A stretch of 64,000 nt of DNA from contig NZ_CP134227.1 in NCBI RefSeq assembly GCF_031656915.1, positions 3,100,001 to 3,164,000 on the forward strand, written 5' to 3'. Position numbers and translations under genes: made by a program. This DNA comes from Nocardioides marmorisolisilvae. Lineage in GTDB: Bacteria; Actinomycetota; Actinomycetes; Propionibacteriales; Nocardioidaceae. Below are positions 1 through 64,000 of the stretch, piece by piece. Each line of letters begins with the position of its first letter. Position 1 is the first letter of the stretch. The notes below the pieces were generated by a model that did not search any database, had not been told where the DNA came from, and saw nothing but the letters and a program-made list of their open reading frames with translations.

Positions 1-1
1 G

Positions 2-139
2 GTCGCGCGCGGCGCCAGCAACCGCGAAGTGGCGGCCGCGCTCTCGATCAGCCCGCGCACCGTCGAGGTCCACCTGGGTCGCATCTACCGCAAGCTCGGC
101 ATCCGGAGCCGGGCCCAGTTAGCGGCGGCGTACTCCTGA
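2..139 (+). CDS. LuxR-type HTH regulator, C-terminal fragment
   Basis: The first 45 codons visible are the end of a protein whose start lies outside the window. They read as the second half of a LuxR/GerE helix-turn-helix: ASNREVAAALSISPRTVEVHLGRIYRKLGI, followed by RAQLAAAYS and a TGA stop. The recognition helix pattern SPRTVEVHLGRIYRKLGI is the family signature. The N-terminal domain is not visible, so it could be a response regulator or a MalT/LAL-type ATPase-regulator; RTVEVHL followed by RSRAQLA is common in LAL proteins. Its target is unknown. Confidence 0.85.
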   Translation, partial: VARGASNREVAAALSISPRTVEVHLGRIYRKLGIRSRAQLAAAYS

Positions 140-253
140 GGCCGGCAGCCACGAATACGTGGTTTCCCGGACGCGGCGATGCCACGACCCCTCCTAGGTT
201 CGGCCGTGCGGCGTGAGAGCTGCCGCGTTCCGAACCAGACGAGGAGGCGTCCC

Positions 254-523
254 ATGCGCCACTACCTGCTCGAGTCGTTCCTGCCCGACCACACAACCGG
301 TGCCGATATCGCGGCGGCGTGCAAGGCGGCGTCGGAGGAGGGGCAGGCGGTGTTGCGCCATCTCCTGGTCATGCCCGAGGCCGAGCTGTGCCTCTTCGTG
401 GTCGAGGCGCGCACCCCGGAGATCGCATGCGTGCTCGTCCGTGCCGCCGGCCTCAGCGTCGACTGCGAGCCGACCGCGATCGCCGTCGTCGACGTCCCGG
501 TCGCGGTCGGGGCTGACGCATGA
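254..523 (+). CDS. Small conserved-looking protein, possible ferredoxin-like fold (DUF4242-like)
   Basis: This 89-residue soluble protein begins MRHYLLESFLPD. The ATG at 254 is chosen because a strong ribosome site (GAGGAGG) lies 7 bases upstream; an in-frame ATG at 179 has none. The pattern of a short N-terminal strand, a helix rich in Ala (IAAACKAASEEGQAVL), a strand carrying LCLFVVEA and a second helix ending in AAGLSVDC is reminiscent of small DUF4242-type proteins, but I cannot confirm this. It has no signal peptide. Its stop overlaps the lipase start by four bases (ATGA), so the two genes are translationally coupled. The function is unknown. Confidence 0.7.
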   Translation: MRHYLLESFLPDHTTGADIAAACKAASEEGQAVLRHLLVMPEAELCLFVVEARTPEIACVLVRAAGLSVDCEPTAIAVVDVPVAVGADA

Positions 524-2988
524 GTACGACGCGCCGGCTCCTGGTCGGGGGCTTGGCGCTCGCCCTGCTCGTGGCTGTGCCTCTGGTCGGCGAGATGCGG
601 GCACCGCTGGTGCCTGCTGCCGTCGCGGACACGGCGCCTACTGTTCCACTGCTCACGGGGGGCCTGATGATCTCCACCGGCACGGTCGGTGCGACGTTGG
701 ACCACAACTACAACTGTTCAGGGACCTGCCACGTGCAGGAGTCGACCGGCCCGGTCGGGTTCTCCGAGACAGACCTGGTCGAAGGATTGTTCCCGGGTGT
801 CCAACGCGCACCCGCTTCGGACTGGCCGAGCCAGGGACCGGCTGTCATGGCACTGGCCTGGTCACCCGCAGAGGTACACGGACACTGGTCCGAGACCGTC
901 ACAGACTCGAGTGGCACTCGGACGTCGTCGTGTCAGACCACAGCACAGACGGAGCGGCCCTTTTCCAACCAGGACATGGTCCCGGGAGACTCCATCCCCA
1001 TCCCCGAGGGTATGCAGGGGAACTTCTACCAGCCCCAGAGTACGTGCGACAACACCGACGTCTGTTGCCCGACGATGGACCCGCTGAACGAAGAGGCCGG
1101 CGCGGTAGGCAGGTACTCGACCCAACCCGACGTACCGGCGACTCCGTGGAAAGCCACGTCGACGGTGGTTGCGTCCGGAGACGACACCAGCCATTCCCAG
1201 TCCGACCCCTACGCGACGTTCACCCTGACCAACGCGAGAGTCACGCTCGCCTGCGCGATCTGCATCTCCGACATCACCTTCAAGCAGCTCGACGACCCGA
1301 GCAGCGGCGAGGAGGCGAAGTCGGTCGTCCCGGACACCGGGACGTACGACGGCAACGTCGTGGAGATCAGTGCGACGGTCCACAATGCGGCCGATCGTTC
1401 GCTGACCGTGCCCTTCTCTTTCATCGACAAGACCACCGGCAAGCCGTTGAACGAGGCGGACGGCGACCGCCTGGTCGAGCCGCAGACCATCGGCGCCGGC
1501 GCGACCACCACGATCACCTTCGACTGGGACACCCGGGGCACGGCGTGGCGACACATGCAGCCGATGCCGACCCACACGATCCAGGTCTTGACCGGATTCG
1601 GCGGAGCACAGCGCGACATCACCGTCCTGCCGAAGCCGGTGGTGCTGGTGCACGGGTGGAACTCGGATGCCTCGACGTGGGAGACGATGAAGTCGCTGCT
1701 CACCGCGAAGGACGAGCACTGGCCGGTGTTCGCGGTGGGTGACTCGTGGTCGCAGGCGGGGATGACGATGGACACCGACCCGGTGTCGGGCAACTCGATC
1801 GAGGCCAACGCGCGGGCGGAGGCGCGCTACATCGAGCACGTGCGATCGCTGACGAAGGCCCAGCACGTGGATCTGGTGGTGCACTCGATGGGTGGGTTGA
1901 TCTCGCGCGACTACATCGACCACATGATGATGGGCGAGCCGCATCCGCCGGGTGGCAGGCCGTTGGTCTCGCACCTGGTGATGCTCGGTACGCCGAACCA
2001 GGGCTCGGCTTGCGCGTACGCCGCCGGCGGGGCGGCCGTGTACTTCGGCAAGGCGGTGCCGACGATCCAGCTGACGCCGGTGTACGTCGCCGACATCTTC
2101 GACAAGTACGTGCGCAACCAGCACGGCGTGCCGTTCTCGGTCGACGCGGGCACCGGCTATCCGGTCTGCTTCACCGGTGACGGCGACGGAGTCGTGACCC
2201 GGGACAGCGCGTGGTGGATCTACTCCGATGTCGGGGAGCGGCCGGGTGACCTGCACACCGACTTGCCCAGCGACCCCGCGATCGCCGACCAGTGGGTCAT
2301 GGACCACGTCGCTAAGGCATGGTTCGAGGAGTCCACGCCGTCCGGGCGAAGGCCGTCACCCGCCCCGGAGCCGCCACCCGCGGTCCAGCAGGTCGCGATC
2401 GGGATGCCGGCGGTGGCACGTGGCCACGACGTCATCGTGAAGGTCCCCGTCACCACTGCCAAGAGACTGGAGGTGATCCTGGTCGGGCCGGCATCGGTGG
2501 CGGCCACCCTGCTCAGACCCACCGGTGCGGTCTCGGTATCCCAGAAGGCGGGATCGACGGCGGCCAGGCGCCCCTTCCGAAGTCTCCAGGTAGCCAAGCC
2601 GACGGCGGGGATGTGGAAGCTTCGGCTGCACCAGACCGCCGCGGCGTCGGCCAACGTGATGCTCTCCGCCTCCCTCCAGGGGGCGACCAAGACCGAAGGT
2701 GTGTCCGTATCGCGGCTCTCGGGACGCCGGCTCAAGGTGACCGCGAAGCTGCGCAAGGGCACTCACCCGATCACCGGCGCCACCGCGCAAGCCCTGCTGC
2801 GCCGTACCGGCGGCCGGCTGATCACGATCGGACTGGTCGACAACGGCACCCACGGGGACGCCCGCGCCCACGACGGGATCTACACCGCTACGACCGCTGC
2901 GCTCCCCGTCGGCGACTACTACGTCGTGGGGAAGGCGGTCAAGGCGACGATGAGGAGGTACGTCGCCTCGGCGATCTCCATCCGGTGA
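520..2988 (+). CDS. Secreted triacylglycerol lipase/esterase with C-terminal Ig-like domain
   Basis: This 822-residue exported protein has an N-terminal signal sequence (hydrophobic LLVGGLALALLVAVPLV). Residues about 40-370 form a Cys-containing, beta-rich region of unknown fold. Residues about 371-600 are an alpha/beta hydrolase: the oxyanion strand VVLVHGWNSDASTW is followed by VVHSMGGLISRDYI, which places the nucleophile at Ser456 in an H-S-M-G-G elbow typical of lipases. After a Pro-rich linker (about 610-625) comes a beta-rich tail ending in LVDNGTHGDARAHDGIYTAT, the pattern of the choice-of-anchor X domain. It starts inside the stop of the preceding small gene. It is likely an extracellular lipase or acyl-ester hydrolase; the substrate is unknown. 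Confidence 0.8.
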   Translation: MSTTRRLLVGGLALALLVAVPLVGEMRAPLVPAAVADTAPTVPLLTGGLMISTGTVGATLDHNYNCSGTCHVQESTGPVGFSETDLVEGLFPGVQRAPASDWPSQGPAVMALAWSPAEVHGHWSETVTDSSGTRTSSCQTTAQTERPFSNQDMVPGDSIPIPEGMQGNFYQPQSTCDNTDVCCPTMDPLNEEAGAVGRYSTQPDVPATPWKATSTVVASGDDTSHSQSDPYATFTLTNARVTLACAICISDITFKQLDDPSSGEEAKSVVPDTGTYDGNVVEISATVHNAADRSLTVPFSFIDKTTGKPLNEADGDRLVEPQTIGAGATTTITFDWDTRGTAWRHMQPMPTHTIQVLTGFGGAQRDITVLPKPVVLVHGWNSDASTWETMKSLLTAKDEHWPVFAVGDSWSQAGMTMDTDPVSGNSIEANARAEARYIEHVRSLTKAQHVDLVVHSMGGLISRDYIDHMMMGEPHPPGGRPLVSHLVMLGTPNQGSACAYAAGGAAVYFGKAVPTIQLTPVYVADIFDKYVRNQHGVPFSVDAGTGYPVCFTGDGDGVVTRDSAWWIYSDVGERPGDLHTDLPSDPAIADQWVMDHVAKAWFEESTPSGRRPSPAPEPPPAVQQVAIGMPAVARGHDVIVKVPVTTAKRLEVILVGPASVAATLLRPTGAVSVSQKAGSTAARRPFRSLQVAKPTAGMWKLRLHQTAAASANVMLSASLQGATKTEGVSVSRLSGRRLKVTAKLRKGTHPITGATAQALLRRTGGRLITIGLVDNGTHGDARAHDGIYTATTAALPVGDYYVVGKAVKATMRRYVASAISIR

Positions 2989-2993
2989 CCGGG

Positions 2994-3015
2994 TGAGTCG
3001 CGGCCGCGCGAGTCA
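2994..3015. terminator. Hairpin between convergent genes
   Basis: A 22-bp inverted repeat with arms TGAGTCGCG and CGCGAGTCA (one mismatch) and a 4-base loop lies 5 bases after the lipase stop. It includes the stop codon of the convergent 36-aa gene. Its position suggests a bidirectional terminator, although no T-run follows on either strand. Confidence 0.4.
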
Positions 3016-3123
3016 GTGGAAGCGAGAGGTGGACAGGTGCCGGGTCACGCGGGGCTCGCGGGCCCGGTCGATGCGCTCCTTGATGACCTGACGGGCCTGG
3101 ATCGCGGTGAGGGTGTTGCTCAT
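3013..3123 (-). CDS. 36-residue small protein downstream of the DUF4097 gene
   Basis: This very short frame encodes a basic peptide beginning MSNTLTAIQARQVIKERIDR and ending in RHLSTSRFH. It is supported by a ribosome site (AAGGGAG) 5 bases before the ATG and by its position 69 bases downstream of the DUF4097 gene on the same strand, so it is probably the third gene of that operon. The peptide has no membrane segment and is predicted mostly helical in its first two thirds. I do not recognise a family. It could be a small partner of the RHH/DUF4097 pair, or a remnant. Confidence 0.55.
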   Translation of the reverse strand: MSNTLTAIQARQVIKERIDRAREPRVTRHLSTSRFH

Positions 3124-3192
3124 GATGTCTCCCTTGTGGCGTTGAGTTTCGATGGTGTCGCGATGTGTTCGAGGTGGCTTGACCCGTTTTGC

Positions 3193-4014
3193 TCAGACCT
3201 GGGCGAGGGTGATGTCCCCGCTGGCGGTGCGGATCCTCAGCTCGACGTGGTCCTGACCGTCCTCGGGCTTGCCCAGGGACGGGAGGTCGGAGCGGATCCG
3301 GCCGGACGCGCAGCTGATGTCGGTCCACACGGGCGTGCCCGCGGGGACGCCGACCCGGACGTCGCCCGACGAGGTGGAGGCTCGGATGCTGCCGCGCTCG
3401 GCGTGCCCCACGGTCAGCGAGCCGGACCCGGTCTTGAGGGTGAGCTGCCCGCTGGACCGCTGGACGGTGCCGCTTCCGGATCCCGTCTTGACCACGGTGG
3501 TCTCCGTCGTACGGCCCAGGGCGACGTCGCCGGAGCCGGTGGAGACGGCGGCCGAGCCGCCGACCTGGCCGACCTCGACCTCGCCGGAGCCGGTGCGGAC
3601 CCTGAGCGCGTCGCCGACGGACCCGCAGGACACATCACCCGAGCCGGTGTCGATCACGACGGAGCCCTCGGCGTCCTCGATCTCGACCTGGCCGGAGCCG
3701 GACTTGGACCGGACCGCGCCGAGCCGTCCGGTGGCATCGACGTCGGCGGAGCCGGTCCTGGTGGTCAGGTCGCTTCCGGTCGGTAGCGTCACGGTGACCT
3801 GGTGGCTGTCGTTGCCGCCGAAGATCCGGACGCCGTGCCGTGGCGCCAGGACGGTGAGCCGCCGGCCCTCGAGCTCGACGGTGAACTCCTCGGCACGCGG
3901 CCCGCTGATCTCGACCGTGCTCTGTGACGTCTCGATCGCCGTGATGGTCGCCGAGCCGGAGCCGAGCTCGAGGACGAGCTCGACGGGGTCGGGTGTGTCG
4001 AACTGCTGGTGCAT
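3193..4014 (-). CDS. DUF4097-family beta-strand repeat protein
   Basis: This 273-residue protein is built almost entirely of short beta strands ending in TGSG or SGSG turns (for example SGSGQVEIEDAEGSVVIDTGSG), repeated about every 20 residues from residue 70 to 240. That is the DUF4097 right-handed beta-helix or adhesin-like pattern. It has no signal peptide, so it is probably cytoplasmic. It starts 76 bases after the stop of the RHH gene on the same strand, which suggests one operon with RHH first and the 36-aa frame last. In my recollection DUF4097 proteins often accompany HicB-like RHH proteins in actinobacteria. The biochemical role is unknown. Confidence 0.85.
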   Translation of the reverse strand: MHQQFDTPDPVELVLELGSGSATITAIETSQSTVEISGPRAEEFTVELEGRRLTVLAPRHGVRIFGGNDSHQVTVTLPTGSDLTTRTGSADVDATGRLGAVRSKSGSGQVEIEDAEGSVVIDTGSGDVSCGSVGDALRVRTGSGEVEVGQVGGSAAVSTGSGDVALGRTTETTVVKTGSGSGTVQRSSGQLTLKTGSGSLTVGHAERGSIRASTSSGDVRVGVPAGTPVWTDISCASGRIRSDLPSLGKPEDGQDHVELRIRTASGDITLAQV

Positions 4015-4090
4015 GATGACTGCCTCTCGAGGGTGTGTCGGTCCGCCGGTGGACCGGAGCGGTCCATCGGTGCGTGGGGTGTGCTGCGGC

Positions 4091-4618
4091 TCAGACCCAG
4101 CCGGACATCCGGCGGGAGCCTCCCTTCGAGCCGCGGGGGAAGTCGGAGTCCAGGAACGGGAGGCTGGACAGGTCGATGTCGATGTTGACCGCGTTCTCGC
4201 GGGTCGCGGTGCGCAGCACGTTGACGATCCAGGTGTTCAGCGAGCTGCCGTGCCGGGCGGCCAGCTCCTCGGCGCGCGCCTTGATGCTCTCGGGCAGCCG
4301 GAGCGTGATCCGCGCCAGGGTGCCTTCGTCGTCCTCGTCGGCGGGCTCGGCGACGGGCCTCGGCGCCACCGGCACGACAGCGTCATCGACGACGAACTCG
4401 ATGTCCCGCCCATGCAGGCGCGCCTCGACGGTGCCCGAGCGCATCGCGCTGGTGATCTCCGCGGCAGCCTCGGAGAGCACCTCCATCAGGCTGAGCCGCA
4501 GTGCCGGCTCGAGGGAGGCGTTCAACCGCTCGGCAGCCTCACGGACTTCGTCGCTGCCACCCGCGGCGGTCTGGGCGAGGTCGATGCGGAGACGCTCGGC
4601 GTACGGCGTGATGTCCAT
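4091..4618 (-). CDS. Ribbon-helix-helix (HicB/Arc-like) regulator
   Basis: The protein has 175 residues from the ATG at 4618 (MDITPYAERLRIDL). In-frame ATG 4624 and GTG 4627 are alternatives with no better ribosome site. The C-terminal part carries a ribbon-helix-helix: the strand ARITLRLPESIKARAEELAARHG is followed by SSLNTWIVNVLRTA, typical of HicB-like antitoxins and Arc/MetJ-fold repressors. The N-terminal half is helical and may dimerise or bind a partner. A 25-bp palindrome touches the start region, which implies autoregulation. The gene heads an operon with DUF4097. No HicA or other recognised toxin is adjacent, so it may not be a classical toxin-antitoxin pair. Confidence 0.8.
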   Translation of the reverse strand: MDITPYAERLRIDLAQTAAGGSDEVREAAERLNASLEPALRLSLMEVLSEAAAEITSAMRSGTVEARLHGRDIEFVVDDAVVPVAPRPVAEPADEDDEGTLARITLRLPESIKARAEELAARHGSSLNTWIVNVLRTATRENAVNIDIDLSSLPFLDSDFPRGSKGGSRRMSGWV

Positions 4619-4626
4619 GTGCATCA

Positions 4627-4651
4627 CTATGACATCACCGTGACGTCATAG
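4627..4651 (-). promoter_or_regulatory. Palindromic operator/promoter of the RHH-DUF4097 operon
   Basis: This 25-bp imperfect palindrome has outer arms CTATGAC and GTCATAG and inner TCAC/GTGA. A further half-site, GTGATGTCA (4662-4670), repeats the arm sequence. On the minus strand TTGACT (4650-4655) and CATAGT (4626-4631) could be -35 and -10 boxes 18 bases apart, so the palindrome fills the promoter and transcription may be nearly leaderless. This is the expected layout for RHH autorepression. The boxes are inferred. Confidence 0.6.
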
Positions 4652-4753
4652 TCAAGCCGATGTGATGTCACGTTCAAGATGCTGGTGTCTGCGACGACGA
4701 AGGCGACCACGCGCCGCTCCTCGACGTTCGTGCTGCCGCCGATCTGACGGCGG

Positions 4754-4789
4754 TCGGGGAGGGCCACTGGCAGTCGTGACCCTCCCCGA
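4754..4789 (-). terminator. Stem-loop after the S53 peptidase gene
   Basis: The perfect 10-bp arms TCGGGGAGGG and CCCTCCCCGA enclose a 16-base loop whose outer bases can pair further (CAC/GTG). The stem lies 16 bases beyond the peptidase stop codon. This is strong GC pairing without a T-run, as is common for actinobacterial terminators. Confidence 0.7.
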
Positions 4790-4804
4790 TCCGTTCGACC
4801 GAAC

Positions 4805-6001
4805 TCAGAAGGCTCCGGTCCCGTTCGGGGTGCCCAGGCCGGTCGGTCCGTCCCAGCCGGTGCGCGCGGTGCACCACTGGCTGGTCGGGCAGCTGCCGTT
4901 GCTGCCGCTGGTGACGTCGAACAACGACCCGCTGTGCGAGTAGGGGATCGCATTCGCGTAGCCGGCGGTGTTGCCCGACATTGCGTAGACCGACGCGATG
5001 ATGGGCGAGGACTCGCTGGTCCCACCGACCTGTGCCCAGGTCGACACGCTCTTCGACGTCGGGTAGTAGACGGCCAGACCGCCGTACGACGGGTCGGCCG
5101 CGGCCGACACGTCGGCGATGGCCCGCATCGAGCATCCGGTGTTGGCCCCTGAGGCCGCGGCGAGCGCGCCGTTCACGGTCGAGCAGCCGCTGCCGGCTCC
5201 GCTCCAGGCGCTCTCCGACCAGCCGCGGCTGTTGCCTGCGGCCACCAGACTGGTGCCACCGACGGCGGTCACGTAGTCCGAGGAGGCTGGGAAGCTGCCG
5301 CCCTGGTAGCCGTTGTCACCGGTCGAAGCAGTCACCGCGATGCCCGGGTGGTTGTAGTAGCCGCCGTACGTCGAGTCCGCGAGATCGCCCCCGCCGTAGC
5401 TGTTGCTGATCGCGACGACTCCGGCCTGACGCGCTGCGGTGCTGGCCGCCGTGCCCAGGTTGGCGATGCTGGCGGACTGCGCCTGTACGACCAGGATGTG
5501 GCAGTCGGGGCAGGCGGCGGAGATGGCGTCGACGTCGAGCGCGGTCTCCCCAGCCCAGCCTGCGTTGAAGCGAGGCAGGCTCGACCCGCCGTTCTGGTCC
5601 ATGATCCGCAGGCACCCGTTGCCGGTGGTGCAGGCGGAGAGCCCGAACTGGCTGCGGTAGGTGGCGAGGTCACGTTCGAGGTTCGGATAGCCGTAGGCGT
5701 CGACGACCGCGACCGTGCGGCCGCCCGACGAGGCCGAGCCGAGCTTGTAGGCGTCCCGCAGCTGGCTGGGGGTCAGCGCCGTCGCCGGCGGCGTGCTCGT
5801 CGCCGGCACTCGGCCGGTGCTGTTCGAGACCAGGACCTCTGCGTCGCAGGATGCGACAGCCGCGTGGCCGGTGGCCGCGCAGACACGTTCGGCGTGGCGA
5901 CCGTGCGGATGTGCCGGTGCGGCCTGAGCGGCGACGGCAGGCGTTGCTGCGATCAGCAGCCCTGCCAGTCCGAGGCCCATCGCCTTGATGGATGTGCGCA
6001 A
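4805..6001 (-). CDS. Secreted S53-family (sedolisin) serine peptidase
   Basis: This 398-residue protein has a signal peptide (residues 1 to about 28, GLAGLLIAATPAVAAQA). The sedolisin catalytic set is visible: Glu152 and Asp156 in GETALDVDAIS, Asp229 in TASTGDN (oxyanion) and Ser329 in GGTSESSP. The C-terminal motif TGLGTPNG is also typical. There is no long pro-kumamolisin propeptide, only about 60 residues before the catalytic domain, so this is a short form. Translation probably starts at TTG 6001, with AGGAG 8 bases upstream. It is likely an extracellular acid or neutral endopeptidase. A strong hairpin follows the gene. Confidence 0.88.
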   Translation of the reverse strand: MRTSIKAMGLGLAGLLIAATPAVAAQAAPAHPHGRHAERVCAATGHAAVASCDAEVLVSNSTGRVPATSTPPATALTPSQLRDAYKLGSASSGGRTVAVVDAYGYPNLERDLATYRSQFGLSACTTGNGCLRIMDQNGGSSLPRFNAGWAGETALDVDAISAACPDCHILVVQAQSASIANLGTAASTAARQAGVVAISNSYGGGDLADSTYGGYYNHPGIAVTASTGDNGYQGGSFPASSDYVTAVGGTSLVAAGNSRGWSESAWSGAGSGCSTVNGALAAASGANTGCSMRAIADVSAAADPSYGGLAVYYPTSKSVSTWAQVGGTSESSPIIASVYAMSGNTAGYANAIPYSHSGSLFDVTSGSNGSCPTSQWCTARTGWDGPTGLGTPNGTGAF

Positions 6002-6155
6002 GGTGTTCTCCTCTTCGCGAGTCCGACGGGTTGTCGGAGCTGCGAATCAACCTGTCGCCGGGAGGGCAGGGTTGACCAGAGGATCGCGGTTGCCAGATCT
6101 TGCGGCGCGAGAACTCGCAGAACCTCGGCGGTGCCGGGTGGGAGCTCCGCCAGCC

Positions 6156-8054
6156 TCAGCGGCGCCGCACGGCGGGCAGGGTGAGCGAGGACGGGTACTG
6201 CGCGCCCGCGTGGATCGTCATCACCGCCAACGTGCCGGGCGCCTCGGCCAGCGTCGGCAGCAGGTGGGGCACATCGAAGGCCTGTACGGCGATCCGTAGT
6301 CGGTGTCCCGGCTGGATCGACGCGCCGGTCGGGAACACCTCGACGTCCACCGGGGCCACCTGGCCGGGGGCCAGCTTGTGTTGCGACGCCTTGGTGAACG
6401 GGTGATAGGGCTGGATCAGCCGGCCGTCGAGGTAGCGGGACCGCGCCTTGTCCAGCGCGCGGAGCGAGATCACCTGCCACCCACCGGTCAGCCGGGACAC
6501 GGTTCCGTCCGGCGCCTCGTCCTCGACCGCGACCGACAGCATCCCGTCGCCGCTGCTGCTGGAGACGAACAGGTGCGCGTCGATCGGACCCTGGAACCTG
6601 ACCGCCCTGCCGACCGGACGGGTCTCGAAGACCACCCCGGTGCGGTCGTTGGTCGCGTTGTTCGTCAGGCACGGGTTGGCCAGGGGAATCTCGCTGGACG
6701 CTCCGGCGGTCCATTGGTCGGTGGAGCGGGTGCACAGGCCCGCGACCGGGATCGGGTAGACCGATGAGGTGCCGTCGGTGCCGGGGCCGGTGGTCAGCCC
6801 GCCCGCGGTCGACGGCGTGGACGAGCCGGAGAGGTGGTAGGTGACGGCTCGCCGGTCACTGCCCACCCAGTGCTGGGTGGTGCGCCAGGCGCCGGTCCCC
6901 TGCTCGTAGTAGGTGATCGGCGGGATGTCGGTGGCGAGGCCGGGATCGGGCATGCCCTTGACGTAGTGGTCGAACCAGCGCAGCTTCAGCTCGTCGAGCG
7001 AGCCCAGACCGGCGTCCTTGACCAGGGCGCCGCCGGAGGCCTGCAGGTGGTTCCACGGTCCGATGATCATCCGCACCGGCACGTGACGCTCGTCGAGGTT
7101 CTCGAACAACAGCGGGGTGCCACGCTGGAAGAGGTCGTACTCTCCGCTGATCAGGAACGTCGGCACGTCCACCTTGGAGATGACGTTGATCGGTGAGCGC
7201 TGGGCATAGAACGGTCCGTCGTACGCCGGCTCCTGGCCGAGCGCCGCCTTCGCCAGCAGCGGCGCAGTGAAGCTGGTCGCGCCCTGGGAGTGGTCGACCA
7301 GCGCCTTGAGGTAGATCGACAGCGCGGTCGCGTTCGGAGTCATCGGCGGGATGATGCCGGTGAACGTGACCAGGCCGAGCCACAGCGGGATGAAGCCCAC
7401 ATCGAGCTGACCACCCGAGGCGACCACGTCGCGGTAGACGTCGCCGGCCGGCACCTGGGGGAAGATCGCCTTCAGCCCCGGAGGCCGCCCCGCCGCGGCG
7501 AAGATCTGGTTGATGCCCATGTAGGACGGCCCGGCCATGGCGGTGTCGCCGTTGCTCCACGGCTGCTTGTGCGCCCAGGTCATCACCTCGGCGGAGTCCT
7601 TGTCCTCCCGGGTGCAGAACGCGCACCAGATGCCCTGCGAGCTGCCGGTGCCACGCGCGTCGACCGTGAGCTGGGCATAGCCGCGCTGCACCAGGTAGTC
7701 GGGGTTGCCGCCGGCCAGGCCACCGGCATACTGCTGGACATCCTTGTTGTAGGCGGTGATCGTGACGATGACCGGGAACCTGCCCGGGACGGCGTGCTTG
7801 TCCGCGTCGGCAGGCAGCAGCAGGTCTCCGTAGAGCACCGTGCCGTCGCTCATCGGGATGGCCAGGTTGGTCCGCTTGACCACACCGGGGTACTGCACCG
7901 GTCGCGGCTGCCAGGCACCGGTCGCCGCTCGGGCCGTGGCGGCCGGGCTGGTCGGCGGCGCCGGTACGGCGGTGGCCGGGGCCAGCGCCAGCGGCGTGCC
8001 CAGCAGGGCGAGCGCGAGGGCCGGCGCGGTCAGCAGTCGGGTCCGGAAGTGCAT
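6156..8054 (-). CDS. Secreted CocE/NonD-family hydrolase (peptidase S15-like)
   Basis: This 632-residue exported protein has a signal peptide (residues 1 to about 30, ending TAVPA). The alpha/beta hydrolase core shows GTGSSQG, the nucleophile elbow GPSYMG with Ser177, the acid in ISGEYDLF and the His in GPWNH. This order matches X-Pro dipeptidyl-peptidase/CocE enzymes. The last 200 residues are a jelly-roll domain (PVGRAVRFQGPIDAHLFV). ATG 8054 has GGAGGA upstream. Family members hydrolyse acyl esters or N-terminal X-Pro dipeptides; here the substrate is unknown. It lies next to another secreted hydrolase on the same strand but is separated from it by 154 bases. Confidence 0.85.
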   Translation of the reverse strand: MHFRTRLLTAPALALALLGTPLALAPATAVPAPPTSPAATARAATGAWQPRPVQYPGVVKRTNLAIPMSDGTVLYGDLLLPADADKHAVPGRFPVIVTITAYNKDVQQYAGGLAGGNPDYLVQRGYAQLTVDARGTGSSQGIWCAFCTREDKDSAEVMTWAHKQPWSNGDTAMAGPSYMGINQIFAAAGRPPGLKAIFPQVPAGDVYRDVVASGGQLDVGFIPLWLGLVTFTGIIPPMTPNATALSIYLKALVDHSQGATSFTAPLLAKAALGQEPAYDGPFYAQRSPINVISKVDVPTFLISGEYDLFQRGTPLLFENLDERHVPVRMIIGPWNHLQASGGALVKDAGLGSLDELKLRWFDHYVKGMPDPGLATDIPPITYYEQGTGAWRTTQHWVGSDRRAVTYHLSGSSTPSTAGGLTTGPGTDGTSSVYPIPVAGLCTRSTDQWTAGASSEIPLANPCLTNNATNDRTGVVFETRPVGRAVRFQGPIDAHLFVSSSSGDGMLSVAVEDEAPDGTVSRLTGGWQVISLRALDKARSRYLDGRLIQPYHPFTKASQHKLAPGQVAPVDVEVFPTGASIQPGHRLRIAVQAFDVPHLLPTLAEAPGTLAVMTIHAGAQYPSSLTLPAVRRR

Positions 8055-8143
8055 GGTCGTCCTCCCAGGTCGGGAGGAACAACGAGCACACGACCGGCGA
8101 AGTTACTGGGTCGTAGGTTCAGCGGACGAATGCCCGGGCCTGC

Positions 8144-11059
8144 TCAGAGGTCGAACAGTGACCCGGCCTGGTTGATGTCGGCGTCGGTCTTCGGCTGGTG
8201 CGACTCGCCCTTCTTGGGCTGCTCCGCCTCGGCCTGCTCCGCCTCGGCCTGCTCCGCCGTCGGCTCCTCCGCCTCCGTCGGCTCCGGCGCGGACTTCGGC
8301 GCAGCCGCCTCGGGTGCGGGCAGGTCGAACAGCGAGCCGCTGCCGAGGTTGCTGGCCGGCTGCGGCGCTGCCGCGGCCGGCTGTGCCGGAGCCGGCGCCG
8401 TCTCTTCCGCGTCGGCCGGCTGGGCAGGGGCCTCGGCAGCCTTCGCCGGCGTGGTCGGTGCCGCGATGTCGAACAGCGAGCCGCCACCGAGTCCGTCGGC
8501 CGGCTTGGTCTCGGCCGGCTTCTGGGCAGGCGCCTGCGCCGGCTCCTGGGCAGCCGTCGACTCCGTCGACTCCCTCGACTCCGTCGGCTGGTCGGCGGCC
8601 GGACCCGCCGGACGGGCCTCCTGGGACTCCTGCGGGCCCAGGTCGAACAGCGACCCGCCGCCCCGCCTGGCCTCGGTGGTGGCCTGGGCCTGGGTGGCTG
8701 CCGGCTCAGTCGGCGCCTCGGCCGAGGGCTTCGCCTCGGTGGCGGGGGTGTCGAACAGCGACCCTCCGCCGCTGGCCTTGGCGGCTGGGCCGACGTCCTG
8801 GGTCGCGGTCACCGTGGCGGCGGTCTGGGTCGGGTCGGCGGCGGCCGGCCTGGCCGCGGTGGCCGCACCCGCCGGGGTGGTGGCCTTGGCCTTGGGGGCC
8901 TCGCCCTTGACCGAGGCGAGCAGCAGCTGGGCCACGTCGAGGACCTCGACCTCCTCGCGCGCCCGTCCCTCGGACTGCTCCGCGGTCAGCCCGTCCTCGA
9001 GCATCACCCGGCAGAACGGGCAGCCGACGGCGATCTGGTCGGCGCCGGTGGCCACGGCCTCCTGGGTGCGGTTGACGTTGATCCGCTCACCGATGGTCTC
9101 CTCCATCCACATCCGGGCACCGCCGGCGCCACAGCAGAAGGAGCGCTCGGAGTTGCGCGGCATCTCGGTGAAGGTCGCGTCGGGGATGATTTGGAGCAGC
9201 TCGCGCGGCGGGCTGTAGACCTGGTTGTGTCGTCCGAGGTAGCAGGGGTCGTGGTAGGTGATTGACCGACCGGCGGCGTTGCCACCCGGAACGGCCACCG
9301 GGGTCAGCTTCTTCTCCCGGACCAGTCGGTTGAGCAGCTGGGTGTGGTGCACGACCTCGAGCTCGACGCCGAAGTCGGCGTACTCGTTCTTCAAGGTGTT
9401 GAAGCAGTGCGCGCAGGTCGAGACGACCTTCTTGACCTTCATCTCCTTGAAGGTCTCGGCATTCTGCTGCGCCAGGCCCTGGAAGACGAACTCGTTGCCC
9501 GCGCGACGGGCCGGGTCGCCGGTGCAGGTCTCGCCGTTGCCGAGAACGGCGAAGTCGACGCCGGCCAAGTGGAACAGCTCGGCGACGGCGCGGGTGGTCT
9601 TCTTCGCCCGATCCTCATAGGCGCCGGCGCAGCCGACCCAGAACAGCCAGTCGACGTCGTCCATCGACTCGACGTCCTCGCCGAGGACCCGGACGTCGAA
9701 GTCGAGGCCCTGGGCCCACTCCATCCGCGAGGTCGGCGACAGGTTCCACGGGTTGCCCTTGTTCTCGAGGCCGCGGAACAGCCCGTTGAGCTCGGAGGGG
9801 AAGTTCGACTCGACGAGCACCTGGTAGCGACGCATGTCCATGATGTGGTCGACGTGCTCGATGTCGACCGGGCACTGGTTGACGCAGGCGCCGCAGGAGG
9901 TGCAGGACCAGAGCACGTCGTCGGCGATGACGGCGCCCTCGGGCGGGTTGTAGTCGCCGCCGATGGCCTCACCGACGAGCGGGCGCTCGGCCAACGCGGT
10001 CACCGCGTCGGGGAGCGAGGCCCGGTCCTCGGGATCGGCGAGCAGGTACGGCGCCTTCTGCATCGCGTGGTCGCGCAGGCCCATGATGAGGAGCTTGGGG
10101 GACAGCGGCTTCTCGGTGTTCCATGCGGGGCACTGGGACTGGCAGCGGCCGCACTCGGTGCACGAGTAGAAGTCGAGCATGCCCTTCCAGCTGAAGTCCT
10201 CGATCGAGCCGACACCGAGCTTGGTGTCCTCGTCCATCTCCTCGACATCGTCCAGGCTGACCGGCTTGCCGTCGCTCATCAGCGGCTTGATGGCACCCAG
10301 TGCCACCGGCCGGCGGCCGAAGACCACGTTCAGCGGCGCCACGAAGATGTGCAGGTGCTTGGAGTGCAGCACGTCGATCAGGAAGACCAGCATCACGCCG
10401 ATGTGCAGGAGCAGGCCGATGCCGATCAGCCAGGTGCTGTTGGGCAGCACGGTGCCGATGGTGTGCGAGATGAAGGCGGACCAGCCGTAGCCGCCGCCGT
10501 ACCCGGTCGCCGAGTCGCGGGCCTCGACGGCAGCACGGAAGAGGAACAGCGTCCAGAGGACGTTGAAGATCATGAACAGCACGAAGTAGGCGCCGGTGGT
10601 GTGCGATCCCTGGAACCGCGACTCGCGTCCCAGCTTCTCCGGGGCGTTGCGCATCCGGATGAACCAGAACACCACGATGCCGACGAAGCACATGAACGCG
10701 ATGAAGTCCTGCAGGAAGCCGAGCGGCCCCCAGCTGCCGAGGATCCACCAGTGCCACTCGGGGTCGCGCGAGATCAGGATCGCGTAGGCCTCGATGTAGA
10801 CCGTCAGCAGGATCATGAACGCCCAGAAGACGAAGAAGTGCGCCGCGCCCGGAACCGACCACTTGAGCAGCTTCTTCTGCCCGAAGACCTCGACGACCTC
10901 GGTCCTGATCGCCGTACCGAGCCGCTTGGTGACGTTCTCGACCCGGTCCGGTGCGGGCTGGCCGGTCATCGCGAGCCGGAACAGGAACCACACCCGGTGG
11001 GCCGCGAGCGCCACGGTGATCGCGGTCATCAACAGACCCAGGATGAGCACGAGGTTCAC
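8144..11059 (-). CDS. Membrane-bound iron-sulfur (heterodisulfide reductase-like) oxidoreductase
   Basis: This 971-residue protein resembles mycobacterial Rv0338c-type iron-sulfur reductases. Residues 1-250 hold about five membrane segments of a cytochrome-b/NarI-like domain. Two 4Fe-4S motifs follow, CTECGRCQSQCP near residue 299 and CTSCGACVNQCP near 386. Two CCG domains follow (CAHCFNT, HDPCYLGRHN near 606, CCGAGG near 641). It probably passes electrons between a soluble donor and the quinone pool. Residues about 710-971 are a low-complexity Ala/Pro/Glu tail with five copies of GSLFD, the last at the extreme C-terminus. The GTG start at 11059 is preceded by GGAGTG. The physiological donor, perhaps ETF, is not in the window. 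Confidence 0.85.
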   Translation of the reverse strand: MNLVLILGLLMTAITVALAAHRVWFLFRLAMTGQPAPDRVENVTKRLGTAIRTEVVEVFGQKKLLKWSVPGAAHFFVFWAFMILLTVYIEAYAILISRDPEWHWWILGSWGPLGFLQDFIAFMCFVGIVVFWFIRMRNAPEKLGRESRFQGSHTTGAYFVLFMIFNVLWTLFLFRAAVEARDSATGYGGGYGWSAFISHTIGTVLPNSTWLIGIGLLLHIGVMLVFLIDVLHSKHLHIFVAPLNVVFGRRPVALGAIKPLMSDGKPVSLDDVEEMDEDTKLGVGSIEDFSWKGMLDFYSCTECGRCQSQCPAWNTEKPLSPKLLIMGLRDHAMQKAPYLLADPEDRASLPDAVTALAERPLVGEAIGGDYNPPEGAVIADDVLWSCTSCGACVNQCPVDIEHVDHIMDMRRYQVLVESNFPSELNGLFRGLENKGNPWNLSPTSRMEWAQGLDFDVRVLGEDVESMDDVDWLFWVGCAGAYEDRAKKTTRAVAELFHLAGVDFAVLGNGETCTGDPARRAGNEFVFQGLAQQNAETFKEMKVKKVVSTCAHCFNTLKNEYADFGVELEVVHHTQLLNRLVREKKLTPVAVPGGNAAGRSITYHDPCYLGRHNQVYSPPRELLQIIPDATFTEMPRNSERSFCCGAGGARMWMEETIGERINVNRTQEAVATGADQIAVGCPFCRVMLEDGLTAEQSEGRAREEVEVLDVAQLLLASVKGEAPKAKATTPAGAATAARPAAADPTQTAATVTATQDVGPAAKASGGGSLFDTPATEAKPSAEAPTEPAATQAQATTEARRGGGSLFDLGPQESQEARPAGPAADQPTESRESTESTAAQEPAQAPAQKPAETKPADGLGGGSLFDIAAPTTPAKAAEAPAQPADAEETAPAPAQPAAAAPQPASNLGSGSLFDLPAPEAAAPKSAPEPTEAEEPTAEQAEAEQAEAEQPKKGESHQPKTDADINQAGSLFDL

Positions 11060-11228
11060 GAGTCACTCCAAACTAGACGGCGTCATCCGCCGGTCCTCAG
11101 ACTGTCGCGCCCGAGACTACGGGTAAATGCGGGCCGGGTCAGCACGAGTCCAGCGTTGTGTGAGCAATGCTACTTCTCGGTAACATTCGGTCCGGTGCGG
11201 CCCCACGCCTGCCCGATCGTGACGGTCC

Positions 11229-11984
11229 TCAGCGCGCTCCCCGCAGCCGCCGGCTGAGAGCGGCCGTGGTGACGAGCAACTGCTCGACGACCCGGTCGAC
11301 CTCGACGCCCGCGTCGGTCGCGTAGGTGACCGCGACCCCGGCCACCGGCAGGTCGTTGTGGTCGAGCACCGCCACCGCGACGGACGCGAACCCGGGGGTG
11401 ACCTCGTCCCGCTCGGTGGCATAGCCGCGTTGCCGGGTGTCGGCGAGCATGGTGCGCAACGCGCTCAGCGATCCCGGGCCGTTGCCGTGCCGCTGCACGA
11501 ACGCCTCCCGATCGGGAAAGAGGGCACGGACCTGGCTGGCCGGCAGCGCCGCCAGGATCGCCCGGCCGCTCGCGGTCAGGTGGGCGGGCAGGCGTACGCC
11601 GACGTCGGTGACGAGCGGGGGCCGACCGGGCGCCCGCTCCTCCAGCACGTAGAGAACGTCACGGCCGTAGGGGACGGCCAGGTGCGCGGACTGGCCGACC
11701 CGATCCACCAGCGCGACCAGGGCACGCCGGGTGATGCGCTGGAGCGGCTCCTGACGGGCGAATCCGGTGCCGACCTCGAACGCCGCCACACCGAGCCCGA
11801 AGCGACGCTCCTCCTCGAGGTGGACCACGAAGCCCTCCTCGATCATCGCGTTGAGGAGGTGGTAGGCCGTCGACCGCGGCAGCCCCACGGCGCGGGCGAT
11901 CCGGTCGAGCGGGACCGGGTCGGGCTGGGTCGCGAGGAACTTCAACACCCGCAGCGTGCGGGTGGCCGCCGGAACCTGGCCCAT
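11229..11984 (-). CDS. IclR-family transcriptional regulator
   Basis: The protein has 251 residues from ATG 11984 (MGQVPAATRTLRVLKFLA). The N-terminal winged helix contains PLDRIARAVGLPRSTAYHLLNAMIEEGFV, and the effector domain contains GRAILAALP and later GYATERDEVTPGFASVAVAVLD, both typical of IclR proteins. It is the only IclR-type regulator in the window and lies 2.6 kb from hutH. That makes it a candidate for the regulator that reads the short palindromes in front of both hut blocks, but an unrelated gene and the MFS gene intervene, so this is only an inference. Confidence 0.88.
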   Translation of the reverse strand: MGQVPAATRTLRVLKFLATQPDPVPLDRIARAVGLPRSTAYHLLNAMIEEGFVVHLEEERRFGLGVAAFEVGTGFARQEPLQRITRRALVALVDRVGQSAHLAVPYGRDVLYVLEERAPGRPPLVTDVGVRLPAHLTASGRAILAALPASQVRALFPDREAFVQRHGNGPGSLSALRTMLADTRQRGYATERDEVTPGFASVAVAVLDHNDLPVAGVAVTYATDAGVEVDRVVEQLLVTTAALSRRLRGAR

Positions 11985-12030
11985 GCCGCGAAGCGTAGCC
12001 GTGGCGGACCGGCCGACGGGCCGGCTCGCG

Positions 12031-13179
12031 TCAGTACTGGTGGAAGAACCGTGCCAGCTGCGCCGGCCGTCGCGAGCCGGGGCAAAGCAGGTCGTGGTCG
12101 CGTCGGGTCGTCCACCACTGGGCCAGCACGGCGCGACCGCCCTGGATGGCGGCGCTCGGGTCGCTGCAGCGACCGATCGCCCCGCGCGGCGTGGTCGGTC
12201 CGGCGGTGCGCCACTCGGGTGCATGGAAATGCTTCCGGCCGATGATCCGCCGCCACAGCGAGGCGGTCGAGTAGAAGCCGATCCGGTGCCCGGAGCTCCG
12301 GTAGCCACGCACCAGGCCCTGGACGACGGCAGCGTTGAGGCCTCGACGATGCGTCCACGGACGGCTCATGGACGGCTCGACGTCGACCCAGACGAGGTCC
12401 GAGTGCAGCCCGACCCTCTTCATGGTGGCCAGATTGAACTTCGCCTGCCGATAGCCGACGTTGCGCAGCCGACCGACCAACCAGCGCGACGAATGCGGGC
12501 CGGCGTCGCCGTACCGGCGCAGCTCGTGCCGTGACGGGTAGCTCGTCACGGCGTATGCCGCGGCGTGCACGTGGTGGCTCCTGATCCAGCGCACCTGGGC
12601 GGCCAGGCAGGAGTTCGGGTGGAAGGCAGGGCCGTTGGTCAGCCCGACGACCACGAAGCGGGTCGGTCGCAGCGGCCTGGTGGCGAAGCCCTGGTGGCGG
12701 CCGCACTGCGGCCAGCTCACGTCGGTGCCCAGCATCCCCATGGCCGGGCGCAGGCCGATCGCGCGGCGGATGCCCAGCACGATCCGCGCCGGCATCCGCG
12801 GGTGGGCGTGGTGCCTCGTGTGGTGGCTCGTGTGGTGGCGGTGACGTTGCAGGTGTCGGTGATGGCGATGGTGGTGGTGGCGGTAGCCGTGGTGGTGGCC
12901 AGGGTCGTGGTGGTGGCGGTGGCGGTGGGTGTGGCGATGAACGTGGTGGCGCTCGCCATGGGTGCGCGGGCGCGTCTGGTGGCGCGCCGCCCGGTGCTGC
13001 CGGCGCGGCCGGCGATCGGCCTCGGCGCGACGGACCACGACGGCGTCACCGGCATGGCCGACGACGACGACCGGTCGGTGCTCCGGTGCCGGGGCCTGCT
13101 GGACCCACCCGACCGACCACGCGGCCGAGGCCATCGCGGTGGCCGCCGCCAGCGCCGCCGTCACGACCCACTTCCTCAC
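12031..13179 (-). CDS. Secreted glycoside-hydrolase-like protein with His-rich linker
   Basis: This 382-residue protein has a signal-like N-terminus (VVTAALAAATAMASAAWSVGW). About half of the residues between roughly 74 and 127 are His, arranged as HH, HHH and HHHH blocks separated by Arg, Gly or Thr. The C-terminal domain starts around residue 148 with GTDVSWPQCG and includes LVWVDVEPS and GFYSTASLWRRI, a pattern of the GH25-like/DUF1906 TIM-barrel proteins that bind or cut cell-wall glycans. WVDVEPS would supply the acidic residues. The GTG start has GGGAGGA upstream. It may be a cell-wall-associated protein with a metal-binding linker; enzymatic activity is unproven. Confidence 0.65.
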   Translation of the reverse strand: MRKWVVTAALAAATAMASAAWSVGWVQQAPAPEHRPVVVVGHAGDAVVVRRAEADRRPRRQHRAARHQTRPRTHGERHHVHRHTHRHRHHHDPGHHHGYRHHHHRHHRHLQRHRHHTSHHTRHHAHPRMPARIVLGIRRAIGLRPAMGMLGTDVSWPQCGRHQGFATRPLRPTRFVVVGLTNGPAFHPNSCLAAQVRWIRSHHVHAAAYAVTSYPSRHELRRYGDAGPHSSRWLVGRLRNVGYRQAKFNLATMKRVGLHSDLVWVDVEPSMSRPWTHRRGLNAAVVQGLVRGYRSSGHRIGFYSTASLWRRIIGRKHFHAPEWRTAGPTTPRGAIGRCSDPSAAIQGGRAVLAQWWTTRRDHDLLCPGSRRPAQLARFFHQY

Positions 13180-13307
13180 GCCGCGTCCTCCCTGTTGGTC
13201 ATGGCCGCAAGGAGGCTAGGTCGGTCGCTGCTGGCACCGTGGGAGAACGACGAAATCCGGTACTGCGGTCCAGACCGTGACTCGTAAACTCGGGTCCGGG
13301 GCCGTCG

Positions 13308-14513
13308 TCAGATCGTGCGGCGGTCCCCGCGCGGCACCAGTGGTGCCGCGATGATCGGGAAGAGGGCGCCGAGCGCGAACACGGCGGGATAGCCGATCTC
13401 GGCGATGCCGAGGCCGGCCAGGGGCGGGACCAGCGACGCGGCCAGGAACTGCGCGGTGTTCTGGACGCCGAGGGCCCGGCCGGACCAGAACGGCCCAGCC
13501 GACTCCGCTACCGCGGTGAACGCGAGACCGTTGTCGGCCACCGTCACCACAGTGGCGACCACCATCAGTGCCACGGCGACCGACCAGTCGAGGTGCGCGG
13601 TCAGGCCGAGGAGACCCATGGTCACCGCGGCTGCGACGGCCACCCAGCGCAGCGGCCGCATCCGCGACCCCACCATGTCGGAGATCTGGCCGACGCCGAT
13701 CCGGCCCAACGCGCCGAGGATCTGGGCGACCGCGACCAGCGCACCCGCCGCGCCGGCGGACCAGCCTCGGGCATCGGTCAGCCAGACCAGCGCGAACGTC
13801 CAGGCCAGGAACTGCGGCACGACCAGCAGTACGGAGACCGAGTGGATCCGCGCGAGGTAGCGGTTGCCGACGTACGGGTTGGCCGCCTGGCCCTGTCGCG
13901 GGGAGGCTCGGGGCGGGTCGAGCACCACCGCCGCCACGAGCAGCACGGCGAGCGCCGCGGCGGCGGCCGGGACCCACAGGGCAGTCGAGACGCCGTGCTG
14001 CTCGGCGAGCACCGCGATCGTGACGGCGGCGACGCCGACACCCACGGGCTGCGCCATCTGGCGGATGCCCATCGCGAGCCCACGCCGGTGCGGTGGGAAC
14101 CAGCCCACCACGACCCGGCCGCTGGCGACGTTGGTGCTGGCCGCGGCCGCTCCGGCGAGGAAGAGGCAGGCACCGAGGACAGGCGTGCTCCGGCTCGTGG
14201 CAGCCAGTGCCGCGAACCCTGCGGTCCCGGCCAGGCCGATCAACAGGGTCAGGCGCTCGCCGTGCCGGTCGACGAACAGGCCCCACGCGATCAGGGAGAC
14301 CATCACGCCGATGGTCGGGGCCGCGGCGACGGCGCCGGCCTCGGCCAGGCTGAGGCCGCGCCGGTCGTGCAGGGCCGGGATCAGGAACGCCGGCCCGTGG
14401 GCGGTCACCGCCGAGGCCGCCTGGGCCAGGAAGCTGACCACCAGGATCGACCAGCGACGCGCCGGACCGACCGTGGTCGGATCGAGGGGCGGGACGCTCA
14501 CGGGTCCAGTCAA
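13308..14513 (-). CDS. MFS transporter
   Basis: This roughly 401-residue integral membrane protein has about 12 hydrophobic segments. The motif LFVDRHGERLTLLIG falls between segments 2 and 3 as in the major facilitator superfamily, and a related motif, GQISDMVGSRMRPL, lies in the second half. Translation could start at TTG 14513 or GTG 14501; neither has a clear ribosome site. The gene is divergent from hutH, and the 144-bp intergenic region holds two palindromes, so it may be co-regulated and could carry histidine, urocanate or another acid. The substrate cannot be read from the sequence. Confidence 0.8.
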   Translation of the reverse strand: MTGPVSVPPLDPTTVGPARRWSILVVSFLAQAASAVTAHGPAFLIPALHDRRGLSLAEAGAVAAAPTIGVMVSLIAWGLFVDRHGERLTLLIGLAGTAGFAALAATSRSTPVLGACLFLAGAAAASTNVASGRVVVGWFPPHRRGLAMGIRQMAQPVGVGVAAVTIAVLAEQHGVSTALWVPAAAAALAVLLVAAVVLDPPRASPRQGQAANPYVGNRYLARIHSVSVLLVVPQFLAWTFALVWLTDARGWSAGAAGALVAVAQILGALGRIGVGQISDMVGSRMRPLRWVAVAAAVTMGLLGLTAHLDWSVAVALMVVATVVTVADNGLAFTAVAESAGPFWSGRALGVQNTAQFLAASLVPPLAGLGIAEIGYPAVFALGALFPIIAAPLVPRGDRRTI

Positions 14514-14539
14514 CGTGGGTCCCGCGTCGCCGGCTGGGC

Positions 14540-14565
14540 GATCTCACGTCGGGTGCTGTGAGATC
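14540..14565. promoter_or_regulatory. Inverted repeat between MFS gene and hutH
   Basis: The perfect 8-bp arms GATCTCAC and GTGAGATC are separated by 10 bases. They lie 27 bases from the MFS start and 92 bases from the hutH start. The half-site GTGAGA recurs in the neighbouring site at 14586-14602, so both may be bound by the same regulator. Confidence 0.55.
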
Positions 14566-14585
14566 CCCGACAGCCGCCCATGGCT

Positions 14586-14602
14586 CGTCTCGGATGTGAG
14601 AC
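14586..14602 (+). promoter_or_regulatory. Candidate hut operator, copy 1
   Basis: The 17-bp sequence CGTCTCGGATGTGAGAC contains the inverted repeat GTCTC-N6-GAGAC. An identical 17-mer occurs at 31680-31696. In both places its last base lies 56 bases before the first base of the start codon of the first gene (hutH here, the M20 amidohydrolase there). This makes it a strong candidate operator or activator site for the split hut regulon. Confidence 0.7.
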
Positions 14603-14657
14603 AGCGGCGACGGTGCCGGGGCTGGTGACCATGCGTCTGCACGGCTGGAATGGAGCC

Positions 14658-16214
14658 ATGGCAGACATCGAGGTCGGGCCCGGCCCACTCAGTCCCCGCG
14701 ACGTGGTCGCCGTTGCCCGCGAGGGAGCCGCCGTCCGGCTGGCCGCGGATGCCCTCGTCGCGATCGACAGGGCCCGCGCCGTGGTGGAGGAGCTGGCGGC
14801 GGCGCCGACTCCGGCGTACGGCATCTCCACCGGCTTCGGTGCGCTGGCGACCCGGCACATCCCCACCGAGATGCGGGCGCAGCTGCAGAAGTCGCTGGTC
14901 CGCTCGCACGCCGCCGGCTCGGGGCCCGAGGTCGAGCGGGAGGTGGTCCGCGGGCTGATGCTGCTGCGGCTGTCCACCCTGGCGACCGGCCACACCGGCG
15001 TACGACGGCAGACCGCGCAGCTCTACGCCGACCTGCTGACCCACCAGATCACCCCGGTGGTGCACGAGTACGGCTCGTTGGGCTGCTCCGGTGATCTGGC
15101 CCCGCTGGCGCACTGTGCGCTGGCCCTGATGGGCGAGGGACAGGTCCGCGACGCCACCGGCACCCTTCGACCGGCCGCCGAGGCGCTGGCCGAGGCCGGG
15201 CTCACCCCGGTCGAGCTCGAGGCCAAGGAGGGGCTCGCGCTGATCAACGGCACCGACGGCATGCTCGCGATGCTGGTCCTCGCGCTGGCGGACCTGTCGG
15301 TGCTGATGCGCACCGCGGACATCGCCGCAGCGATGTCGGTCGAGGGTCAGCTGGCCACCGACCGGGTCTTCGCCGCCGACCTCCAGGCGCTCCGACCGCA
15401 CCCGGGCCAGGCCGCGTCAGCGGCCAACCTGACCGCGATCCTGAAGGACTCCGGGGTGGTCGCGTCGCACCGCGGCCCGGACTGCAACCGGGTCCAGGAC
15501 GCCTACTCCCTGCGCTGCTCCCCGCAGGTGCACGGGGCGGCACGGGACACCTTCGACCACTGCGCCCTGGTGGCCGGCCGCGAGCTGGCCTCCGCCGTGG
15601 ACAACCCCGTGGTGCTGTTCCCGACGGACGAGGCCGAGGGCCGGGTCGAGTCAAACGGCAACTTCCACGGCGCTCCGGTGGCCTACGTCCTCGACTTCGC
15701 GGCCATCGCGGCGGCGGACGTCGCATCCATCTCCGAGCGGCGCACCGACCGGTTCCTCGACAAGGCGCGCAACCACGGGCTACCGCCGTTCCTCGCCGGC
15801 GACCCCGGCGTCGACTCCGGGCACATGATCGCCCAGTACACCCAGGCCGCGATCGTCTCGGAGCTGAAGCGGCTGGCGGTGCCTGCCTCGGTGGACTCGA
15901 TCCCGTCGTCGGCGATGCAGGAGGACCACGTCTCGATGGGCTGGTCGGCCGCCCGGAAGCTGCGCCGCTCGGTCGACGGGCTCACCCGGGTGATCGCCGT
16001 CGAGGTGCTCACCGGGGCCCGCGCCCTCGACCTGCGTCGGCCCCTCGAGCCGTCACCGGCGACCGGCGCGGTCGTCGACCTGCTCCGCTCGGCGGGCATC
16101 GCCGGCCCAGGGCCCGACCGGCATCTGTCGCCGGAGATCGAGGCGACGGTGGACCTGGTCCGCACCGGCGCGGTCCTCGACGCCGTCCAGGCCGTGATCG
16201 GCGAGCTGCGATGA
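14658..16214 (+). CDS. hutH: Histidine ammonia-lyase
   Basis: The protein has 518 residues from ATG 14658 (MADIEV), with GGAATGGAG just upstream. It deaminates L-histidine to urocanate, the first step of histidine use. The cofactor-forming segment is GSLGCSGDLAPLAH, so the MIO group would be built from Cys143-Ser144-Gly145 rather than the commoner Ala-Ser-Gly; as I recall, actinobacterial enzymes often show Cys here. The catalytic Tyr54 sits in TPAYGISTGFG, and SRYS-type substrate residues are replaced by QDAYSLRCSPQ. The gene is first in an operon with the NCS1 permease and hutU, which overlap end to start (ATGA). Confidence 0.95.
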   Translation: MADIEVGPGPLSPRDVVAVAREGAAVRLAADALVAIDRARAVVEELAAAPTPAYGISTGFGALATRHIPTEMRAQLQKSLVRSHAAGSGPEVEREVVRGLMLLRLSTLATGHTGVRRQTAQLYADLLTHQITPVVHEYGSLGCSGDLAPLAHCALALMGEGQVRDATGTLRPAAEALAEAGLTPVELEAKEGLALINGTDGMLAMLVLALADLSVLMRTADIAAAMSVEGQLATDRVFAADLQALRPHPGQAASAANLTAILKDSGVVASHRGPDCNRVQDAYSLRCSPQVHGAARDTFDHCALVAGRELASAVDNPVVLFPTDEAEGRVESNGNFHGAPVAYVLDFAAIAAADVASISERRTDRFLDKARNHGLPPFLAGDPGVDSGHMIAQYTQAAIVSELKRLAVPASVDSIPSSAMQEDHVSMGWSAARKLRRSVDGLTRVIAVEVLTGARALDLRRPLEPSPATGAVVDLLRSAGIAGPGPDRHLSPEIEATVDLVRTGAVLDAVQAVIGELR

Positions 16215-17619
16215 GCCAGGCGGCGACCACGGGTCGCCCGGGCGACGCCCTCCAGGTCGAGCGCCGCACGATCGACTTCGTGCCCCCGGAGGAGCGGCAC
16301 GGTCGTCCCGCGAGCCTCTTCACCGTATGGTTCGCCGCGAACACCCAGGTCACCACCGCCGTCACCGGTGCCCTGGCGGTGGTCGTCGGCCTGTCGCTGC
16401 CGTGGGCCGTGCTCGCGCTGGTCGTCGGCAACCTGGTCGGTGGCGTCGCGATGGCGCTGCACTCCGCCCAGGGCCCGAAGCTGGGCGTCCCGCAGATGAT
16501 CCAGAGCCGCGCCCAGTTCGGCTTCTTCGGTGCCGTGCTCCCGCTGGTGCTGGTGATCTTGATGTACCTCGGGTTCTTCGCGAGCAGCGGCGTGCTGGGC
16601 GGTTCGGCGCTGTCGGAGTGGACCGGACTGCCCGCCGTACCAGCGATCATCGTGGTCGCGATCGTGTGCACCGTGCTGGCGATCTACGGCTACCGGCTCA
16701 TCCACCGCTACGAGCGCTGGGTGAGCCTGCTCAGCGCTCTCGCCTTCCTCTACCTGTCCGTGGAGCTGTTCCGACAGCATGACGTCGGCGCCGCCTGGCA
16801 CGCCGGTCACCTGTCCTGGGGCACGTTCGGCCTGGTCGTCTCCATCGCGGCCACCTGGCAGTTCACCTGGGGTCCGTACGTCGCGGACTACTCCCGCTAC
16901 CTGCCCGCCAGCACGTCCACGAGGTCGACGTTCTGGTGGACCTACGGGGGTGCCATCATCGGCGCCTGCTGGGTGATGTGCTTCGGCGCCGCGGCTGCCG
17001 CGGTCGCACAGAAGGCGTTCGAGGGCGGCCAGGTGCAGTTCCTGGCCGGGATGGCTGCGCACGGCGTCGGCTGGCTCGTGCTGCTGATCATCATCCTCGG
17101 GGTGATCGCGGTGAACGTGCTGAACCTCTACGGGGCCTTCATGTCCACCACCACCACCCTCACCGTGGTGTGGCGCGGCCCGCTGGCTCCGAGCACCCGC
17201 ACGGCGTACGTCGTCGGCGCGGCCGTGGTGGGCACCGCGATCGCCATCGCGGGTCGGGGCGACTTCCTGGCCAACTACACCAACTTCATCCTGTTCCTCT
17301 CGTACTTCCTGATCCCCTGGTCGGCGATCAACCTCGTCGACTTCTACTGGGTGCGCAAGGAGCGCTACGACATCGCGGCGCTGTTCGATCCGCGGCTGGG
17401 CTACGGGATGTTCAACGTCCGCGCGCTGACGGCGTACGTGATCGGCATCGTGCTGCAGCTGCCGTTCATGAACACGACGTTCTACGTCGGCTGGTGGGTC
17501 GACGACCTGGGCGGTGCGGACATCGCCTGGCTGATCGGCTTCGTCGTACCGGCCCTCGCCTACTACGTACTGCTGCGCGACCAGCGCATCCGACCCGACG
17601 ACGCACGAGAGAGGCTGTC

Positions 17620-17623
<4 letters not shown>
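16211..17623 (+). CDS. NCS1-family permease (probable histidine/urocanate or related uptake)
   Basis: This 470-residue membrane protein with about 12 segments resembles cytosine/purine/hydantoin permeases: the N-terminal [21 protein letters not shown] and the internal [19 protein letters not shown] are NCS1 hallmarks. Its ATG overlaps the hutH stop, and its own stop overlaps the hutU start, so the three are translationally coupled. Placement between hutH and hutU suggests import of histidine, urocanate or another imidazole compound instead of a nucleobase; this is inferred from context only. Confidence 0.88.
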
Positions 17624-19305
<1,682 letters not shown>

Positions 19306-19319
19306 CCCGGCGGTCCTGG

Positions 19320-20030
19320 TCAGGCCATCGGCGAGGCGAACCAGGCCGTCCGGTGATCCCAGTCGCCCGGCCCGACCCGGGTGCCCGAGCAGACCATGAT
19401 CGCCAACTGCGGCCTGCCGTCGGTGACGTAGTACGCCGGGTAGGGCTGGTCGGCCCAGATGCTCACCTTGCGGGTCACCTGGTAGCACAGGTGGGTGTCC
19501 TTGCCGCGGACGATGATCCGGTCCCCCCGGTGCAGGTGCTCGAGCAGCAGGTTGCCCATCGCGGGCGTGGAGAACCACGGCCACGTGTGCGTGTTGAGGA
19601 TGACGTTGCCCTTCTTGGCGCCCGGCATCGGGCTGGGCTGCTCGTCCCACGCGAACTCGTGCTTGGCCGCATCGGTCAGCGGCAGCGGGCTGGGAATGTT
19701 GTTGGCGTCGCGGGGCAGTGCGATCACGGCCGAGTCGCGGGTGATGCCCGGGATGGTGATGCTGGTCGGCACGAACGGCCCGGCGGCCGGCTGCCCGCAG
19801 AAGTCCGCCCGCAGGGTCTGGCCGGGCAACACCTGCTGCGGCGCGACGTGGGCCAGGCGGTTCCGGGAGGCGTGCGCCGGCTCGGGCTCTGACGACAGTT
19901 GCCAGACCAAGGAGAGTACGGCGATGACCGCGGCCGCGGCTGCGACCGCGGACCAGTTGCGGCGGCCCCATCGAGGCGCGGTGAGCGCCATCGCACGGGA
20001 GCGCAGCGTCGCCCAGACCTGGGGCCTCAT
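19320..20030 (-). CDS. Class F-like sortase
   Basis: This 236-residue protein has one N-terminal membrane anchor (residues about 27-44, VAAAAAVIAVLSLVWQL) followed by a sortase domain. The catalytic residues are visible: His148 in NTHTW, Cys214 in MVCSGTR and Arg227 near the C-terminus. The signature is MVCSG instead of the TLxTC of class A-D enzymes, as seen in actinobacterial class E/F sortases. It would transfer or hydrolyse cell-wall-linked proteins at the membrane surface. Its start overlaps the stop of the DUF1992 gene (ATGA). No obvious LPxTG substrate is encoded nearby. Confidence 0.82.
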   Translation of the reverse strand: MRPQVWATLRSRAMALTAPRWGRRNWSAVAAAAAVIAVLSLVWQLSSEPEPAHASRNRLAHVAPQQVLPGQTLRADFCGQPAAGPFVPTSITIPGITRDSAVIALPRDANNIPSPLPLTDAAKHEFAWDEQPSPMPGAKKGNVILNTHTWPWFSTPAMGNLLLEHLHRGDRIIVRGKDTHLCYQVTRKVSIWADQPYPAYYVTDGRPQLAIMVCSGTRVGPGDWDHRTAWFASPMA

Positions 20031-20521
20031 CGGGTACGTCGCCTTCGCCAGGCAGCGACCTCGGCGTCGACATCACGGGTCCGAGTGATCACCGGCGGTC
20101 CACCGAGGAGCTGCCGACGTGCCTCGATCACCCGTCTGTTGAAGTCCTCGAGCCGGTCGCGGACGACGCGCTCGGACCACTCCTTGTCCAAGCTGGCCTC
20201 GAGTTCGGCGTCCTCCTTGCGCAGCGCCAGGGCCGGTGGGAGCACGCCGGTGATCTGCTCGCGCTCGATGAGCTTCTTCAGCCACCAGTCGGGGTCGTGG
20301 CTGCTGCCGAGATCCTTGATCGGCTTCCCGGCACCGGGCAGGTTGTCGAACTCGCCCTTGGCCATCGCGACCCGGATCTGCTGGTCCACCCAGGAGGTCT
20401 GGTGCTGGATGCGCGCGGCAGCGGCGGAACGGTTCGTCCGGGCGTCGCGGGCGCTGCCCCGGTCCGGTCGTTCCGCGGAGTGCTCGGGCCGTCCCGTCGG
20501 CCTGTCGTCGCTCTCGGGCAC
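20027..20521 (-). CDS. DUF1992 (DnaJ-related) protein
   Basis: This 164-residue soluble protein starts at GTG 20521. The central segment WVDQQIRVAMAKGEFDNLPGAGKPI is the hallmark of DUF1992, a domain linked by name to DnaJ-like proteins but without a J-domain HPD motif here. The N-terminal 40 residues are charged and probably disordered, and the C-terminus is very Arg-rich. It is the first gene of a two-gene unit with the sortase. The role is unknown. Confidence 0.85.
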   Translation of the reverse strand: MPESDDRPTGRPEHSAERPDRGSARDARTNRSAAAARIQHQTSWVDQQIRVAMAKGEFDNLPGAGKPIKDLGSSHDPDWWLKKLIEREQITGVLPPALALRKEDAELEASLDKEWSERVVRDRLEDFNRRVIEARRQLLGGPPVITRTRDVDAEVAAWRRRRTR

Positions 20522-20535
20522 GGCTCTACGGTAAC

Positions 20536-20555
20536 CCGCCGGACGGCACCGGCGG
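20536..20555. terminator. Short GC hairpin between paaE and the DUF1992 gene
   Basis: The 7-bp arms CCGCCGG and CCGGCGG have a 6-base loop and lie 31 bases past the paaE stop and just upstream of the DUF1992 gene. It may terminate the paa operon. No T-run is present. Confidence 0.4.
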
Positions 20556-20585
20556 ATCCGACTTCGTGAACGGGGTGCCCAGCGC

Positions 20586-21668
20586 TCACGCGTCGAAGTC
20601 GACGCAGGCGGAGGCGCTGTCAGGGTAGGACTGACAGGTGAGCACGAACCCCGCCTCGACCTCGGCGTCCTCGAGGGCGTAGTTGCGACGCATGTCCACC
20701 GAACCGGCCGTCACGCGGGCCCGGCAGGTGCCGCAGACGCCGCCCTTGCAGGCGAACGGGAGATCGGCGCGGCTGCGCTGGGCCGAGTCGAGGACGGTCT
20801 CGTCGTACGGCAGCTGGAGCTCGGTACGGCGGCCGTCGAGCACCACCGTGATCGCGGCGGTCGGGCCGGAGACGCCGGGCTCGCGGTGTCGGACCGGCGG
20901 TGGAGCTGCGTCCTCGACGTAGAACAGCTCGGCGTGCACCCGCTCGGCGGGCACGCCGAGCTCGCCGAGCAGCGTGCGGGCGGACACGACCATCTCGTGC
21001 GGTCCGCACAGCCAGAACCCGTCGACGGCAGCGACCGGGACCAGCTCGTCGAGCAGGGTGGCGAGCCGGTCGCGGTCAAGGCGCCCGGTGAACAGCTCGA
21101 CCTCACGTGGCTCGCGGGACAGGACGTGCACCAGCTCGAAGCGCGACCCGTGGGCATCCTTGAGGTCGGCCAGCTCCTCGGCGAACATCACCGAGCTGGC
21201 GTGCCGGTTGCCGTAGAACAACGTCACCTGGGCGTCGCCGGCTCCAAGCAGCGAGCCCGCGATGGAGAGCATCGGGGTGATGCCGGAGCCGGCGGCGATC
21301 AGCACGTGCCGACCGCCCGCCGCGGGGTCGGCGACGAAGCGCCCGGACGGCGGCAGTACCTCGACCGTGTCGCCCGGGCGGACGTCGCGCACCAGCCAGG
21401 ACGACACGACCCCGTCGGCGACCTCCCGCACGCCGACCCGCAGGTCGGGGCCGACGGGGGCGCAGATGGAGTAGGAGCGGCGCTCCTCGCGGCCGTCGAC
21501 CTCTCGCCGCACCGTGATGGACTGGCCGGGCCGGAAGGCGAAGTCGGCCGCCCACTCCTCGGGGACGTCGAAGGTGACTGCCGCGGCGTCGGCGCAGAGC
21601 GGCTCGACCTGGCGCACCCGCAGGGGCGCGAACCCGCGCGCCCGGGTGGTCGGCCTCGTCTCCGCCAT
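20586..21668 (-). CDS. paaE: Phenylacetyl-CoA epoxidase reductase subunit
   Basis: The protein has 360 residues from ATG 21668 (MAETRP). It moves electrons from NAD(P)H through FAD and a 2Fe-2S cluster to the PaaA diiron oxygenase. The N-terminal FAD domain shows RRSYSICAPVG and the NAD domain AAGSGITPMLSI. The C-terminal plant-type ferredoxin has ACKGGVCGTCRARV with Cys at about 307, 312 and 315, and a fourth in LTCQSYP near 345. It is the last gene of the paaABCDE block, one base after the paaD stop. Confidence 0.94.
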   Translation of the reverse strand: MAETRPTTRARGFAPLRVRQVEPLCADAAAVTFDVPEEWAADFAFRPGQSITVRREVDGREERRSYSICAPVGPDLRVGVREVADGVVSSWLVRDVRPGDTVEVLPPSGRFVADPAAGGRHVLIAAGSGITPMLSIAGSLLGAGDAQVTLFYGNRHASSVMFAEELADLKDAHGSRFELVHVLSREPREVELFTGRLDRDRLATLLDELVPVAAVDGFWLCGPHEMVVSARTLLGELGVPAERVHAELFYVEDAAPPPVRHREPGVSGPTAAITVVLDGRRTELQLPYDETVLDSAQRSRADLPFACKGGVCGTCRARVTAGSVDMRRNYALEDAEVEAGFVLTCQSYPDSASACVDFDA

Positions 21669-21669
21669 C

Positions 21670-22224
21670 TCAGTGCTCCTTGACGTGGTCGAAGGTCTCG
21701 CCGCAGGCCGGACAGGTGCGCAGCGCCTTGCAGGCGGTGCTGCCGAAGTGGGAGAGCTCGCGGGTCTGCTCCGCGCCACAGCGCGGGCAGGGTACGGCGG
21801 CCGTGGCCCGACCCAGCGTGAGCGGGACCGGGCCGGTACGACGGGCCGCCGGTGCGGGCGGTGCGATCCCGTGCTCGGCCAGCAGCCAACGTCCCCGGTC
21901 GGTGATGTCGTCGCTGCTCCAGGCCGGGGCCAGCGACGTCCGCACCTGGGCGTCGGCGCAGCCGGCCCGGCGCAGCGCCAGCAGCAGGTCGGCGCGCATC
22001 GTCTCCATCGCCGGGCAGCCGGTGTAGGTCGGCGTGATCGTGACGACCACGTGCCCCTCCTCGAGCCGCACGTCCCGCAGCACCCCCAGGTCGGCCAGGG
22101 ACAGCATCGGCAGCTCGGGGTCGGTGACCGACTCGGCTGCGGTCCGGGCTCGGGTCAGCAGGCCCGGGTCGTCCGGTCGTGGACGGTCCAGGACACGGGG
22201 TGAGTCGGACGACCTCACCTTCAC
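21670..22224 (-). CDS. paaD: Phenylacetyl-CoA epoxidase assembly protein PaaD
   Basis: The protein has 184 residues if it begins at GTG 22224, which overlaps the paaC stop (GTGA); a second in-frame GTG lies two codons later. The N-terminal MIP18/SufT-like fold includes VTDPELPMLSLADLGVLRDV and TPTYTGCPAMETM, the expected motif for an iron-sulfur assembly factor of the PaaABCE complex. The C-terminus has a four-Cys zinc-ribbon pattern (CPRCG, then CPACG). It lies between paaC and paaE with almost no spacing. Confidence 0.92.
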   Translation of the reverse strand: MKVRSSDSPRVLDRPRPDDPGLLTRARTAAESVTDPELPMLSLADLGVLRDVRLEEGHVVVTITPTYTGCPAMETMRADLLLALRRAGCADAQVRTSLAPAWSSDDITDRGRWLLAEHGIAPPAPAARRTGPVPLTLGRATAAVPCPRCGAEQTRELSHFGSTACKALRTCPACGETFDHVKEH

Positions 22225-23150
22225 CACCGCCCTGACGGGTGGGCCCGCGCCACGCTCTGCATCTCGGCGAGGGTGTGGCTGAGGTCCTCGGTGTGGACTC
22301 CGTCGCGGCCGCTGCGGCCGCTGACCGGGCCGACGGCGGGCACCTCCGGCACGTCCAGATCTGAGGCGGCCAGGACGTGGATCAGGGTGCGGCGTACCGA
22401 CTCCTCCACCGCCGCCGGATCGACGCCGACTCCGGCCACGGACATCGCGGCCTCGACGGGGTGGCTGACGAAGAGCTCGGGCAGGAACGCCCACACGACC
22501 GCGAGGGCGGCCTCGGTGCGGGCGCGGGACTCGTCGGTGCCCAGGGCCAGGGTGCGCACCCATCGGGCGGCGTAGTCGCGGTGGTAGGCGACCTCGTGGA
22601 TCCCCTTCGCCGCGATGGCGGCGAGCACGGCATCGTCGCTGTCGGCCAGTCGCTCGAGGAGCGCCAGGCGCCAGGCGCTGAACACCATGATCCGGACCAC
22701 GCACTCGGCGAAGTCGCGGTCGTGGCGTTCGACGAGTCGGACGCAACGGAACTCGTGGTCGTCACGGAAGTAGGCGAGAGCGTCGTCGGCCGGGACGGGC
22801 GAGCCCTCGGGCAGCGGCGGCACCACGGTCGGGTCGGCGGCTCCGGCGCGGGCCAGCAGCAGCCTGGCCTGGCCGAGGAGGTCGAGGCCGATGTTGGCCA
22901 GCGCGACCTCCTCCTCGAGCTCGGGCGCGTGGGTCAGCCACTCCGCGAGCCGCTGGGACATCAGCAGTGCGTCGTCCCCGAGCATCAGGCAGTAGGTGGC
23001 CAGCGCGGCCCCGTCCACGCCGGTCGGCAGGGTCACGTCGACGCCGGCCAGTGGGTCGGAGAAGCCGGTGCCGAAGGCCCAGCGGCTCTCGTCGTGCGCC
23101 TCGGCGAGGCTGGCGTAGGCGGCGTACTCGTCGTGGTCGGGGTCGGTCAT
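22221..23150 (-). CDS. paaC: Phenylacetyl-CoA epoxidase structural subunit
   Basis: This 309-residue protein is a ferritin-like helical paralogue of PaaA that pairs with it in the epoxidase complex. Recognisable segments are YCLMLGDDALLMSQRLAEW, ANIGLDLLGQARLLLARAG and KGIHEVAYHRDYAARWV. The last matches PaaC, in which the diiron ligands of PaaA are not all kept. It begins 12 bases after the paaB stop and its own stop overlaps the paaD start. It shows no signal peptide and no membrane segment. Confidence 0.94.
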   Translation of the reverse strand: MTDPDHDEYAAYASLAEAHDESRWAFGTGFSDPLAGVDVTLPTGVDGAALATYCLMLGDDALLMSQRLAEWLTHAPELEEEVALANIGLDLLGQARLLLARAGAADPTVVPPLPEGSPVPADDALAYFRDDHEFRCVRLVERHDRDFAECVVRIMVFSAWRLALLERLADSDDAVLAAIAAKGIHEVAYHRDYAARWVRTLALGTDESRARTEAALAVVWAFLPELFVSHPVEAAMSVAGVGVDPAAVEESVRRTLIHVLAASDLDVPEVPAVGPVSGRSGRDGVHTEDLSHTLAEMQSVARAHPSGRW

Positions 23151-23162
23151 GTCTGCTCGGCC

Positions 23163-23453
23163 TCACATATGCGGGACGTTGTCGGGGATCTCGTAGAAGG
23201 TCGGGTGCCGGTAGACCTTGTCGGCGCTGGGCGCGAAGTTCGGGTCCTTCTCGGTCGGGCTGGACGCGGCGATCAGCGCGCTGCGCACCACCCAGATGGA
23301 GACGCCCTCGTTACGGCGTGTGTAGAGGTCGCGTGCGTGCCCCAAGGCCATATGGTCGTCGGCGGCGTGCAGTGACCCCACGTGCACGTGGTTGAGACCC
23401 CGCTTGGCCCGGACGAACACCTCGTAGAGAGGCCAGTCAGGCTGCACGCTCAT
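23163..23453 (-). CDS. paaB: Phenylacetyl-CoA epoxidase small subunit
   Basis: This 96-residue protein is of the usual PaaB length, with [20 protein letters not shown] at the N-terminus, then [14 protein letters not shown] and [11 protein letters not shown] at the C-terminus. PaaB bridges PaaAC units in the multicomponent oxygenase. ATG 23453 overlaps the paaA stop (ATGA), so expression is coupled. Confidence 0.95.
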
Positions 23454-24406
23454 GACGCGGCCTCCATCCCCGGTCCCTGAGCTTGTCGAAGGGCGAAAGC
23501 CGTCGCCGCCTCCCGCACCCAGGCGCCGTTCTCGTGCGCCTCGCGTCGTACGGCGAGCCGCTGGGTGTTGCACGGTCCGCCACCCTTGACCACCGCCATG
23601 AACTCGTCCCAGTCCGGCTCGCCGAAGTCGTGGTGCCCGCGCTCGGCGTTCCAGCGCAGCTCAGGGTCGGGCAGCCGCACACCGAGGGCGTCGGCCTGGG
23701 GCACGGTCATGTCCACGAACCGCTGACGCAACTCGTCGTTCGTGTGCCGCTTGACCCCCCACGCCATCGACTGGGCGGTGTTGGGGGACGCTGCGTCCGG
23801 CGGGCCGAACATCATCAGCGACGGCCACCAGAACCGGTCGACGGACTCCTGCACCATCGCGCGCTGCGCGTCGGTGCCGTTCATCATCGTCATCAGCAGC
23901 TCGTAGCCCTGCCGTTGGTGGAACGACTCCTCCTTGCAGATCCGCACCATCGCCCGCGCGTAGGGCCCGTACGACGAGCGGCACAGCGGCACCTGGTTGC
24001 AGATCGCCGCGCCGTCCACGAGCCAGCCGATCGTGCCGACGTCGGCGTAGGTCAGCGCGGGGTAGTTGAAGATCGATGAGTACTTCTGCCGGGACTCGAT
24101 CAGCATCCGGGTGAGCTCGCCGCGGTCGACGCCGAGCGTCTCCGCCGCGGAGTAGAGGTACAGCCCGTGCCCGGCCTCGTCCTGCACCTTCGCGAGCAGG
24201 ATCGCCTTGCGGCGCAGACTCGGTGCCCGGGTGACCCAGTTGCCCTCGGGCTGCATCCCGATGATCTCCGAGTGTGCGTGTTGCGCGACCTGGCGCACCA
24301 GAGTCCTCCGGTAGCCGTCCGGCATCCAGTCCCGCGGCTCGATGCGGTCACCGGCGTCGATGGTGCGCTGGAAGTCCGCGGCGAGCTGTGCGTCTGCCTC
24401 GGCCAT
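23450..24406 (-). CDS. paaA: Phenylacetyl-CoA 1,2-epoxidase catalytic subunit
   Basis: The protein has 318 residues from ATG 24406, which has a strong GGAGGAG site upstream. It is the diiron oxygenase that epoxidises the ring of phenylacetyl-CoA. Iron-ligand motifs [14 protein letters not shown] and [14 protein letters not shown] (E-x-x-H pattern) and the core [14 protein letters not shown] are intact. The last residues, [14 protein letters not shown], are encoded by a dispersed 22-bp repeat that runs into the gene end, so the native C-terminus has been extended or replaced. It is the first gene of the paaABCDE run, 49 bases after the TetR gene. Confidence 0.95.
23472..23493. repeat. Dispersed 22-bp partly palindromic repeat inside the paaA 3' end
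   Basis: The element contains CCCTGAGCTTGTCGAAGGG, whose ends CCCT and AGGG can pair. From memory, sequences of this type are scattered in many actinobacterial genomes, often between genes, and are known by their translations such as RQAQGP. Here it lies within the last 15 codons of paaA and is translated. Only one copy was noticed in this window. Confidence 0.55.
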
Positions 24407-24455
24407 TGCTCCTCCTTCGTGATGGGACCGGACGATCGGTGGGTTCGGGCCCTGG

Positions 24456-25058
24456 TCAGCTGCGGATGCCGTCGAAGACCATGGTGGCGACCTGGTCGGC
24501 CAGTCGATCGGTGGCGGCCTGCGAGGTGGGGCGGTACCACTCCACCAGCGAGTTGACCATGCCGAAGGCCAGCCGGGCGGTGGTCCGGGCGTCGACCTCG
24601 GCACGGACATCGCCCTCGTCGATCGCGGCACGCACCAGGGCGGCGACCTTGCGGTCGAAGGAGCGGCGCTGCTCCAGGGCCCAGCGCTCGGTGTCGGTGT
24701 TGCCGTGCACCCGCAGCAGCAGTGTCACCGACGGCAACTCGGCCGCGAGCAGGGCCACCATCGCCCGGACCACATGGGCCAGTCGGTCGACGGCCGGGCC
24801 CGTGGTCGCGCCCGGGGCTCGCAGCAGCGCGAGCATCGGCTCCACGGCACGTTCGAGGGCGAGCCGGAGCAGCTGCTCCTTGGACTCGATGTGGTGGTAG
24901 AGCGAGGACTTCGACAGCCCCGACGCGCGGGACAGGTCCTCCATCGAGGTGCCGTCGTACCCGCGCTCGGTGAAGACCTGTGCGGCGACGGCGAGCAGCG
25001 CGTCGAGGTCGTACCGGGGACGGGGCGAGCCGTCCGGCAGGGCGCGTGTGGTCGTCAT
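24456..25058 (-). CDS. TetR-family regulator of phenylacetate genes (PaaR-like)
   Basis: The protein has 200 residues. The N-terminal helix-turn-helix is typical of TetR ([40 protein letters not shown]), followed by a helical ligand domain. Its ATG overlaps the paaN stop and it precedes paaA in the same direction, so it belongs to the paa operon. TetR-type PaaR proteins of actinobacteria repress paa genes and are released by phenylacetyl-CoA. The perfect palindrome at 26802-26817, between paaN and paaK, is its likely operator. Confidence 0.88.
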
Positions 25059-26752
25059 CGGCCCTCCACAGCAGCCGGCTCGGGCGCGTGCCGGCGGATG
25101 CCGACCACCCGGAACCGACCCGCGACGAACTGGCCGTCGGCGTAGCTGGCGTTCGCCGCCGGGTTGCCGCCGGTGGCGTGGAAGTCGGAGAACGCCGCGG
25201 TCTGGTTGACGAAAACGCCGCCGGTGAGGTTCTCCGACAGCGCGACGCAAGCGCGCAGCGCGGCCGCCCGGACGCCGCCGATGAAGGCCTCGTCGATGGA
25301 GTAGACCCCGGCGGTCAGCGAGCCCTTCTCGCGGGTGACCTGCTCGAAGACGTCGGTCATCTGCTCGCGGGGCAGCGGCACCAGGAACGAGACCGGCCCG
25401 AAGCACTCTGCGGTCCAGCTCGGCCGGTCGGTGGGGTCGGCGAGGTGGACCAGCGGGGTGCGCACCCGGGCATCGGGCCACTCCGGTACGGCGACCGGGC
25501 GCGACTCCACCACCACGCTCTCCTTGGGCTGGCCGGCCAGCCGGTCGGCCACATCGTCGTTGACCAGCGCACCGAGGATCCCCGCTGCCCGCGCGTCGTC
25601 GCCGAGCAGGCCGTCCAGCGCGGTGCTCAGGTCGGCGGCGAACTCGGCCGGTGTCCTCAGCCCCTCGTCGGTGCGCACGCCGTCGGCCGGCAGGTAGATG
25701 GTCTGGGTGGTGGTGCACATCTGCCCGCTGTAGAGCGACAGCGTGAAGGCCAGGTTGGCGAGCGCGGCGCGATAGGCGTCGGTGGACTCGAACAGCACCT
25801 GATTGACGCCGGCCTTCTCGGTGTAGACCTGCTTGCTGACGCAGTGCTCCTCCAGCCAGGTGCCGAAGGCCGGGCCGCCGGTGAAGTCGATGATGCCGAC
25901 CGCCGGGTGGGTGGCCAGGTCGGCCGCGAGCAGCTCACCCTCGGCCTCGGTCGCGAGCAGCACCAGGTTGGGATCGAAGCCGTGCTCGGCGAGCACCTCG
26001 CGCGCCACCGCCACCGAGATCGCCAGCGGCAACACGGCGCCCGGATGCGGCTTGACCACGCAGGCGTTGCCGGTGACCAGGCTCGCGAAGAGCCCCGGGT
26101 AGGAGTTCCACGTCGGGAACGTGTTGCAGGCGACGACCAGAGCGATGCCACGGCCGACGGGGGTGAACTCCTTGACCATCCGCAGTGGCGGGCGCTTGCC
26201 CTGGGGCTTCTCCCAGATCGTGCTGGTGGCGTGCCGCTCCTGCTCGGCCAGCGCATAGATGGTCGCCTCCAGGCCGCGGTCCTGGGCGTTCGGTCCGCCG
26301 GCCTGGAACGCCATCACGAAGGCCTGACCGGAGGTGTGCATCACGGCATGGGCCATCTCGAAGCTGCGGGCGTTGATCCGACCGAGGATCTCCACCGCGA
26401 CCGACGCGCGGACCTGCGGGGTGGTGGCCTGCCAGGCCGGCAGGCCCTGGCGCGCGGCCTCGACGAGGGCGTCCACGCCGGCGTGTGGGTAGGTGACCCC
26501 GAGGGCCGGGCCGTACGGCGAGACCTCCGACCCGGCCGGGATGCCGTCGTCAGGGTGCCCCGGCAGGTCGAACGGCCGTCCGAGCAGGGCGTCGTACGCG
26601 TGCTGGCCGGCCTCGGCGGCTCCCTCGCCGTACACCCGAGGACTGGGGGACTCGTCGTACGCCGAGAAATAGGTGCGGTCATGTGCCGCGCGCTGGGCGC
26701 GCTCGAGCAGGTCTGCGTGGGTGGCGACGAGTGCGTCCAGGCTGGCGGGCAT
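25055..26752 (-). CDS. paaN: PaaN-type aldehyde dehydrogenase of phenylacetate degradation
   Basis: The protein has 565 residues from ATG 26752 (MPASLDALVATHADLL), with CGGAGG upstream. It is an aldehyde dehydrogenase-fold protein; VACNTFPTWNSYPGLFASLVTGNACVVKPHP covers the cofactor region and SGQMCTTTQT holds the catalytic Cys. It matches the PaaN/PaaZ-like clade without the C-terminal hydratase of full-length PaaZ. It would oxidise the ring-cleavage semialdehyde. It is first in the leftward operon paaN-tetR-paaABCDE and divergent from paaK. Confidence 0.9.
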   Translation of the reverse strand: MPASLDALVATHADLLERAQRAAHDRTYFSAYDESPSPRVYGEGAAEAGQHAYDALLGRPFDLPGHPDDGIPAGSEVSPYGPALGVTYPHAGVDALVEAARQGLPAWQATTPQVRASVAVEILGRINARSFEMAHAVMHTSGQAFVMAFQAGGPNAQDRGLEATIYALAEQERHATSTIWEKPQGKRPPLRMVKEFTPVGRGIALVVACNTFPTWNSYPGLFASLVTGNACVVKPHPGAVLPLAISVAVAREVLAEHGFDPNLVLLATEAEGELLAADLATHPAVGIIDFTGGPAFGTWLEEHCVSKQVYTEKAGVNQVLFESTDAYRAALANLAFTLSLYSGQMCTTTQTIYLPADGVRTDEGLRTPAEFAADLSTALDGLLGDDARAAGILGALVNDDVADRLAGQPKESVVVESRPVAVPEWPDARVRTPLVHLADPTDRPSWTAECFGPVSFLVPLPREQMTDVFEQVTREKGSLTAGVYSIDEAFIGGVRAAALRACVALSENLTGGVFVNQTAAFSDFHATGGNPAANASYADGQFVAGRFRVVGIRRHAPEPAAVEGR

Positions 26753-26801
26753 GCGGAGGCCTCCGAGGGGTTGACGGGAGCTCGATCGAGCACCACTATA
26801 G

Positions 26802-26817
26802 GACCGAACGTTCGGTC
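26802..26817. promoter_or_regulatory. Perfect palindromic TetR/PaaR-type operator
   Basis: GACCGAACGTTCGGTC is a perfect 16-bp palindrome placed 49 bases from the paaN start and 67 from the paaK start. It resembles the ACCG-N-CGGT sites reported for TetR-type PaaR proteins. A possible rightward -35 TTGACG (26771-26776) and an AT-rich CACTATAGG stretch directly before it place the palindrome over the divergent promoters. Confidence 0.75.
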
Positions 26818-26884
26818 GGGCAAGGAGCGCACCCGCGACGGGCCCGCCCGCGCCGACCGTCAGACTCGGCGAGGAGGAGCCTGC

Positions 26885-28192
26885 ATGGAGGACCGGACCC
26901 CCCGCCCGGGTGACCTGGAGCCCATCGAGACAGCGAGCGTCGACGAGCTGCGCGCCCTCCAGCTCGACCGGCTTCGGTGGAGCCTGCGACACGCCTACGA
27001 CAACGTGCCGCACTACCGCCGTGCCTTCGAGGACGCCGGTGTCCATCCGGACGACCTCGACGAGCTCGCTGACCTCGCCCGATTCCCGTTCACCACCAAG
27101 GCCGACCTGCGCGCCAACTACCCGTTCGGGATGTTCGCGGTCCCGCAGGACCGGGTGGCGAGGGTGCACGCCTCATCAGGCACGACCGGTCGGCCGACGG
27201 TCGTCGGCTACACCCGCGAGGACATCCGCACCTGGAGCCGGGTGATGGCGCGGAGCATCCGTGCCTCCGGCGGCCGACCTGGGGACAAGGTGCACGTGGC
27301 CTACGGCTACGGCCTGTTCACCGGCGGCCTCGGCGCTCACTACGGCGCGGAGGAGCTCGGCTGCACGGTGATCCCGGTGGGTGGTGGGATGACCGAGCGC
27401 CAAGTCCGACTGATCGTGGACTTCGAACCGCAGGTGATCATGGTGACGCCGTCGTACATGCTCTCGATCGTCGACGAGATGGAGCGCCAGGGCGTCGACC
27501 CCCGCTCGACCTCACTGAGGGTGGGCATCTTCGGTGCGGAGCCGTGGACCAATGAGATGCGGCGCGAGATAGAGACTCGACTCGACATCCACGCCGTGGA
27601 CATCTACGGGCTCTCGGAGGTGATGGGCCCGGGCGTCGCCAACGAGTGCGTGGAGACCAAGGACGGGCTGCACGTCTGGGAGGACCACTTCTACCCGGAG
27701 GTGATCGACCCCATCACGGAGAAGGTGCTGCCCGACGGCGAGACGGGCGAGCTCGTGTTCACCTCGCTGACCAAGCAGGCGATGCCGGTGGTGCGCTACC
27801 GCACCCGCGACCTCACACGGCTGCTGCCCGGGACCGCCCGCACGATGCGCCGGATGGAGAAGGTCACCGGGCGCACCGACGACATGATCATCCTGCGCGG
27901 GGTGAACCTCTTCCCGACCCAGATCGAGGAGCTGATCCTGCAGGTGCCGGCACTCACACCCCACTTCCAGTGCGTCCTCGAGCGCAGCGGCCGGCTCGAC
28001 AGCCTCACCGTGAAGGTCGAGCGCCGGAAGGGGGCGACGGAGGCCGAGGTCGAGCTCGCCGCCGTCGAGCTCACGCATCTGGTGAAGAGCACCATCGGCG
28101 TCACGGTGGGCGTCGACGTGGTCGACCTTGCGGGAGTGGAGCGCTCCTCGGGGAAGATGCGGCGGATCGTGGACCTGCGGGCTCAGCGCTGA
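26885..28192 (+). CDS. paaK: Phenylacetate-CoA ligase
   Basis: The protein has 435 residues from ATG 26885, preceded by GAGGAGGAG. It activates phenylacetate to its CoA thioester with ATP, the entry step of the pathway. The phosphate-binding loop ASSGTTGRPTVVGYT, the YGLSEVMGPGVANEC region and the C-terminal GRTDDMIILRGVNLFPTQIEE with the invariant catalytic region near KMRR are all present. It is transcribed divergently from paaN across the palindromic operator and is followed 72 bases later by an MHS transporter. Confidence 0.95.
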   Translation: MEDRTPRPGDLEPIETASVDELRALQLDRLRWSLRHAYDNVPHYRRAFEDAGVHPDDLDELADLARFPFTTKADLRANYPFGMFAVPQDRVARVHASSGTTGRPTVVGYTREDIRTWSRVMARSIRASGGRPGDKVHVAYGYGLFTGGLGAHYGAEELGCTVIPVGGGMTERQVRLIVDFEPQVIMVTPSYMLSIVDEMERQGVDPRSTSLRVGIFGAEPWTNEMRREIETRLDIHAVDIYGLSEVMGPGVANECVETKDGLHVWEDHFYPEVIDPITEKVLPDGETGELVFTSLTKQAMPVVRYRTRDLTRLLPGTARTMRRMEKVTGRTDDMIILRGVNLFPTQIEELILQVPALTPHFQCVLERSGRLDSLTVKVERRKGATEAEVELAAVELTHLVKSTIGVTVGVDVVDLAGVERSSGKMRRIVDLRAQR

Positions 28193-28264
28193 CCCGCGAG
28201 GTGTAGGCCGGGGCGGCACGGGGAACGGGACAAGGGAGTCGACCCAAGGAGGCCGCACGCTCCC

Positions 28265-29686
28265 GTGACCGTCCTGATGCCCCCGGAGGAACCCGAGGAC
28301 TGGCAGGTCGACGACGTCGTCGTGACCGAGCCGCCGGTGATCCGGCGCGCGATCGGCGCGGCCGCCATCGGCAACATCACCGAGTGGTACGACTTCGGGG
28401 TCTACGCCTACTTCGAGCCGACCATCAAGAAGGTCTTCTTCACCGGCCTCGGGGACACCGCGGGCACGGTCGCGACGTTCGGGCTCTTCGCGGTGGCGTT
28501 CCTGGTGCGGCCCTTCGGCGGCATGTTCTTCGGCCCGCTGGCCGACCGGATCGGCCGGAACACCGTTCTCGCCACGACCATGATCCTGATGGCGCTGGGC
28601 ACCTTCGCCATCGGCTGCATCCCGAGTCACGACAGCATCGGGGTCTGGGCGCCGCTGCTGCTGCTGGTCGCGCGCTTGGTGCAGGGCTTCTCCACCGGCG
28701 GGGAGTACGGCAACGCGATGACCTTCATCGCCGAGTACGCCCCCGACCGCCGCCGCGGCTTCCTGGGGAGCTGGCTCGAGTTCGGCACCTTCACCGGCTA
28801 TCTCATGGGCGCGATCGTGGTGACGGTCGCCGACGGCGTGCTGAGCACGCATCAGCTGCTGACCTGGGGATGGCGGATCCCGTTCTTCGTCGCGCTGCCG
28901 CTCGGCATCGTGGGCGTGTACCTGCGGATGCGGCTCGCGGACACCCCCGCCTTCGAGCGCCTCGAGGAGGAGTCGGCCGAGCGCGAGCGCAGCACCGGGG
29001 GCGAGTTCCGCGAGATCCTCGGGCTGTGGCGGTTCCTGCTGGTCTGCATGGGCCTGGTGCTGGTCTGGAACGTCACCAACTACATGCTCACCTCCTATAT
29101 GCCGACCTACGTCACCGACACCCTCCCGTCGGCCCAGGGCGGCGGTGTCTCGAGCACGACCTCGCAGGTGATCCAGATCGTGGTGATGGTGGTCGCCCTG
29201 CTGCTGATCCCGCTCATCGGCCTGCTGTCCGACCGGGTGGGCCGCAAGCCGATCGCCTGGGTCGGCGCGATCGGCCTGGTGGTCCTGGCCTTCCCCATGA
29301 TCCTGTTGATCCGGGCCCAGACCGAGGTGGGCATCTTCGGCGGACTGCTGGTGATGGGCCTGCTGCTGATTTGCTTCTCGGCCACGATGCCCTCCACGCT
29401 GCCGACGCTGTTTCCCACGGAGGTCCGGTCCGGCGGGCTGTCGATCTCCTTCAACATCTCGGTCTCGCTGTTCGCGGGTACCACGTCGGTGGTGGTGGGC
29501 GCCCTGGTCGGGGCGACCGGGGACCTCGACTGGCCGGCGTACTACCTCATCATCGCGGGCGTGATCGGCATCGTCTCGCTGGTGTTCCTGCACGAGCCCA
29601 ACGGGCGGCGGATGTGGGGCTCGCCCCCGGCGGCGGGATCGCAGGTCGAGGCCCAGGAGATCGTCGACGAGCTCGACGCCGCCTGA
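28265..29686 (+). CDS. MHS-family (MFS) metabolite:proton symporter
   Basis: This 473-residue protein has 12 predicted membrane segments. GNITEWYDFGVYAYF at the start of segment 1 and FFGPLADRIGRNTVLATTM after segment 2 are hallmarks of the metabolite:H+ symporter (ProP/KgtP-like) group. The start is taken as GTG 28265; ATG 28277 is possible. It follows paaK on the same strand and may import phenylacetate or another organic acid, but MHS proteins transport many substrates, so the assignment is contextual. Confidence 0.85.
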   Translation: MTVLMPPEEPEDWQVDDVVVTEPPVIRRAIGAAAIGNITEWYDFGVYAYFEPTIKKVFFTGLGDTAGTVATFGLFAVAFLVRPFGGMFFGPLADRIGRNTVLATTMILMALGTFAIGCIPSHDSIGVWAPLLLLVARLVQGFSTGGEYGNAMTFIAEYAPDRRRGFLGSWLEFGTFTGYLMGAIVVTVADGVLSTHQLLTWGWRIPFFVALPLGIVGVYLRMRLADTPAFERLEEESAERERSTGGEFREILGLWRFLLVCMGLVLVWNVTNYMLTSYMPTYVTDTLPSAQGGGVSSTTSQVIQIVVMVVALLLIPLIGLLSDRVGRKPIAWVGAIGLVVLAFPMILLIRAQTEVGIFGGLLVMGLLLICFSATMPSTLPTLFPTEVRSGGLSISFNISVSLFAGTTSVVVGALVGATGDLDWPAYYLIIAGVIGIVSLVFLHEPNGRRMWGSPPAAGSQVEAQEIVDELDAA

Positions 29687-29695
29687 CCGTGTCGC

Positions 29696-31021
29696 TCACT
29701 TCCTCCGGCGCAGGCTGCGGGCGGTGAGCGGCCCGACCAGTCGCGGGCCGGCCAGGCGCTGCTCCAGCCGGCGGGCCTCCCGGCCGACCGGCTGCGCGAC
29801 GTACTCACCGAGGATCACGCCCGCGGCCAACGCGATCGCGACCGCTGCGGCGTTGATCAGCGAGACCAGACCGCCGGCGGGGGTGCTGCCCTCGGCGAGC
29901 AGCGCGAGCCCGCGGTAGATCGACAGGCCGGGGAGCAGCGGAACGATCGCGGAGACCACGACGGCCAGGGCGGGCACCCTGAAGCGCGCGGCCACCCCGA
30001 AGCTGACCAGGCCGACCAGCACCGCCGCCCATCCCGATGACCAGGCGATGTCGAAGCCGTGCTCGTAGAGCGCGCCGTAGACGCCGGTGGCGAGCCCGCC
30101 GACCAGGCCGATCGGGAGCAGCGAGCGGATCGGGGCGTAGGAGGCGAAGGCGAACGCGGACGCGGTCACCACCCCGCCCACCGTGAGCAGGGGTACGTCG
30201 GAGAACGCGGACGCACCGGGGTGCAGATGGCCCAGCGAGACCCCCGCGAGCTTGGCCACGGTGAAGCCGCCGGTGACGCCGGCGATGATGCCGGCCGTCG
30301 ACAGCATCGCCTCCAGGAGCCGGGCAGCGGCGGTGAGCGGGAAGCCGGTCAGGGCGTCCTGGACGGCGCCCATGAAGCTGACCCCCGCCAGCAGCATGAT
30401 GATGCTGGCCGTGACGACGTGGCTCGGGTTGACGTTGATGCCCAGGGCGGCGACCCCGACGGAGAGCAGCGTCGCGAAGAGCCCGCCGGCCACCTGGAGG
30501 TAGAAGGTGGGCAGCCGTCCGGCGCCGAGCTTGCGCTGGATCGAGTCGATCCCGGCTGCCGCGACGAACGCGACGACGACGAGGATCGGGTCGCCGCCCA
30601 GCATCAGGCCGACCCCGCCGCCCATCACACCCCAGCCCAGGGTGACCGCCCAGCGCGGCATGCCGTGCCCGGTCGAGGTGATCCGGGCGACCCGGGCCCG
30701 GGCCTCGTCCCGGTCGACCCGGCCCTCGATGAGGTCGCGGACGAGGTGGTCGACCAGGGTGAGGTCGCCGTAGTCGATCTCCCGGTGCCGGACCTGGCGG
30801 CCCTGCATGATCGCCGGCTCCTCGAGGCCGGGCTGGTAGCTGATCGACAGGCTGGTGAAGGTGACGTCGGTCGACACCCGGCGCAGCCCGCACGCGTGGG
30901 CCACGTTGGACATCTGGGCGCCCACGTCGGCGGCGCCCGCGCCCGAGGACAGCAGCAGCTCCCCGACCCGGAGGGCCAGGTCGAGCGTTTTCCAGGTGTC
31001 CAGGATCTCGGGATCTGCCAT
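29696..31021 (-). CDS. ThrE-type threonine/serine exporter
   Basis: The protein has 441 residues. The N-terminal soluble domain begins TLDLALRVGELLLSSGAGAADV and is followed by GLRRVSTDVTFTSLSIS, both typical of the ThrE/YjjP domain. About ten membrane segments from residue 135 onwards then include the ThrE_2 region (SFMGAVQDALTGFPLTAAARLLEA). This single-chain fusion is the usual actinobacterial form and would export threonine or serine. It lies 10 bases after the nitroreductase stop on the same strand. Confidence 0.88.
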   Translation of the reverse strand: MADPEILDTWKTLDLALRVGELLLSSGAGAADVGAQMSNVAHACGLRRVSTDVTFTSLSISYQPGLEEPAIMQGRQVRHREIDYGDLTLVDHLVRDLIEGRVDRDEARARVARITSTGHGMPRWAVTLGWGVMGGGVGLMLGGDPILVVVAFVAAAGIDSIQRKLGAGRLPTFYLQVAGGLFATLLSVGVAALGINVNPSHVVTASIIMLLAGVSFMGAVQDALTGFPLTAAARLLEAMLSTAGIIAGVTGGFTVAKLAGVSLGHLHPGASAFSDVPLLTVGGVVTASAFAFASYAPIRSLLPIGLVGGLATGVYGALYEHGFDIAWSSGWAAVLVGLVSFGVAARFRVPALAVVVSAIVPLLPGLSIYRGLALLAEGSTPAGGLVSLINAAAVAIALAAGVILGEYVAQPVGREARRLEQRLAGPRLVGPLTARSLRRRK

Positions 31022-31031
31022 CAGGCCTCCG

Positions 31032-31634
31032 TCACGACCACTGGCCGTGGTGCACGATCTCGGACAGCGGCGCGCGGGCACGGCGGACCGGGGAGCCGGG
31101 CACGCCACCGGGCTCCGGGTGGCCGACGGTGATCGCACCGACCGGCATCCAGTCCGCAGGAACGCCGAACTCGCGACGGAACGGCTGCACGGACTCCGGC
31201 GGCACGCCGAAGAAGCAGGCACCCAGGCCCTCGTCGACGGCGGTGAGCAGGATCAGCAGCGAGGCCATTGCGGCGTCCATGTGCCAGAACGGCACCGGCC
31301 AGCGGGACTCGTCGCGGTCCGTCCAGCCCTTGTCCCGCTCGCTGTAGCGGTCGAGATACACGTCCTTGTTCGACATCGGCACGATCAGCGCCGGCGCCGT
31401 ACGCATCCCGTCGAGCCAGTCGTTGCTGGCGTCGGGGTCAAGCGTCGTCGCCGTCCAGAACCGGTGGACGTCGGCGGGGGTCTCTAGGCGCAGGAACGCC
31501 CAGCCCTGGCTGAAGCCGGCGCTCGGGGCACGCACGGCGTGGGCCAGCATTCGGTCGAGGACGTCCGGGTCCACCGGGTCGGGGGCGTAGCGACGGACCA
31601 TGTGGCGTCGACGGACCACCTCTGCGAACTCCAT
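31032..31634 (-). CDS. Nitroreductase-family flavoprotein
   Basis: The protein has 200 residues from ATG 31634. The N-terminal MEFAEVVRRRHMVRRYAPDPV is the FMN-phosphate-binding motif, and HAVRAPSAGFSQGW and DEGLGACFFGVP are conserved core elements. It probably uses FMN and NAD(P)H; the substrate is unknown. It forms a pair with the ThrE gene downstream and is divergent from hut block 2. The hut-type 17-mer lies 46 bases upstream of its start, so it may also be affected by that regulator. Confidence 0.85.
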   Translation of the reverse strand: MEFAEVVRRRHMVRRYAPDPVDPDVLDRMLAHAVRAPSAGFSQGWAFLRLETPADVHRFWTATTLDPDASNDWLDGMRTAPALIVPMSNKDVYLDRYSERDKGWTDRDESRWPVPFWHMDAAMASLLILLTAVDEGLGACFFGVPPESVQPFRREFGVPADWMPVGAITVGHPEPGGVPGSPVRRARAPLSEIVHHGQWS

Positions 31635-31679
31635 GGGGCGAGCATGCCAGCACCGGCGGCATCGCCTCTGCGGCCCCGG

Positions 31680-31696
31680 CGTCTCGGATGTGAGAC
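31680..31696 (+). promoter_or_regulatory. Candidate hut operator, copy 2
   Basis: This is an exact copy of the 17-bp site at 14586-14602 (GTCTC-N6-GAGAC core). Its end is 56 bases before the first base of the GTG of the M20 amidohydrolase, the same distance as in front of hutH. Confidence 0.7.
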
Positions 31697-31751
31697 GTCG
31701 GGCCCGGCGTAGTGCGTTGACGTCGGTCGGCGGCCCCGCTGGACTGACCGG

Positions 31752-32942
31752 GTGAGCTTCGAGGCGATGTGGCGCGACCTGTCCCCGGTCGGCCGCTCCG
31801 GCATCTCGGGTGGCTACCACCGACAGCCCTTCGCGGCCGCCGAGCGCGAGGCGATGACGTGGTTCACCGAGCAGTGCCGTGCCCGGGACCTGCGGCTGCG
31901 CATGGACGGCAACGGCAACGCGATCGCGTGGTGGGGCGACGGACCCGGTGGGGTGCTCACCGGGTCGCACCTGGACAGCGTCATCGACGGCGGCGCATAC
32001 GACGGGCCGCTCGGCGTCGTCTCCGCGCTGGCCGCCATCGACGAGCTCCGGGACCGCGGCGTCACCCCGGGGCGGCCGATCGGCGTCGGGGTGTTCTGCG
32101 AGGAGGAGGGGTCGCGCTTCGGGATCGCCTGCCTCGGCTCGCGGCTGGCCACCGGCTCGATCGGCCCCCAGCAGGCCGCCTCGCTGCATGACCGCGACGG
32201 CGTGGCGCTCCTCGACGCGATGGCCGCCGCCGGTCTGGAACCTGACCTGGGGCCGAGCCCGTTGCTGCAGGACGTCGGGACTTTCGTCGAGCTGCACGTC
32301 GAGCAGGGGCGCGACCTGGTCGACCGTGACCGGGCGGTCGGTGTGGCCAGCGAGATCTGGCCGCACGGGCGCTACCGCTTCGACTTCCGCGGCGAGGCCA
32401 ACCACGCGGGCACCACGCGGATGGAGGATCGTCGCGACCCGATGCTCAGCTACGCGATGACGGCGCTCGCGGCCAACAAGCAGGCGCGGCTCGGCGGCCA
32501 GCGAGCCACCTTCGGTCGGGTCGATGTCATTCCGAACGGCACCAACGCCGTGCCCTCGCAGGTGACCGGATGGATGGACGCCCGCGGCGAGTCCGAGGAG
32601 GCCTTGGCCGCCCTGGTCGGTGAGGTCGAACGGCTCGGCACCGAGCGCGCCGGCCGCGACGGGACGACCTTGGAGATGACCCCGGAGTCGGTGTCGGCCG
32701 CGGTCCGGTTCGATCGTGACCTGGCGGCGCGGATCAGCGGAGTGCTTGACGGTGCGCCGGTGATCCCGACGATGGCCGGTCACGACGCCGGTGTGCTCTC
32801 CGCCGCCGGCATCCCCACCGCGATGCTCTTCGTCCGGAACCCGACCGGGGTGTCGCACTCGCCGGCCGAGCACGCGGAGATGGCCGACTGCCTGGCCGGG
32901 GTGACAGCCCTGGCCGACGTCCTGGCGGAGCTGGCTCGGTGA
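31752..32942 (+). CDS. M20-family amidohydrolase (allantoate amidohydrolase-like), probable hut enzyme
   Basis: This 396-residue protein starts at GTG 31752. It belongs to the M20 N-carbamoyl/allantoate amidohydrolase group. Metal ligands are visible in GSHLDSVIDGGAYDGPLG (His, Asp), EEEGSRFG (Glu) and the C-terminal GVSHSPAEHA (His); the lid/dimer domain contains ANHAGTTRMEDRRDP. It overlaps hutF by four bases and heads hut block 2, so a role in histidine catabolism is far more likely than in allantoin use. Removal of the formyl group from N-formylglutamate made by HutF would close the pathway, because no hutG is visible. This last point is inference. Confidence 0.85.
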   Translation: MSFEAMWRDLSPVGRSGISGGYHRQPFAAAEREAMTWFTEQCRARDLRLRMDGNGNAIAWWGDGPGGVLTGSHLDSVIDGGAYDGPLGVVSALAAIDELRDRGVTPGRPIGVGVFCEEEGSRFGIACLGSRLATGSIGPQQAASLHDRDGVALLDAMAAAGLEPDLGPSPLLQDVGTFVELHVEQGRDLVDRDRAVGVASEIWPHGRYRFDFRGEANHAGTTRMEDRRDPMLSYAMTALAANKQARLGGQRATFGRVDVIPNGTNAVPSQVTGWMDARGESEEALAALVGEVERLGTERAGRDGTTLEMTPESVSAAVRFDRDLAARISGVLDGAPVIPTMAGHDAGVLSAAGIPTAMLFVRNPTGVSHSPAEHAEMADCLAGVTALADVLAELAR

Positions 32943-34204
32943 GCGGCCGCTCGTCGTACCTCCTGGAGCACGCGCTGGTCGACGGCGTCGTGCAGGACGA
33001 CGTCCTGGTCGTGGTGGAGGGCGGCACGATCACCGGGATCGACCACTCGGTGCACCGGATGGGACCACTCGGCGCGCCGGATGGGACCACTCGGCGGATC
33101 GGGGGGCTGGTGCTGCCGGGGATGGCGAACTGCCACTCGCACGCGTTCCACCGGGCGCTGCGCGGGCACACCCAGGCGGAGCGCGGCAGCTTCTGGACCT
33201 GGCGCGAGCAGATGTACCAGCTGGCCGAGGACCTCACCCCGGACAGCTACTTCGCGCTCGCGCGGCAGGTGTACGCCGAGATGGCCGCCGCGGGCATCAC
33301 CGCGGTGGGGGAGTTCCACTACCTGCACCACCAGCCCGACGGACGTCCGTACGACGACCCCAACGAGATGGGCCGGGCCCTGCTCGCCGCCGCCGACGAC
33401 GCAGGTCTGCGCATCCGCCTGCTGGACACCTGCTACGTCGCGGCCGGGCTGGAGCGGGATGGTGCGGCCCGGGCCCCCGAGGGGGTGCAGCGCCGGTTCA
33501 GTGACGGCGACGCGACCCGGTGGGCCGAGCGGGTCGAGGCGTTCGGCGACGACCGGGTCGGCGCCGCGATCCACTCGGTGCGGGCGGTGCCTCGAGAGCA
33601 GCTCGCGACGGTGGCCGCGTGGGCGGCCGGCCGGCCGCTGCATGTCCACCTGTCCGAGCAGGTCGCCGAGAACGACGACTGCCTCGACGCGCACGGGCTG
33701 ACCCCTACCCAGCTGCTGGCCGAGGAGGGCGTGCTGGGTCCGATGACCAGCGTCGTGCACGCCACCCATCTGACGTCCACGGACATCGACCTGCTCGGTC
33801 AGGCGGGCTGCTTCGCCTGCTTCTGTCCCACCACCGAGCGCGACCTCGCCGACGGGATCGGGCCCTCCCGCGCGTTGGCCGCGGCGGGTGCCCGGCTGAC
33901 GCTCGGGTCCGACAGCCACGCCGTGATCGACCCCTTCGAGGAGCTGCGCGCCGTGGAGATGCACGAGCGGCTGGCGACCCAGCAGCGTGGACACTGGTCG
34001 GCCGCCGAGCTTCTCGAGGCCGGGACCGCGGTCGGTCACGAGTCACTCGGCTTCGCCGACGCCGGGCGGATCGCACCAGGGCAGCGTGCCGAGCTCGTCG
34101 TCGTGGACCTGGACACCTGGCGCACCCGTGGTGCCGGGGCGTCCGCCGAGACGGCGGTCTTCGCCGCGACCGCCGCCGACGTCACGGAGGTGCTCCATGG
34201 TTGA
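32939..34204 (+). CDS. hutF: Formimidoylglutamate deiminase
   Basis: This 421-residue protein starts at GTG 32939, inside the stop of the M20 gene. It converts N-formimidoyl-glutamate to N-formylglutamate and ammonia. The amidohydrolase metal motif [17 protein letters not shown], the HVHLSEQ segment and [13 protein letters not shown] are intact. The region between residues about 35 and 56, before the metal motif, is encoded by three imperfect 22-bp repeats (33041-33106), giving an unusual insert [15 protein letters not shown]. Its 3' end overlaps hutI by eight bases. Confidence 0.93.
33041..33106 (+). repeat. Three tandem 22-bp repeats inside hutF
   Basis: The sequence GACCACTCGG recurs at 33041, 33063 and 33085, exactly 22 bases apart. 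Copies 1 and 2 differ mainly at TGCA versus CGCG, and copy 3 diverges at its end. Because 22 is not a multiple of three, each copy is read in a different frame. The three copies together are 66 bases and keep hutF open. Gain or loss of one copy would shift the frame. Confidence 0.85.
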
Positions 34205-35384
34205 CGCCGGTGCCGCGGAGCTGTGGACCGGCATCGGCGAGCTCGTCACCAACGACCCGTCCGTCGACGGCACCGCGCTCGGCGTGCTCACCAACGCCGC
34301 CCTGGTGGTCGCGGGCGGTCGCGTGGTCTGGGCGGGGCCCCGCACCCAGGCGCCGGCCGCCGACCTGGCCCGCGACCTCGGTGGCCGCGCCGTCGTCCCC
34401 GGCTTCGTCGACTCGCACTCCCACCTGGTCTTCGCGGGCGACCGGTCCGGCGAGTTCGCCGCTCGGATGAGCGGCCAGCCGTACGCCGCAGGCGGGATCC
34501 GCACCACCGTCGCCGCCACCCGCGCGGCCAGCGACGAGCAGCTCGGGGCGAACCTGGCCCGCCATGTCGCCGAGATGCGTCGGCAGGGCACCACGACAGT
34601 GGAGGTCAAGAGCGGCTACGGGCTGACCGTGCTGGACGAGGCCCGGAGCCTCGCCATCGCCCGGGAGCTCACGCCGGAGACGACCTACCTCGGTGCACAC
34701 GTCGTGCCGGAGGGCACCACGGCGGAGGAGTACGTCGACCTGGTGACCGGACCGATGCTCGACCGGGCCGCGCCGTACGCGAAGTGGGTCGACGTGTTCT
34801 GCGAGGCCGGTGCCTTCGACGCGGACCAGGCCCTGGCCGTGCTACGTGCCGGAGTCGCCCACGGCCTGCAGCCCCGGGTGCACGCCAACCAGCTGGGTCC
34901 GGGCCCCGGGATCGGCGTCGCCTGCGAGGTCGCGGCGGCGAGCGCCGACCACTGCACCTTCGCGACCGACGAGGACCTGGCGAACCTCGCCGACGCCGGG
35001 GTCGTGGCGACCCTGCTGCCGGGGGTCGAGTTCAGCACCCGGTCGCCGTACCCCGACGCGCGTCGGTTCCTGGCGGCCGGCGTCACCGTCGCGCTCGCCA
35101 CCGACTGCAACCCTGGGTCGTGCTACACCAGCTCGATGCCGTTCTGCATCGCCGTCGCGGTGCGCGACATGCGGATGACCCCGGCGGAGGCGCTGTGGTC
35201 GGCCACGGCAGGCGGTGCCGCGGCGCTTCGCCGCCACGACGTCGGCCGGCTCACGGTCGGTGCGCGCGCCGACTTCGCAGTGCTGGACGCACCGTCGTAC
35301 GTTCACCTTGCGTACCGGCCGGGGGTGCCATTGGTGTCGGAGACGCACCTGGCGCCCGCGCCACTCGATTTGGGGGACGAATGA
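34197..35384 (+). CDS. hutI: Imidazolonepropionase
   Basis: The protein has 395 residues from ATG 34197. It hydrolyses imidazolonepropionate, the HutU product, to N-formimidoyl-glutamate. The metal-dependent amidohydrolase motifs [25 protein letters not shown] and [16 protein letters not shown] are complete. It overlaps the end of hutF by eight bases. With hutH and hutU in block 1 and hutF beside it, the histidine-to-formylglutamate route is complete in this window. Confidence 0.96.
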
Positions 35385-35447
35385 CCGGTGTGCTGCGCCG
35401 TTCCCCGGTGGCAGGATTCCGGAGACCACTGGAGAAAGAGGATAAAC

Positions 35448-36347
35448 ATGCGTCGTGGAACCATTGCGGCCGTCGTCGCCCTGACGGCCGCGCTCATGCT
35501 CAGCGGATGTGGCTCGAGCTCGCTCAATGACACCGGCCAGCACAAGTCGACGGTCACCAGCAGTGTGAACAAGGCTGCTGCGGCGATGGTGCCGAAGGCG
35601 ATCAAGGACAAGGGCACGTTGGTCGTCGGGTCGGACGCCAGCTACGCGCCCAGCGAGTTCCTGGCCGGCGACGGCACCACCGTCGAGGGCTTCGACGTCG
35701 ACCTGTTCAACGCGGTGGCCAAGACCCTGGGCCTGAAGGCGACCTACCAGAACGCCAAGTTCGGCTCGATCATCTCCGGTGTCAACAGTGGCAAGTTCGA
35801 CATCGGAGTGTCGAGCTTCTCGATCGACGCCGACCGCGAGAAGTCGGCGACGATGGTCAGCTACTTCTCCGCCGGCACGCTGTGGGCGGTGGCCTCGGGC
35901 AACCCGAAGAAGATCGACCCCACCAAGCCCTGCGGGATCAGGGTCGCGGTGCAGTCGAGCACCACCCAGTCGCTCGACCAGCTGCCGCCGTTGGTGAAGG
36001 CCTGCCAGAAGGCCGGGAAGCCCACCCACGTCGACTCCTACGACCAGCAGAACCAGGCCACCGCAGCGGTGGTGTCCGGCAAGGACGACGCCATGCTGGC
36101 CGACTCGCCGGTGATCGCCTACGCGGTCAAGCAGTCGAAGGGCAAGCTCGAAGCCGTCGGGAGCATCTTCGCCTCCGCGCCCTACGGCTACGTGCTGCCG
36201 AAGAGCGAGACGGACTTCGGCAAGGCGATCGTGGCCGCGTTGAAGGTCCTCCAGTCCAACGGTGAGTACGAGAAGATCCTCAAGAGCTGGGGCGTCGAGC
36301 AGGGCGCGATCAGCGACTTCGTGGTCAACCCGCCCGCGACGAGCTGA
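35448..36347 (+). CDS. Amino-acid ABC transporter substrate-binding lipoprotein
   Basis: The protein has 299 residues from ATG 35448, with GGAGAAAGAGG upstream. The lipobox LMLSGCGSS places the lipid anchor on Cys21. The mature part is an SBP family 3 protein: TLVVGSDASYAPSEFL and VEGFDVDLFNAVAKTLGLKATY are typical of polar amino-acid binders. It follows hutI by 63 bases on the same strand and is followed directly by its permease and ATPase. Histidine or urocanate is the likely ligand from context; the sequence alone suggests only a polar amino acid. Confidence 0.9.
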   Translation: MRRGTIAAVVALTAALMLSGCGSSSLNDTGQHKSTVTSSVNKAAAAMVPKAIKDKGTLVVGSDASYAPSEFLAGDGTTVEGFDVDLFNAVAKTLGLKATYQNAKFGSIISGVNSGKFDIGVSSFSIDADREKSATMVSYFSAGTLWAVASGNPKKIDPTKPCGIRVAVQSSTTQSLDQLPPLVKACQKAGKPTHVDSYDQQNQATAAVVSGKDDAMLADSPVIAYAVKQSKGKLEAVGSIFASAPYGYVLPKSETDFGKAIVAALKVLQSNGEYEKILKSWGVEQGAISDFVVNPPATS

Positions 36348-37354
36348 TGTCCGACACCGACACGCGGCTGGCTCCCGGGGCATCCCCCGGGGGCCAGCCG
36401 GAGCGGCCGGGGGCCATCGACGCCGTCCCGGTCCGGCACCCGTGGCGCTGGGTGGCTGTCGCGGTCCTCCTGGTGCTCCTCGCGAAGGTCCTCGGCATCG
36501 TGGTCGGGAACCCCGCCTTCGACTGGAGCTTCATCGGCCAGGCGATGATCCAGAGCCCGGTCATCCGAGGCCTGCTGCTGGGCACGCTCCTGGGCACCGT
36601 CTGCGCGATGGTCGGGTCCGTGATCCTCGGAGTGATCCTCGCGGTCATGCGGCTATCGGAGAACAAGGTTCTCTCGATCCTCGCCTGGGGCTACATCTGG
36701 TTCTTCCGCGCGATCCCCCGGTACGTGCTGCTGTTCATGATGGGCGCGATCGGCGCCCTATGGCCCGACAACAAGGGCGGGCTGAGCCTGGGCGTGCCCT
36801 TCGGGCCGGACATCATGCACGCGTTGGGCTTCAGCGGGAAGCTGACCTTCCTCAACCTCGATGCCAACCATCTCTTCTCCGGGCTGGTGGGCGGCATCAT
36901 CGGGCTGATCCTCTCCGAGGCGGCCTACATGGCCGAGATCGCGCGCGCGGGCATCCTGTCGGTCGATGACGGCCAGCGCGAGGCGGCGTGTGCGCTGGGC
37001 ATGTCCAACGGGCTGGCGATGCGCCGCGTCGTACTGCCGCAGGCGATGCGGGTGATCGTGCCGCCGACCGGCAACGAGACCATCGCGATGCTCAAGGACA
37101 CCGTGCTGATGACCGCGATCCCGGTCAACAGCGAGCTCTTCTTCCAACTCAGCCAGATCGGGGCCCGGACGTTTCAGGCATGGGGTACGGCGGTCGCCGC
37201 AGTGATCTGGTACCTCATCATCTGCAGCATCCTGATGTACGTGCAGATGCACGTGGAGCGGTACTTCGGCCGGGGGTTCGGCGGTCGACCCCCGGGCGGG
37301 ACGCAGGGCTTTCGAGCGAAGATGCTCGGCCTCAGTGGAGGGATGTCGAGATGA
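36347..37354 (+). CDS. Amino-acid ABC transporter permease
   Basis: This 335-residue protein starts one base inside the stop of the binding protein. After a polar N-terminal 35 residues there are about five membrane segments. The ATPase-coupling EAA loop reads [33 protein letters not shown], the signature of HisM/GlnP-type permeases. A single permease gene suggests a homodimeric channel. Residues about 130-150 contain a periplasmic insertion ([16 protein letters not shown]). Its stop overlaps the ATPase start. Confidence 0.92.
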
Positions 37355-38175
37355 ACGAGATGCCGCTGGTGCACGCGGTCAACGTGCACAAGGCCTTCCA
37401 CGGCAATGAGGTGCTCAAGGGCATCGACTTCGACGTCGAGGCCGGCGAGGTGGTCTGCCTCGTCGGCCCGTCGGGATCGGGCAAGACGACCTTCCTGCGG
37501 TGCATCAACCAGCTCGAGGACATCGATGCCGGCCGGATCTGGGTTGACGGGGACCTCGCGGGCTACCAGGAGAAGGGCGGTCGGCTGCACCGGTTGACGG
37601 ACAAGGCGCTCGCGGCGCAGCGTCGCGAGATCGGGATGGTATTCCAGCGCTTCAACCTCTTCCCCCACATGACTGCCCTGGAGAATGTGATGGAGGCGCC
37701 GGTCAGGGTCAAGGGCGTCGCCAGGGACGCGGCCCGCAGCCGTGGTCTCGAGCTCCTCGCGCGCGTCGGCCTGAGTGACCGGTGCGAGCACTATCCGGCG
37801 CAGCTCTCCGGCGGCCAGCAGCAACGCGTGGCGATCGCGCGGGCCCTCGCCATGGACCCGAAGCTGATGCTCTTCGACGAGCCCACCTCCGCGCTCGACC
37901 CGGAGCTCGTCGGGGAGGTGCTCAGCGTGATGCGCGAACTGGCCCAGGCGGGGATGACGATGATCGTGGTCACCCACGAGATGGGGTTCGCCCGCGACGT
38001 CGCCGACAAGGTCGTGTTCATGGACGGTGGGGTCGTGGTGGAGCAGGGCGATCCGCGTGAGGTGATCAACAACCCCCAGCACGAGCGGACGAAGAGCTTC
38101 CTCTCGCGCATCCGCGAGGAGAACGACGAGTACGCCGCGGCGCTGCAGGAACGCACTGCAGCGGAGCAGGTCTGA
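37351..38175 (+). CDS. Amino-acid ABC transporter ATPase
   Basis: The protein has 274 residues from ATG 37351 (overlapping the permease stop). Walker A is GPSGSGKTT, the signature is [15 protein letters not shown], Walker B is [12 protein letters not shown], and the switch His is in VVTHEMGFA. This is the GlnQ/HisP family of polar amino-acid importers. A short insertion near residues 70-85 ([14 protein letters not shown]) is typical of actinobacterial members. It ends hut block 2; a long inverted repeat lies 28 bases downstream. Confidence 0.94.
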
Positions 38176-38203
38176 GAAGCCGTCTGCAGCCGGTGGTGCC
38201 CAT

Positions 38204-38260
38204 CTGAGGTAGGGCCGGGACGAAGCTAGGTCAAGCGTCCGATGGCCCGCCCTACCTCAG
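38204..38260. promoter_or_regulatory. Long inverted repeat between ABC operon and LuxR operon
   Basis: The perfect 12-bp arms CTGAGGTAGGGC and GCCCTACCTCAG lie 33 bases apart, with an inner GGACG/CGTCC pairing. The folded RNA would be a tall stem with an internal loop. It lies 28 bases after the ATPase stop and 41 before the 59-aa gene. It may be a terminator for the ABC operon, a 5'-leader structure, or a double operator. Confidence 0.5.
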
Positions 38261-38301
38261 GGGGCGAACCTCGAGTCAACGACGATTCGAGGAGTTCGGC
38301 G

Positions 38302-38481
38302 ATGAGCATGAGCATGAACAGTGAGCAGGTCCTCCGCTCCGAGATCAATTACCGGATGGAGCAGGGCCAAGGTCGTCCGGGGAGCCGGCTGAGCAGCTGG
38401 GCCCGGGCGGAGGGCAGGTCGGAGACGCTGGTGCGCCGCGGCTGGCGACGGGTGCGGCCGACGAGCGGGCCGGCCTGTTGA
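38302..38481 (+). CDS. 59-residue small protein coupled to the LuxR gene
   Basis: This short frame begins MSMSMNSEQVLRSEINYRME, with GAGGAG upstream of the ATG. It is basic, with Arg-rich second half and a single Cys near the end. Its TGA overlaps the TTG start of the LuxR-type gene, so it may act as a leader that controls translation of that regulator. The motif SEQVLRSEINYR looks helical. No family is recognised with certainty. Confidence 0.6.
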   Translation: MSMSMNSEQVLRSEINYRMEQGQGRPGSRLSSWARAEGRSETLVRRGWRRVRPTSGPAC

Positions 38482-41468
38482 GCACGACTGCTCCGCTCTC
38501 CGCGCCCGACGCGGACCTGTCGGTGGCCCTTGGCATGATGGGCGACGTGTGGGCCGAGCGGAGCAGGACCGTCGGGCTCTTCGGGCGCGACCGCGAGCTT
38601 GCCGAGATGCGCGAGCTGGTCGGCGGAGCTGTGCCCCGATCGGCCGCACTGGTGGTCTCCGGGGACGCCGGGGTCGGCAAGACCAGGCTGCTCGGGGAGT
38701 TCGTCGACCGGCTCGACCGCGACGGCTGGCGGGTGCTGCTCGGCCACTGCCTCGACTTCGGTGACACCGCGATGCCCTACCTGCCCTTCACCGAGATGCT
38801 GCGACGTCTCGACCAGGTGGAGCCGGCGCTGGCCGCCGAGCTGGCCGCCGCCCACCCCGCGCTGGCCCAGCTGAGCCGCACCCAGCGCGGCTCCGACACC
38901 CCCAGCGACGGCCTCGACCGGGCCGAGATCTTCGCCTCGATGCACGCCTGCCTGGAGGACCTCGCCGGTCGGGGGCCCGTCGCGGTGCTCGTCGAGGACA
39001 TGCACTGGGCCGACCCGTCGTCCCGCGACCTGGTGAGCTTCCTGCTGGCTCGTGGGTTCAGCGGACCCGTGGCGCTGATCGCCACCTACCGCTCCGACGA
39101 CCTGCACCGTCGCCACCCGCTGCGCCGTACCGTCACCGAGTGGATGCGGCTGCCGGGCCTCAGGCGCATCCAGCTCGGCCCGTTGGGCGGACCCGACGTG
39201 CGCCGGATGATCGGCGCGATCATCGGCGGTGCCGAGGTGACCGAGTACGCCACCGACGTCGAGCGCATCGTGCACCGCGCCGACGGCAACCCGTTCTACG
39301 TCGAGGAGCTGGTCAGTGCCTTCCTCAGCGGCGGCTGGCAGCTGCCCGAGGACCTCGCCGACCTGCTCCTGGTCCGCCTCGACCGCCTCGACGAGCGGGC
39401 CCGGACCCTGGTGCGTGAGGCCTCGGTGGCCGGCCAGCGGGTGCCGCACGACCTGCTGGCGGCGGTGACCAGCCTGTCGGAGGCCGACCTCGACGCGTCG
39501 TTGCGGTCGGCGCTCGACCAGCACGTGCTGATCCGGTCGGGCGACCGGGCCTACATGTTCCGGCACGCCCTGCTCGGTGAGGCGGTGTACGACGACCTGC
39601 TCCCCGGCGAGCGGCTCCGCCTCCACAAGGCCTACGCCGCCGCGATCCGCAACCGGGTCGGCGGCGCCAGCCCGGCGGCGCTCGCCCGGCACGCGCACGC
39701 CTCCCACGACCTCCCGACGGCCCTGCTGGCGAGCATCGATGCGGGTCGCAAGGCGCTGGTCTCCGGCGGTCCCGACGAGTCCGCCCGGCACTTCCAGACG
39801 GCGCTGGAGATCTACGACCGTGCCGCCCGCGAGATGGACGACCCGCCGGACCTCGCCGAGCTGGTCAGCGAGACGAGCGAGGCGATGGCTGTCTCGGGCC
39901 ACCCGCTGCGGGCCCTCGGGATGGTCTCCGAGCAACTCGCCGAGCTCCCCGCCGACGCATCCGCGACCAGCCGGGCGCGGTTGCTGCTCGCGATCGCCGA
40001 GGCTGCGCTGGTCACCGAGTCGCAGGTCGACCTGATGGAGGTGACCACCGAGGGCCTGGCGCTCGTGGGCGAGGCGCCGAGCAGTCTGAGGGCCAAGCTG
40101 CTCGCGGCCAGGGCCTGGGCCCACATCATCGTCAGCGACTTCGCCAGTGCCCGCGCCACCGCCGACGAGGCGCTGGAGATGGCCAGCAAGCTGCAGCTCC
40201 CCGCACTCGCGGCCGACGTCCGGCTGATCCTGACCCGGCTCAGCACCTTCGACGACTTCGGTGCCACCGCACGGGCCGAGCTCAAGGAGTCGGTCGCGGA
40301 GGCGCAGCGGCGCGGGGACTTCGAGGGGCAGCTGGTGGCGCTGTTCCGACTCGGCATCGTGCACTACGAGTACGCCGAGCACGACGCCGCTCGGGAGGCC
40401 TGGACCCAGGCGGCCGAGCTCGCCACGCGGCACGGCCGGCCGTGGTCGCCGTACGGCTTCGACGCCCGGCTCCGAGCGGCCATGGTGGCGCAGGTGACCG
40501 GCGAGTGGGACGAGGCGCTGCGCATCGTCGACGCCTCCGGGGAGTCACCGCCGTCCACGCTGCGCGCCCTGCTCACCAGCGTCGAGCTGCTCGTCGCCGC
40601 CGGACGGGGCGACACTGCCGCGCTGCTGCGCTTTCCCGCGGTGCGCGAGCGGTGGCGGCGAGACGGGTTGATCGCGATCCTGAGTGGGGCGGCGGCCATC
40701 GACCTGGTCGGCGCCCGCGACGGGCATGTCGGCGCGATGGCGACCTACCAGGACGTCGTGGACGTGATGAGCAGCATGTGGGAGCCGGCCTTCCAGGCAC
40801 GGGTCCGGATGGCCGCGCTGACCCTCGGCCACCTCGTGGCGGCGACCCCGGCGACACCGTCCGCGGACCGTGCCGTGCTGCTCGCGGAGGCCGACCGTCT
40901 GGTTGCCGACGCCGACCTGGTCATCGACACCCTCAACGAGCGGGGTCGTCCCTTCGGCGTCGAAGGTCAGGCCTGGCTGTCCCGGGTCGCCGCCGAGCGC
41001 CAGCATCTCGGTTGGCTGTGCGGCACCGAGACCGACGTCGAGGCGCTCATCGAGGCCTGGCGGACCAACGTCGCGCACTTCGAGGCGTTCGGCGAGGTCC
41101 ACGAGATCGCTCGGGCGCAGGCCCGACTCGCCGTCGTGCTCCGGGCCGCGGGTCGCGCCGACGAGGCCCGGGCGATCGCCGAGAAGGCCCGCCGGGCGGC
41201 GTCCCGGCTCGGCGCGCGTCCGCTGCTGACCGAGCTCGCCTCCTTCGAGAGCCGCGCCAACGGCGCCGACCGCTCGGCAGAGCTGACCCCGCGCGAGCGG
41301 GAGATCCTCGGCCTGGTGGCGCAGGGCCGCACGAACGGCGAGGTCGCGCGCCAACTGTTCATCTCGACCAAGACCGTCAGCGTGCACGTCTCGAACATCC
41401 TCGCCAAGCTGGGCGCCTCGGGTCGCACCGAGGCGGCGGCGATCGCGCGCCGCGAGCAGCTGCTCTAG
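38478..41468 (+). CDS. Large ATP-binding LuxR-family (LAL) regulator
   Basis: The protein has 996 residues from TTG 38478; ATG 38535 or 38538 is an alternative with 19-20 fewer residues. The N-terminal AAA/STAND domain has Walker A GDAGVGKTRL (Lys68) and Walker B-like VAVLVEDMHWADPSS. The middle 500 residues are helical TPR-like repeats that probably sense a ligand or partner. The C-terminal LuxR HTH reads LTPREREILGLVAQGRTNGEVARQLFISTKTVSVHVSNIL from about residue 935. MalT-type activators have this architecture. Nearby targets might be the ABC operon or the P450 gene, but nothing shows which. Confidence 0.9.
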   Translation: MSTTAPLSAPDADLSVALGMMGDVWAERSRTVGLFGRDRELAEMRELVGGAVPRSAALVVSGDAGVGKTRLLGEFVDRLDRDGWRVLLGHCLDFGDTAMPYLPFTEMLRRLDQVEPALAAELAAAHPALAQLSRTQRGSDTPSDGLDRAEIFASMHACLEDLAGRGPVAVLVEDMHWADPSSRDLVSFLLARGFSGPVALIATYRSDDLHRRHPLRRTVTEWMRLPGLRRIQLGPLGGPDVRRMIGAIIGGAEVTEYATDVERIVHRADGNPFYVEELVSAFLSGGWQLPEDLADLLLVRLDRLDERARTLVREASVAGQRVPHDLLAAVTSLSEADLDASLRSALDQHVLIRSGDRAYMFRHALLGEAVYDDLLPGERLRLHKAYAAAIRNRVGGASPAALARHAHASHDLPTALLASIDAGRKALVSGGPDESARHFQTALEIYDRAAREMDDPPDLAELVSETSEAMAVSGHPLRALGMVSEQLAELPADASATSRARLLLAIAEAALVTESQVDLMEVTTEGLALVGEAPSSLRAKLLAARAWAHIIVSDFASARATADEALEMASKLQLPALAADVRLILTRLSTFDDFGATARAELKESVAEAQRRGDFEGQLVALFRLGIVHYEYAEHDAAREAWTQAAELATRHGRPWSPYGFDARLRAAMVAQVTGEWDEALRIVDASGESPPSTLRALLTSVELLVAAGRGDTAALLRFPAVRERWRRDGLIAILSGAAAIDLVGARDGHVGAMATYQDVVDVMSSMWEPAFQARVRMAALTLGHLVAATPATPSADRAVLLAEADRLVADADLVIDTLNERGRPFGVEGQAWLSRVAAERQHLGWLCGTETDVEALIEAWRTNVAHFEAFGEVHEIARAQARLAVVLRAAGRADEARAIAEKARRAASRLGARPLLTELASFESRANGADRSAELTPREREILGLVAQGRTNGEVARQLFISTKTVSVHVSNILAKLGASGRTEAAAIARREQLL

Positions 41469-41527
41469 CGACCCCTGCTCCGCGACGACAGCCCCGACCG
41501 CACGGCAACCGCCTCCTGAAATTCAAC

Positions 41528-41565
41528 TGAACGGGGTTCAACAAGGGCCGCCGTACTCGTAGTAT
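41528..41565 (+). promoter_or_regulatory. Putative promoter with overlapping inverted repeat before the P450 gene
   Basis: TTCAAC (41537-41542) and TAGTAT (41560-41565) are 17 bases apart and resemble -35 and -10 boxes. The inverted repeat TGAAC-GGG-GTTCA (41528-41540) overlaps the -35, which suggests a repressor site. It is related to, but spaced one base wider than, the AAC-N2-GTT core of the KstR-like sites further on. Confidence 0.5.
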
Positions 41566-41597
41566 GGACGCCGCGGGGGATGAGCCGAGGAGGGTCG

Positions 41598-42971
41598 ATG
41601 ACCACGACCGAGGAACGCATGGCGCGGATGGCGCTGCCCGTCGCGACCCAACGGCGAGCGGCCGTCGATCCCAGCACGCTGCCGCCGGGGCCCGGCTGGC
41701 CCACCATCCTGCAGAGCATCGGCCTGCTCCGGTTCCGGCACGCGTTCATCCCCTGGATGCACCGCAGGTACGGCGACACCTTCACGATCCGGGTGCTGCC
41801 ACAGCGCCGCTACGTGGTGGTCTTCCACCGTCCCGAGCACGTCAAGGAGATCTTCGCCGGCGACCCGGAGGTCTTCCACGCAGGCAAGGGCAACGCGATC
41901 CTGGGGCCGGTGATGGGCGAGCACTCCCTGCTCCTGGTCGACAGTGCGCAGCACAAGCGCGCCCGCAAGATGCTGATGCCCGCGTTCAACGCCAGCGCGA
42001 TCCGCAGCTACCGCTCGGTGGTGACCGGGCTGGCCAAGGCGGAGGTGGCGAGCTGGCGTGAAGGGGTGCCGTTCGCCTCTCTGGAGCGGATGAACGCGCT
42101 GACCCTCGAGGTGATCCTCCAGGTGGTCTTCGGGGTGACCGACGAGCGCCGCCTCGGTGAGCTGCGGCCGTTGGTCAACCGCACCGTCAATGTCAGCCCG
42201 GCCGTCTTCCTCGGCTACAACTTCGCCCGGCTGCAGAAGCTTGGGCCGTGGCGCCGGGCGATCGAGAACCAGGTCGAGCTCGACCGGGTGATCCACGCCG
42301 AGATCACCGACCGCCGCACTCGTACCGACCTCGACGAGCGCTCGGACGTGCTCTCCCGGCTGCTCCTGGTGCGCGACGAGACCACCGGCGAGGGCCTGGC
42401 CGACGATGAGCTCCGTGACCAGCTGGTGACGCTGCTGCTCGCCGGCCACGAGACCACCGCGACGGCGCTGTCGTGGGCACTGCACGAGATCGGCAAGGAC
42501 GCGGCGGTGGCCCAGCGGGCGCGGCAAGCCGCCAGCGAGGGCGACGACGAGCACCTCGAGGCGGTGCTCAAGGAGGCGATGCGGCTGCATCCGGTGATCC
42601 CGATGGTGGTGCGCCACCTGATGGCACCGGCGACCGTGGCCGGCATCGACCTCCCGCGCGGGGCCAACGTCGCCGCGTCGATCATCCTCGCCCACGAGAG
42701 CGAGGAGAGCCACCCCGACCACCTCGCCTTCCGGCCCGAGCGGTTCCTCGAGGGCGAGGTGCACCCGAACACCTGGATCCCCTTCGGCGGCGGTGTGCGA
42801 CGCTGCATCGGCGCCGGCTTCTCGCTGATGGAGGGGGTGGCCGTGCTGCGCGAGGTGCTCACCACGTACGACGTCACGCTGCCGGCCGGCGAGCCCGCCG
42901 AGCGACCCAAGGTCCGCAACATCACCAGCGTCCCGCGCCGGGGCGCGCGCATCGTCGTACGCCGTCGCTGA
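41598..42971 (+). CDS. Cytochrome P450
   Basis: The protein has 457 residues from ATG 41598, chosen because GAGGAGG lies just upstream; ATG 41580 is possible. The I-helix motif LLLAGHETTATALSW, the K-helix EAMR and the heme loop FGGGVRRCIGAG (Cys403) are intact, so it should be an active monooxygenase. The N-terminus DPSTLPPGPGWPTILQS lacks a membrane anchor, as in bacterial soluble P450s. The substrate is not evident; neighbours point to hydrophobic, lipid or steroid-like compounds. No ferredoxin gene lies beside it. Confidence 0.93.
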   Translation: MTTTEERMARMALPVATQRRAAVDPSTLPPGPGWPTILQSIGLLRFRHAFIPWMHRRYGDTFTIRVLPQRRYVVVFHRPEHVKEIFAGDPEVFHAGKGNAILGPVMGEHSLLLVDSAQHKRARKMLMPAFNASAIRSYRSVVTGLAKAEVASWREGVPFASLERMNALTLEVILQVVFGVTDERRLGELRPLVNRTVNVSPAVFLGYNFARLQKLGPWRRAIENQVELDRVIHAEITDRRTRTDLDERSDVLSRLLLVRDETTGEGLADDELRDQLVTLLLAGHETTATALSWALHEIGKDAAVAQRARQAASEGDDEHLEAVLKEAMRLHPVIPMVVRHLMAPATVAGIDLPRGANVAASIILAHESEESHPDHLAFRPERFLEGEVHPNTWIPFGGGVRRCIGAGFSLMEGVAVLREVLTTYDVTLPAGEPAERPKVRNITSVPRRGARIVVRRR

Positions 42972-43013
42972 CCGCCCCGGCGTCGCCGAACAGGCCCCTC
43001 GTAGGCTCCTCGT

Positions 43014-43241
43014 GTGAAGCTCGAACGCAAGCACGCGCTCTTCCTGCTGGCCGTGGGCGTCTGGAACTGGCTGACCTATGCCCGGTTCACCAAGGCGCTG
43101 ATCGACACGCCGGAGGACCGCCCCACCGGCTACTACGTCGCGCACTCGATCCTGATCGTGGTCAACGTGGTGATCGGCGGCGTCCTCGGCGCCTGGGGCA
43201 TCAAGGCGCTCCGCGGCAGGACCCGCGACCAGCTCAGCTGA
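43014..43241 (+). CDS. SCO4848-family small membrane protein
   Basis: This 75-residue protein starts at GTG 43014 and has two membrane segments (HALFLLAVGVWNWLTYARF and SILIVVNVVIGGVLGAWGI). The order FLLAVGVWNW, RFTKAL, ptGYYVAHSILIVVN matches the actinobacterial SCO4848 family of unknown function. Its 3' end overlaps the convergent sulfotransferase gene by eight bases. Confidence 0.85.
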   Translation: MKLERKHALFLLAVGVWNWLTYARFTKALIDTPEDRPTGYYVAHSILIVVNVVIGGVLGAWGIKALRGRTRDQLS

Positions 43242-44364
43242 GCCGCTCGCGCACCTGGCCGTCGGTGAGGCCGAAGTCGGCCAGGGCGTAGGAGTGTCGC
43301 GGCGCCCGGACGCCCGAGCGGGAGGCGACAAGCTCGGCCTCGATCGCGGCGCGGACCGAGTCGCCCCACGGCAGTCCTGCGGCGGCGTACAGCCCCTGCA
43401 CGGTGCCGACCGGGTCGGTCATGAGGTCGGCGTAGGCGACGTCGACGAACGCGCCGGGTCGCTCGCTCCGCGTCCTGAGGTAGGCCTCGTGCTCGCGGAC
43501 GAGGAGGTCGAGCTGGGTGCGACCGATGGCGTCGCCGACGAATGCGGTCGAGGTGCCGCGGGTCGATGCCTCGGCCAACGAGCACATCGAGGCCACACAG
43601 GTCACCGGGTCACGGTGGGTGACCACCACCACGGCATCGGGATAGACGTCGAGCAGTGCGTCCAGGGCCATCAAGTGGCTCGGGTTCTTCAGGATCCAGC
43701 GCTTCTCCGCGTCGTTGAGGCCGATCAGCTGCAGCAGTCGGCGGTGCCGCCGGTAGGCCGGCGCCCAGTCGGCCCCCTGCAGCCACTCCGAGTACGCCGG
43801 CACCAGCGCCTGGGTCTCGAACGCCGCCGACGTCCCGACCTGCTGGAGCAGCCGCCAGCACTCCTCGTGGCTGGCCGCGTCGGAGTAGTGCAGCCCGGCG
43901 AGCTCGGGATGGGCCTCGTGGAACGCGTGGTAGCCCGTCTGCATCGCGGTGAAGATCGGGTCATCGTCCCAGCGCTCCCGCGGTGGCCGGGGCTGCGGCA
44001 GGTCGGCGAGCCACTGCTCCAGCCCCTGGTGTGCCGGGTCGGCGGTGAGCAGTCGCTGCAGCAGCGTCGTACCCGACCGGGGCAGGCCGGTGACCACGAC
44101 CGGCCGCTCGACGGGCACCTGAGCACTGGTCGGGTTCGCTGCGAAGCCCTGCTCGGCCATCAACCGCGCGACCAGCAGCCCTTTCAGGCCGCCGCGCGCC
44201 CGGTGGTTGCCCGCGGGGGTGAGGCCGGCGGCCCCGCGGTAGTCCTCGAGCAGGACTCGCAGCCCCTCCTCGTGCTGGTCGCCGCCGAAGTCGGAGAGCC
44301 CGGTGGCCCGGACGGCGGCGGTGACGATCTCGTCGTAGCTGCCGACCGACTCACGCTCCCGCAT
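43234..44364 (-). CDS. Sulfotransferase-family protein
   Basis: The protein has 376 residues. The PAPS-binding loop TGLPRSGTTLLQRLLTADP near residue 95 and the later RDPVTCVASMCSL match the sulfotransferase_3 group. Such genes lie beside an SDR gene in the mycobacterial cholesterol regulon (Rv3529c/Rv3530c as I recall). Here too it follows the SDR gene, overlapping its end by 14 bases. Sulfotransferase activity itself is not demonstrated for this subgroup. Confidence 0.85.
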   Translation of the reverse strand: MRERESVGSYDEIVTAAVRATGLSDFGGDQHEEGLRVLLEDYRGAAGLTPAGNHRARGGLKGLLVARLMAEQGFAANPTSAQVPVERPVVVTGLPRSGTTLLQRLLTADPAHQGLEQWLADLPQPRPPRERWDDDPIFTAMQTGYHAFHEAHPELAGLHYSDAASHEECWRLLQQVGTSAAFETQALVPAYSEWLQGADWAPAYRRHRRLLQLIGLNDAEKRWILKNPSHLMALDALLDVYPDAVVVVTHRDPVTCVASMCSLAEASTRGTSTAFVGDAIGRTQLDLLVREHEAYLRTRSERPGAFVDVAYADLMTDPVGTVQGLYAAAGLPWGDSVRAAIEAELVASRSGVRAPRHSYALADFGLTDGQVRERLS

Positions 44365-45136
44365 GGAACTCCCCGCAGTCGACGTTGAGGATCTGACCGG
44401 TCACCGCGGAGGCCAGGTCGGAGGCGAGGAACAGGGTCGCCCGGGCCACCTCGTCGGGTGTGGCGAGCCGCTTCAGGTCGGTGGGCTCGGCCTTCTGCCG
44501 GTAGATCTCCTCGTGGGTGGTGCCGGCCTCCTGCGCCAACCAGTCGAAGTAGGCCTTGTTGACGTCCTCGTAGATGTACGACGGCGCCACGCTGTTCACC
44601 CGGATCCCGCGTGGACCCAGCTCGGTGGCCAGCGAGGAGGCCAGGTGGGCCAGGGTGCCCTTGGACAGCTTGTAGCCGGCGTACTCCGGCTGGGAGCTGT
44701 AGATGACGCAGGAGTTGACCATGATGATCGACCCCCGCGCCTCGGCGAGGGCGTCGGCGAAGATCGAGGACAGCCGCAACGGCGCGAACACGTTGGTCTC
44801 CTGCGCAGTGCGCAGCGCGTCGAGCCCGAGCGTGCTGATCGGATCCATCGGCGGGATGCCGAACGCGTTGTTGACCAGGCAGTCGACGCGACCGAACTCC
44901 TCCAGCGCCGCGTCGAGGAGATGCCGGCGCGCGTCCTCGTCGGTGATGTCGGTGGGGACGACCAGGGCCCGGCGCCCGTGGCCTTCGACCACCTCGGCCA
45001 TCCTGCGCAGCCGCTTCTCGGTCCGCGAGGCGAGGACCAGGTCGGCGCCCATCCGGGCGGCCTCCTCGCCGAGGGCGCGGCCCAGCCCCGGTCCGACCCC
45101 GGACAGCACGATGACCTTGTCCCGCAGCAGCTCCAT
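44351..45136 (-). CDS. Short-chain dehydrogenase/reductase
   Basis: The protein has 261 residues from ATG 45136 (MELLRDKVIVLSGVG); an in-frame upstream start at 45148 is possible. The NAD(P)-binding GVGPGLGRALG, the NNAFG motif and the catalytic Ser with YKLSK are all present. It lies 12 bases downstream of a KstR-like palindrome and shares an operon with the sulfotransferase. The closest functional analogy is the SDR of the KstR regulon; the substrate is unknown. Confidence 0.9.
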   Translation of the reverse strand: MELLRDKVIVLSGVGPGLGRALGEEAARMGADLVLASRTEKRLRRMAEVVEGHGRRALVVPTDITDEDARRHLLDAALEEFGRVDCLVNNAFGIPPMDPISTLGLDALRTAQETNVFAPLRLSSIFADALAEARGSIIMVNSCVIYSSQPEYAGYKLSKGTLAHLASSLATELGPRGIRVNSVAPSYIYEDVNKAYFDWLAQEAGTTHEEIYRQKAEPTDLKRLATPDEVARATLFLASDLASAVTGQILNVDCGEFHAGA

Positions 45137-45148
45137 GGACGCACACAC

Positions 45149-45162
45149 TAGAACGTGTTTCA
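45149..45162 (-). promoter_or_regulatory. KstR-like operator, copy 1
   Basis: On the minus strand TGAAACACGTTCTA fits the pattern T-N2-AAC-N2-GTT-N2-A reported for KstR, the TetR-type repressor of sterol catabolism. It lies 12 bases before the SDR start codon. A second fitting site is at 48943-48956. Confidence 0.6.
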
Positions 45163-45186
45163 GTTTGCGTCGAGCCCCGCTTCTGG

Positions 45187-45995
45187 CTCAGCGGGGGAGG
45201 TGGGCGACCAGCTCCTCGACCATCTCGGGGAACTTCGCGACCACGATCCGTCGAGCCGGGCACCACTCGCTCAGCGGGGGAGGTGTGCGACCAGCTCCTC
45301 GACCATCTCGGGGAACTTCGCGACCACGATCCGTCGAGCCGGGCACCACTCGCTCAGCGGGGGAGGTGGGCGACCAGCTCCTCGACCATCTCGGGGAACT
45401 TCGCGACCACGATCCGTCGAGCCGGGCACCACTCGCTCAGCGGGGGAGGTGGGCGACCAGCTCCTCGATCATCTCGGGGAACTTCGCGACCACGATCCGT
45501 CGAGCCGGGCACCACTCGCTCAGCGGGGGAGGTGTGCGACCGGCTCCTCGATCATCTCGGGGAACTTCGCGACCACGATCCGTCGAGCCGGGCACCACTC
45601 GCTCAGCGGGGGAGGTGTGCGACCGGCTCCTCGATCATCTCGGGGAACTTCGCGACCACGATCCGTCGAGCCGGGCACCACTCGCTCAGCGGGGGAGGTG
45701 GGCGACCAGCTCCTCGACCATCTCGGGGAACTTCGCGACCACGATCCGTCGAGCCGGGCACCACTCGCTCAGCGGGGGAGGTGGGCGACCAGCTCCTCGA
45801 CCATCTCGGGGAACTTCGCGACCACGATCCGTCGAGCCGGGCACCACTCGCTCAGCGGGGGAGGTGTGCGACCAACTCCTCGATCATCTCGGGGAACTTC
45901 GCGACCACGATCCGTCGAGCCGGGCACCACTCGCTCAGCGGGGGAGGTGTGCGACCAGCTCCTCGATCATCTCGGGGAACTTCGCGACCACGATC
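45187..45995. repeat. 83-bp tandem repeat array, ten copies
   Basis: Copies start at 45187 and every 83 bases to 45934 with no length change: nine full units plus a 62-bp copy that is the true 3' end of the alpha/beta hydrolase gene. Each unit is the last 61-62 bases of that gene, including its stop codon, plus a 21-base linker (CGTCGAGCCGGGCACCACTCG) absent from the gene. Only a few bases vary (GTG/GGG, GACC/GATC, AG/GG/AA), so amplification is recent. The stretch between 45137 and 45934 contains no gene on either strand; long frames on the plus strand are artefacts of the 83-base period. Confidence 0.97.
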
Positions 45996-46828
45996 GAGAG
46001 GTGACCCTCGCCCTGCTCGAGGTGCGGCACCACGCCGGGAAGGTGCTCGGCGAGCCACTGTCCGTGGTGGAACGGCACCATCAGGTCCTCGGTGCCCTGC
46101 CAGAGGTAGGTCGGCACCGCGAGGTCGTCGAGCTCGAATCCCCAGTGCCTGGTGAAGGCCAGGTCGTCGTCGAGCCAGCCGTACACCTCCTCGACGCCGC
46201 CCTGGAGGTTGCGGATCAGGTCCTCGCCGACCTCACCGGTGAGCACCGCACGGTCGACCTCGGGGAGCAGCGTGTCCAGGGTGCGGAGGACGCTGTCGGC
46301 GTCGCCGGCGATGATGCCCTCGCGGTGGGACAGCAGGAACGGCATCAGCGCATCCTCGCCTTGCAGGGCCAAGGTGAACTCCTCGACGTTGTCGGCCCCC
46401 ATGCCCTCGAGGAAGTCGTCCTGGCCGGCGTACGGCTTGACGCAGCAGACCGCGAGCACGGCGAGCACCCGGTCGGGCAGCCCGGCGCCGGTCGCCAGGG
46501 CATGCGGACCGCCGCCGGACCCGCCGCCGGTGAGGATCTTGTCCGCGCCGAGGTGGTCGGCGATGGCGGCGACGTCCTCCGCGATCGACGCCACCGTGCG
46601 GCCCGGGTTGCGACTCGACCCGGCGGCGCCGGCGCGTGAGTAGGAGACGTAGCGCAGGCCGTGCTCGACCAGCACCCGGGTCTTGTCCGGGGGCTGGTAG
46701 TTGCAGCCCGGAGTGCCGTGGTGCCACACGAACGGGATGCCGTCCTCCGGCCCGGAGACCCGGACGTCGAGGACCCGGCCGTCCGGAAGGTCGAGCGCGA
46801 TGCGCTGGGCAGTCTGCTGGGCATTCAT
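45935..46828 (-). CDS. Alpha/beta hydrolase
   Basis: The protein has 297 residues from ATG 46828 (MNAQQTAQ); ATG 46840 would add four residues. The fold is shown by FVWHHGTPGC near the oxyanion, the nucleophile elbow GGGSGGGPHAL and the terminal acid and His in WQGTEDLMVPFHHG and QGEGHLS. The final 20 codons, ending EMIEELVAHLPR, are the segment that has been amplified in the adjacent 83-bp array. The gene lies 42 bases after the DUF1214 gene. The substrate is unknown; a C-C or ester hydrolase in lipid breakdown fits the context. Confidence 0.88.
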   Translation of the reverse strand: MNAQQTAQRIALDLPDGRVLDVRVSGPEDGIPFVWHHGTPGCNYQPPDKTRVLVEHGLRYVSYSRAGAAGSSRNPGRTVASIAEDVAAIADHLGADKILTGGGSGGGPHALATGAGLPDRVLAVLAVCCVKPYAGQDDFLEGMGADNVEEFTLALQGEDALMPFLLSHREGIIAGDADSVLRTLDTLLPEVDRAVLTGEVGEDLIRNLQGGVEEVYGWLDDDLAFTRHWGFELDDLAVPTYLWQGTEDLMVPFHHGQWLAEHLPGVVPHLEQGEGHLSIVVAKFPEMIEELVAHLPR

Positions 46829-46870
46829 GGTCCCGATCATGGCACCGCGACCCGAAGGGTCGTCAGCGGC

Positions 46871-48043
46871 TCAGCTGATCATCCGGCGCGCGATCCCGAC
46901 CTGACGGGCCTCGATGCGGGCGGCGTACTCCGTCGGCGTGACGCGCTGGGCCGCGAGCTCGGGAACCCGGACAGCCAGCTCGTCGAACGCGACGACCTCC
47001 ACCTGCGGCCCGTCCGACGCGCTCAGGTCGCGCGCCAGTCGCTGCCAGCGCAGCATCATCACGCCCTGGGGGTGGCCGGTGAGCTCTAGCCAGTTCGCGA
47101 TCCCGGGATCCCGTTCGCTGATCACATAGCGCAGCAGGCCGTCCGCGTCGATGTGGGACTGGGCGCGGGTCAGGGAGGTCTGGTGGTGTTCGTAGTCGGT
47201 GGAGACGTACCAGCGGGACCCGACCTGGATGGCCTGGTACGGCGTGGCCTCGCACACCGGCACGGTGACGACCATCGCCTGGTCGTCCGTCAGGTCGTAG
47301 TGGCCGATCGAGCTGAACTGCGAGGCCAGTCCGCCGGGTGTCGACGCGGGCACGGTGAGCGTGTTGACGGGCTCCTTGTAGGTGAACCAATCGGGAAAGG
47401 CGAACCAGGTCTTGATCCGGCCCACGAGCATCTTCGCGGCCACGCCGTAGCGCTTCTCGACGCGAGCGGTCTCCCGTGGCCCGCGGGGGATGCCCGCGGT
47501 GTCGAGCCGCTGGATCCGGATCTGGCCGCGCTGCTCGGCGTTCCAGTCGTCGTACACCTCGCGGATGATCAGCGTGCTGCCCCTGCCCAGCTCCAGCTCG
47601 GGGCCGAACCGCCACTCGAAGGTCCCGTCCGCGGCGATCCGTCCACCGTGGCGGGCGAGCTCCCGGTCATCGAAGGCGGCGACCGTGGCCGGGAAGCCCT
47701 CGGCGGAGTAGGTGCCGGACATCACCTGGAAGGAGAGGTCCACGGTGGTTCCGCGGGTCCCGGAGACGACGTACGACGCTCCCGGCGCGAGGTAGGCGTT
47801 GAAGTAGACCGCGTCCGGGTTGTCCAGCCCCTGCCGGGAGTACTGATGGGTCGGGTTGATCAGCACCGGGTACTCGAGGTCGTAGTCGAACGCCATCTGC
47901 AGCGACGAGCGGATCGACCCGGCCAGGTAGTCCAGTCCCTCGGCCAGGTCCTGCTCGCTGATCGGGAACGGAGGGTTGCGGATCAGCGCCTCGGCCTCGG
48001 CGATCGCGTCGCGGAACGCTGCGGTCGCGTCGGACTCCGCCAT
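46871..48043 (-). CDS. DUF1214-domain protein
   Basis: The protein has 390 residues from ATG 48043 (MAESDATAAF). The C-terminal two thirds show conserved DUF1214-type elements such as YFNAYLAPGASYVVSGTRG, GTLIIREVYDDW-like TLIIREVYDDW and GHPQGVMMLRWQR. It has no signal peptide or membrane segment. It starts two bases after the LLM gene stop. Related genes occur in mycobacterial cholesterol clusters, which agrees with the KstR-like sites here. The biochemical role is not known. Confidence 0.75.
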   Translation of the reverse strand: MAESDATAAFRDAIAEAEALIRNPPFPISEQDLAEGLDYLAGSIRSSLQMAFDYDLEYPVLINPTHQYSRQGLDNPDAVYFNAYLAPGASYVVSGTRGTTVDLSFQVMSGTYSAEGFPATVAAFDDRELARHGGRIAADGTFEWRFGPELELGRGSTLIIREVYDDWNAEQRGQIRIQRLDTAGIPRGPRETARVEKRYGVAAKMLVGRIKTWFAFPDWFTYKEPVNTLTVPASTPGGLASQFSSIGHYDLTDDQAMVVTVPVCEATPYQAIQVGSRWYVSTDYEHHQTSLTRAQSHIDADGLLRYVISERDPGIANWLELTGHPQGVMMLRWQRLARDLSASDGPQVEVVAFDELAVRVPELAAQRVTPTEYAARIEARQVGIARRMIS

Positions 48044-48045
48044 GC

Positions 48046-48921
48046 TCAGCCCCCGGTCCGTGCGATGACGTTCTCCGCGAAGGACTCCAGGTGCCGGACC
48101 TTGTCCGCCAGCGGCTCGGTGTCCGGACCCTTGATGTAGGGGACTCGGAAGCCGACGATGCAGTCCGTGACCCCCTTGTCCTCGAGCCGTTTGACCCCGT
48201 CGGGGGAGTAGGCGTCCATCGAGATCACGTGGATCTCGAACGGTCGCGACTCGACGCCCTCCTCGCGACGGATCGTGGCGAGCCGGTCCAGAAGCACGTC
48301 GAGGTCGTCGGGTCCGCCGCCGTGCATCCAGCCGTCGCCCCGGCGTACGGCGCGCCGCAGCGCGGCATCGGAGTGCCCGCCGACCAGGATCGGGACTGGT
48401 TCGGTCGGTGCCGGAGTCTGCTTCATCGCCGGGATGTCGTAGAACTCGCCCTGGTAGGAGAAGTACTCCCCGGTGGTCAGCCCGCGCACGATGTCGATGC
48501 ACTCGTCCATCCGCTTGCCCCGCCGGGCCCACGGCACACCGAGCGCGGTGAAGTCCTCGGGCCACGGTGAGAGCCCGACCCCGAGCCCGAGCCGGTTGCC
48601 CGAGAGCCACGCGATCGAGCCGACCTGCTTGGCGACCAGCACCGGCGGCCGCACCGGCAGCTTGAGCACGAACGGGGTGAACCGCAGGGTCTCCGTCACC
48701 GCAGCGAGGTGGGTGACCAGGGTGAGGGCCTCGATGAACGGCTTGTCCTCGAGGAACTCCCGGTCGCCGGTCTCGGTGTAGGGGTAGGAGGTGTCGGACT
48801 CACGCGGATAGATCAGCGAGTCCGCGATCGTCATCGAGGTGTAGCCCGCCGCCTCGGCGGCCTGGGCCAGGGGTGCGTAGTACGCAGCGTCGGTCATGGC
48901 CTCCGCATAGGTGAACCGCAT
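48046..48921 (-). CDS. LLM-class F420-dependent oxidoreductase
   Basis: The protein has 291 residues. The luciferase-like TIM barrel is shown by MRFTYAEAMTDAAYYAPLAQAAEAAGYTSMTIADS, GNRLGLGVGLSPWPEDF and PVPILVGGHSDAALRRAVRRGDGW. These are typical of actinobacterial enzymes that use the deazaflavin F420. It heads the operon LLM-DUF1214-hydrolase and starts 21 bases from the KstR-like site that it shares with the divergent SnoaL-like gene. Confidence 0.92.
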   Translation of the reverse strand: MRFTYAEAMTDAAYYAPLAQAAEAAGYTSMTIADSLIYPRESDTSYPYTETGDREFLEDKPFIEALTLVTHLAAVTETLRFTPFVLKLPVRPPVLVAKQVGSIAWLSGNRLGLGVGLSPWPEDFTALGVPWARRGKRMDECIDIVRGLTTGEYFSYQGEFYDIPAMKQTPAPTEPVPILVGGHSDAALRRAVRRGDGWMHGGGPDDLDVLLDRLATIRREEGVESRPFEIHVISMDAYSPDGVKRLEDKGVTDCIVGFRVPYIKGPDTEPLADKVRHLESFAENVIARTGG

Positions 48922-48942
48922 GGCCAGACGCTAGCCCAGAAC

Positions 48943-48956
48943 TGGAACGCGTTCTA
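48943..48956. promoter_or_regulatory. KstR-like operator, copy 2
   Basis: TGGAACGCGTTCTA fits T-N2-AAC-N2-GTT-N2-A. It lies between the divergent LLM gene (21 bases away) and the SnoaL-like gene (11 bases away), so it could control both. Confidence 0.65.
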
Positions 48957-48967
48957 GTCTGGGGTGC

Positions 48968-49384
48968 ATGAACCTGGGCGAGCTGTCGGACCGGCAGGAG
49001 ATCACCGACCTGATCACCCGTTACACCCGGGCGGTCGACACCGCGGACTGGGACGGCATCGACGGGGTGTTCACCCCCGACGCGGTCCTCGACTACCGGC
49101 CCAGCGGCGGGCCGATGACGACCCGTGACGAGGCCAAGGCGTTCATCCGCAACCTCGAGGGGTTCGATCGGTGGCAGCACCTGATCGGCCAGGTCGCGAT
49201 CGAGCTGCGCGGTGACGAGGCCTCGGCGACGGCGTACTTCACCAATCCGATGGTCTCCCGGGGGCCGGACGGCGTGGAGAGGCTGTGGGAGGTCGGCGGC
49301 TACTACCATCATGAGCTGGTGCGTACGCCGGCCGGTTGGCGGTCGGTGAAGATGGTCGATGACCTCGTGTGGACAAGGACCTGA
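48968..49384 (+). CDS. SnoaL-like/NTF2-fold protein
   Basis: The protein has 138 residues from ATG 48968. ELSDRQEITDLITRYTRAVDTADWDGIDGVFTPDAVLDY is the classical start of the SnoaL_4/NTF2-like cone fold, often isomerases, dehydratases or ring-hydroxylase small subunits. The KstR-like palindrome is 11 bases upstream, leaving little room for a leader. It is followed by a deazaflavin-dependent gene 10 bases later. Which reaction it assists is unknown. Confidence 0.85.
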   Translation: MNLGELSDRQEITDLITRYTRAVDTADWDGIDGVFTPDAVLDYRPSGGPMTTRDEAKAFIRNLEGFDRWQHLIGQVAIELRGDEASATAYFTNPMVSRGPDGVERLWEVGGYYHHELVRTPAGWRSVKMVDDLVWTRT

Positions 49385-49394
49385 GGACCAGCCG

Positions 49395-49859
49395 ATGAAG
49401 AGCAAGCCCAAGGGCCTGGACAGCAAGGCGACGAAGGTCCTGCTGAAGTACCTGTCGAGGGCCAACGTCGCGGTCTTCAAGGCCAGCAACGGCAGGCTGC
49501 TGGGCAGCTTCCCCTTCCAGGGCAAGCACGTGCCGATCTGCGTGCTGCGGCACACCGGCCGCAGGACCGGCCAGCAGCGCGAGACGCCGCTGATCTACCT
49601 GGCCGACGAGGACCGGCTCGTGCTCGTCGCCAGCCAGGGCGGCCGGCCGACCGATCCGGCGTGGTACCTCAACATCAGCGCGAACCCCGACGTCGAGGTC
49701 CTCACCAGGCAGGGGCGCCGGTCGATGCGGGCGCGTACGGCGGACGCCGACGAACGCGCAGCGCTGTGGCCGCGGCTGGTCGAGCACTACCCCGACTACG
49801 CCCAGTACCAGTCATGGTGCCCGCGCGAGATCCCGGTCGTGGTGCTCGATCCCCGCTGA
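49395..49859 (+). CDS. Deazaflavin (F420)-dependent nitroreductase-family protein
   Basis: The protein has 154 residues from ATG 49395, with GAGGACC upstream. [49 protein letters not shown] and [19 protein letters not shown] are the conserved elements of the DDN/FDOR-A family, split-barrel enzymes that use reduced F420. It follows the SnoaL-like gene by ten bases, so it is likely co-transcribed. Members reduce quinones or fatty acids; the substrate here is unknown. Confidence 0.9.
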
Positions 49860-49879
49860 GACTGCAGGATCGGTGGGGG

Positions 49880-50308
49880 TCAGGCCGGCTCGCCCCTCAG
49901 GGTGACGTCGATGTTGCCGCGGGTGGCCTTGGAGTAGGGGCACACCTCGTGTGCCTTCTCGGTGAGCCGCTGGGCCTGCTCGGCGTCGACCCCCGGGATC
50001 CTCGCCACCAGCGACACGGCCAGCCCGAAGCCGCTGTCGGTCTTGCCGAAGGTGACGTCGGCGGTGACCGTGGACTCGCTGGTGTCCAGGCCCTCCTGAC
50101 CGGCGACCAGGTTGAGCGCGCCGTTGAAGCAGGCGGCGTACCCGGCGGCGAAGAGCGTCTCGGGGTTGGCGACCGGATTCGACCGGCTTCCCGGCTTGCC
50201 GAGGTCGAGGTCGACCACACCGTCCTCGGAGCTGACGTGGCCGCTGCGGCCGCCTTGGGCGGTCGCGGCGATCGTGTAGAGCGTCTCGTTCACGGACTCG
50301 AGTGGCAT
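49880..50308 (-). CDS. ohr: Organic hydroperoxide resistance protein (Ohr)
   Basis: The protein has 142 residues from ATG 50308, with GGAGG upstream. The two redox-active Cys are present in [12 protein letters not shown] and [14 protein letters not shown], the Ohr branch of the OsmC/Ohr family. It reduces fatty-acid and other organic hydroperoxides by a dithiol mechanism. It is convergent with the F420 gene. No MarR-type OhrR gene is adjacent. Confidence 0.95.
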
Positions 50309-50409
50309 CTGGCCTCCAGTGCTGGGTGGGACGGGTCACCCCCAGCCTTCGCCGCCCGCGGCTCGGACGCAAGGCTGCCGGTTCCGTTCCTCTGGCTACT
50401 CTCGTATGC

Positions 50410-50961
50410 GTGAACGACGACAGGTCGGACGAGATCAGCTCGGTACTCCTCAAGGGCCTGGGCCTTCTGGTGTGCTTCGCGCTGGTGGTCGCGATCGGCA
50501 CCTGGCTGGTCGTTCGAGTCCTCGGGCTCAACGCTGACGGCGACGGCGGCAGCGAACTCGCGCAACCGGTGCCGGTGACGCCGCTGCCGACGACCGCCCT
50601 GGCGGCCCCGCACGACAAGAGCGCCCGCGGCAAGCAGCACCACCACGGCCGTTCCGGTGCCAACGCGTCCGGTCGGGCGGACCTGAGGGCCAAGGGTCTG
50701 CACCTCTCGATGACGCCGCTGTCGGCCCACCCGGACGAGAGACTGAACATCACCGGCACCTACGCCGGGCACGACAACATCTCCCTGCAGGTCCAGCGGC
50801 TCGAGGACGGCACCTGGTCGGACTTCCCGACCCAGGCGCAGGTCAGCATGGGCACCTTCCAGACCTACGTGATGACCACCCGCACCGGGCCGAACCGGTT
50901 CCGTGTCTTCGACCCGACGGTCGACAAGGCATCGAACGTGGTGACCGTGACCATCCGCTGA
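50410..50961 (+). CDS. Single-span membrane protein with beta-rich extracellular domain
   Basis: This 183-residue protein starts at GTG 50410. Residues about 13-37 form one membrane segment ([21 protein letters not shown]), followed by a low-complexity linker with Ser, Ala and HHH. A C-terminal beta-sandwich-like region ([21 protein letters not shown] ... NRFRVFDP) resembles an Ig-like domain. The function is unknown. It precedes the secretion-like operon on the same strand but is separated from it by a hairpin (50981-51018), so membership is uncertain. Confidence 0.7.
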
Positions 50962-50980
50962 CGGACTCGTTGGCGGATCC

Positions 50981-51018
50981 GCGGGAGGCGCCGAGGGATC
51001 GGTCGAGGCACCTCCCGC
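50981..51018 (+). terminator. Stem-loop between the small membrane protein gene and the T7SS-like operon
   Basis: The arms GCGGGAGG (50981-50988) and CCTCCCGC (51011-51018) are perfect; GCC/GGC pairs continue the stem after one mismatch. It probably terminates the 50410-50961 transcript and separates it from the operon starting at 51123. Confidence 0.65.
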
Positions 51019-51122
51019 CGTGCGGGTGCGGCCGTTCTCAGGTAATCTCGGTGCGCCCTCATGGGCAGGACAGACCGATTTCGGGGGACGACCGCTGCCG
51101 TGGTCGGACCGGTTTGCGAGGA

Positions 51123-53975
51123 ATGATGAACAACGGACGCCGCCGCGGCACCGCTCGGACGACGACACGCAAGGCACTCATCGGGGCCGGCCTCGCCGGC
51201 GCCATGGTCGCCGCGGGTGTCGTGGTCACCCAGGCAGCAGCCGACTCACCACCGCAGCGCGTGCTGCAGTCGGTCAACGTCGACCTGGGCACGGACGGCA
51301 CGCTCTACGGCATCACCGGGGTCGACGTCGCCAAGGTGGACGGCAGCGAGCCGACCACGAAGGACGCGACCTACGACCCGTCGAAGACCGCGTCACAGCT
51401 GCCTGTCCGGGTGCTCACCTCCTACCACGCCGGCGACCGGACGGGCACGAACCTGGCCGACCTCAAGGACTACAAGGGCCCGGTGCGCATCGATGTCACG
51501 GTGCAGAACACCACCATGCGCCCCGAGCGTCTGACCTACGACGTCAACGGCGCGAGCCAGCACGCCTACGCCCTCGTCGGAGTGCCGATGACGGTCGTCG
51601 CCTCGGCGAACCTCGGCAAGGACAACGTCGGCAAGATCGTCACCCACTCCGACGACGGTGGTCAGGTCACCAATGGGGTGCTCAGCCAGGACCGCTCCGG
51701 CAACGCCCAGGTGCAATGGGCCGCCCTGCTGGCCCCGCCGCAGCTCGCGCCCAGCACGACCTTCACGCTGGTCGAGAACGCCACCAAGTTCCAGATGCCC
51801 GACCTCGACATCAGCGTCCAGCCGGGTCTGTCCGCCGACACCTCGATCCGGTCGCTGATGCAGGCCGCGTTCAGCGAGGACGGCTCCAGCCAGCTGAAGC
51901 TCGAGACCCAGACCATCAACCTCGTCGGTCAGGTCACCCAGGTGCTCGCCGCGGCGGGCCACCAACTCGGCGAGGTGCAGCGCCAGCTGCACTACTCCGC
52001 CGGCACGCTCGGCAGCCGCACCATCGGCGACCTGACGTCGGGCACCCAGACCGTGGCATCGTCCACCAAGGCGCTGGCCGGCCAGCTCAAGGCGCTCCAG
52101 ACCAGCCTCGGAGACGCGCTCAAGGGCACCCAACAGACCGCGGTCAGCCAACTGCAGGCCAGCGTCGACAAGGTCGGCAAGCTGCTCGGGAACACCTCGG
52201 CCCAACCTGCGACCGCCCGCCTCTCGGGGCCCGGCTGCGCCGCGCGGGTGCAGGCCACCAAGGGCGACCACACCGTCTACGGCCAGCTGAACCGGATGAT
52301 CAGCCTGCTCAAGGGCCTCTCGGGCGCCACCGGTGGCTGCAGCGGCGCGATCCAGGCCGCGCTGCTCAAGACCGTCGGCACCGTCGACGCCCGCGGCAAC
52401 GCGGTGTGCCCGACCGGGAGCACCAGTGCCATCTGCGCGATCAACGGCGCGGCCAGCAAGCTCGACGGACTGGTCTCGGGGTTGGGCACCAACCTCACCA
52501 CCGCGCAGACGACGCTGACCGGTCTGCCGGTCGCTGACGCCGTCAGCGTGCTCACCGACCTCGGGACCGCGGTCACCACGCTGCAGACCGACGCGAAGGC
52601 GGCGCTGGACAAGAAGAACCAGACGAACGGCAAGTCCAACCTGTTCTTCGTCGAGATGCAGCTCGACAACCAGCTGACAGCCCTGCAGGGCCTGATCAGT
52701 GGCAGCCCGCTGCAGGCGAGCACCCTGGGCCAGCACGGCGACCTGATGACGGCGCTCGACGCCATCAAGACGACCGCCCAGGCCAACGCCTCCGCGATCG
52801 GCACGGCCGGCACCACCGGCAAGGCGACCTCCCAGGACGAGGTCACCGCCCTCCAGCAGCAGGTCTGTGCCCTGGCCGCGGAGCAGGACGCCAACGGTGA
52901 CCCGCTCGTCGACTATGACAAGGACATCAAGCCGCTGCTGCAGCTGACCAACGGTCACGCCTGCAACGCGGCGGATCCCGCGCCGGGTGGTCCGAACGAC
53001 TTCGGCGGGAAGTCGCTGGCCGACCAGTTCACCGCCCAGGCCGCCGCATGGAGCGGCATCGCCACCAAGGTCGACACCGCAGAGACCGCGGTCAGCGACC
53101 TGTCCACGAAGCTGCAGGACGTCCATGACCGGCTCGACACGTTGATCGGCGACCTCGACAGCTCGGGCTCGAACGTCGGAGGCAGCCTCAAGGGCATCCT
53201 CGACACGATCAACGGTCTCTACGACCCGGTATCGATCGACTGCAGCACCGACCCGAGCAGGTTGACCGACGACCTGGCCAAGGCGATCGCCTCGGTGAAG
53301 CAGATCCAGTGCCAGACCAACGGCGTGAACACCAAGCTGAGCACCGACTTCAGCGGCTTCGAGAAGAACGTCCAGACCTACCAGTCAGACGTGCACAAGC
53401 AGCTGGCAGTGGTCAACGACCAGCGCGTCTACAGCGACGACCAGATCAGCCGGCTGTTCGCTGCGGCCAGCGGGGGGCTGGACACCGCTGCGGGCACCAT
53501 CCGTGCGGAGGGCAAGGCCTCGGTCGACCGCCAGAACGCCCGGCTGAAGAAGGAGTCCGTCGCGTTCGCCAAGACGCTGCAGAGCTCGGTCACGGGTGCG
53601 CTCAAGCAGATCGACTCGAGTGTGAACGCCTCCAACCGCGACCTGGCCTCCTCGGAGAAGCTGCTCAGAGGCGACCTGCGCAACGTGCTCGCCGACCTCG
53701 GCAGCCGCACCCGCGCGGGCAGCGGCCTGCTCGGCATCATGCAGGCCCAGGCCGCCCAGACGCGTACGTCGGCAGCTCGGCTCGGCCAGGCCGGCGCGCA
53801 GGCCAGTCAGTTCGGCAACGTGCGTGGCGCGGACCTGGGTGGCATCTTCCTGCAGCAGGCCCAGCTCCAGCGAGCCCTCGCGCTGCAGGCGAAGCTCCCG
53901 GCGTTCGCGACCACGCTGCCCGCGGGCAGCCAGCACGTCACCGTGTTCTCCTTCCACATGAGAGGCGTCCAGTGA
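51123..53975 (+). CDS. Large exported helical (coiled-coil-rich) protein of the T7SS-like locus
   Basis: The protein has 950 residues. The start is ATG 51123 or 51126, with GAGGA directly upstream. A signal or anchor segment (about 18-40, KALIGAGLAGAMVAAGVVVT) is followed by a beta-rich domain to about residue 240. Long Ala/Leu/Gln helical stretches then follow, including LSTKLQDVHDRLDTLIGDL and many TLQ/ALQ repeats. Eight Cys in the exported part could form disulfides. No C-terminal membrane segment is seen. The shape recalls the extracellular coiled-coil part of EsaA/YueB-type proteins, but no homology can be claimed. It is first in the operon. Confidence 0.75.
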   Translation: MMNNGRRRGTARTTTRKALIGAGLAGAMVAAGVVVTQAAADSPPQRVLQSVNVDLGTDGTLYGITGVDVAKVDGSEPTTKDATYDPSKTASQLPVRVLTSYHAGDRTGTNLADLKDYKGPVRIDVTVQNTTMRPERLTYDVNGASQHAYALVGVPMTVVASANLGKDNVGKIVTHSDDGGQVTNGVLSQDRSGNAQVQWAALLAPPQLAPSTTFTLVENATKFQMPDLDISVQPGLSADTSIRSLMQAAFSEDGSSQLKLETQTINLVGQVTQVLAAAGHQLGEVQRQLHYSAGTLGSRTIGDLTSGTQTVASSTKALAGQLKALQTSLGDALKGTQQTAVSQLQASVDKVGKLLGNTSAQPATARLSGPGCAARVQATKGDHTVYGQLNRMISLLKGLSGATGGCSGAIQAALLKTVGTVDARGNAVCPTGSTSAICAINGAASKLDGLVSGLGTNLTTAQTTLTGLPVADAVSVLTDLGTAVTTLQTDAKAALDKKNQTNGKSNLFFVEMQLDNQLTALQGLISGSPLQASTLGQHGDLMTALDAIKTTAQANASAIGTAGTTGKATSQDEVTALQQQVCALAAEQDANGDPLVDYDKDIKPLLQLTNGHACNAADPAPGGPNDFGGKSLADQFTAQAAAWSGIATKVDTAETAVSDLSTKLQDVHDRLDTLIGDLDSSGSNVGGSLKGILDTINGLYDPVSIDCSTDPSRLTDDLAKAIASVKQIQCQTNGVNTKLSTDFSGFEKNVQTYQSDVHKQLAVVNDQRVYSDDQISRLFAAASGGLDTAAGTIRAEGKASVDRQNARLKKESVAFAKTLQSSVTGALKQIDSSVNASNRDLASSEKLLRGDLRNVLADLGSRTRAGSGLLGIMQAQAAQTRTSAARLGQAGAQASQFGNVRGADLGGIFLQQAQLQRALALQAKLPAFATTLPAGSQHVTVFSFHMRGVQ

Positions 53976-55231
53976 ACCGAGTCCTCGGTGCGGCCGCCCT
54001 GGCCGCAGCACTGGTGCTGCTCAGCGGCTGCGGATCGAGCAGCGGCGATCCGGTCCAGCCGACCGACGTCACGCTCGGCAGCCACCAGATACCCGACGAC
54101 GTGCAGATCGGCCTGATCGTCACGCTGAAGTCCGCGCCCGGTCAGGGCGCCGAGTGGCTCAGCAGCGCAGCCGGCACCGAGGTGGCGACGTACCAGTACC
54201 ACCTCGGCGGTCACCGGGTGACGCTCGACGTCGTCGACGACAAGGGCACCCGTTCCGGTGCGCGCAAGGCGGTGCAGACGCTGGTCGGTGAGGGTGTCAG
54301 CGGCATCGTCGCGGCCACCTCCGGTCAGCACCTGGTGGGGTCCCTCGACCAGGCGGCCGAGTCCGGCACCGCCGTGCTGCTGCCCTATCAGAGCAACCCG
54401 GCGGGCCTGCAGCGCAACGAGTGGCTGACCGGGCCCACCTCGACCCAGCTCGGCGCCACGATGGCCACGATGATCGCCGACAACGGTTGGCAGCACCCCC
54501 TGTTGGTGACCTCTGCCGGCCAGCGCGTCGACGGCCTGCCGAACGCGACAGTTCTCAAGGTCTCCTCGCACGCCCAGCCGGCCGCGGTGTTCCGCAAGAT
54601 CCGAGCCGCCCGCACGTCCGAGGGCGTCGACATCGTGGTGCTCGCCGTCCCCGCCGACCTCCAGGCCGGGGTGGTGAAGGCGGTGCAGAGCGCCAAGCGC
54701 GACATCCCGATCCTGCTCGGCCGAGACGCGGTCAGCCCCACCTTCGCCGACACCCTGGTCAAGCTGGGTGGCAGCCTGGCGGGCCAGTTCACCACGGCCG
54801 GGCTGGACGCCGGCGACGTGACCGCGGTCGGCGCCGGTGCCTCCGGCGACCGCGCGGCGTCGTTCTTCTCGGCGCTCGGGCTCGCCTCGAGCGACGCGAA
54901 CACCAAGGACCTGTTCGGGCAGGGGCCGTTCAGCGCCCAGGCCGGCTCCGCCGACATCGCGAGCCACGACGCCGTGGTGGCCCTCGTCGCCGCCGCCACC
55001 CAGGCCGGCAGCGCCGCCCCCGGCAAGGTGCTCGCCACTCTCGGCAAGCTCAGGGTCACCGGCAGCGCCGGGCTGGCCGGACCAGACCTCGACTTCACCC
55101 GCCAGAGCGCCGTCGCCGACTCCGACGTGCTCCCCATGCACGCCACCATGCAGGACCCCGGCGTCCGGCCCCCAGGTCTCGGCGACCCGACGCAGTTGTT
55201 CTGGTTCGCAGTGCCCGGTCCGCAGAGCTGA
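53972..55231 (+). CDS. Periplasmic-binding-protein-like lipoprotein
   Basis: This 419-residue protein starts at GTG 53972, which overlaps the stop of the preceding gene. The lipobox LVLLSGCGSS puts the lipid on Cys20. The mature part resembles type 1 periplasmic binding proteins (branched-chain amino-acid SBP family): VQIGLIVTLKSAPGQGAEW, the ligand-lobe DDKGTRSGARKAVQTLVGEGVSGIVA and DIVVLAVPADLQAGVVKAVQSAKRDIPIL. No ABC permease or ATPase genes are nearby. The gene lies between a large exported protein and a sensor-type kinase, which suggests ligand sensing rather than import. Confidence 0.78.
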   Translation: MNRVLGAAALAAALVLLSGCGSSSGDPVQPTDVTLGSHQIPDDVQIGLIVTLKSAPGQGAEWLSSAAGTEVATYQYHLGGHRVTLDVVDDKGTRSGARKAVQTLVGEGVSGIVAATSGQHLVGSLDQAAESGTAVLLPYQSNPAGLQRNEWLTGPTSTQLGATMATMIADNGWQHPLLVTSAGQRVDGLPNATVLKVSSHAQPAAVFRKIRAARTSEGVDIVVLAVPADLQAGVVKAVQSAKRDIPILLGRDAVSPTFADTLVKLGGSLAGQFTTAGLDAGDVTAVGAGASGDRAASFFSALGLASSDANTKDLFGQGPFSAQAGSADIASHDAVVALVAAATQAGSAAPGKVLATLGKLRVTGSAGLAGPDLDFTRQSAVADSDVLPMHATMQDPGVRPPGLGDPTQLFWFAVPGPQS

Positions 55232-55234
55232 GCC

Positions 55235-57271
55235 ATGGACGTGACCAGCCGCGCGCTCGGGAGCAACTACCGGCTCGTGTCCCGGATCGGCACCGGCGCG
55301 ATGGGCGAGGTCTGGCGCGCCGAGGACATCGGCGCGGGCACCGACGTGGCGGCCAAGGTGCTGCGCAGCGAGTTCAGCCACAACCCGGAGATCGTCTCCC
55401 GTTTCGTCCAGGAGCGCTCCATCCTGATGGGACTCGACCATCCCGCGATCGTCCGGGTGCGCGATCTGGTCGTCGAGCGCGACCGGCTGGCGATCATCAT
55501 GGACCTGGTCGACGGGTCGGACCTGCGCGCCGCCCTCCGCGAGGCCGGCACCCTGCCGCCCGCACTCGCCGCGCGGGTGGTGGCCCGGGTGCTCGAGGGC
55601 CTCGCAGCGGCGCACTCCCAGGGTGCGCTGCACCGTGACGTCAAGCCCGACAACGTGTTGCTCACCCACGACTGGACGCAACTGCGCCCGGACGCGATCC
55701 GGATCTCCGACTTCGGCATCGCCCGGCTCGCCCAGGACTCCACCGTCCAGGCGACCGGCCTGCTCGGCACACCGGAGTACATGCCGCCCGAGCTCTTCGA
55801 GCACGGAACGTCGAGCGCCGCGTCCGACGTGTACGCCGCCGGCGTGGTGCTCTACGAGCTGCTCGCCGGCCGCACGCCGTACGCCGGCAGCGGCACGGCG
55901 TACACGATCGGCAACCGCGCGGTCACGATGGAGCCGCCCCGGCTCGACCTGCCGGAGTCGCTGCAGCAGCTGCTGGCCAGCCTGCTCGCGAAGGATCCGC
56001 GGCGTCGCCTCAAGGCCGGAACCGCTGCCGAGACCCTCGTCGCGCTCGCCGACGACCTGGCCGGGGTCGACGCGCTGCCCGTGCAGCCCATCCCGACCAG
56101 CTGGGTGCGCACCCGTTCGTCCGACCTCGCGCACGGCACGATCCGGCCGGCGAGTGCGCCGGCGAGCTTCGACGTCGGTGGCACGAACCTCGACGTCACC
56201 TTCGCGCCGGAGACGCAGGCCGCGCAGGCCGGCGGCGAGGTCCGCGCGCTGGTCCCGGGAGCCGGTCCCGACCTGGAGGCAGGCGTCACCAACGTGGGCG
56301 CCGTGCCTGCCACCTATCACCCACCCGTGCTCGAGCCGGCGGTCCAGAAGCACGCCGATCGGCCAGAGCGGTCACGGGTTCGCCGCTGGCTGCTGCCCGG
56401 CACGATCGTCGTCGTCGTGCTCTGCGTCGTCGGCGGCTTCCTGCTGCTTCGTGGCCACGGCAGCGCCGACGACAAGCACGCCGCGATGACGACCGCCGTG
56501 TCGGCGCATCAGCAGGACGACAAGGTCCGCGGCACCGGCCTGCAGGTCAGCCGGGAGGCCAGCTACGACCCGGAGCACCACGAGGTCGAGCTGACCGTCA
56601 ACCTCACCGCCGACCGGGTCCCGCTCAAGGGCCCGTTCCTCCAGGTGCTGCCGATGCCCGCGGGAAGCACCGAGTGCCCACTGCCGGTCTGGTCGGGAGC
56701 AGACAGCCAGCCGAACAACCCGCAGATCACCGGGATCACCGCGCCGTGCGGCTCTGTGCTGACGGTGCCGACCGTCCCGGCCAACGGCACCCGCACGGTC
56801 ACCGCGAAGATCGCCATGGATCTGACCGGCTCCGACCCACAGCAGCAGCTGGCCAGCTGGCTGGACCGGACCGGGTCCCTCACGTCCTCCGCACTGAGTG
56901 ACACCGGCAAGAACGACACCTGGTTCGCCAGCCAGCGCCTCCAGGACATCGAGGTGGTCGCGCCCGCTGCGGTGTCGGTGCACGCCCGCCAGCTGCGGGT
57001 GGTGCTCTACCCGGTCTGGCCGACCGGCGTCGACCGGATCCACCCGATGTTCAACAGCGCGATCGGGCGGTCCTCGCAACTGCTCGACCAGGCGGCAGGC
57101 GGCCTGCGCAACCTCAGCCTCTTCGACCGCTGCCACACGGCTGTGTCGGTCAACCGCGACCGCAGCATCTCGGTGCTGCACCAGACCGACCGCTGCACGA
57201 TCGTGGTCAACGTCGGTAACCTCACCGGGCTGACCAGCACGCCCTTCCAGATCACCGACGCCGGCAGCTAG
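55235..57271 (+). CDS. Transmembrane Ser/Thr protein kinase
   Basis: The protein has 678 residues. The N-terminal Hanks-type kinase has the Gly loop GTGAMGEVW, the ATP Lys41 in VAAKVL, the catalytic HRDVKPDN (Asp135), DFG (Asp159) and GTPEYMPPE, so it should be active. A membrane segment at about 388-408 (LLPGTIVVVVLCVVGGFLLL) leads to a beta-rich extracellular domain of about 260 residues with two or three Cys. Kinase inside and sensor outside is the PknB-like plan. It lies three bases after the lipoprotein gene and 13 before the FHA-FtsK gene, whose FHA domain is a plausible phosphothreonine reader. Confidence 0.92.
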   Translation: MDVTSRALGSNYRLVSRIGTGAMGEVWRAEDIGAGTDVAAKVLRSEFSHNPEIVSRFVQERSILMGLDHPAIVRVRDLVVERDRLAIIMDLVDGSDLRAALREAGTLPPALAARVVARVLEGLAAAHSQGALHRDVKPDNVLLTHDWTQLRPDAIRISDFGIARLAQDSTVQATGLLGTPEYMPPELFEHGTSSAASDVYAAGVVLYELLAGRTPYAGSGTAYTIGNRAVTMEPPRLDLPESLQQLLASLLAKDPRRRLKAGTAAETLVALADDLAGVDALPVQPIPTSWVRTRSSDLAHGTIRPASAPASFDVGGTNLDVTFAPETQAAQAGGEVRALVPGAGPDLEAGVTNVGAVPATYHPPVLEPAVQKHADRPERSRVRRWLLPGTIVVVVLCVVGGFLLLRGHGSADDKHAAMTTAVSAHQQDDKVRGTGLQVSREASYDPEHHEVELTVNLTADRVPLKGPFLQVLPMPAGSTECPLPVWSGADSQPNNPQITGITAPCGSVLTVPTVPANGTRTVTAKIAMDLTGSDPQQQLASWLDRTGSLTSSALSDTGKNDTWFASQRLQDIEVVAPAAVSVHARQLRVVLYPVWPTGVDRIHPMFNSAIGRSSQLLDQAAGGLRNLSLFDRCHTAVSVNRDRSISVLHQTDRCTIVVNVGNLTGLTSTPFQITDAGS

Positions 57272-57284
57272 GGGGTGTCCGCCC

Positions 57285-60200
57285 GTGCGCATCTCGCTCA
57301 CTGTCGAGACCGCTGAGCAGTCCGCCGACGTCCTGGTCGACTGCGACGACCAGACCACCGCGGCCGACCTCGCCGACGCCCTGTCGGGTGCGGTCGGTGC
57401 CTCGGGTGCCGAGCTCGTGGTGGGTGAGGACCCGGCCACTCCGTCCGCCCGGGTGGCCGAGCTCGGACTGCTCGACGGGCACCGGGTCGGGCTGGGCCAC
57501 AAGGTCGAACCGCCACCGGGAGTCGAGACCAGAGGCTGGCAGCTGCACGTCGTCTCCGGGCCCGATGCGGGGGCGGTGTTCGCCCTCCCCGTCGGCGACC
57601 ACGACGTCGGCCGCAGCGGTGTGGTGTCCTTCCTCGACCACGCGATGTCACGCCGACACTGCCGGATCACGGTGAGCACGAACGGCGCCACGATCACCGA
57701 CCTGGGCTCGAGCAACGGCACCCGCCTCGACGGCGCCCTGCTGGAGGCGCAGCGGCCGCACCCCGTCGAGCTGGGCCAGATGATCGGCATCGGGCACTCG
57801 GTCGTGACGCTGCGACCCGCCCGAGCCACCGACGCGGTGATCGAGGCGGCCGAGCCCGGGCACGCGCACTTCCTCCGTCAGCCGCGGATGCTGCCGCCAC
57901 GCACCACCCTCGAGGTGAAGGTGCCGGCGGCACCAGGGGACAAGCCGCGCCGTCGGATCCCGATGGTCGCGATGCTGATCCCACTGGCGATGGGGGTCCT
58001 GATGGCGTGGCTGATGAGCTCGCCGACGTACCTGCTCTTCGCGCTGATGAGCCCCGCGATGATGATCGGCAATCTCGTCTCCGACATGCGCGGCGGGGCC
58101 AAGGACCATCGCGCCCGGGTGGAGAAGTACCACCGTGACCTCGAGGCCAGCCAGCAGCAGCTGGCCGCAGCCGTGCACACCGAGCAGAACCGGTTGCGCT
58201 CAGAGCTTCCGGACGCTGCCGACACCTTCCTGACCTGCGTGCTGCCCGGACGCAGGCTCTGGGAACGCCGCCCCTACGACGTGGACGCGCTCACCCTGCG
58301 GGTCGGCACCGCCGACCTGCCCTCGACCGTGCAGCTCGTCGGCGGCACCTTCGACACCCAGGTCGACCAGTCCGAGCACCGTCTGCACTGCGTCCCGGTC
58401 GCCGTCGACCTCAAGAGGGCCGGCGTCATCGGCGTCGCCGCGCCGCACGACACGGTGGTATCCACGCTGCGCTGGTTGACTGTCCAGCTGTGCGCCTTCC
58501 ACCCGACGCGCGACCTGGCCGTCACGGTGCTGACCAGCCGCGCCGAGGACCACTGGCGCTGGGTGCGCTGGCTGCCGCACCTGCGGCCGGGCACGGTCGA
58601 GGGCAGCACGGCGTACGTCGGCAACGACCCGGACTCGGTCTCGGCCCAGGTCTCCGCCCTGATCGGCCTGCTCACTGCCCGCAAGCAGGCGATGCAGGGG
58701 GGCCACGGGGTCAAGGCGGACAGCTTCCCCGCGCACGTGCTGGTGGTGCACGGCTACCGTCAGGTGCGCACCACGCTCGGGCTGGCACAGCTCCTCGACG
58801 AGGGGCCGAGCGTCGGGATCTACGCGATCTGTGCCGATGAGGACGAGCGGCTGCTCCCGGAGCGGTGCACCTCCACCATCGTCGCGGACCCGACCCGCCC
58901 CGACTTCGGAACCCTCCGGCGCACCGGCGAGTCCGACGTGGTCGACGTCCTGCTCGAAGGGGTGGCGGCCCCCTGGTGCGAGCGGGTCGCCCGGTCCCTG
59001 GCGCCCCTGGTGGATGTCGGGGCCGACCAGGGCGAGACCATGCTTCCCGACAGCGCCCGACTGCTCGAGGTCGTCGGCTTCGATCCGCCGCAGGCCGGGG
59101 CGATCCGCGCCCGGTGGGCGCTGGAGCCGCGGAGCACCGCGATGACGATCGGGGTCGGCCTCGACGGACCCTTCACCTTGGACCTGCGCCGCGACGGTCC
59201 GCACGGACTGATCGCGGGAACGACCGGCTCGGGGAAGACCGAGCTGCTCCAGACGATGATCGCCTCGCTGGCCCTGGTGAACCGTCCCGACGAGCTCAAC
59301 TTCGTGCTCGTCGACTACAAGGGCGACAGCGCGTTCAAGGACTGCGTCAACCTCCCCCACACGGTCGGCAAGGTCAACGACCTCGACCCGCACCTGGTCG
59401 AGCGCGCGCTGGAGTCGCTGTCCGCCGAGTTGCGCTACCGCGAACACTTCTTCGCCGAGGCGCAGGTCAAGGACATCGAGGACTACCAGCTGCTGCAGTC
59501 CAAGGAGCCGCACCGTCCGTCGCTGCCGCGACTGTTGCTGGTGATCGACGAGTTCGCCGCGCTGTTCAAGGAGCTGCCGGACTTCGTCTCCGGCCTGGTC
59601 GGCATCGCCCAGCGCGGCCGCTCGCTCGGCATCCACCTGCTGCTGGCCACCCAGCGGCCATCCGGGGTGGTGAGCCCGGAGATCCGCGCGAACACCAACC
59701 TCCGGGTCTCACTGCGCGTCACCGACGCCGCGGACAGCGTCGACATCCTGGAGAGCCCCGACGCGGCCAGCATCGCCAAGAGCTCACCGGGTCGTGGGTT
59801 CGCCCGTCTGGGCGCCGGCAACCTGCTCTCCTTCCAGTCCGGACGTGTCGGCGGCCGGCGTCCGGGCGCGGTCCTCGACGAGGTGCCCCCGCCGTTCGTC
59901 GCGGCGGTGCCGTGGAAGGCGCTGGGCTACCAGCAGCCGCAGCCCCCGGCCGCGGTCGCCCGCGACGACGTCAAGGACACCGATCTCGCCTCGCTGGTCG
60001 AGGCGGTGCGCGCCGCGGCCGTCGAGGACGGCGTACCCGCGCAGCGTCAGCCGTGGCTGCCGGCCCTGCCCGAGAAGCTCACCATGGCGGAGGTGTACGA
60101 CGACCTGCCGGCCGCCACGCTCGCCGTCCCGCCGCTGCCCTTCGGTCGCAGCGACCTCCCCCAACTGCAGGAGCAGCAGCCGGCGACCTTCGACCTCGTC

Positions 60201-61631
60201 CGTGACGGCCACCTGCTGGTGATCGGCTCGGCTCGCAGCGGACGCTCCCAGCTGCTGCGCACCCTCGCCGGTGCGATCGCCCGGCTCACCTCACCTCGCG
60301 ACGTGCACCTCTACGGCATCGACTGCGGCAACGGCGCGCTGAACCCGTTCACCAGCCTGCCGCACTGCGGGGCCGTGGTGGGTCGCACCGAGCCGGAGCG
60401 GGCTGGCCGGCTCCTCGGGCGGATCGGCGCCGAGATGGATCGGCGGCAGATGCTGCTGGCGCAACACGGCTTCGCCGACATCGAGGAGCAGCGTCGGTCG
60501 CCGGAGTCCTCGCTGCCGCACCTCGTGGTGATGATCGACCGGTGGGAGGGCTTCACCACCTCGCTGGCCGACATCGACAACGGCGCGATGGCCGACATGG
60601 TCACCCGGATCCTGCGCGAGGGCGCCAGCCTCGGCGTCCACCTGGTCATCAGTGGCGACCGGACCCTCGCCGGCAACCAGATCGCGTCGATGACCGAGCA
60701 CAAGTTCGCGATGCGGCTCGCCGACAAGGGCGACTTCTCGCTCATCGGCCTGTCGCCGCGCTCGCTCCCCGACCGGATGCCGCCCGGGCGCGGGTTCACC
60801 CCGGCCGGGATCGAGGGCCAGGTGCTGCTGCTGGACGAGGACGAGTCCGGCCAGGCACAGGCGGCCGCGTTGGTCAGGCTCGGCGAGGCGGCTCATGCTC
60901 GAGGCGAGCTGGCGGAGGTGGCCGACCCGGCCCAGCGGCCGTTCCGGCTCGACGTGCTCCCCAGCCGGATCACCCTGGAGGAGGCGCTCGCGCTGCGTCC
61001 AGCCGACGCCGCGCCGACCCTGCTGCCGCTCGCGGTGGGCGGTGACGAGCTCACCGCGATGGGCCCGGACCTCGCCACGAGCCCGAGCTTCCTGGTCGCC
61101 GGACCGCACCGCTCCGGGCGCAGCACGACCCTGCTCGCCGCCGTGCACGCCGCCGTGAGCTTCGGTGTGCAGGTGGTCGTCGCCGCCCCGCGACCCAGCC
61201 CGCTCCGCGACCTCGCCGGCACGGCCGGCGTGCTGCAGGTGTTCACCGACGACGAGCCCGAGGCCACCTACCGCGAGCTGGTGGCCAGCGTCCCGGGGCC
61301 GGTGCTGCTGGTGCTCGACGACGCCGAGGAGCTCAAGGACGCGCGCGCGGAGGACTACTTCGCCGAGATCGTCCGCGGCAACGCCGAGGGGCAGGTCGCG
61401 CTGCTCTTCGGCGGTGCGGCGGACGCCCTCCAGCTCGGCTTCAGCGGCTGGCACGTCGAGGCGCGCAAGGCCCGACGCGGACTGCTGCTGTCGCCGCAGG
61501 AGAGCGGCGACGGCGACCTGGTCGGGCTGCGGCTCCCGCGCAGCGCGGTGGGCCAGCCGGTCCAGCCGGGCCGCGGGCTGCTGCACCTGGGCGACGGGCA
61601 GCTGGTGCGGGTCGCCACCGTGCTTCCCTGA
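57285..61631 (+). CDS. EssC/EccC-type FtsK-SpoIIIE ATPase with FHA domain
   Basis: This 1448-residue protein starts at GTG 57285. The first about 80 residues may be a ubiquitin-like or degenerate FHA fold. A canonical FHA domain follows (VGRSG, SRRHC, DLGSSNGTRLDG, about 85-180), then two membrane segments at about 226-265. The first ATPase module is complete: AGTTGSGKTELLQ (Lys651) and LLLVIDEFAAL. Two further modules have degenerate P-loops, GSARSGRSQLL near 979 and AGPHRSGRSTTLL near 1271. This is the layout of type VII secretion EssC/EccC motors. It is last in the operon and convergent with the WXG100-like gene. Confidence 0.9.
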   Translation: MRISLTVETAEQSADVLVDCDDQTTAADLADALSGAVGASGAELVVGEDPATPSARVAELGLLDGHRVGLGHKVEPPPGVETRGWQLHVVSGPDAGAVFALPVGDHDVGRSGVVSFLDHAMSRRHCRITVSTNGATITDLGSSNGTRLDGALLEAQRPHPVELGQMIGIGHSVVTLRPARATDAVIEAAEPGHAHFLRQPRMLPPRTTLEVKVPAAPGDKPRRRIPMVAMLIPLAMGVLMAWLMSSPTYLLFALMSPAMMIGNLVSDMRGGAKDHRARVEKYHRDLEASQQQLAAAVHTEQNRLRSELPDAADTFLTCVLPGRRLWERRPYDVDALTLRVGTADLPSTVQLVGGTFDTQVDQSEHRLHCVPVAVDLKRAGVIGVAAPHDTVVSTLRWLTVQLCAFHPTRDLAVTVLTSRAEDHWRWVRWLPHLRPGTVEGSTAYVGNDPDSVSAQVSALIGLLTARKQAMQGGHGVKADSFPAHVLVVHGYRQVRTTLGLAQLLDEGPSVGIYAICADEDERLLPERCTSTIVADPTRPDFGTLRRTGESDVVDVLLEGVAAPWCERVARSLAPLVDVGADQGETMLPDSARLLEVVGFDPPQAGAIRARWALEPRSTAMTIGVGLDGPFTLDLRRDGPHGLIAGTTGSGKTELLQTMIASLALVNRPDELNFVLVDYKGDSAFKDCVNLPHTVGKVNDLDPHLVERALESLSAELRYREHFFAEAQVKDIEDYQLLQSKEPHRPSLPRLLLVIDEFAALFKELPDFVSGLVGIAQRGRSLGIHLLLATQRPSGVVSPEIRANTNLRVSLRVTDAADSVDILESPDAASIAKSSPGRGFARLGAGNLLSFQSGRVGGRRPGAVLDEVPPPFVAAVPWKALGYQQPQPPAAVARDDVKDTDLASLVEAVRAAAVEDGVPAQRQPWLPALPEKLTMAEVYDDLPAATLAVPPLPFGRSDLPQLQEQQPATFDLVRDGHLLVIGSARSGRSQLLRTLAGAIARLTSPRDVHLYGIDCGNGALNPFTSLPHCGAVVGRTEPERAGRLLGRIGAEMDRRQMLLAQHGFADIEEQRRSPESSLPHLVVMIDRWEGFTTSLADIDNGAMADMVTRILREGASLGVHLVISGDRTLAGNQIASMTEHKFAMRLADKGDFSLIGLSPRSLPDRMPPGRGFTPAGIEGQVLLLDEDESGQAQAAALVRLGEAAHARGELAEVADPAQRPFRLDVLPSRITLEEALALRPADAAPTLLPLAVGGDELTAMGPDLATSPSFLVAGPHRSGRSTTLLAAVHAAVSFGVQVVVAAPRPSPLRDLAGTAGVLQVFTDDEPEATYRELVASVPGPVLLVLDDAEELKDARAEDYFAEIVRGNAEGQVALLFGGAADALQLGFSGWHVEARKARRGLLLSPQESGDGDLVGLRLPRSAVGQPVQPGRGLLHLGDGQLVRVATVLP

Positions 61632-61660
61632 GCCGCCGCGGGCACCCTCGACCATGCAGG

Positions 61661-61696
61661 AAGGCCGCCCCTCCCCGGGCGGGGAACGGCGGCCTT
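61661..61696. terminator. Bidirectional hairpin between EssC-like and WXG100-like genes
   Basis: The perfect 9-bp arms AAGGCCGCC and GGCGGCCTT enclose an 18-base loop that can itself pair (CCCC/GGGG). It lies 30 bases past the ATPase stop and 16 past the WXG100 stop, so it could terminate both convergent genes. Confidence 0.8.
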
Positions 61697-61712
61697 CGAC
61701 GGGCGCGTGGGC

Positions 61713-62009
61713 TCAGCTGTGCATCGCCTTGGCGAGCTCCTCGTCAGCGTGCTGGAAGGTCTCGGCGGCCTTGCTGAGGTACTGCGCCATGCCGTGCAGG
61801 CCCTCGATGGTCTTCTGGGTGCCCTTCGTGAACTCGTCGTACGACGCACCGAACGCACCCGAGGCCTTGTCGGTCTTGAAGTCCGTCTCGATGAGCTGGC
61901 GGATCTGGCCGTGGAGGGCCTGCAGCTGCTGCTCGATGTCGGTCTTCGCGTTGTTGAGCTTGGTCGCCTGGTCCCGCATCTGCTGGTAGGTGACGTTCAC
62001 GTTTGCCAC
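61713..62009 (-). CDS. WXG100-superfamily protein (ESAT-6-like)
   Basis: The protein has 98 residues from GTG 62009, with AAGGGGG upstream. It has the length and two-helix hairpin plan of WXG100 secretion substrates. The Trp-x-Gly at the turn is replaced by TDFKTDKASGAFGASYDEF, a variant I recall from actinobacterial WXG100 proteins. The C-terminal helix ends FQHADEELAKAMHS, close to the Y-x3-D/E export signal (here F-x3-D). It is convergent with the FHA-FtsK gene and probably the substrate or assembly factor of that motor. Confidence 0.88.
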   Translation of the reverse strand: MANVNVTYQQMRDQATKLNNAKTDIEQQLQALHGQIRQLIETDFKTDKASGAFGASYDEFTKGTQKTIEGLHGMAQYLSKAAETFQHADEELAKAMHS

Positions 62010-62174
62010 GAGATTCCCCCTTCAGGGCGTTGCGTCGATGTCCACGAGTCAAGGACAGGCCAACGCTACATCGCCGCCCGGTCTCGGACCCAGCCCGATC
62101 CTGCCCACAATCGGGCCGGCCTAACCGCCCCCTCGACGCCGCGCGAGCCCCGGCCAGCGGGCCTCCGGCGATGC

Positions 62175-63017
62175 TCAGCCGAGCCAGTCCATGGTGTCCG
62201 GGTGGGGCCCCTGCCGGCCGTCCTCGCCGCGGTCGAGGCCATCGATCGCGGCCATATCCTCGTCGCTGAGCTCGAAGCCGAAGACGTCGAAGTTCTCCCG
62301 CATCCGCTCGGTGTGGGTGGTCTTGGGGAAGACGACGTCGCCGCGTTGGAGCGCCCAGCGCAAGGCGACCTGGGCCGGTGTCTGCCCGAGCCGCTCGGCG
62401 ATGCCGACGATGACCGGGTCATCGCCGACCTTGCCCTGGGCGATCGGTGCCCAGGCCTCGGTCACGATGCCTGCCGCCCGGTTCGCCTCGCGCACGGCCG
62501 CGTTGCCGAAGAAGGGGTGCACCTCGACCTGGTTCACCGCGGGAACGCCCTCGGTCTGCGCCGCGAGCCGCTCCAGGTGGGCGGGTTGGAAGTTGGATAC
62601 CCCGATGGAGCGTGCCCGGCCGTCGCGCTGGAACTCGACGAGGGTCTCCCAGGTCGAGACGAAGTCGCCGCCGTACTGCGTGGGCAGCGGCCAGTGGATC
62701 AAGAACAGGTCCACGTGGTCGGTGCCGAGCCGGGTCAGCGTCTCGTCGAAGGCGCGTCGGGCGTCGTCGGGGCGGTGGAAGCCGTTGTTGAGCTTGCTGG
62801 TGACGAAGACGTCGTCTCGCGCGAGCCCCGAGGCGGCGATGGCCTCGCCGACGCCGGCCTCGTTGCGGTACATCTGAGCCGTGTCGATGTGGCGGTAGCC
62901 GACCTCCAGTGCTCGCGAGACCACGTCGGCGGTCTCTGCGGGCGGCACCTGGAAGACGCCGAAGCCGAGCTGGGGGATGGTGTTGCCGTCGTTGAGGGTC
63001 ACGTTGGGAACAGTCAT
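62175..63017 (-). CDS. Aldo/keto reductase
   Basis: The protein has 280 residues from ATG 63017; ATG 63026 is an alternative. The tetrad residues are visible: Asp and Tyr in GYRHIDTAQMYRNE, Lys in VFVTSKL and His in LFLIHWP. The C-terminal FPKTTHTERMRENFDVF binds NADPH. It is a generic carbonyl reductase, similar to 2,5-diketogluconate reductase-type enzymes; the substrate is unknown. It is divergent from dnaK and has no operon partner. Confidence 0.93.
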   Translation of the reverse strand: MTVPNVTLNDGNTIPQLGFGVFQVPPAETADVVSRALEVGYRHIDTAQMYRNEAGVGEAIAASGLARDDVFVTSKLNNGFHRPDDARRAFDETLTRLGTDHVDLFLIHWPLPTQYGGDFVSTWETLVEFQRDGRARSIGVSNFQPAHLERLAAQTEGVPAVNQVEVHPFFGNAAVREANRAAGIVTEAWAPIAQGKVGDDPVIVGIAERLGQTPAQVALRWALQRGDVVFPKTTHTERMRENFDVFGFELSDEDMAAIDGLDRGEDGRQGPHPDTMDWLG

Positions 63018-63113
63018 GAACCGCATGACAAGCGGCGGGCCCGAGGTATTCCGACGTCCCGCGGCCGTACGGGAACAATCCCCGAGCAGGCTGCGTTGGC
63101 ACCCATGATGAGA

Positions 63114-63134
63114 CTTGAGTTGTAATGACTCAAC
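63114..63134 (+). promoter_or_regulatory. HAIR-type HspR operator before dnaK
   Basis: CTTGAGT-N7-ACTCAAC matches the HAIR consensus CTTGAGT-N7-ACTCAAG except for the last base. It lies 88 bases before the dnaK ATG. HspR with DnaK represses such promoters in actinobacteria until heat stress. TTGACA at 63139-63144 may be a -35 box just downstream of the site. Confidence 0.85.
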
Positions 63135-63222
63135 TTGTTTGACACACTCCGGGCAGCGTGAGCACAGTGCCCGGAGAGGGACCCGAGAAACCTGTGCACC
63201 AAGAGCGAAGGTAGGAAACACC

Positions 63223-64000
63223 ATGGCACGAGCGGTCGGTATCGACCTCGGCACGACCAACTCCGTCGTCGCCGTCCTTGAGGGTGGGGAACCCACCGTC
63301 ATCGCCAACGCGGAGGGGGCCCGGACGACACCGTCCGTCGTCGCCTTCTCGAAGTCCGGAGAGGTCCTCGTCGGTGAGGTCGCCAAGCGGCAGGCCGTCA
63401 CCAACATCGACCGGACGATCCGGTCGGTCAAGCGCCACATGGGCACCGACTGGAAGACCGAGATCGACGGCAAGGACTTCAACGCCCAGCAGATCAGCGC
63501 GTTCGTGCTGCAGAAGCTCAAGCGCGACGCCGAGGCCTACCTCGGCGAGACCGTCACCGATGCAGTGATCACGGTGCCGGCGTACTTCTCCGACGCCCAG
63601 CGCCAGGCCACCAAGGAGGCCGGTGAGATCGCCGGGCTGACCGTGAGCCGCATCGTCAACGAGCCGACCGCGGCCGCGCTGGCCTACGGGCTGGACAAGG
63701 GCGAGTCCGATCAGACCATCCTGGTCTTCGACCTGGGCGGTGGCACCTTCGACGTCTCCCTGCTGGAGATCGGCGAGGGCGTCGTCGAGGTGAAGGCGAC
63801 CAGCGGCGACAACCTGCTCGGCGGCGACGACTGGGACGCCCGGATCGTCGAGTGGATGGTCAAGAAGTTCAAGGACAGCAACGGCGTCGACCTCGGACAG
63901 GACAAGATCGCGCTGCAGCGCCTCCAAGAGGCCGCGGAGAAGGCGAAGATCGAGCTGTCCAGCTCCAGCGAGACGACGGTGCACCTGCCCTACATCACCC
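63223..64000 (+). CDS. dnaK: Hsp70 chaperone DnaK, N-terminal part (runs off the window)
   Basis: The first 259 codons are visible and the gene continues past the window. ATG 63223 follows GGTAGGAAA. The ATPase-domain motifs are intact: [18 protein letters not shown] (phosphate 1), [31 protein letters not shown] (connect) and [17 protein letters not shown] (phosphate 2). The HAIR operator 88 bases upstream implies HspR control, with grpE, dnaJ and hspR expected downstream outside the window. Confidence 0.97.

Follow-up and report, generated by a model that had tools for sequence, protein, structure and literature searches.

A patchily distributed type VII-like secretion locus in Nocardioides marmorisolisilvae, probably distinct from T7SSd, with its own membrane kinase and a conserved envelope module

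The locus described here lies in Nocardioides marmorisolisilvae, at 51123..62009 of the window, that is, of the whole stretch of 64,000 nucleotides that was analysed. The five reading frames, A to E, that a preliminary description had placed there are all present at its coordinates (Table 1). Since the GTG start of B at 53972 overlaps the stop codon of A (a GTGA overlap), and since the gaps on the + strand measure 3 bases between B and C and 13 bases between C and D, we read A, B, C and D as one operon, in agreement with that description; E begins 81 bases past D. No further gene fits inside the operon, which was inspected for a counterpart of TsdH, the small protein with a single membrane helix of T7SSd, and the longest frame in the window has 1448 amino acids, no frame of the size of TsdI (~1650 aa) being present there.

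Table 1. Genes and domains of the locus, in window coordinates.
Feature	Position	Strand	Description	Basis or details
A	51123..53975	+	950-aa exported protein	reading frame; no Pfam family above cut-off
B	53972..55231	+	lipoprotein, LLSGC lipobox, type-1 periplasmic-binding-protein family	ANF_receptor just under cut-off
C	55235..57271	+	Ser/Thr kinase, residues 12-264; membrane helix ~residues 384-405	
X	56477..57268	+	beta-rich outer domain of kinase C, conserved cysteines	
D	57285..61631	+	EssC-like motor, 1448 aa	
Ubiquitin-like (beta-grasp) domain of D	57285..57530	+		profile match to ubiquitin-fold PDB chains
FHA domain of D	57549..57818	+		R110, S122, N144
E	61713..62009	-	WXG100-family protein, convergent with D	

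In the family scan, D matches FtsK_SpoIIIE with 208 bits and FHA with 38.9 bits. Against the EssC model TIGR03928 it scores 558 bits over residues 195-1287, below the cut-off of 778.4, and its scores with EccCa (395 bits) and EccCb (312 bits) are lower still; YukB and EccC chains are matched in the PDB. The three ATPase modules first attributed to D are indeed present as FtsK-type modules, but the canonical Walker A lysine is found in the first of them only (GTTGSGKT), modules 2 and 3 reading GSARSGRS and GPHRSGRS at this site. The N-terminus of D is a ubiquitin-like segment, with a best E of 1.8e-5 to ubiquitin-fold chains when its profile is compared with the PDB. A profile of this segment, built without the motor of a T7SSd-like locus (L152, discussed below), matches all 47 motors that accompany A and B (the A-B motors), 20 of them being rows of the profile, 30 of 37 other motors (8 of these being profile rows) and none of 8 EccC proteins, and no shuffled control matched it at E 10. 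As for E, its scores with WXG100 (62.8 bits) and TIGR03930 (48.2 bits) both exceed the cut-off, which bears out its description as a convergent WXG100-like gene, and it has no literal W-x-G. It is the single WXG100 match in the whole genome at E <= 0.001, and it adjoins the motor. Two proteins of the genome match the EssC model: one is D and the other is presumably the DNA translocase FtsK.

The preliminary description had reported that the usual actinobacterial components are absent from the window, and had named an EccB gene elsewhere in the genome as a sign that D might be an orphan motor. For EccB the absence extends from the window to the whole genome, a single contig of 4,228,226 bases, where the profile search gave 0 matches. 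The same EccB model matches 81 of 246 genomes of the class, one of the same genus included, and 0 of 14 named control genomes. The EssA and EsaA models have no match among the five proteins A to E.

Protein A had been described as exported and helical, and both properties are retained: its start is signal peptide-like, and its model (mean pLDDT 73, pTM 0.40) is mostly helical. This start is followed in the model by a confident N-terminal beta domain (residues ~44-233) and by a long helical part, which includes a 119-residue helix (716-834), before the chain ends in a C-terminal strand (936-945). In fold comparison, single beta domains are matched by a range of A that runs from ~residue 40 to 947, an arrangement in which the helices would be a long insertion into the first domain and the final strand would complete that domain. 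On account of its long helices A could span the cell wall, a role to which, by judgement and not by measurement, we give even odds. Lipoprotein B had been proposed to take the place of EsaA; this assignment has to be given up in that A is the better candidate, and for A itself no relation to EsaA was found, either as a family match or among the fold matches listed. The description of B as a binding-protein-like lipoprotein agrees with its lipobox and with an ANF_receptor match of 24.1 bits, just below the cut-off of 25.4. B may bind a ligand, as its family membership suggests, although we judge it less likely than not that B is a ligand sensor, which is again no measurement.

Kinase C scores 173.7 bits with Pkinase, and its model (mean pLDDT 82) comprises the kinase, a low-confidence linker, a membrane helix and the beta-rich outer domain. 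K41, D135, N140 and D159, which we take to be the catalytic residues, are the same in all 32 sequences aligned; together with the membrane helix of the model, this agrees with the earlier claim of a transmembrane Ser/Thr kinase that looks active. The accompanying proposal that C replaces EssB has fared less well: the layout is EssB-like, but EssB is a pseudokinase, and the intact-looking active site and beta-rich outer domain of C reduce the replacement to an analogy. None of the 37 other motor loci compared has domain X, which was found in loci or genomes that carry A. On the side of the motor, the FHA residues R110, S122 and N144, presumably those that bind phosphothreonine, are intact in 47 of 47 A-B motors versus 19 of 37 others, a count that omits motors of <=1150 residues (for example those of L020, L040 and L068) and that of L153, a near copy of L152. 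Among all 84 motors, an intact FHA accompanies an active-looking kinase in the locus in 45 of 48 cases, versus 21 of 36 without one (p 1e-4), the window having been entered by hand as having its kinase; these motors are, however, related to one another, and when the non-A-B motors are taken alone, the link between a locus kinase and an intact FHA disappears (6 of 9 versus 13 of 28, p 0.45). In Pfam, no phosphatase family is matched by the representatives of the 15 neighbour clusters that recur, 4 of them having no Pfam match of any kind.

With A as the query, 127 of 8000 scored candidates were matches, the query included, and a scan of 84,980 species genomes with the A alignment, limited to three peptide patterns, gave 53 A loci. 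A occurs in 7 of 98 relatives, this genome included, and in 2 of the 24 genomes of the window's genus among them; in the class it was found in 1 of 246 genomes, namely this one, with up to three candidates scored per genome. Its distribution is patchy. To the 53 loci from the scan we added four from the relatives and one from the motor search (L168), L013 and L014 being left out as duplicates of L030 and L070. In the resulting 58 A loci, B is present in 57 and an X-bearing kinase C in 47; 4 of the 11 loci without the kinase are short contigs, and the other 7 genomes all carry an X domain elsewhere. D is present in 49 of the 53 A loci that are not cut near A. Contig ends cut 5 of the 9 loci without a motor, and the other four (L026, L028, L050 and L055) consist of A-B-C with room to spare for D, yet have no D. 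In two of these four genomes the type VII motor read is of the EccC type (L174, L175); the other two have a ubiquitin-FHA motor elsewhere (L176, L177), and that of L050 has an EccC-type motor (L172) beside the ubiquitin-FHA one, while a second motor (L173) belongs to the remaining genome. The four motorless loci adjoin the housekeeping genes prs, rplY or pth, and genes of this set also flank the motor-bearing L018, L020 and L038, and this shared spot suits a later loss of D, which we consider plausible. A, B, C and D stand together in loci of Nocardioides, Blastococcus, Arthrobacter, Cellulomonas, Schaalia and others, so that the co-occurrence check proposed at the outset shows the neighbourhood recurring in several actinobacterial families; when loci are chosen by their motor instead (39, as 20 + 19, hand-picked from the higher-scoring matches), one, L168, has A and B. 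Judged from these comparisons of sequence, the locus appears to represent a conserved, compact type VII-like system, of which the A-B-kinase module is the most constant part. What stood of the proposed minimal type VII-like system is thus that it is EccB-free, has its own kinase with conserved catalytic residues and consists of genes that co-occur; the replacement roles are what weakened.

The motors do not share this constancy. In a tree of 92 motors and in a second, more careful one built from 26 motors over 480 columns, the short motors and the near copy being left out as in the FHA count, the A-B motors split into three lineages: (i) lineage I, with the window, Nocardioides, Aeromicrobium and Blastococcus; (ii) lineage II, with Microlunatus, Arthrobacter, Propionibacterium, Schaalia canis and others, a label that is also the default for loci with an unplaced motor (for example L039, L042, L047 and L067), L042 grouping with lineage I in the A tree; and (iii) lineage III, with Cellulomonas, Pauljensenia and Schaalia georgiae, to which L064 and L068 were assigned manually on the basis of their A, B and C proteins, and which also takes in L160, without A or B in the stretch fetched. 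On the more careful tree the A-B label has to change four times, and a single clade of A-B motors is rejected (p-AU 1.3e-47). The trees of A, B and C (FastTree, midpoint root) all separate most of lineage II from I and III, and the B tree nests III in I; with agreement judged by eye, no formal test being applied, A, B and C appear broadly to keep together across the motor lineages. Both kinds occur in the window's genus, one genome (G014) carrying lineage II and the window lineage I. Exchange or horizontal transfer would be the simplest reading of this pattern. With a simple pattern, a lipobox is recognised in 8 of 10 B sequences of lineage I, in 5 of 21 of lineage II, in 2 of 3 of lineage III and in all 3 from motorless loci, and several lineage II B proteins start with a membrane helix-like segment instead.

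The genes beside the motors differ as well. Five of 6 lineage III loci have a WXG100 protein like E, as do 6 of 14 in lineage I with the window not counted, and a small WXG100-like protein lies near 20 of 34 lineage II loci, with a literal W-D-G in the members examined; of five of these small proteins scanned, three match WXG100 below the cut-off and two have no match. In lineage II, a profile of an Rhs N-terminus matches 18 of 34 loci and one of the Rhs core 15 of 34, both profiles having been built from these same loci, and no match to either was found in 14 lineage I loci. RHS repeats and DUF6531 were identified in each of the four Rhs proteins scanned; over the first ~280 residues of these proteins no family of Pfam is matched, WXG and LXG included. 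Two Rhs proteins were found in this genome, both without the lineage II N-terminus, and no toxin substrate is evident for the window's lineage from the locus profiles and these two proteins. On a 53.8-kb plasmid of Rothia terrae, the kinase, A, B, the motor, the small protein and Rhs genes are found together.

How does this locus relate to the known systems? T7SSa (ESX) systems have the components EccB, EccC, EccD and MycP, and share with the locus the motor superfamily and WXG100, but the genome is without EccB and motor D has FHA and ubiquitin-like domains. T7SSb systems, composed of EssA, EssB, EssC, EsaA, EsaB and EsxA, resemble it in the EssC-like motor, the ubiquitin-like part, WXG100 and the kinase-fold membrane protein. 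Unlike T7SSb, however, (i) the motor falls below the EssC cut-off; (ii) the kinase looks active; (iii) the ubiquitin-like domain is fused to the motor; and (iv) there is one FHA domain, with conserved binding residues, whereas EssC of T7SSb has two FHA domains without phosphothreonine-binding residues (PMC11217815).

The closest comparison is with T7SSd, one of the subtypes T7SSc to T7SSj named by Garrett, Higginson and Palmer in 2024 (PMC11217815). In the main text of that paper, T7SSd is actinobacterial, with a single WXG100, an FHA-EssC motor, the transmembrane Ser/Thr kinase TsdD, TsdH and the 1654-aa Ig-like TsdI, which has a C-terminal membrane helix; no ubiquitin-like protein was found, an Rhs protein adjoins one example, and the text does not contain the words lipoprotein, Nocardioides, Arthrobacter or Cutibacterium. 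Our locus shares with T7SSd its occurrence in Actinomycetota, the single WXG100, the FHA-EssC motor, the membrane kinase, a large exported protein and, in relatives, Rhs neighbours, and C has the layout of TsdD (kinase and membrane helix), the likeness being known for the kinase domain only. The locus might thus simply be a T7SSd in which A is the counterpart of TsdI and B that of TsdH, and the motor of L152, a locus that is T7SSd-like by layout only, branches with the window's lineage (support 86/88). We nevertheless hold this to be unlikely. The locus has A, B, domain X and the fused ubiquitin-like domain; A, at 950 aa, is mostly helical and ends in a strand instead of the C-terminal membrane helix of TsdI, and its hhalign probability with the TsdI-like protein of L152 is 1.8, on a single-sequence and therefore weak template; the A, B and X profiles have no match in the L152 stretch; and of the three lineages of A-B motors, the two that do not include the window are placed far from L152. 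Since T7SSd has TsdH and TsdI and lacks the ubiquitin-like protein, and L152 lacks a match to A, B or X, we file the locus apart from T7SSd.

Two other readings question whether motor and neighbours belong together at all. A-B-C could be an independent envelope-sensing unit that merely tends to adjoin type VII motors, as the four motorless A-B-C loci, the 7 genomes with the kinase outside the A-B locus and the persistence of A-B-C while motor lineages differ would suggest. This we find improbable, given that a motor adjoins A-B in 49 of the 53 uncut loci, in separate lineages and on a plasmid, that FHA conservation goes with the A-B-C module, and that the motorless loci occupy a spot shared with motor-bearing ones. 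That D is instead an orphan EccC/FtsK-type motor among unrelated neighbours would fit the wide occurrence of such motors and the single motor-chosen locus with A and B, but it is hardly credible in view of a neighbourhood conserved over several families and of an EssC model that outscores EccC. The reading that we favour, with a probability of about 0.64, is that of a type VII subtype separate from T7SSd, in which kinase and FHA probably gate export; the subtype looks undescribed in the literature searched, which excludes most subscription journals and supplements. Against this reading count the four motorless A-B-C loci, the lack of an evident toxin substrate in the window's lineage, the Rhs N-terminus and lineage II small proteins with their absent or sub-threshold family matches, the missing link between kinase and FHA in the non-A-B motors, the rarity of the lipobox in lineage II and the lack of a phosphatase among the recurring neighbours.

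In the mechanism that we propose for this subtype, D would be the motor in the membrane, with E as its substrate and, in relatives, probably Rhs proteins as well, and A, B and C would form a conserved envelope module: A, once exported, could reach through the cell wall, B would be anchored outside, and C would span the membrane, with the active-looking kinase inside and X outside. An outside cue, arriving via B, A or X, might activate the kinase; a threonine would then be phosphorylated, and the FHA domain of the motor would bind the phosphothreonine, switching export on. In our judgement, which is no measurement, secretion by the system is very likely and its gating by kinase and FHA somewhat more probable than the opposite. 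Type VI secretion can be controlled in a comparable manner, by a membrane kinase and an FHA protein through threonine phosphorylation. By analogy, a membrane kinase and its FHA partner could switch on the export machine here, although the two machineries are unrelated, the FHA domain is here part of the motor, and the present case is known from sequence only; an Agrobacterium case of such control of type VI secretion is mentioned in the paper cited above (PMC11217815). It is also conceivable, if somewhat less probable than not, that A, B and C make up a mobile unit for sensing and gating which is complete in itself and can be combined with one type VII motor or another, conferring a phosphorylation switch on each; what stays stable in the evolution of the secretion system would then be this control unit and not the motor.

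These findings would add a patchy subtype, plasmid-borne in one case and with one lineage adjoining Rhs genes, to the type VII family in non-mycobacterial actinobacteria. Since a kinase, an FHA motor and a candidate sensor lie in one operon, the suspected control of type VII secretion by phosphorylation becomes directly testable, and a constant surface module found with differing motors bears on the classification of secretion subtypes.

The genes for the exported protein A, the lipoprotein B and the Ser/Thr kinase C adjoin prs, rplY or pth genes at a chromosomal spot that recurs in Nocardioides-type genomes (loci L026, L028, L050 and L055; L018, L020 and L038), and at this spot the EssC-like motor D is present in some loci and missing in others. 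The source names of A homologues are misleading, as in P0023 and P0024 ('molybdopterin converting factor small subunit', 'trimeric autotransporter adhesin').

Features of the window and of the compared stretches
Stretch	Coordinates	Feature
Window	48046-48921	Luciferase-like monooxygenase, ordinary flanking gene
Window	62175-63521	Aldo/keto reductase, ordinary flanking gene
L152	247-13113	Locus resembling T7SSd, with a kinase, a small membrane protein, an exported protein of 1798 aa, a motor, an FHA protein and a small protein
L200 (this genome)	7766-16276	Very large Rhs-repeat frame
L201 (this genome)	4211-12391	Very large Rhs-repeat frame
L202 (NZ_CP062961.1, Rothia terrae plasmid p2, 53.8-kb)	3169-20710	Full set of lineage II genes
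L203 (Streptomyces atratus plasmid)	4152-15134	Motor sharing 44% identity with D, a WXG100 and a 'putative T7SS-secreted protein'

In the T7SSd-like locus L152, the start of the motor weakly resembles the ubiquitin-like domain (profile match, E 0.0014), whereas T7SSd, an actinobacterial type VII subtype, is described in PMC11217815 as having no ubiquitin-like protein. The FHA domain of the same motor lacks the binding residues. Neither Rhs frame of the window's genome (L200, L201) was matched by the N-terminal profile built from the Rhs proteins of lineage II loci.

Two genomes placed in the window's phylum, G284 (locus L101) and G207 (L102), carry EssC motors scoring above the Bacillota-type cut-off, which may represent either transfer or contamination. 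No kinase was found among the annotated features of the Streptomyces atratus stretch. On Rothia terrae p2, the small WXG100-like protein is annotated as a 'pyrophosphorylase'; A was also matched on a second plasmid of this species.
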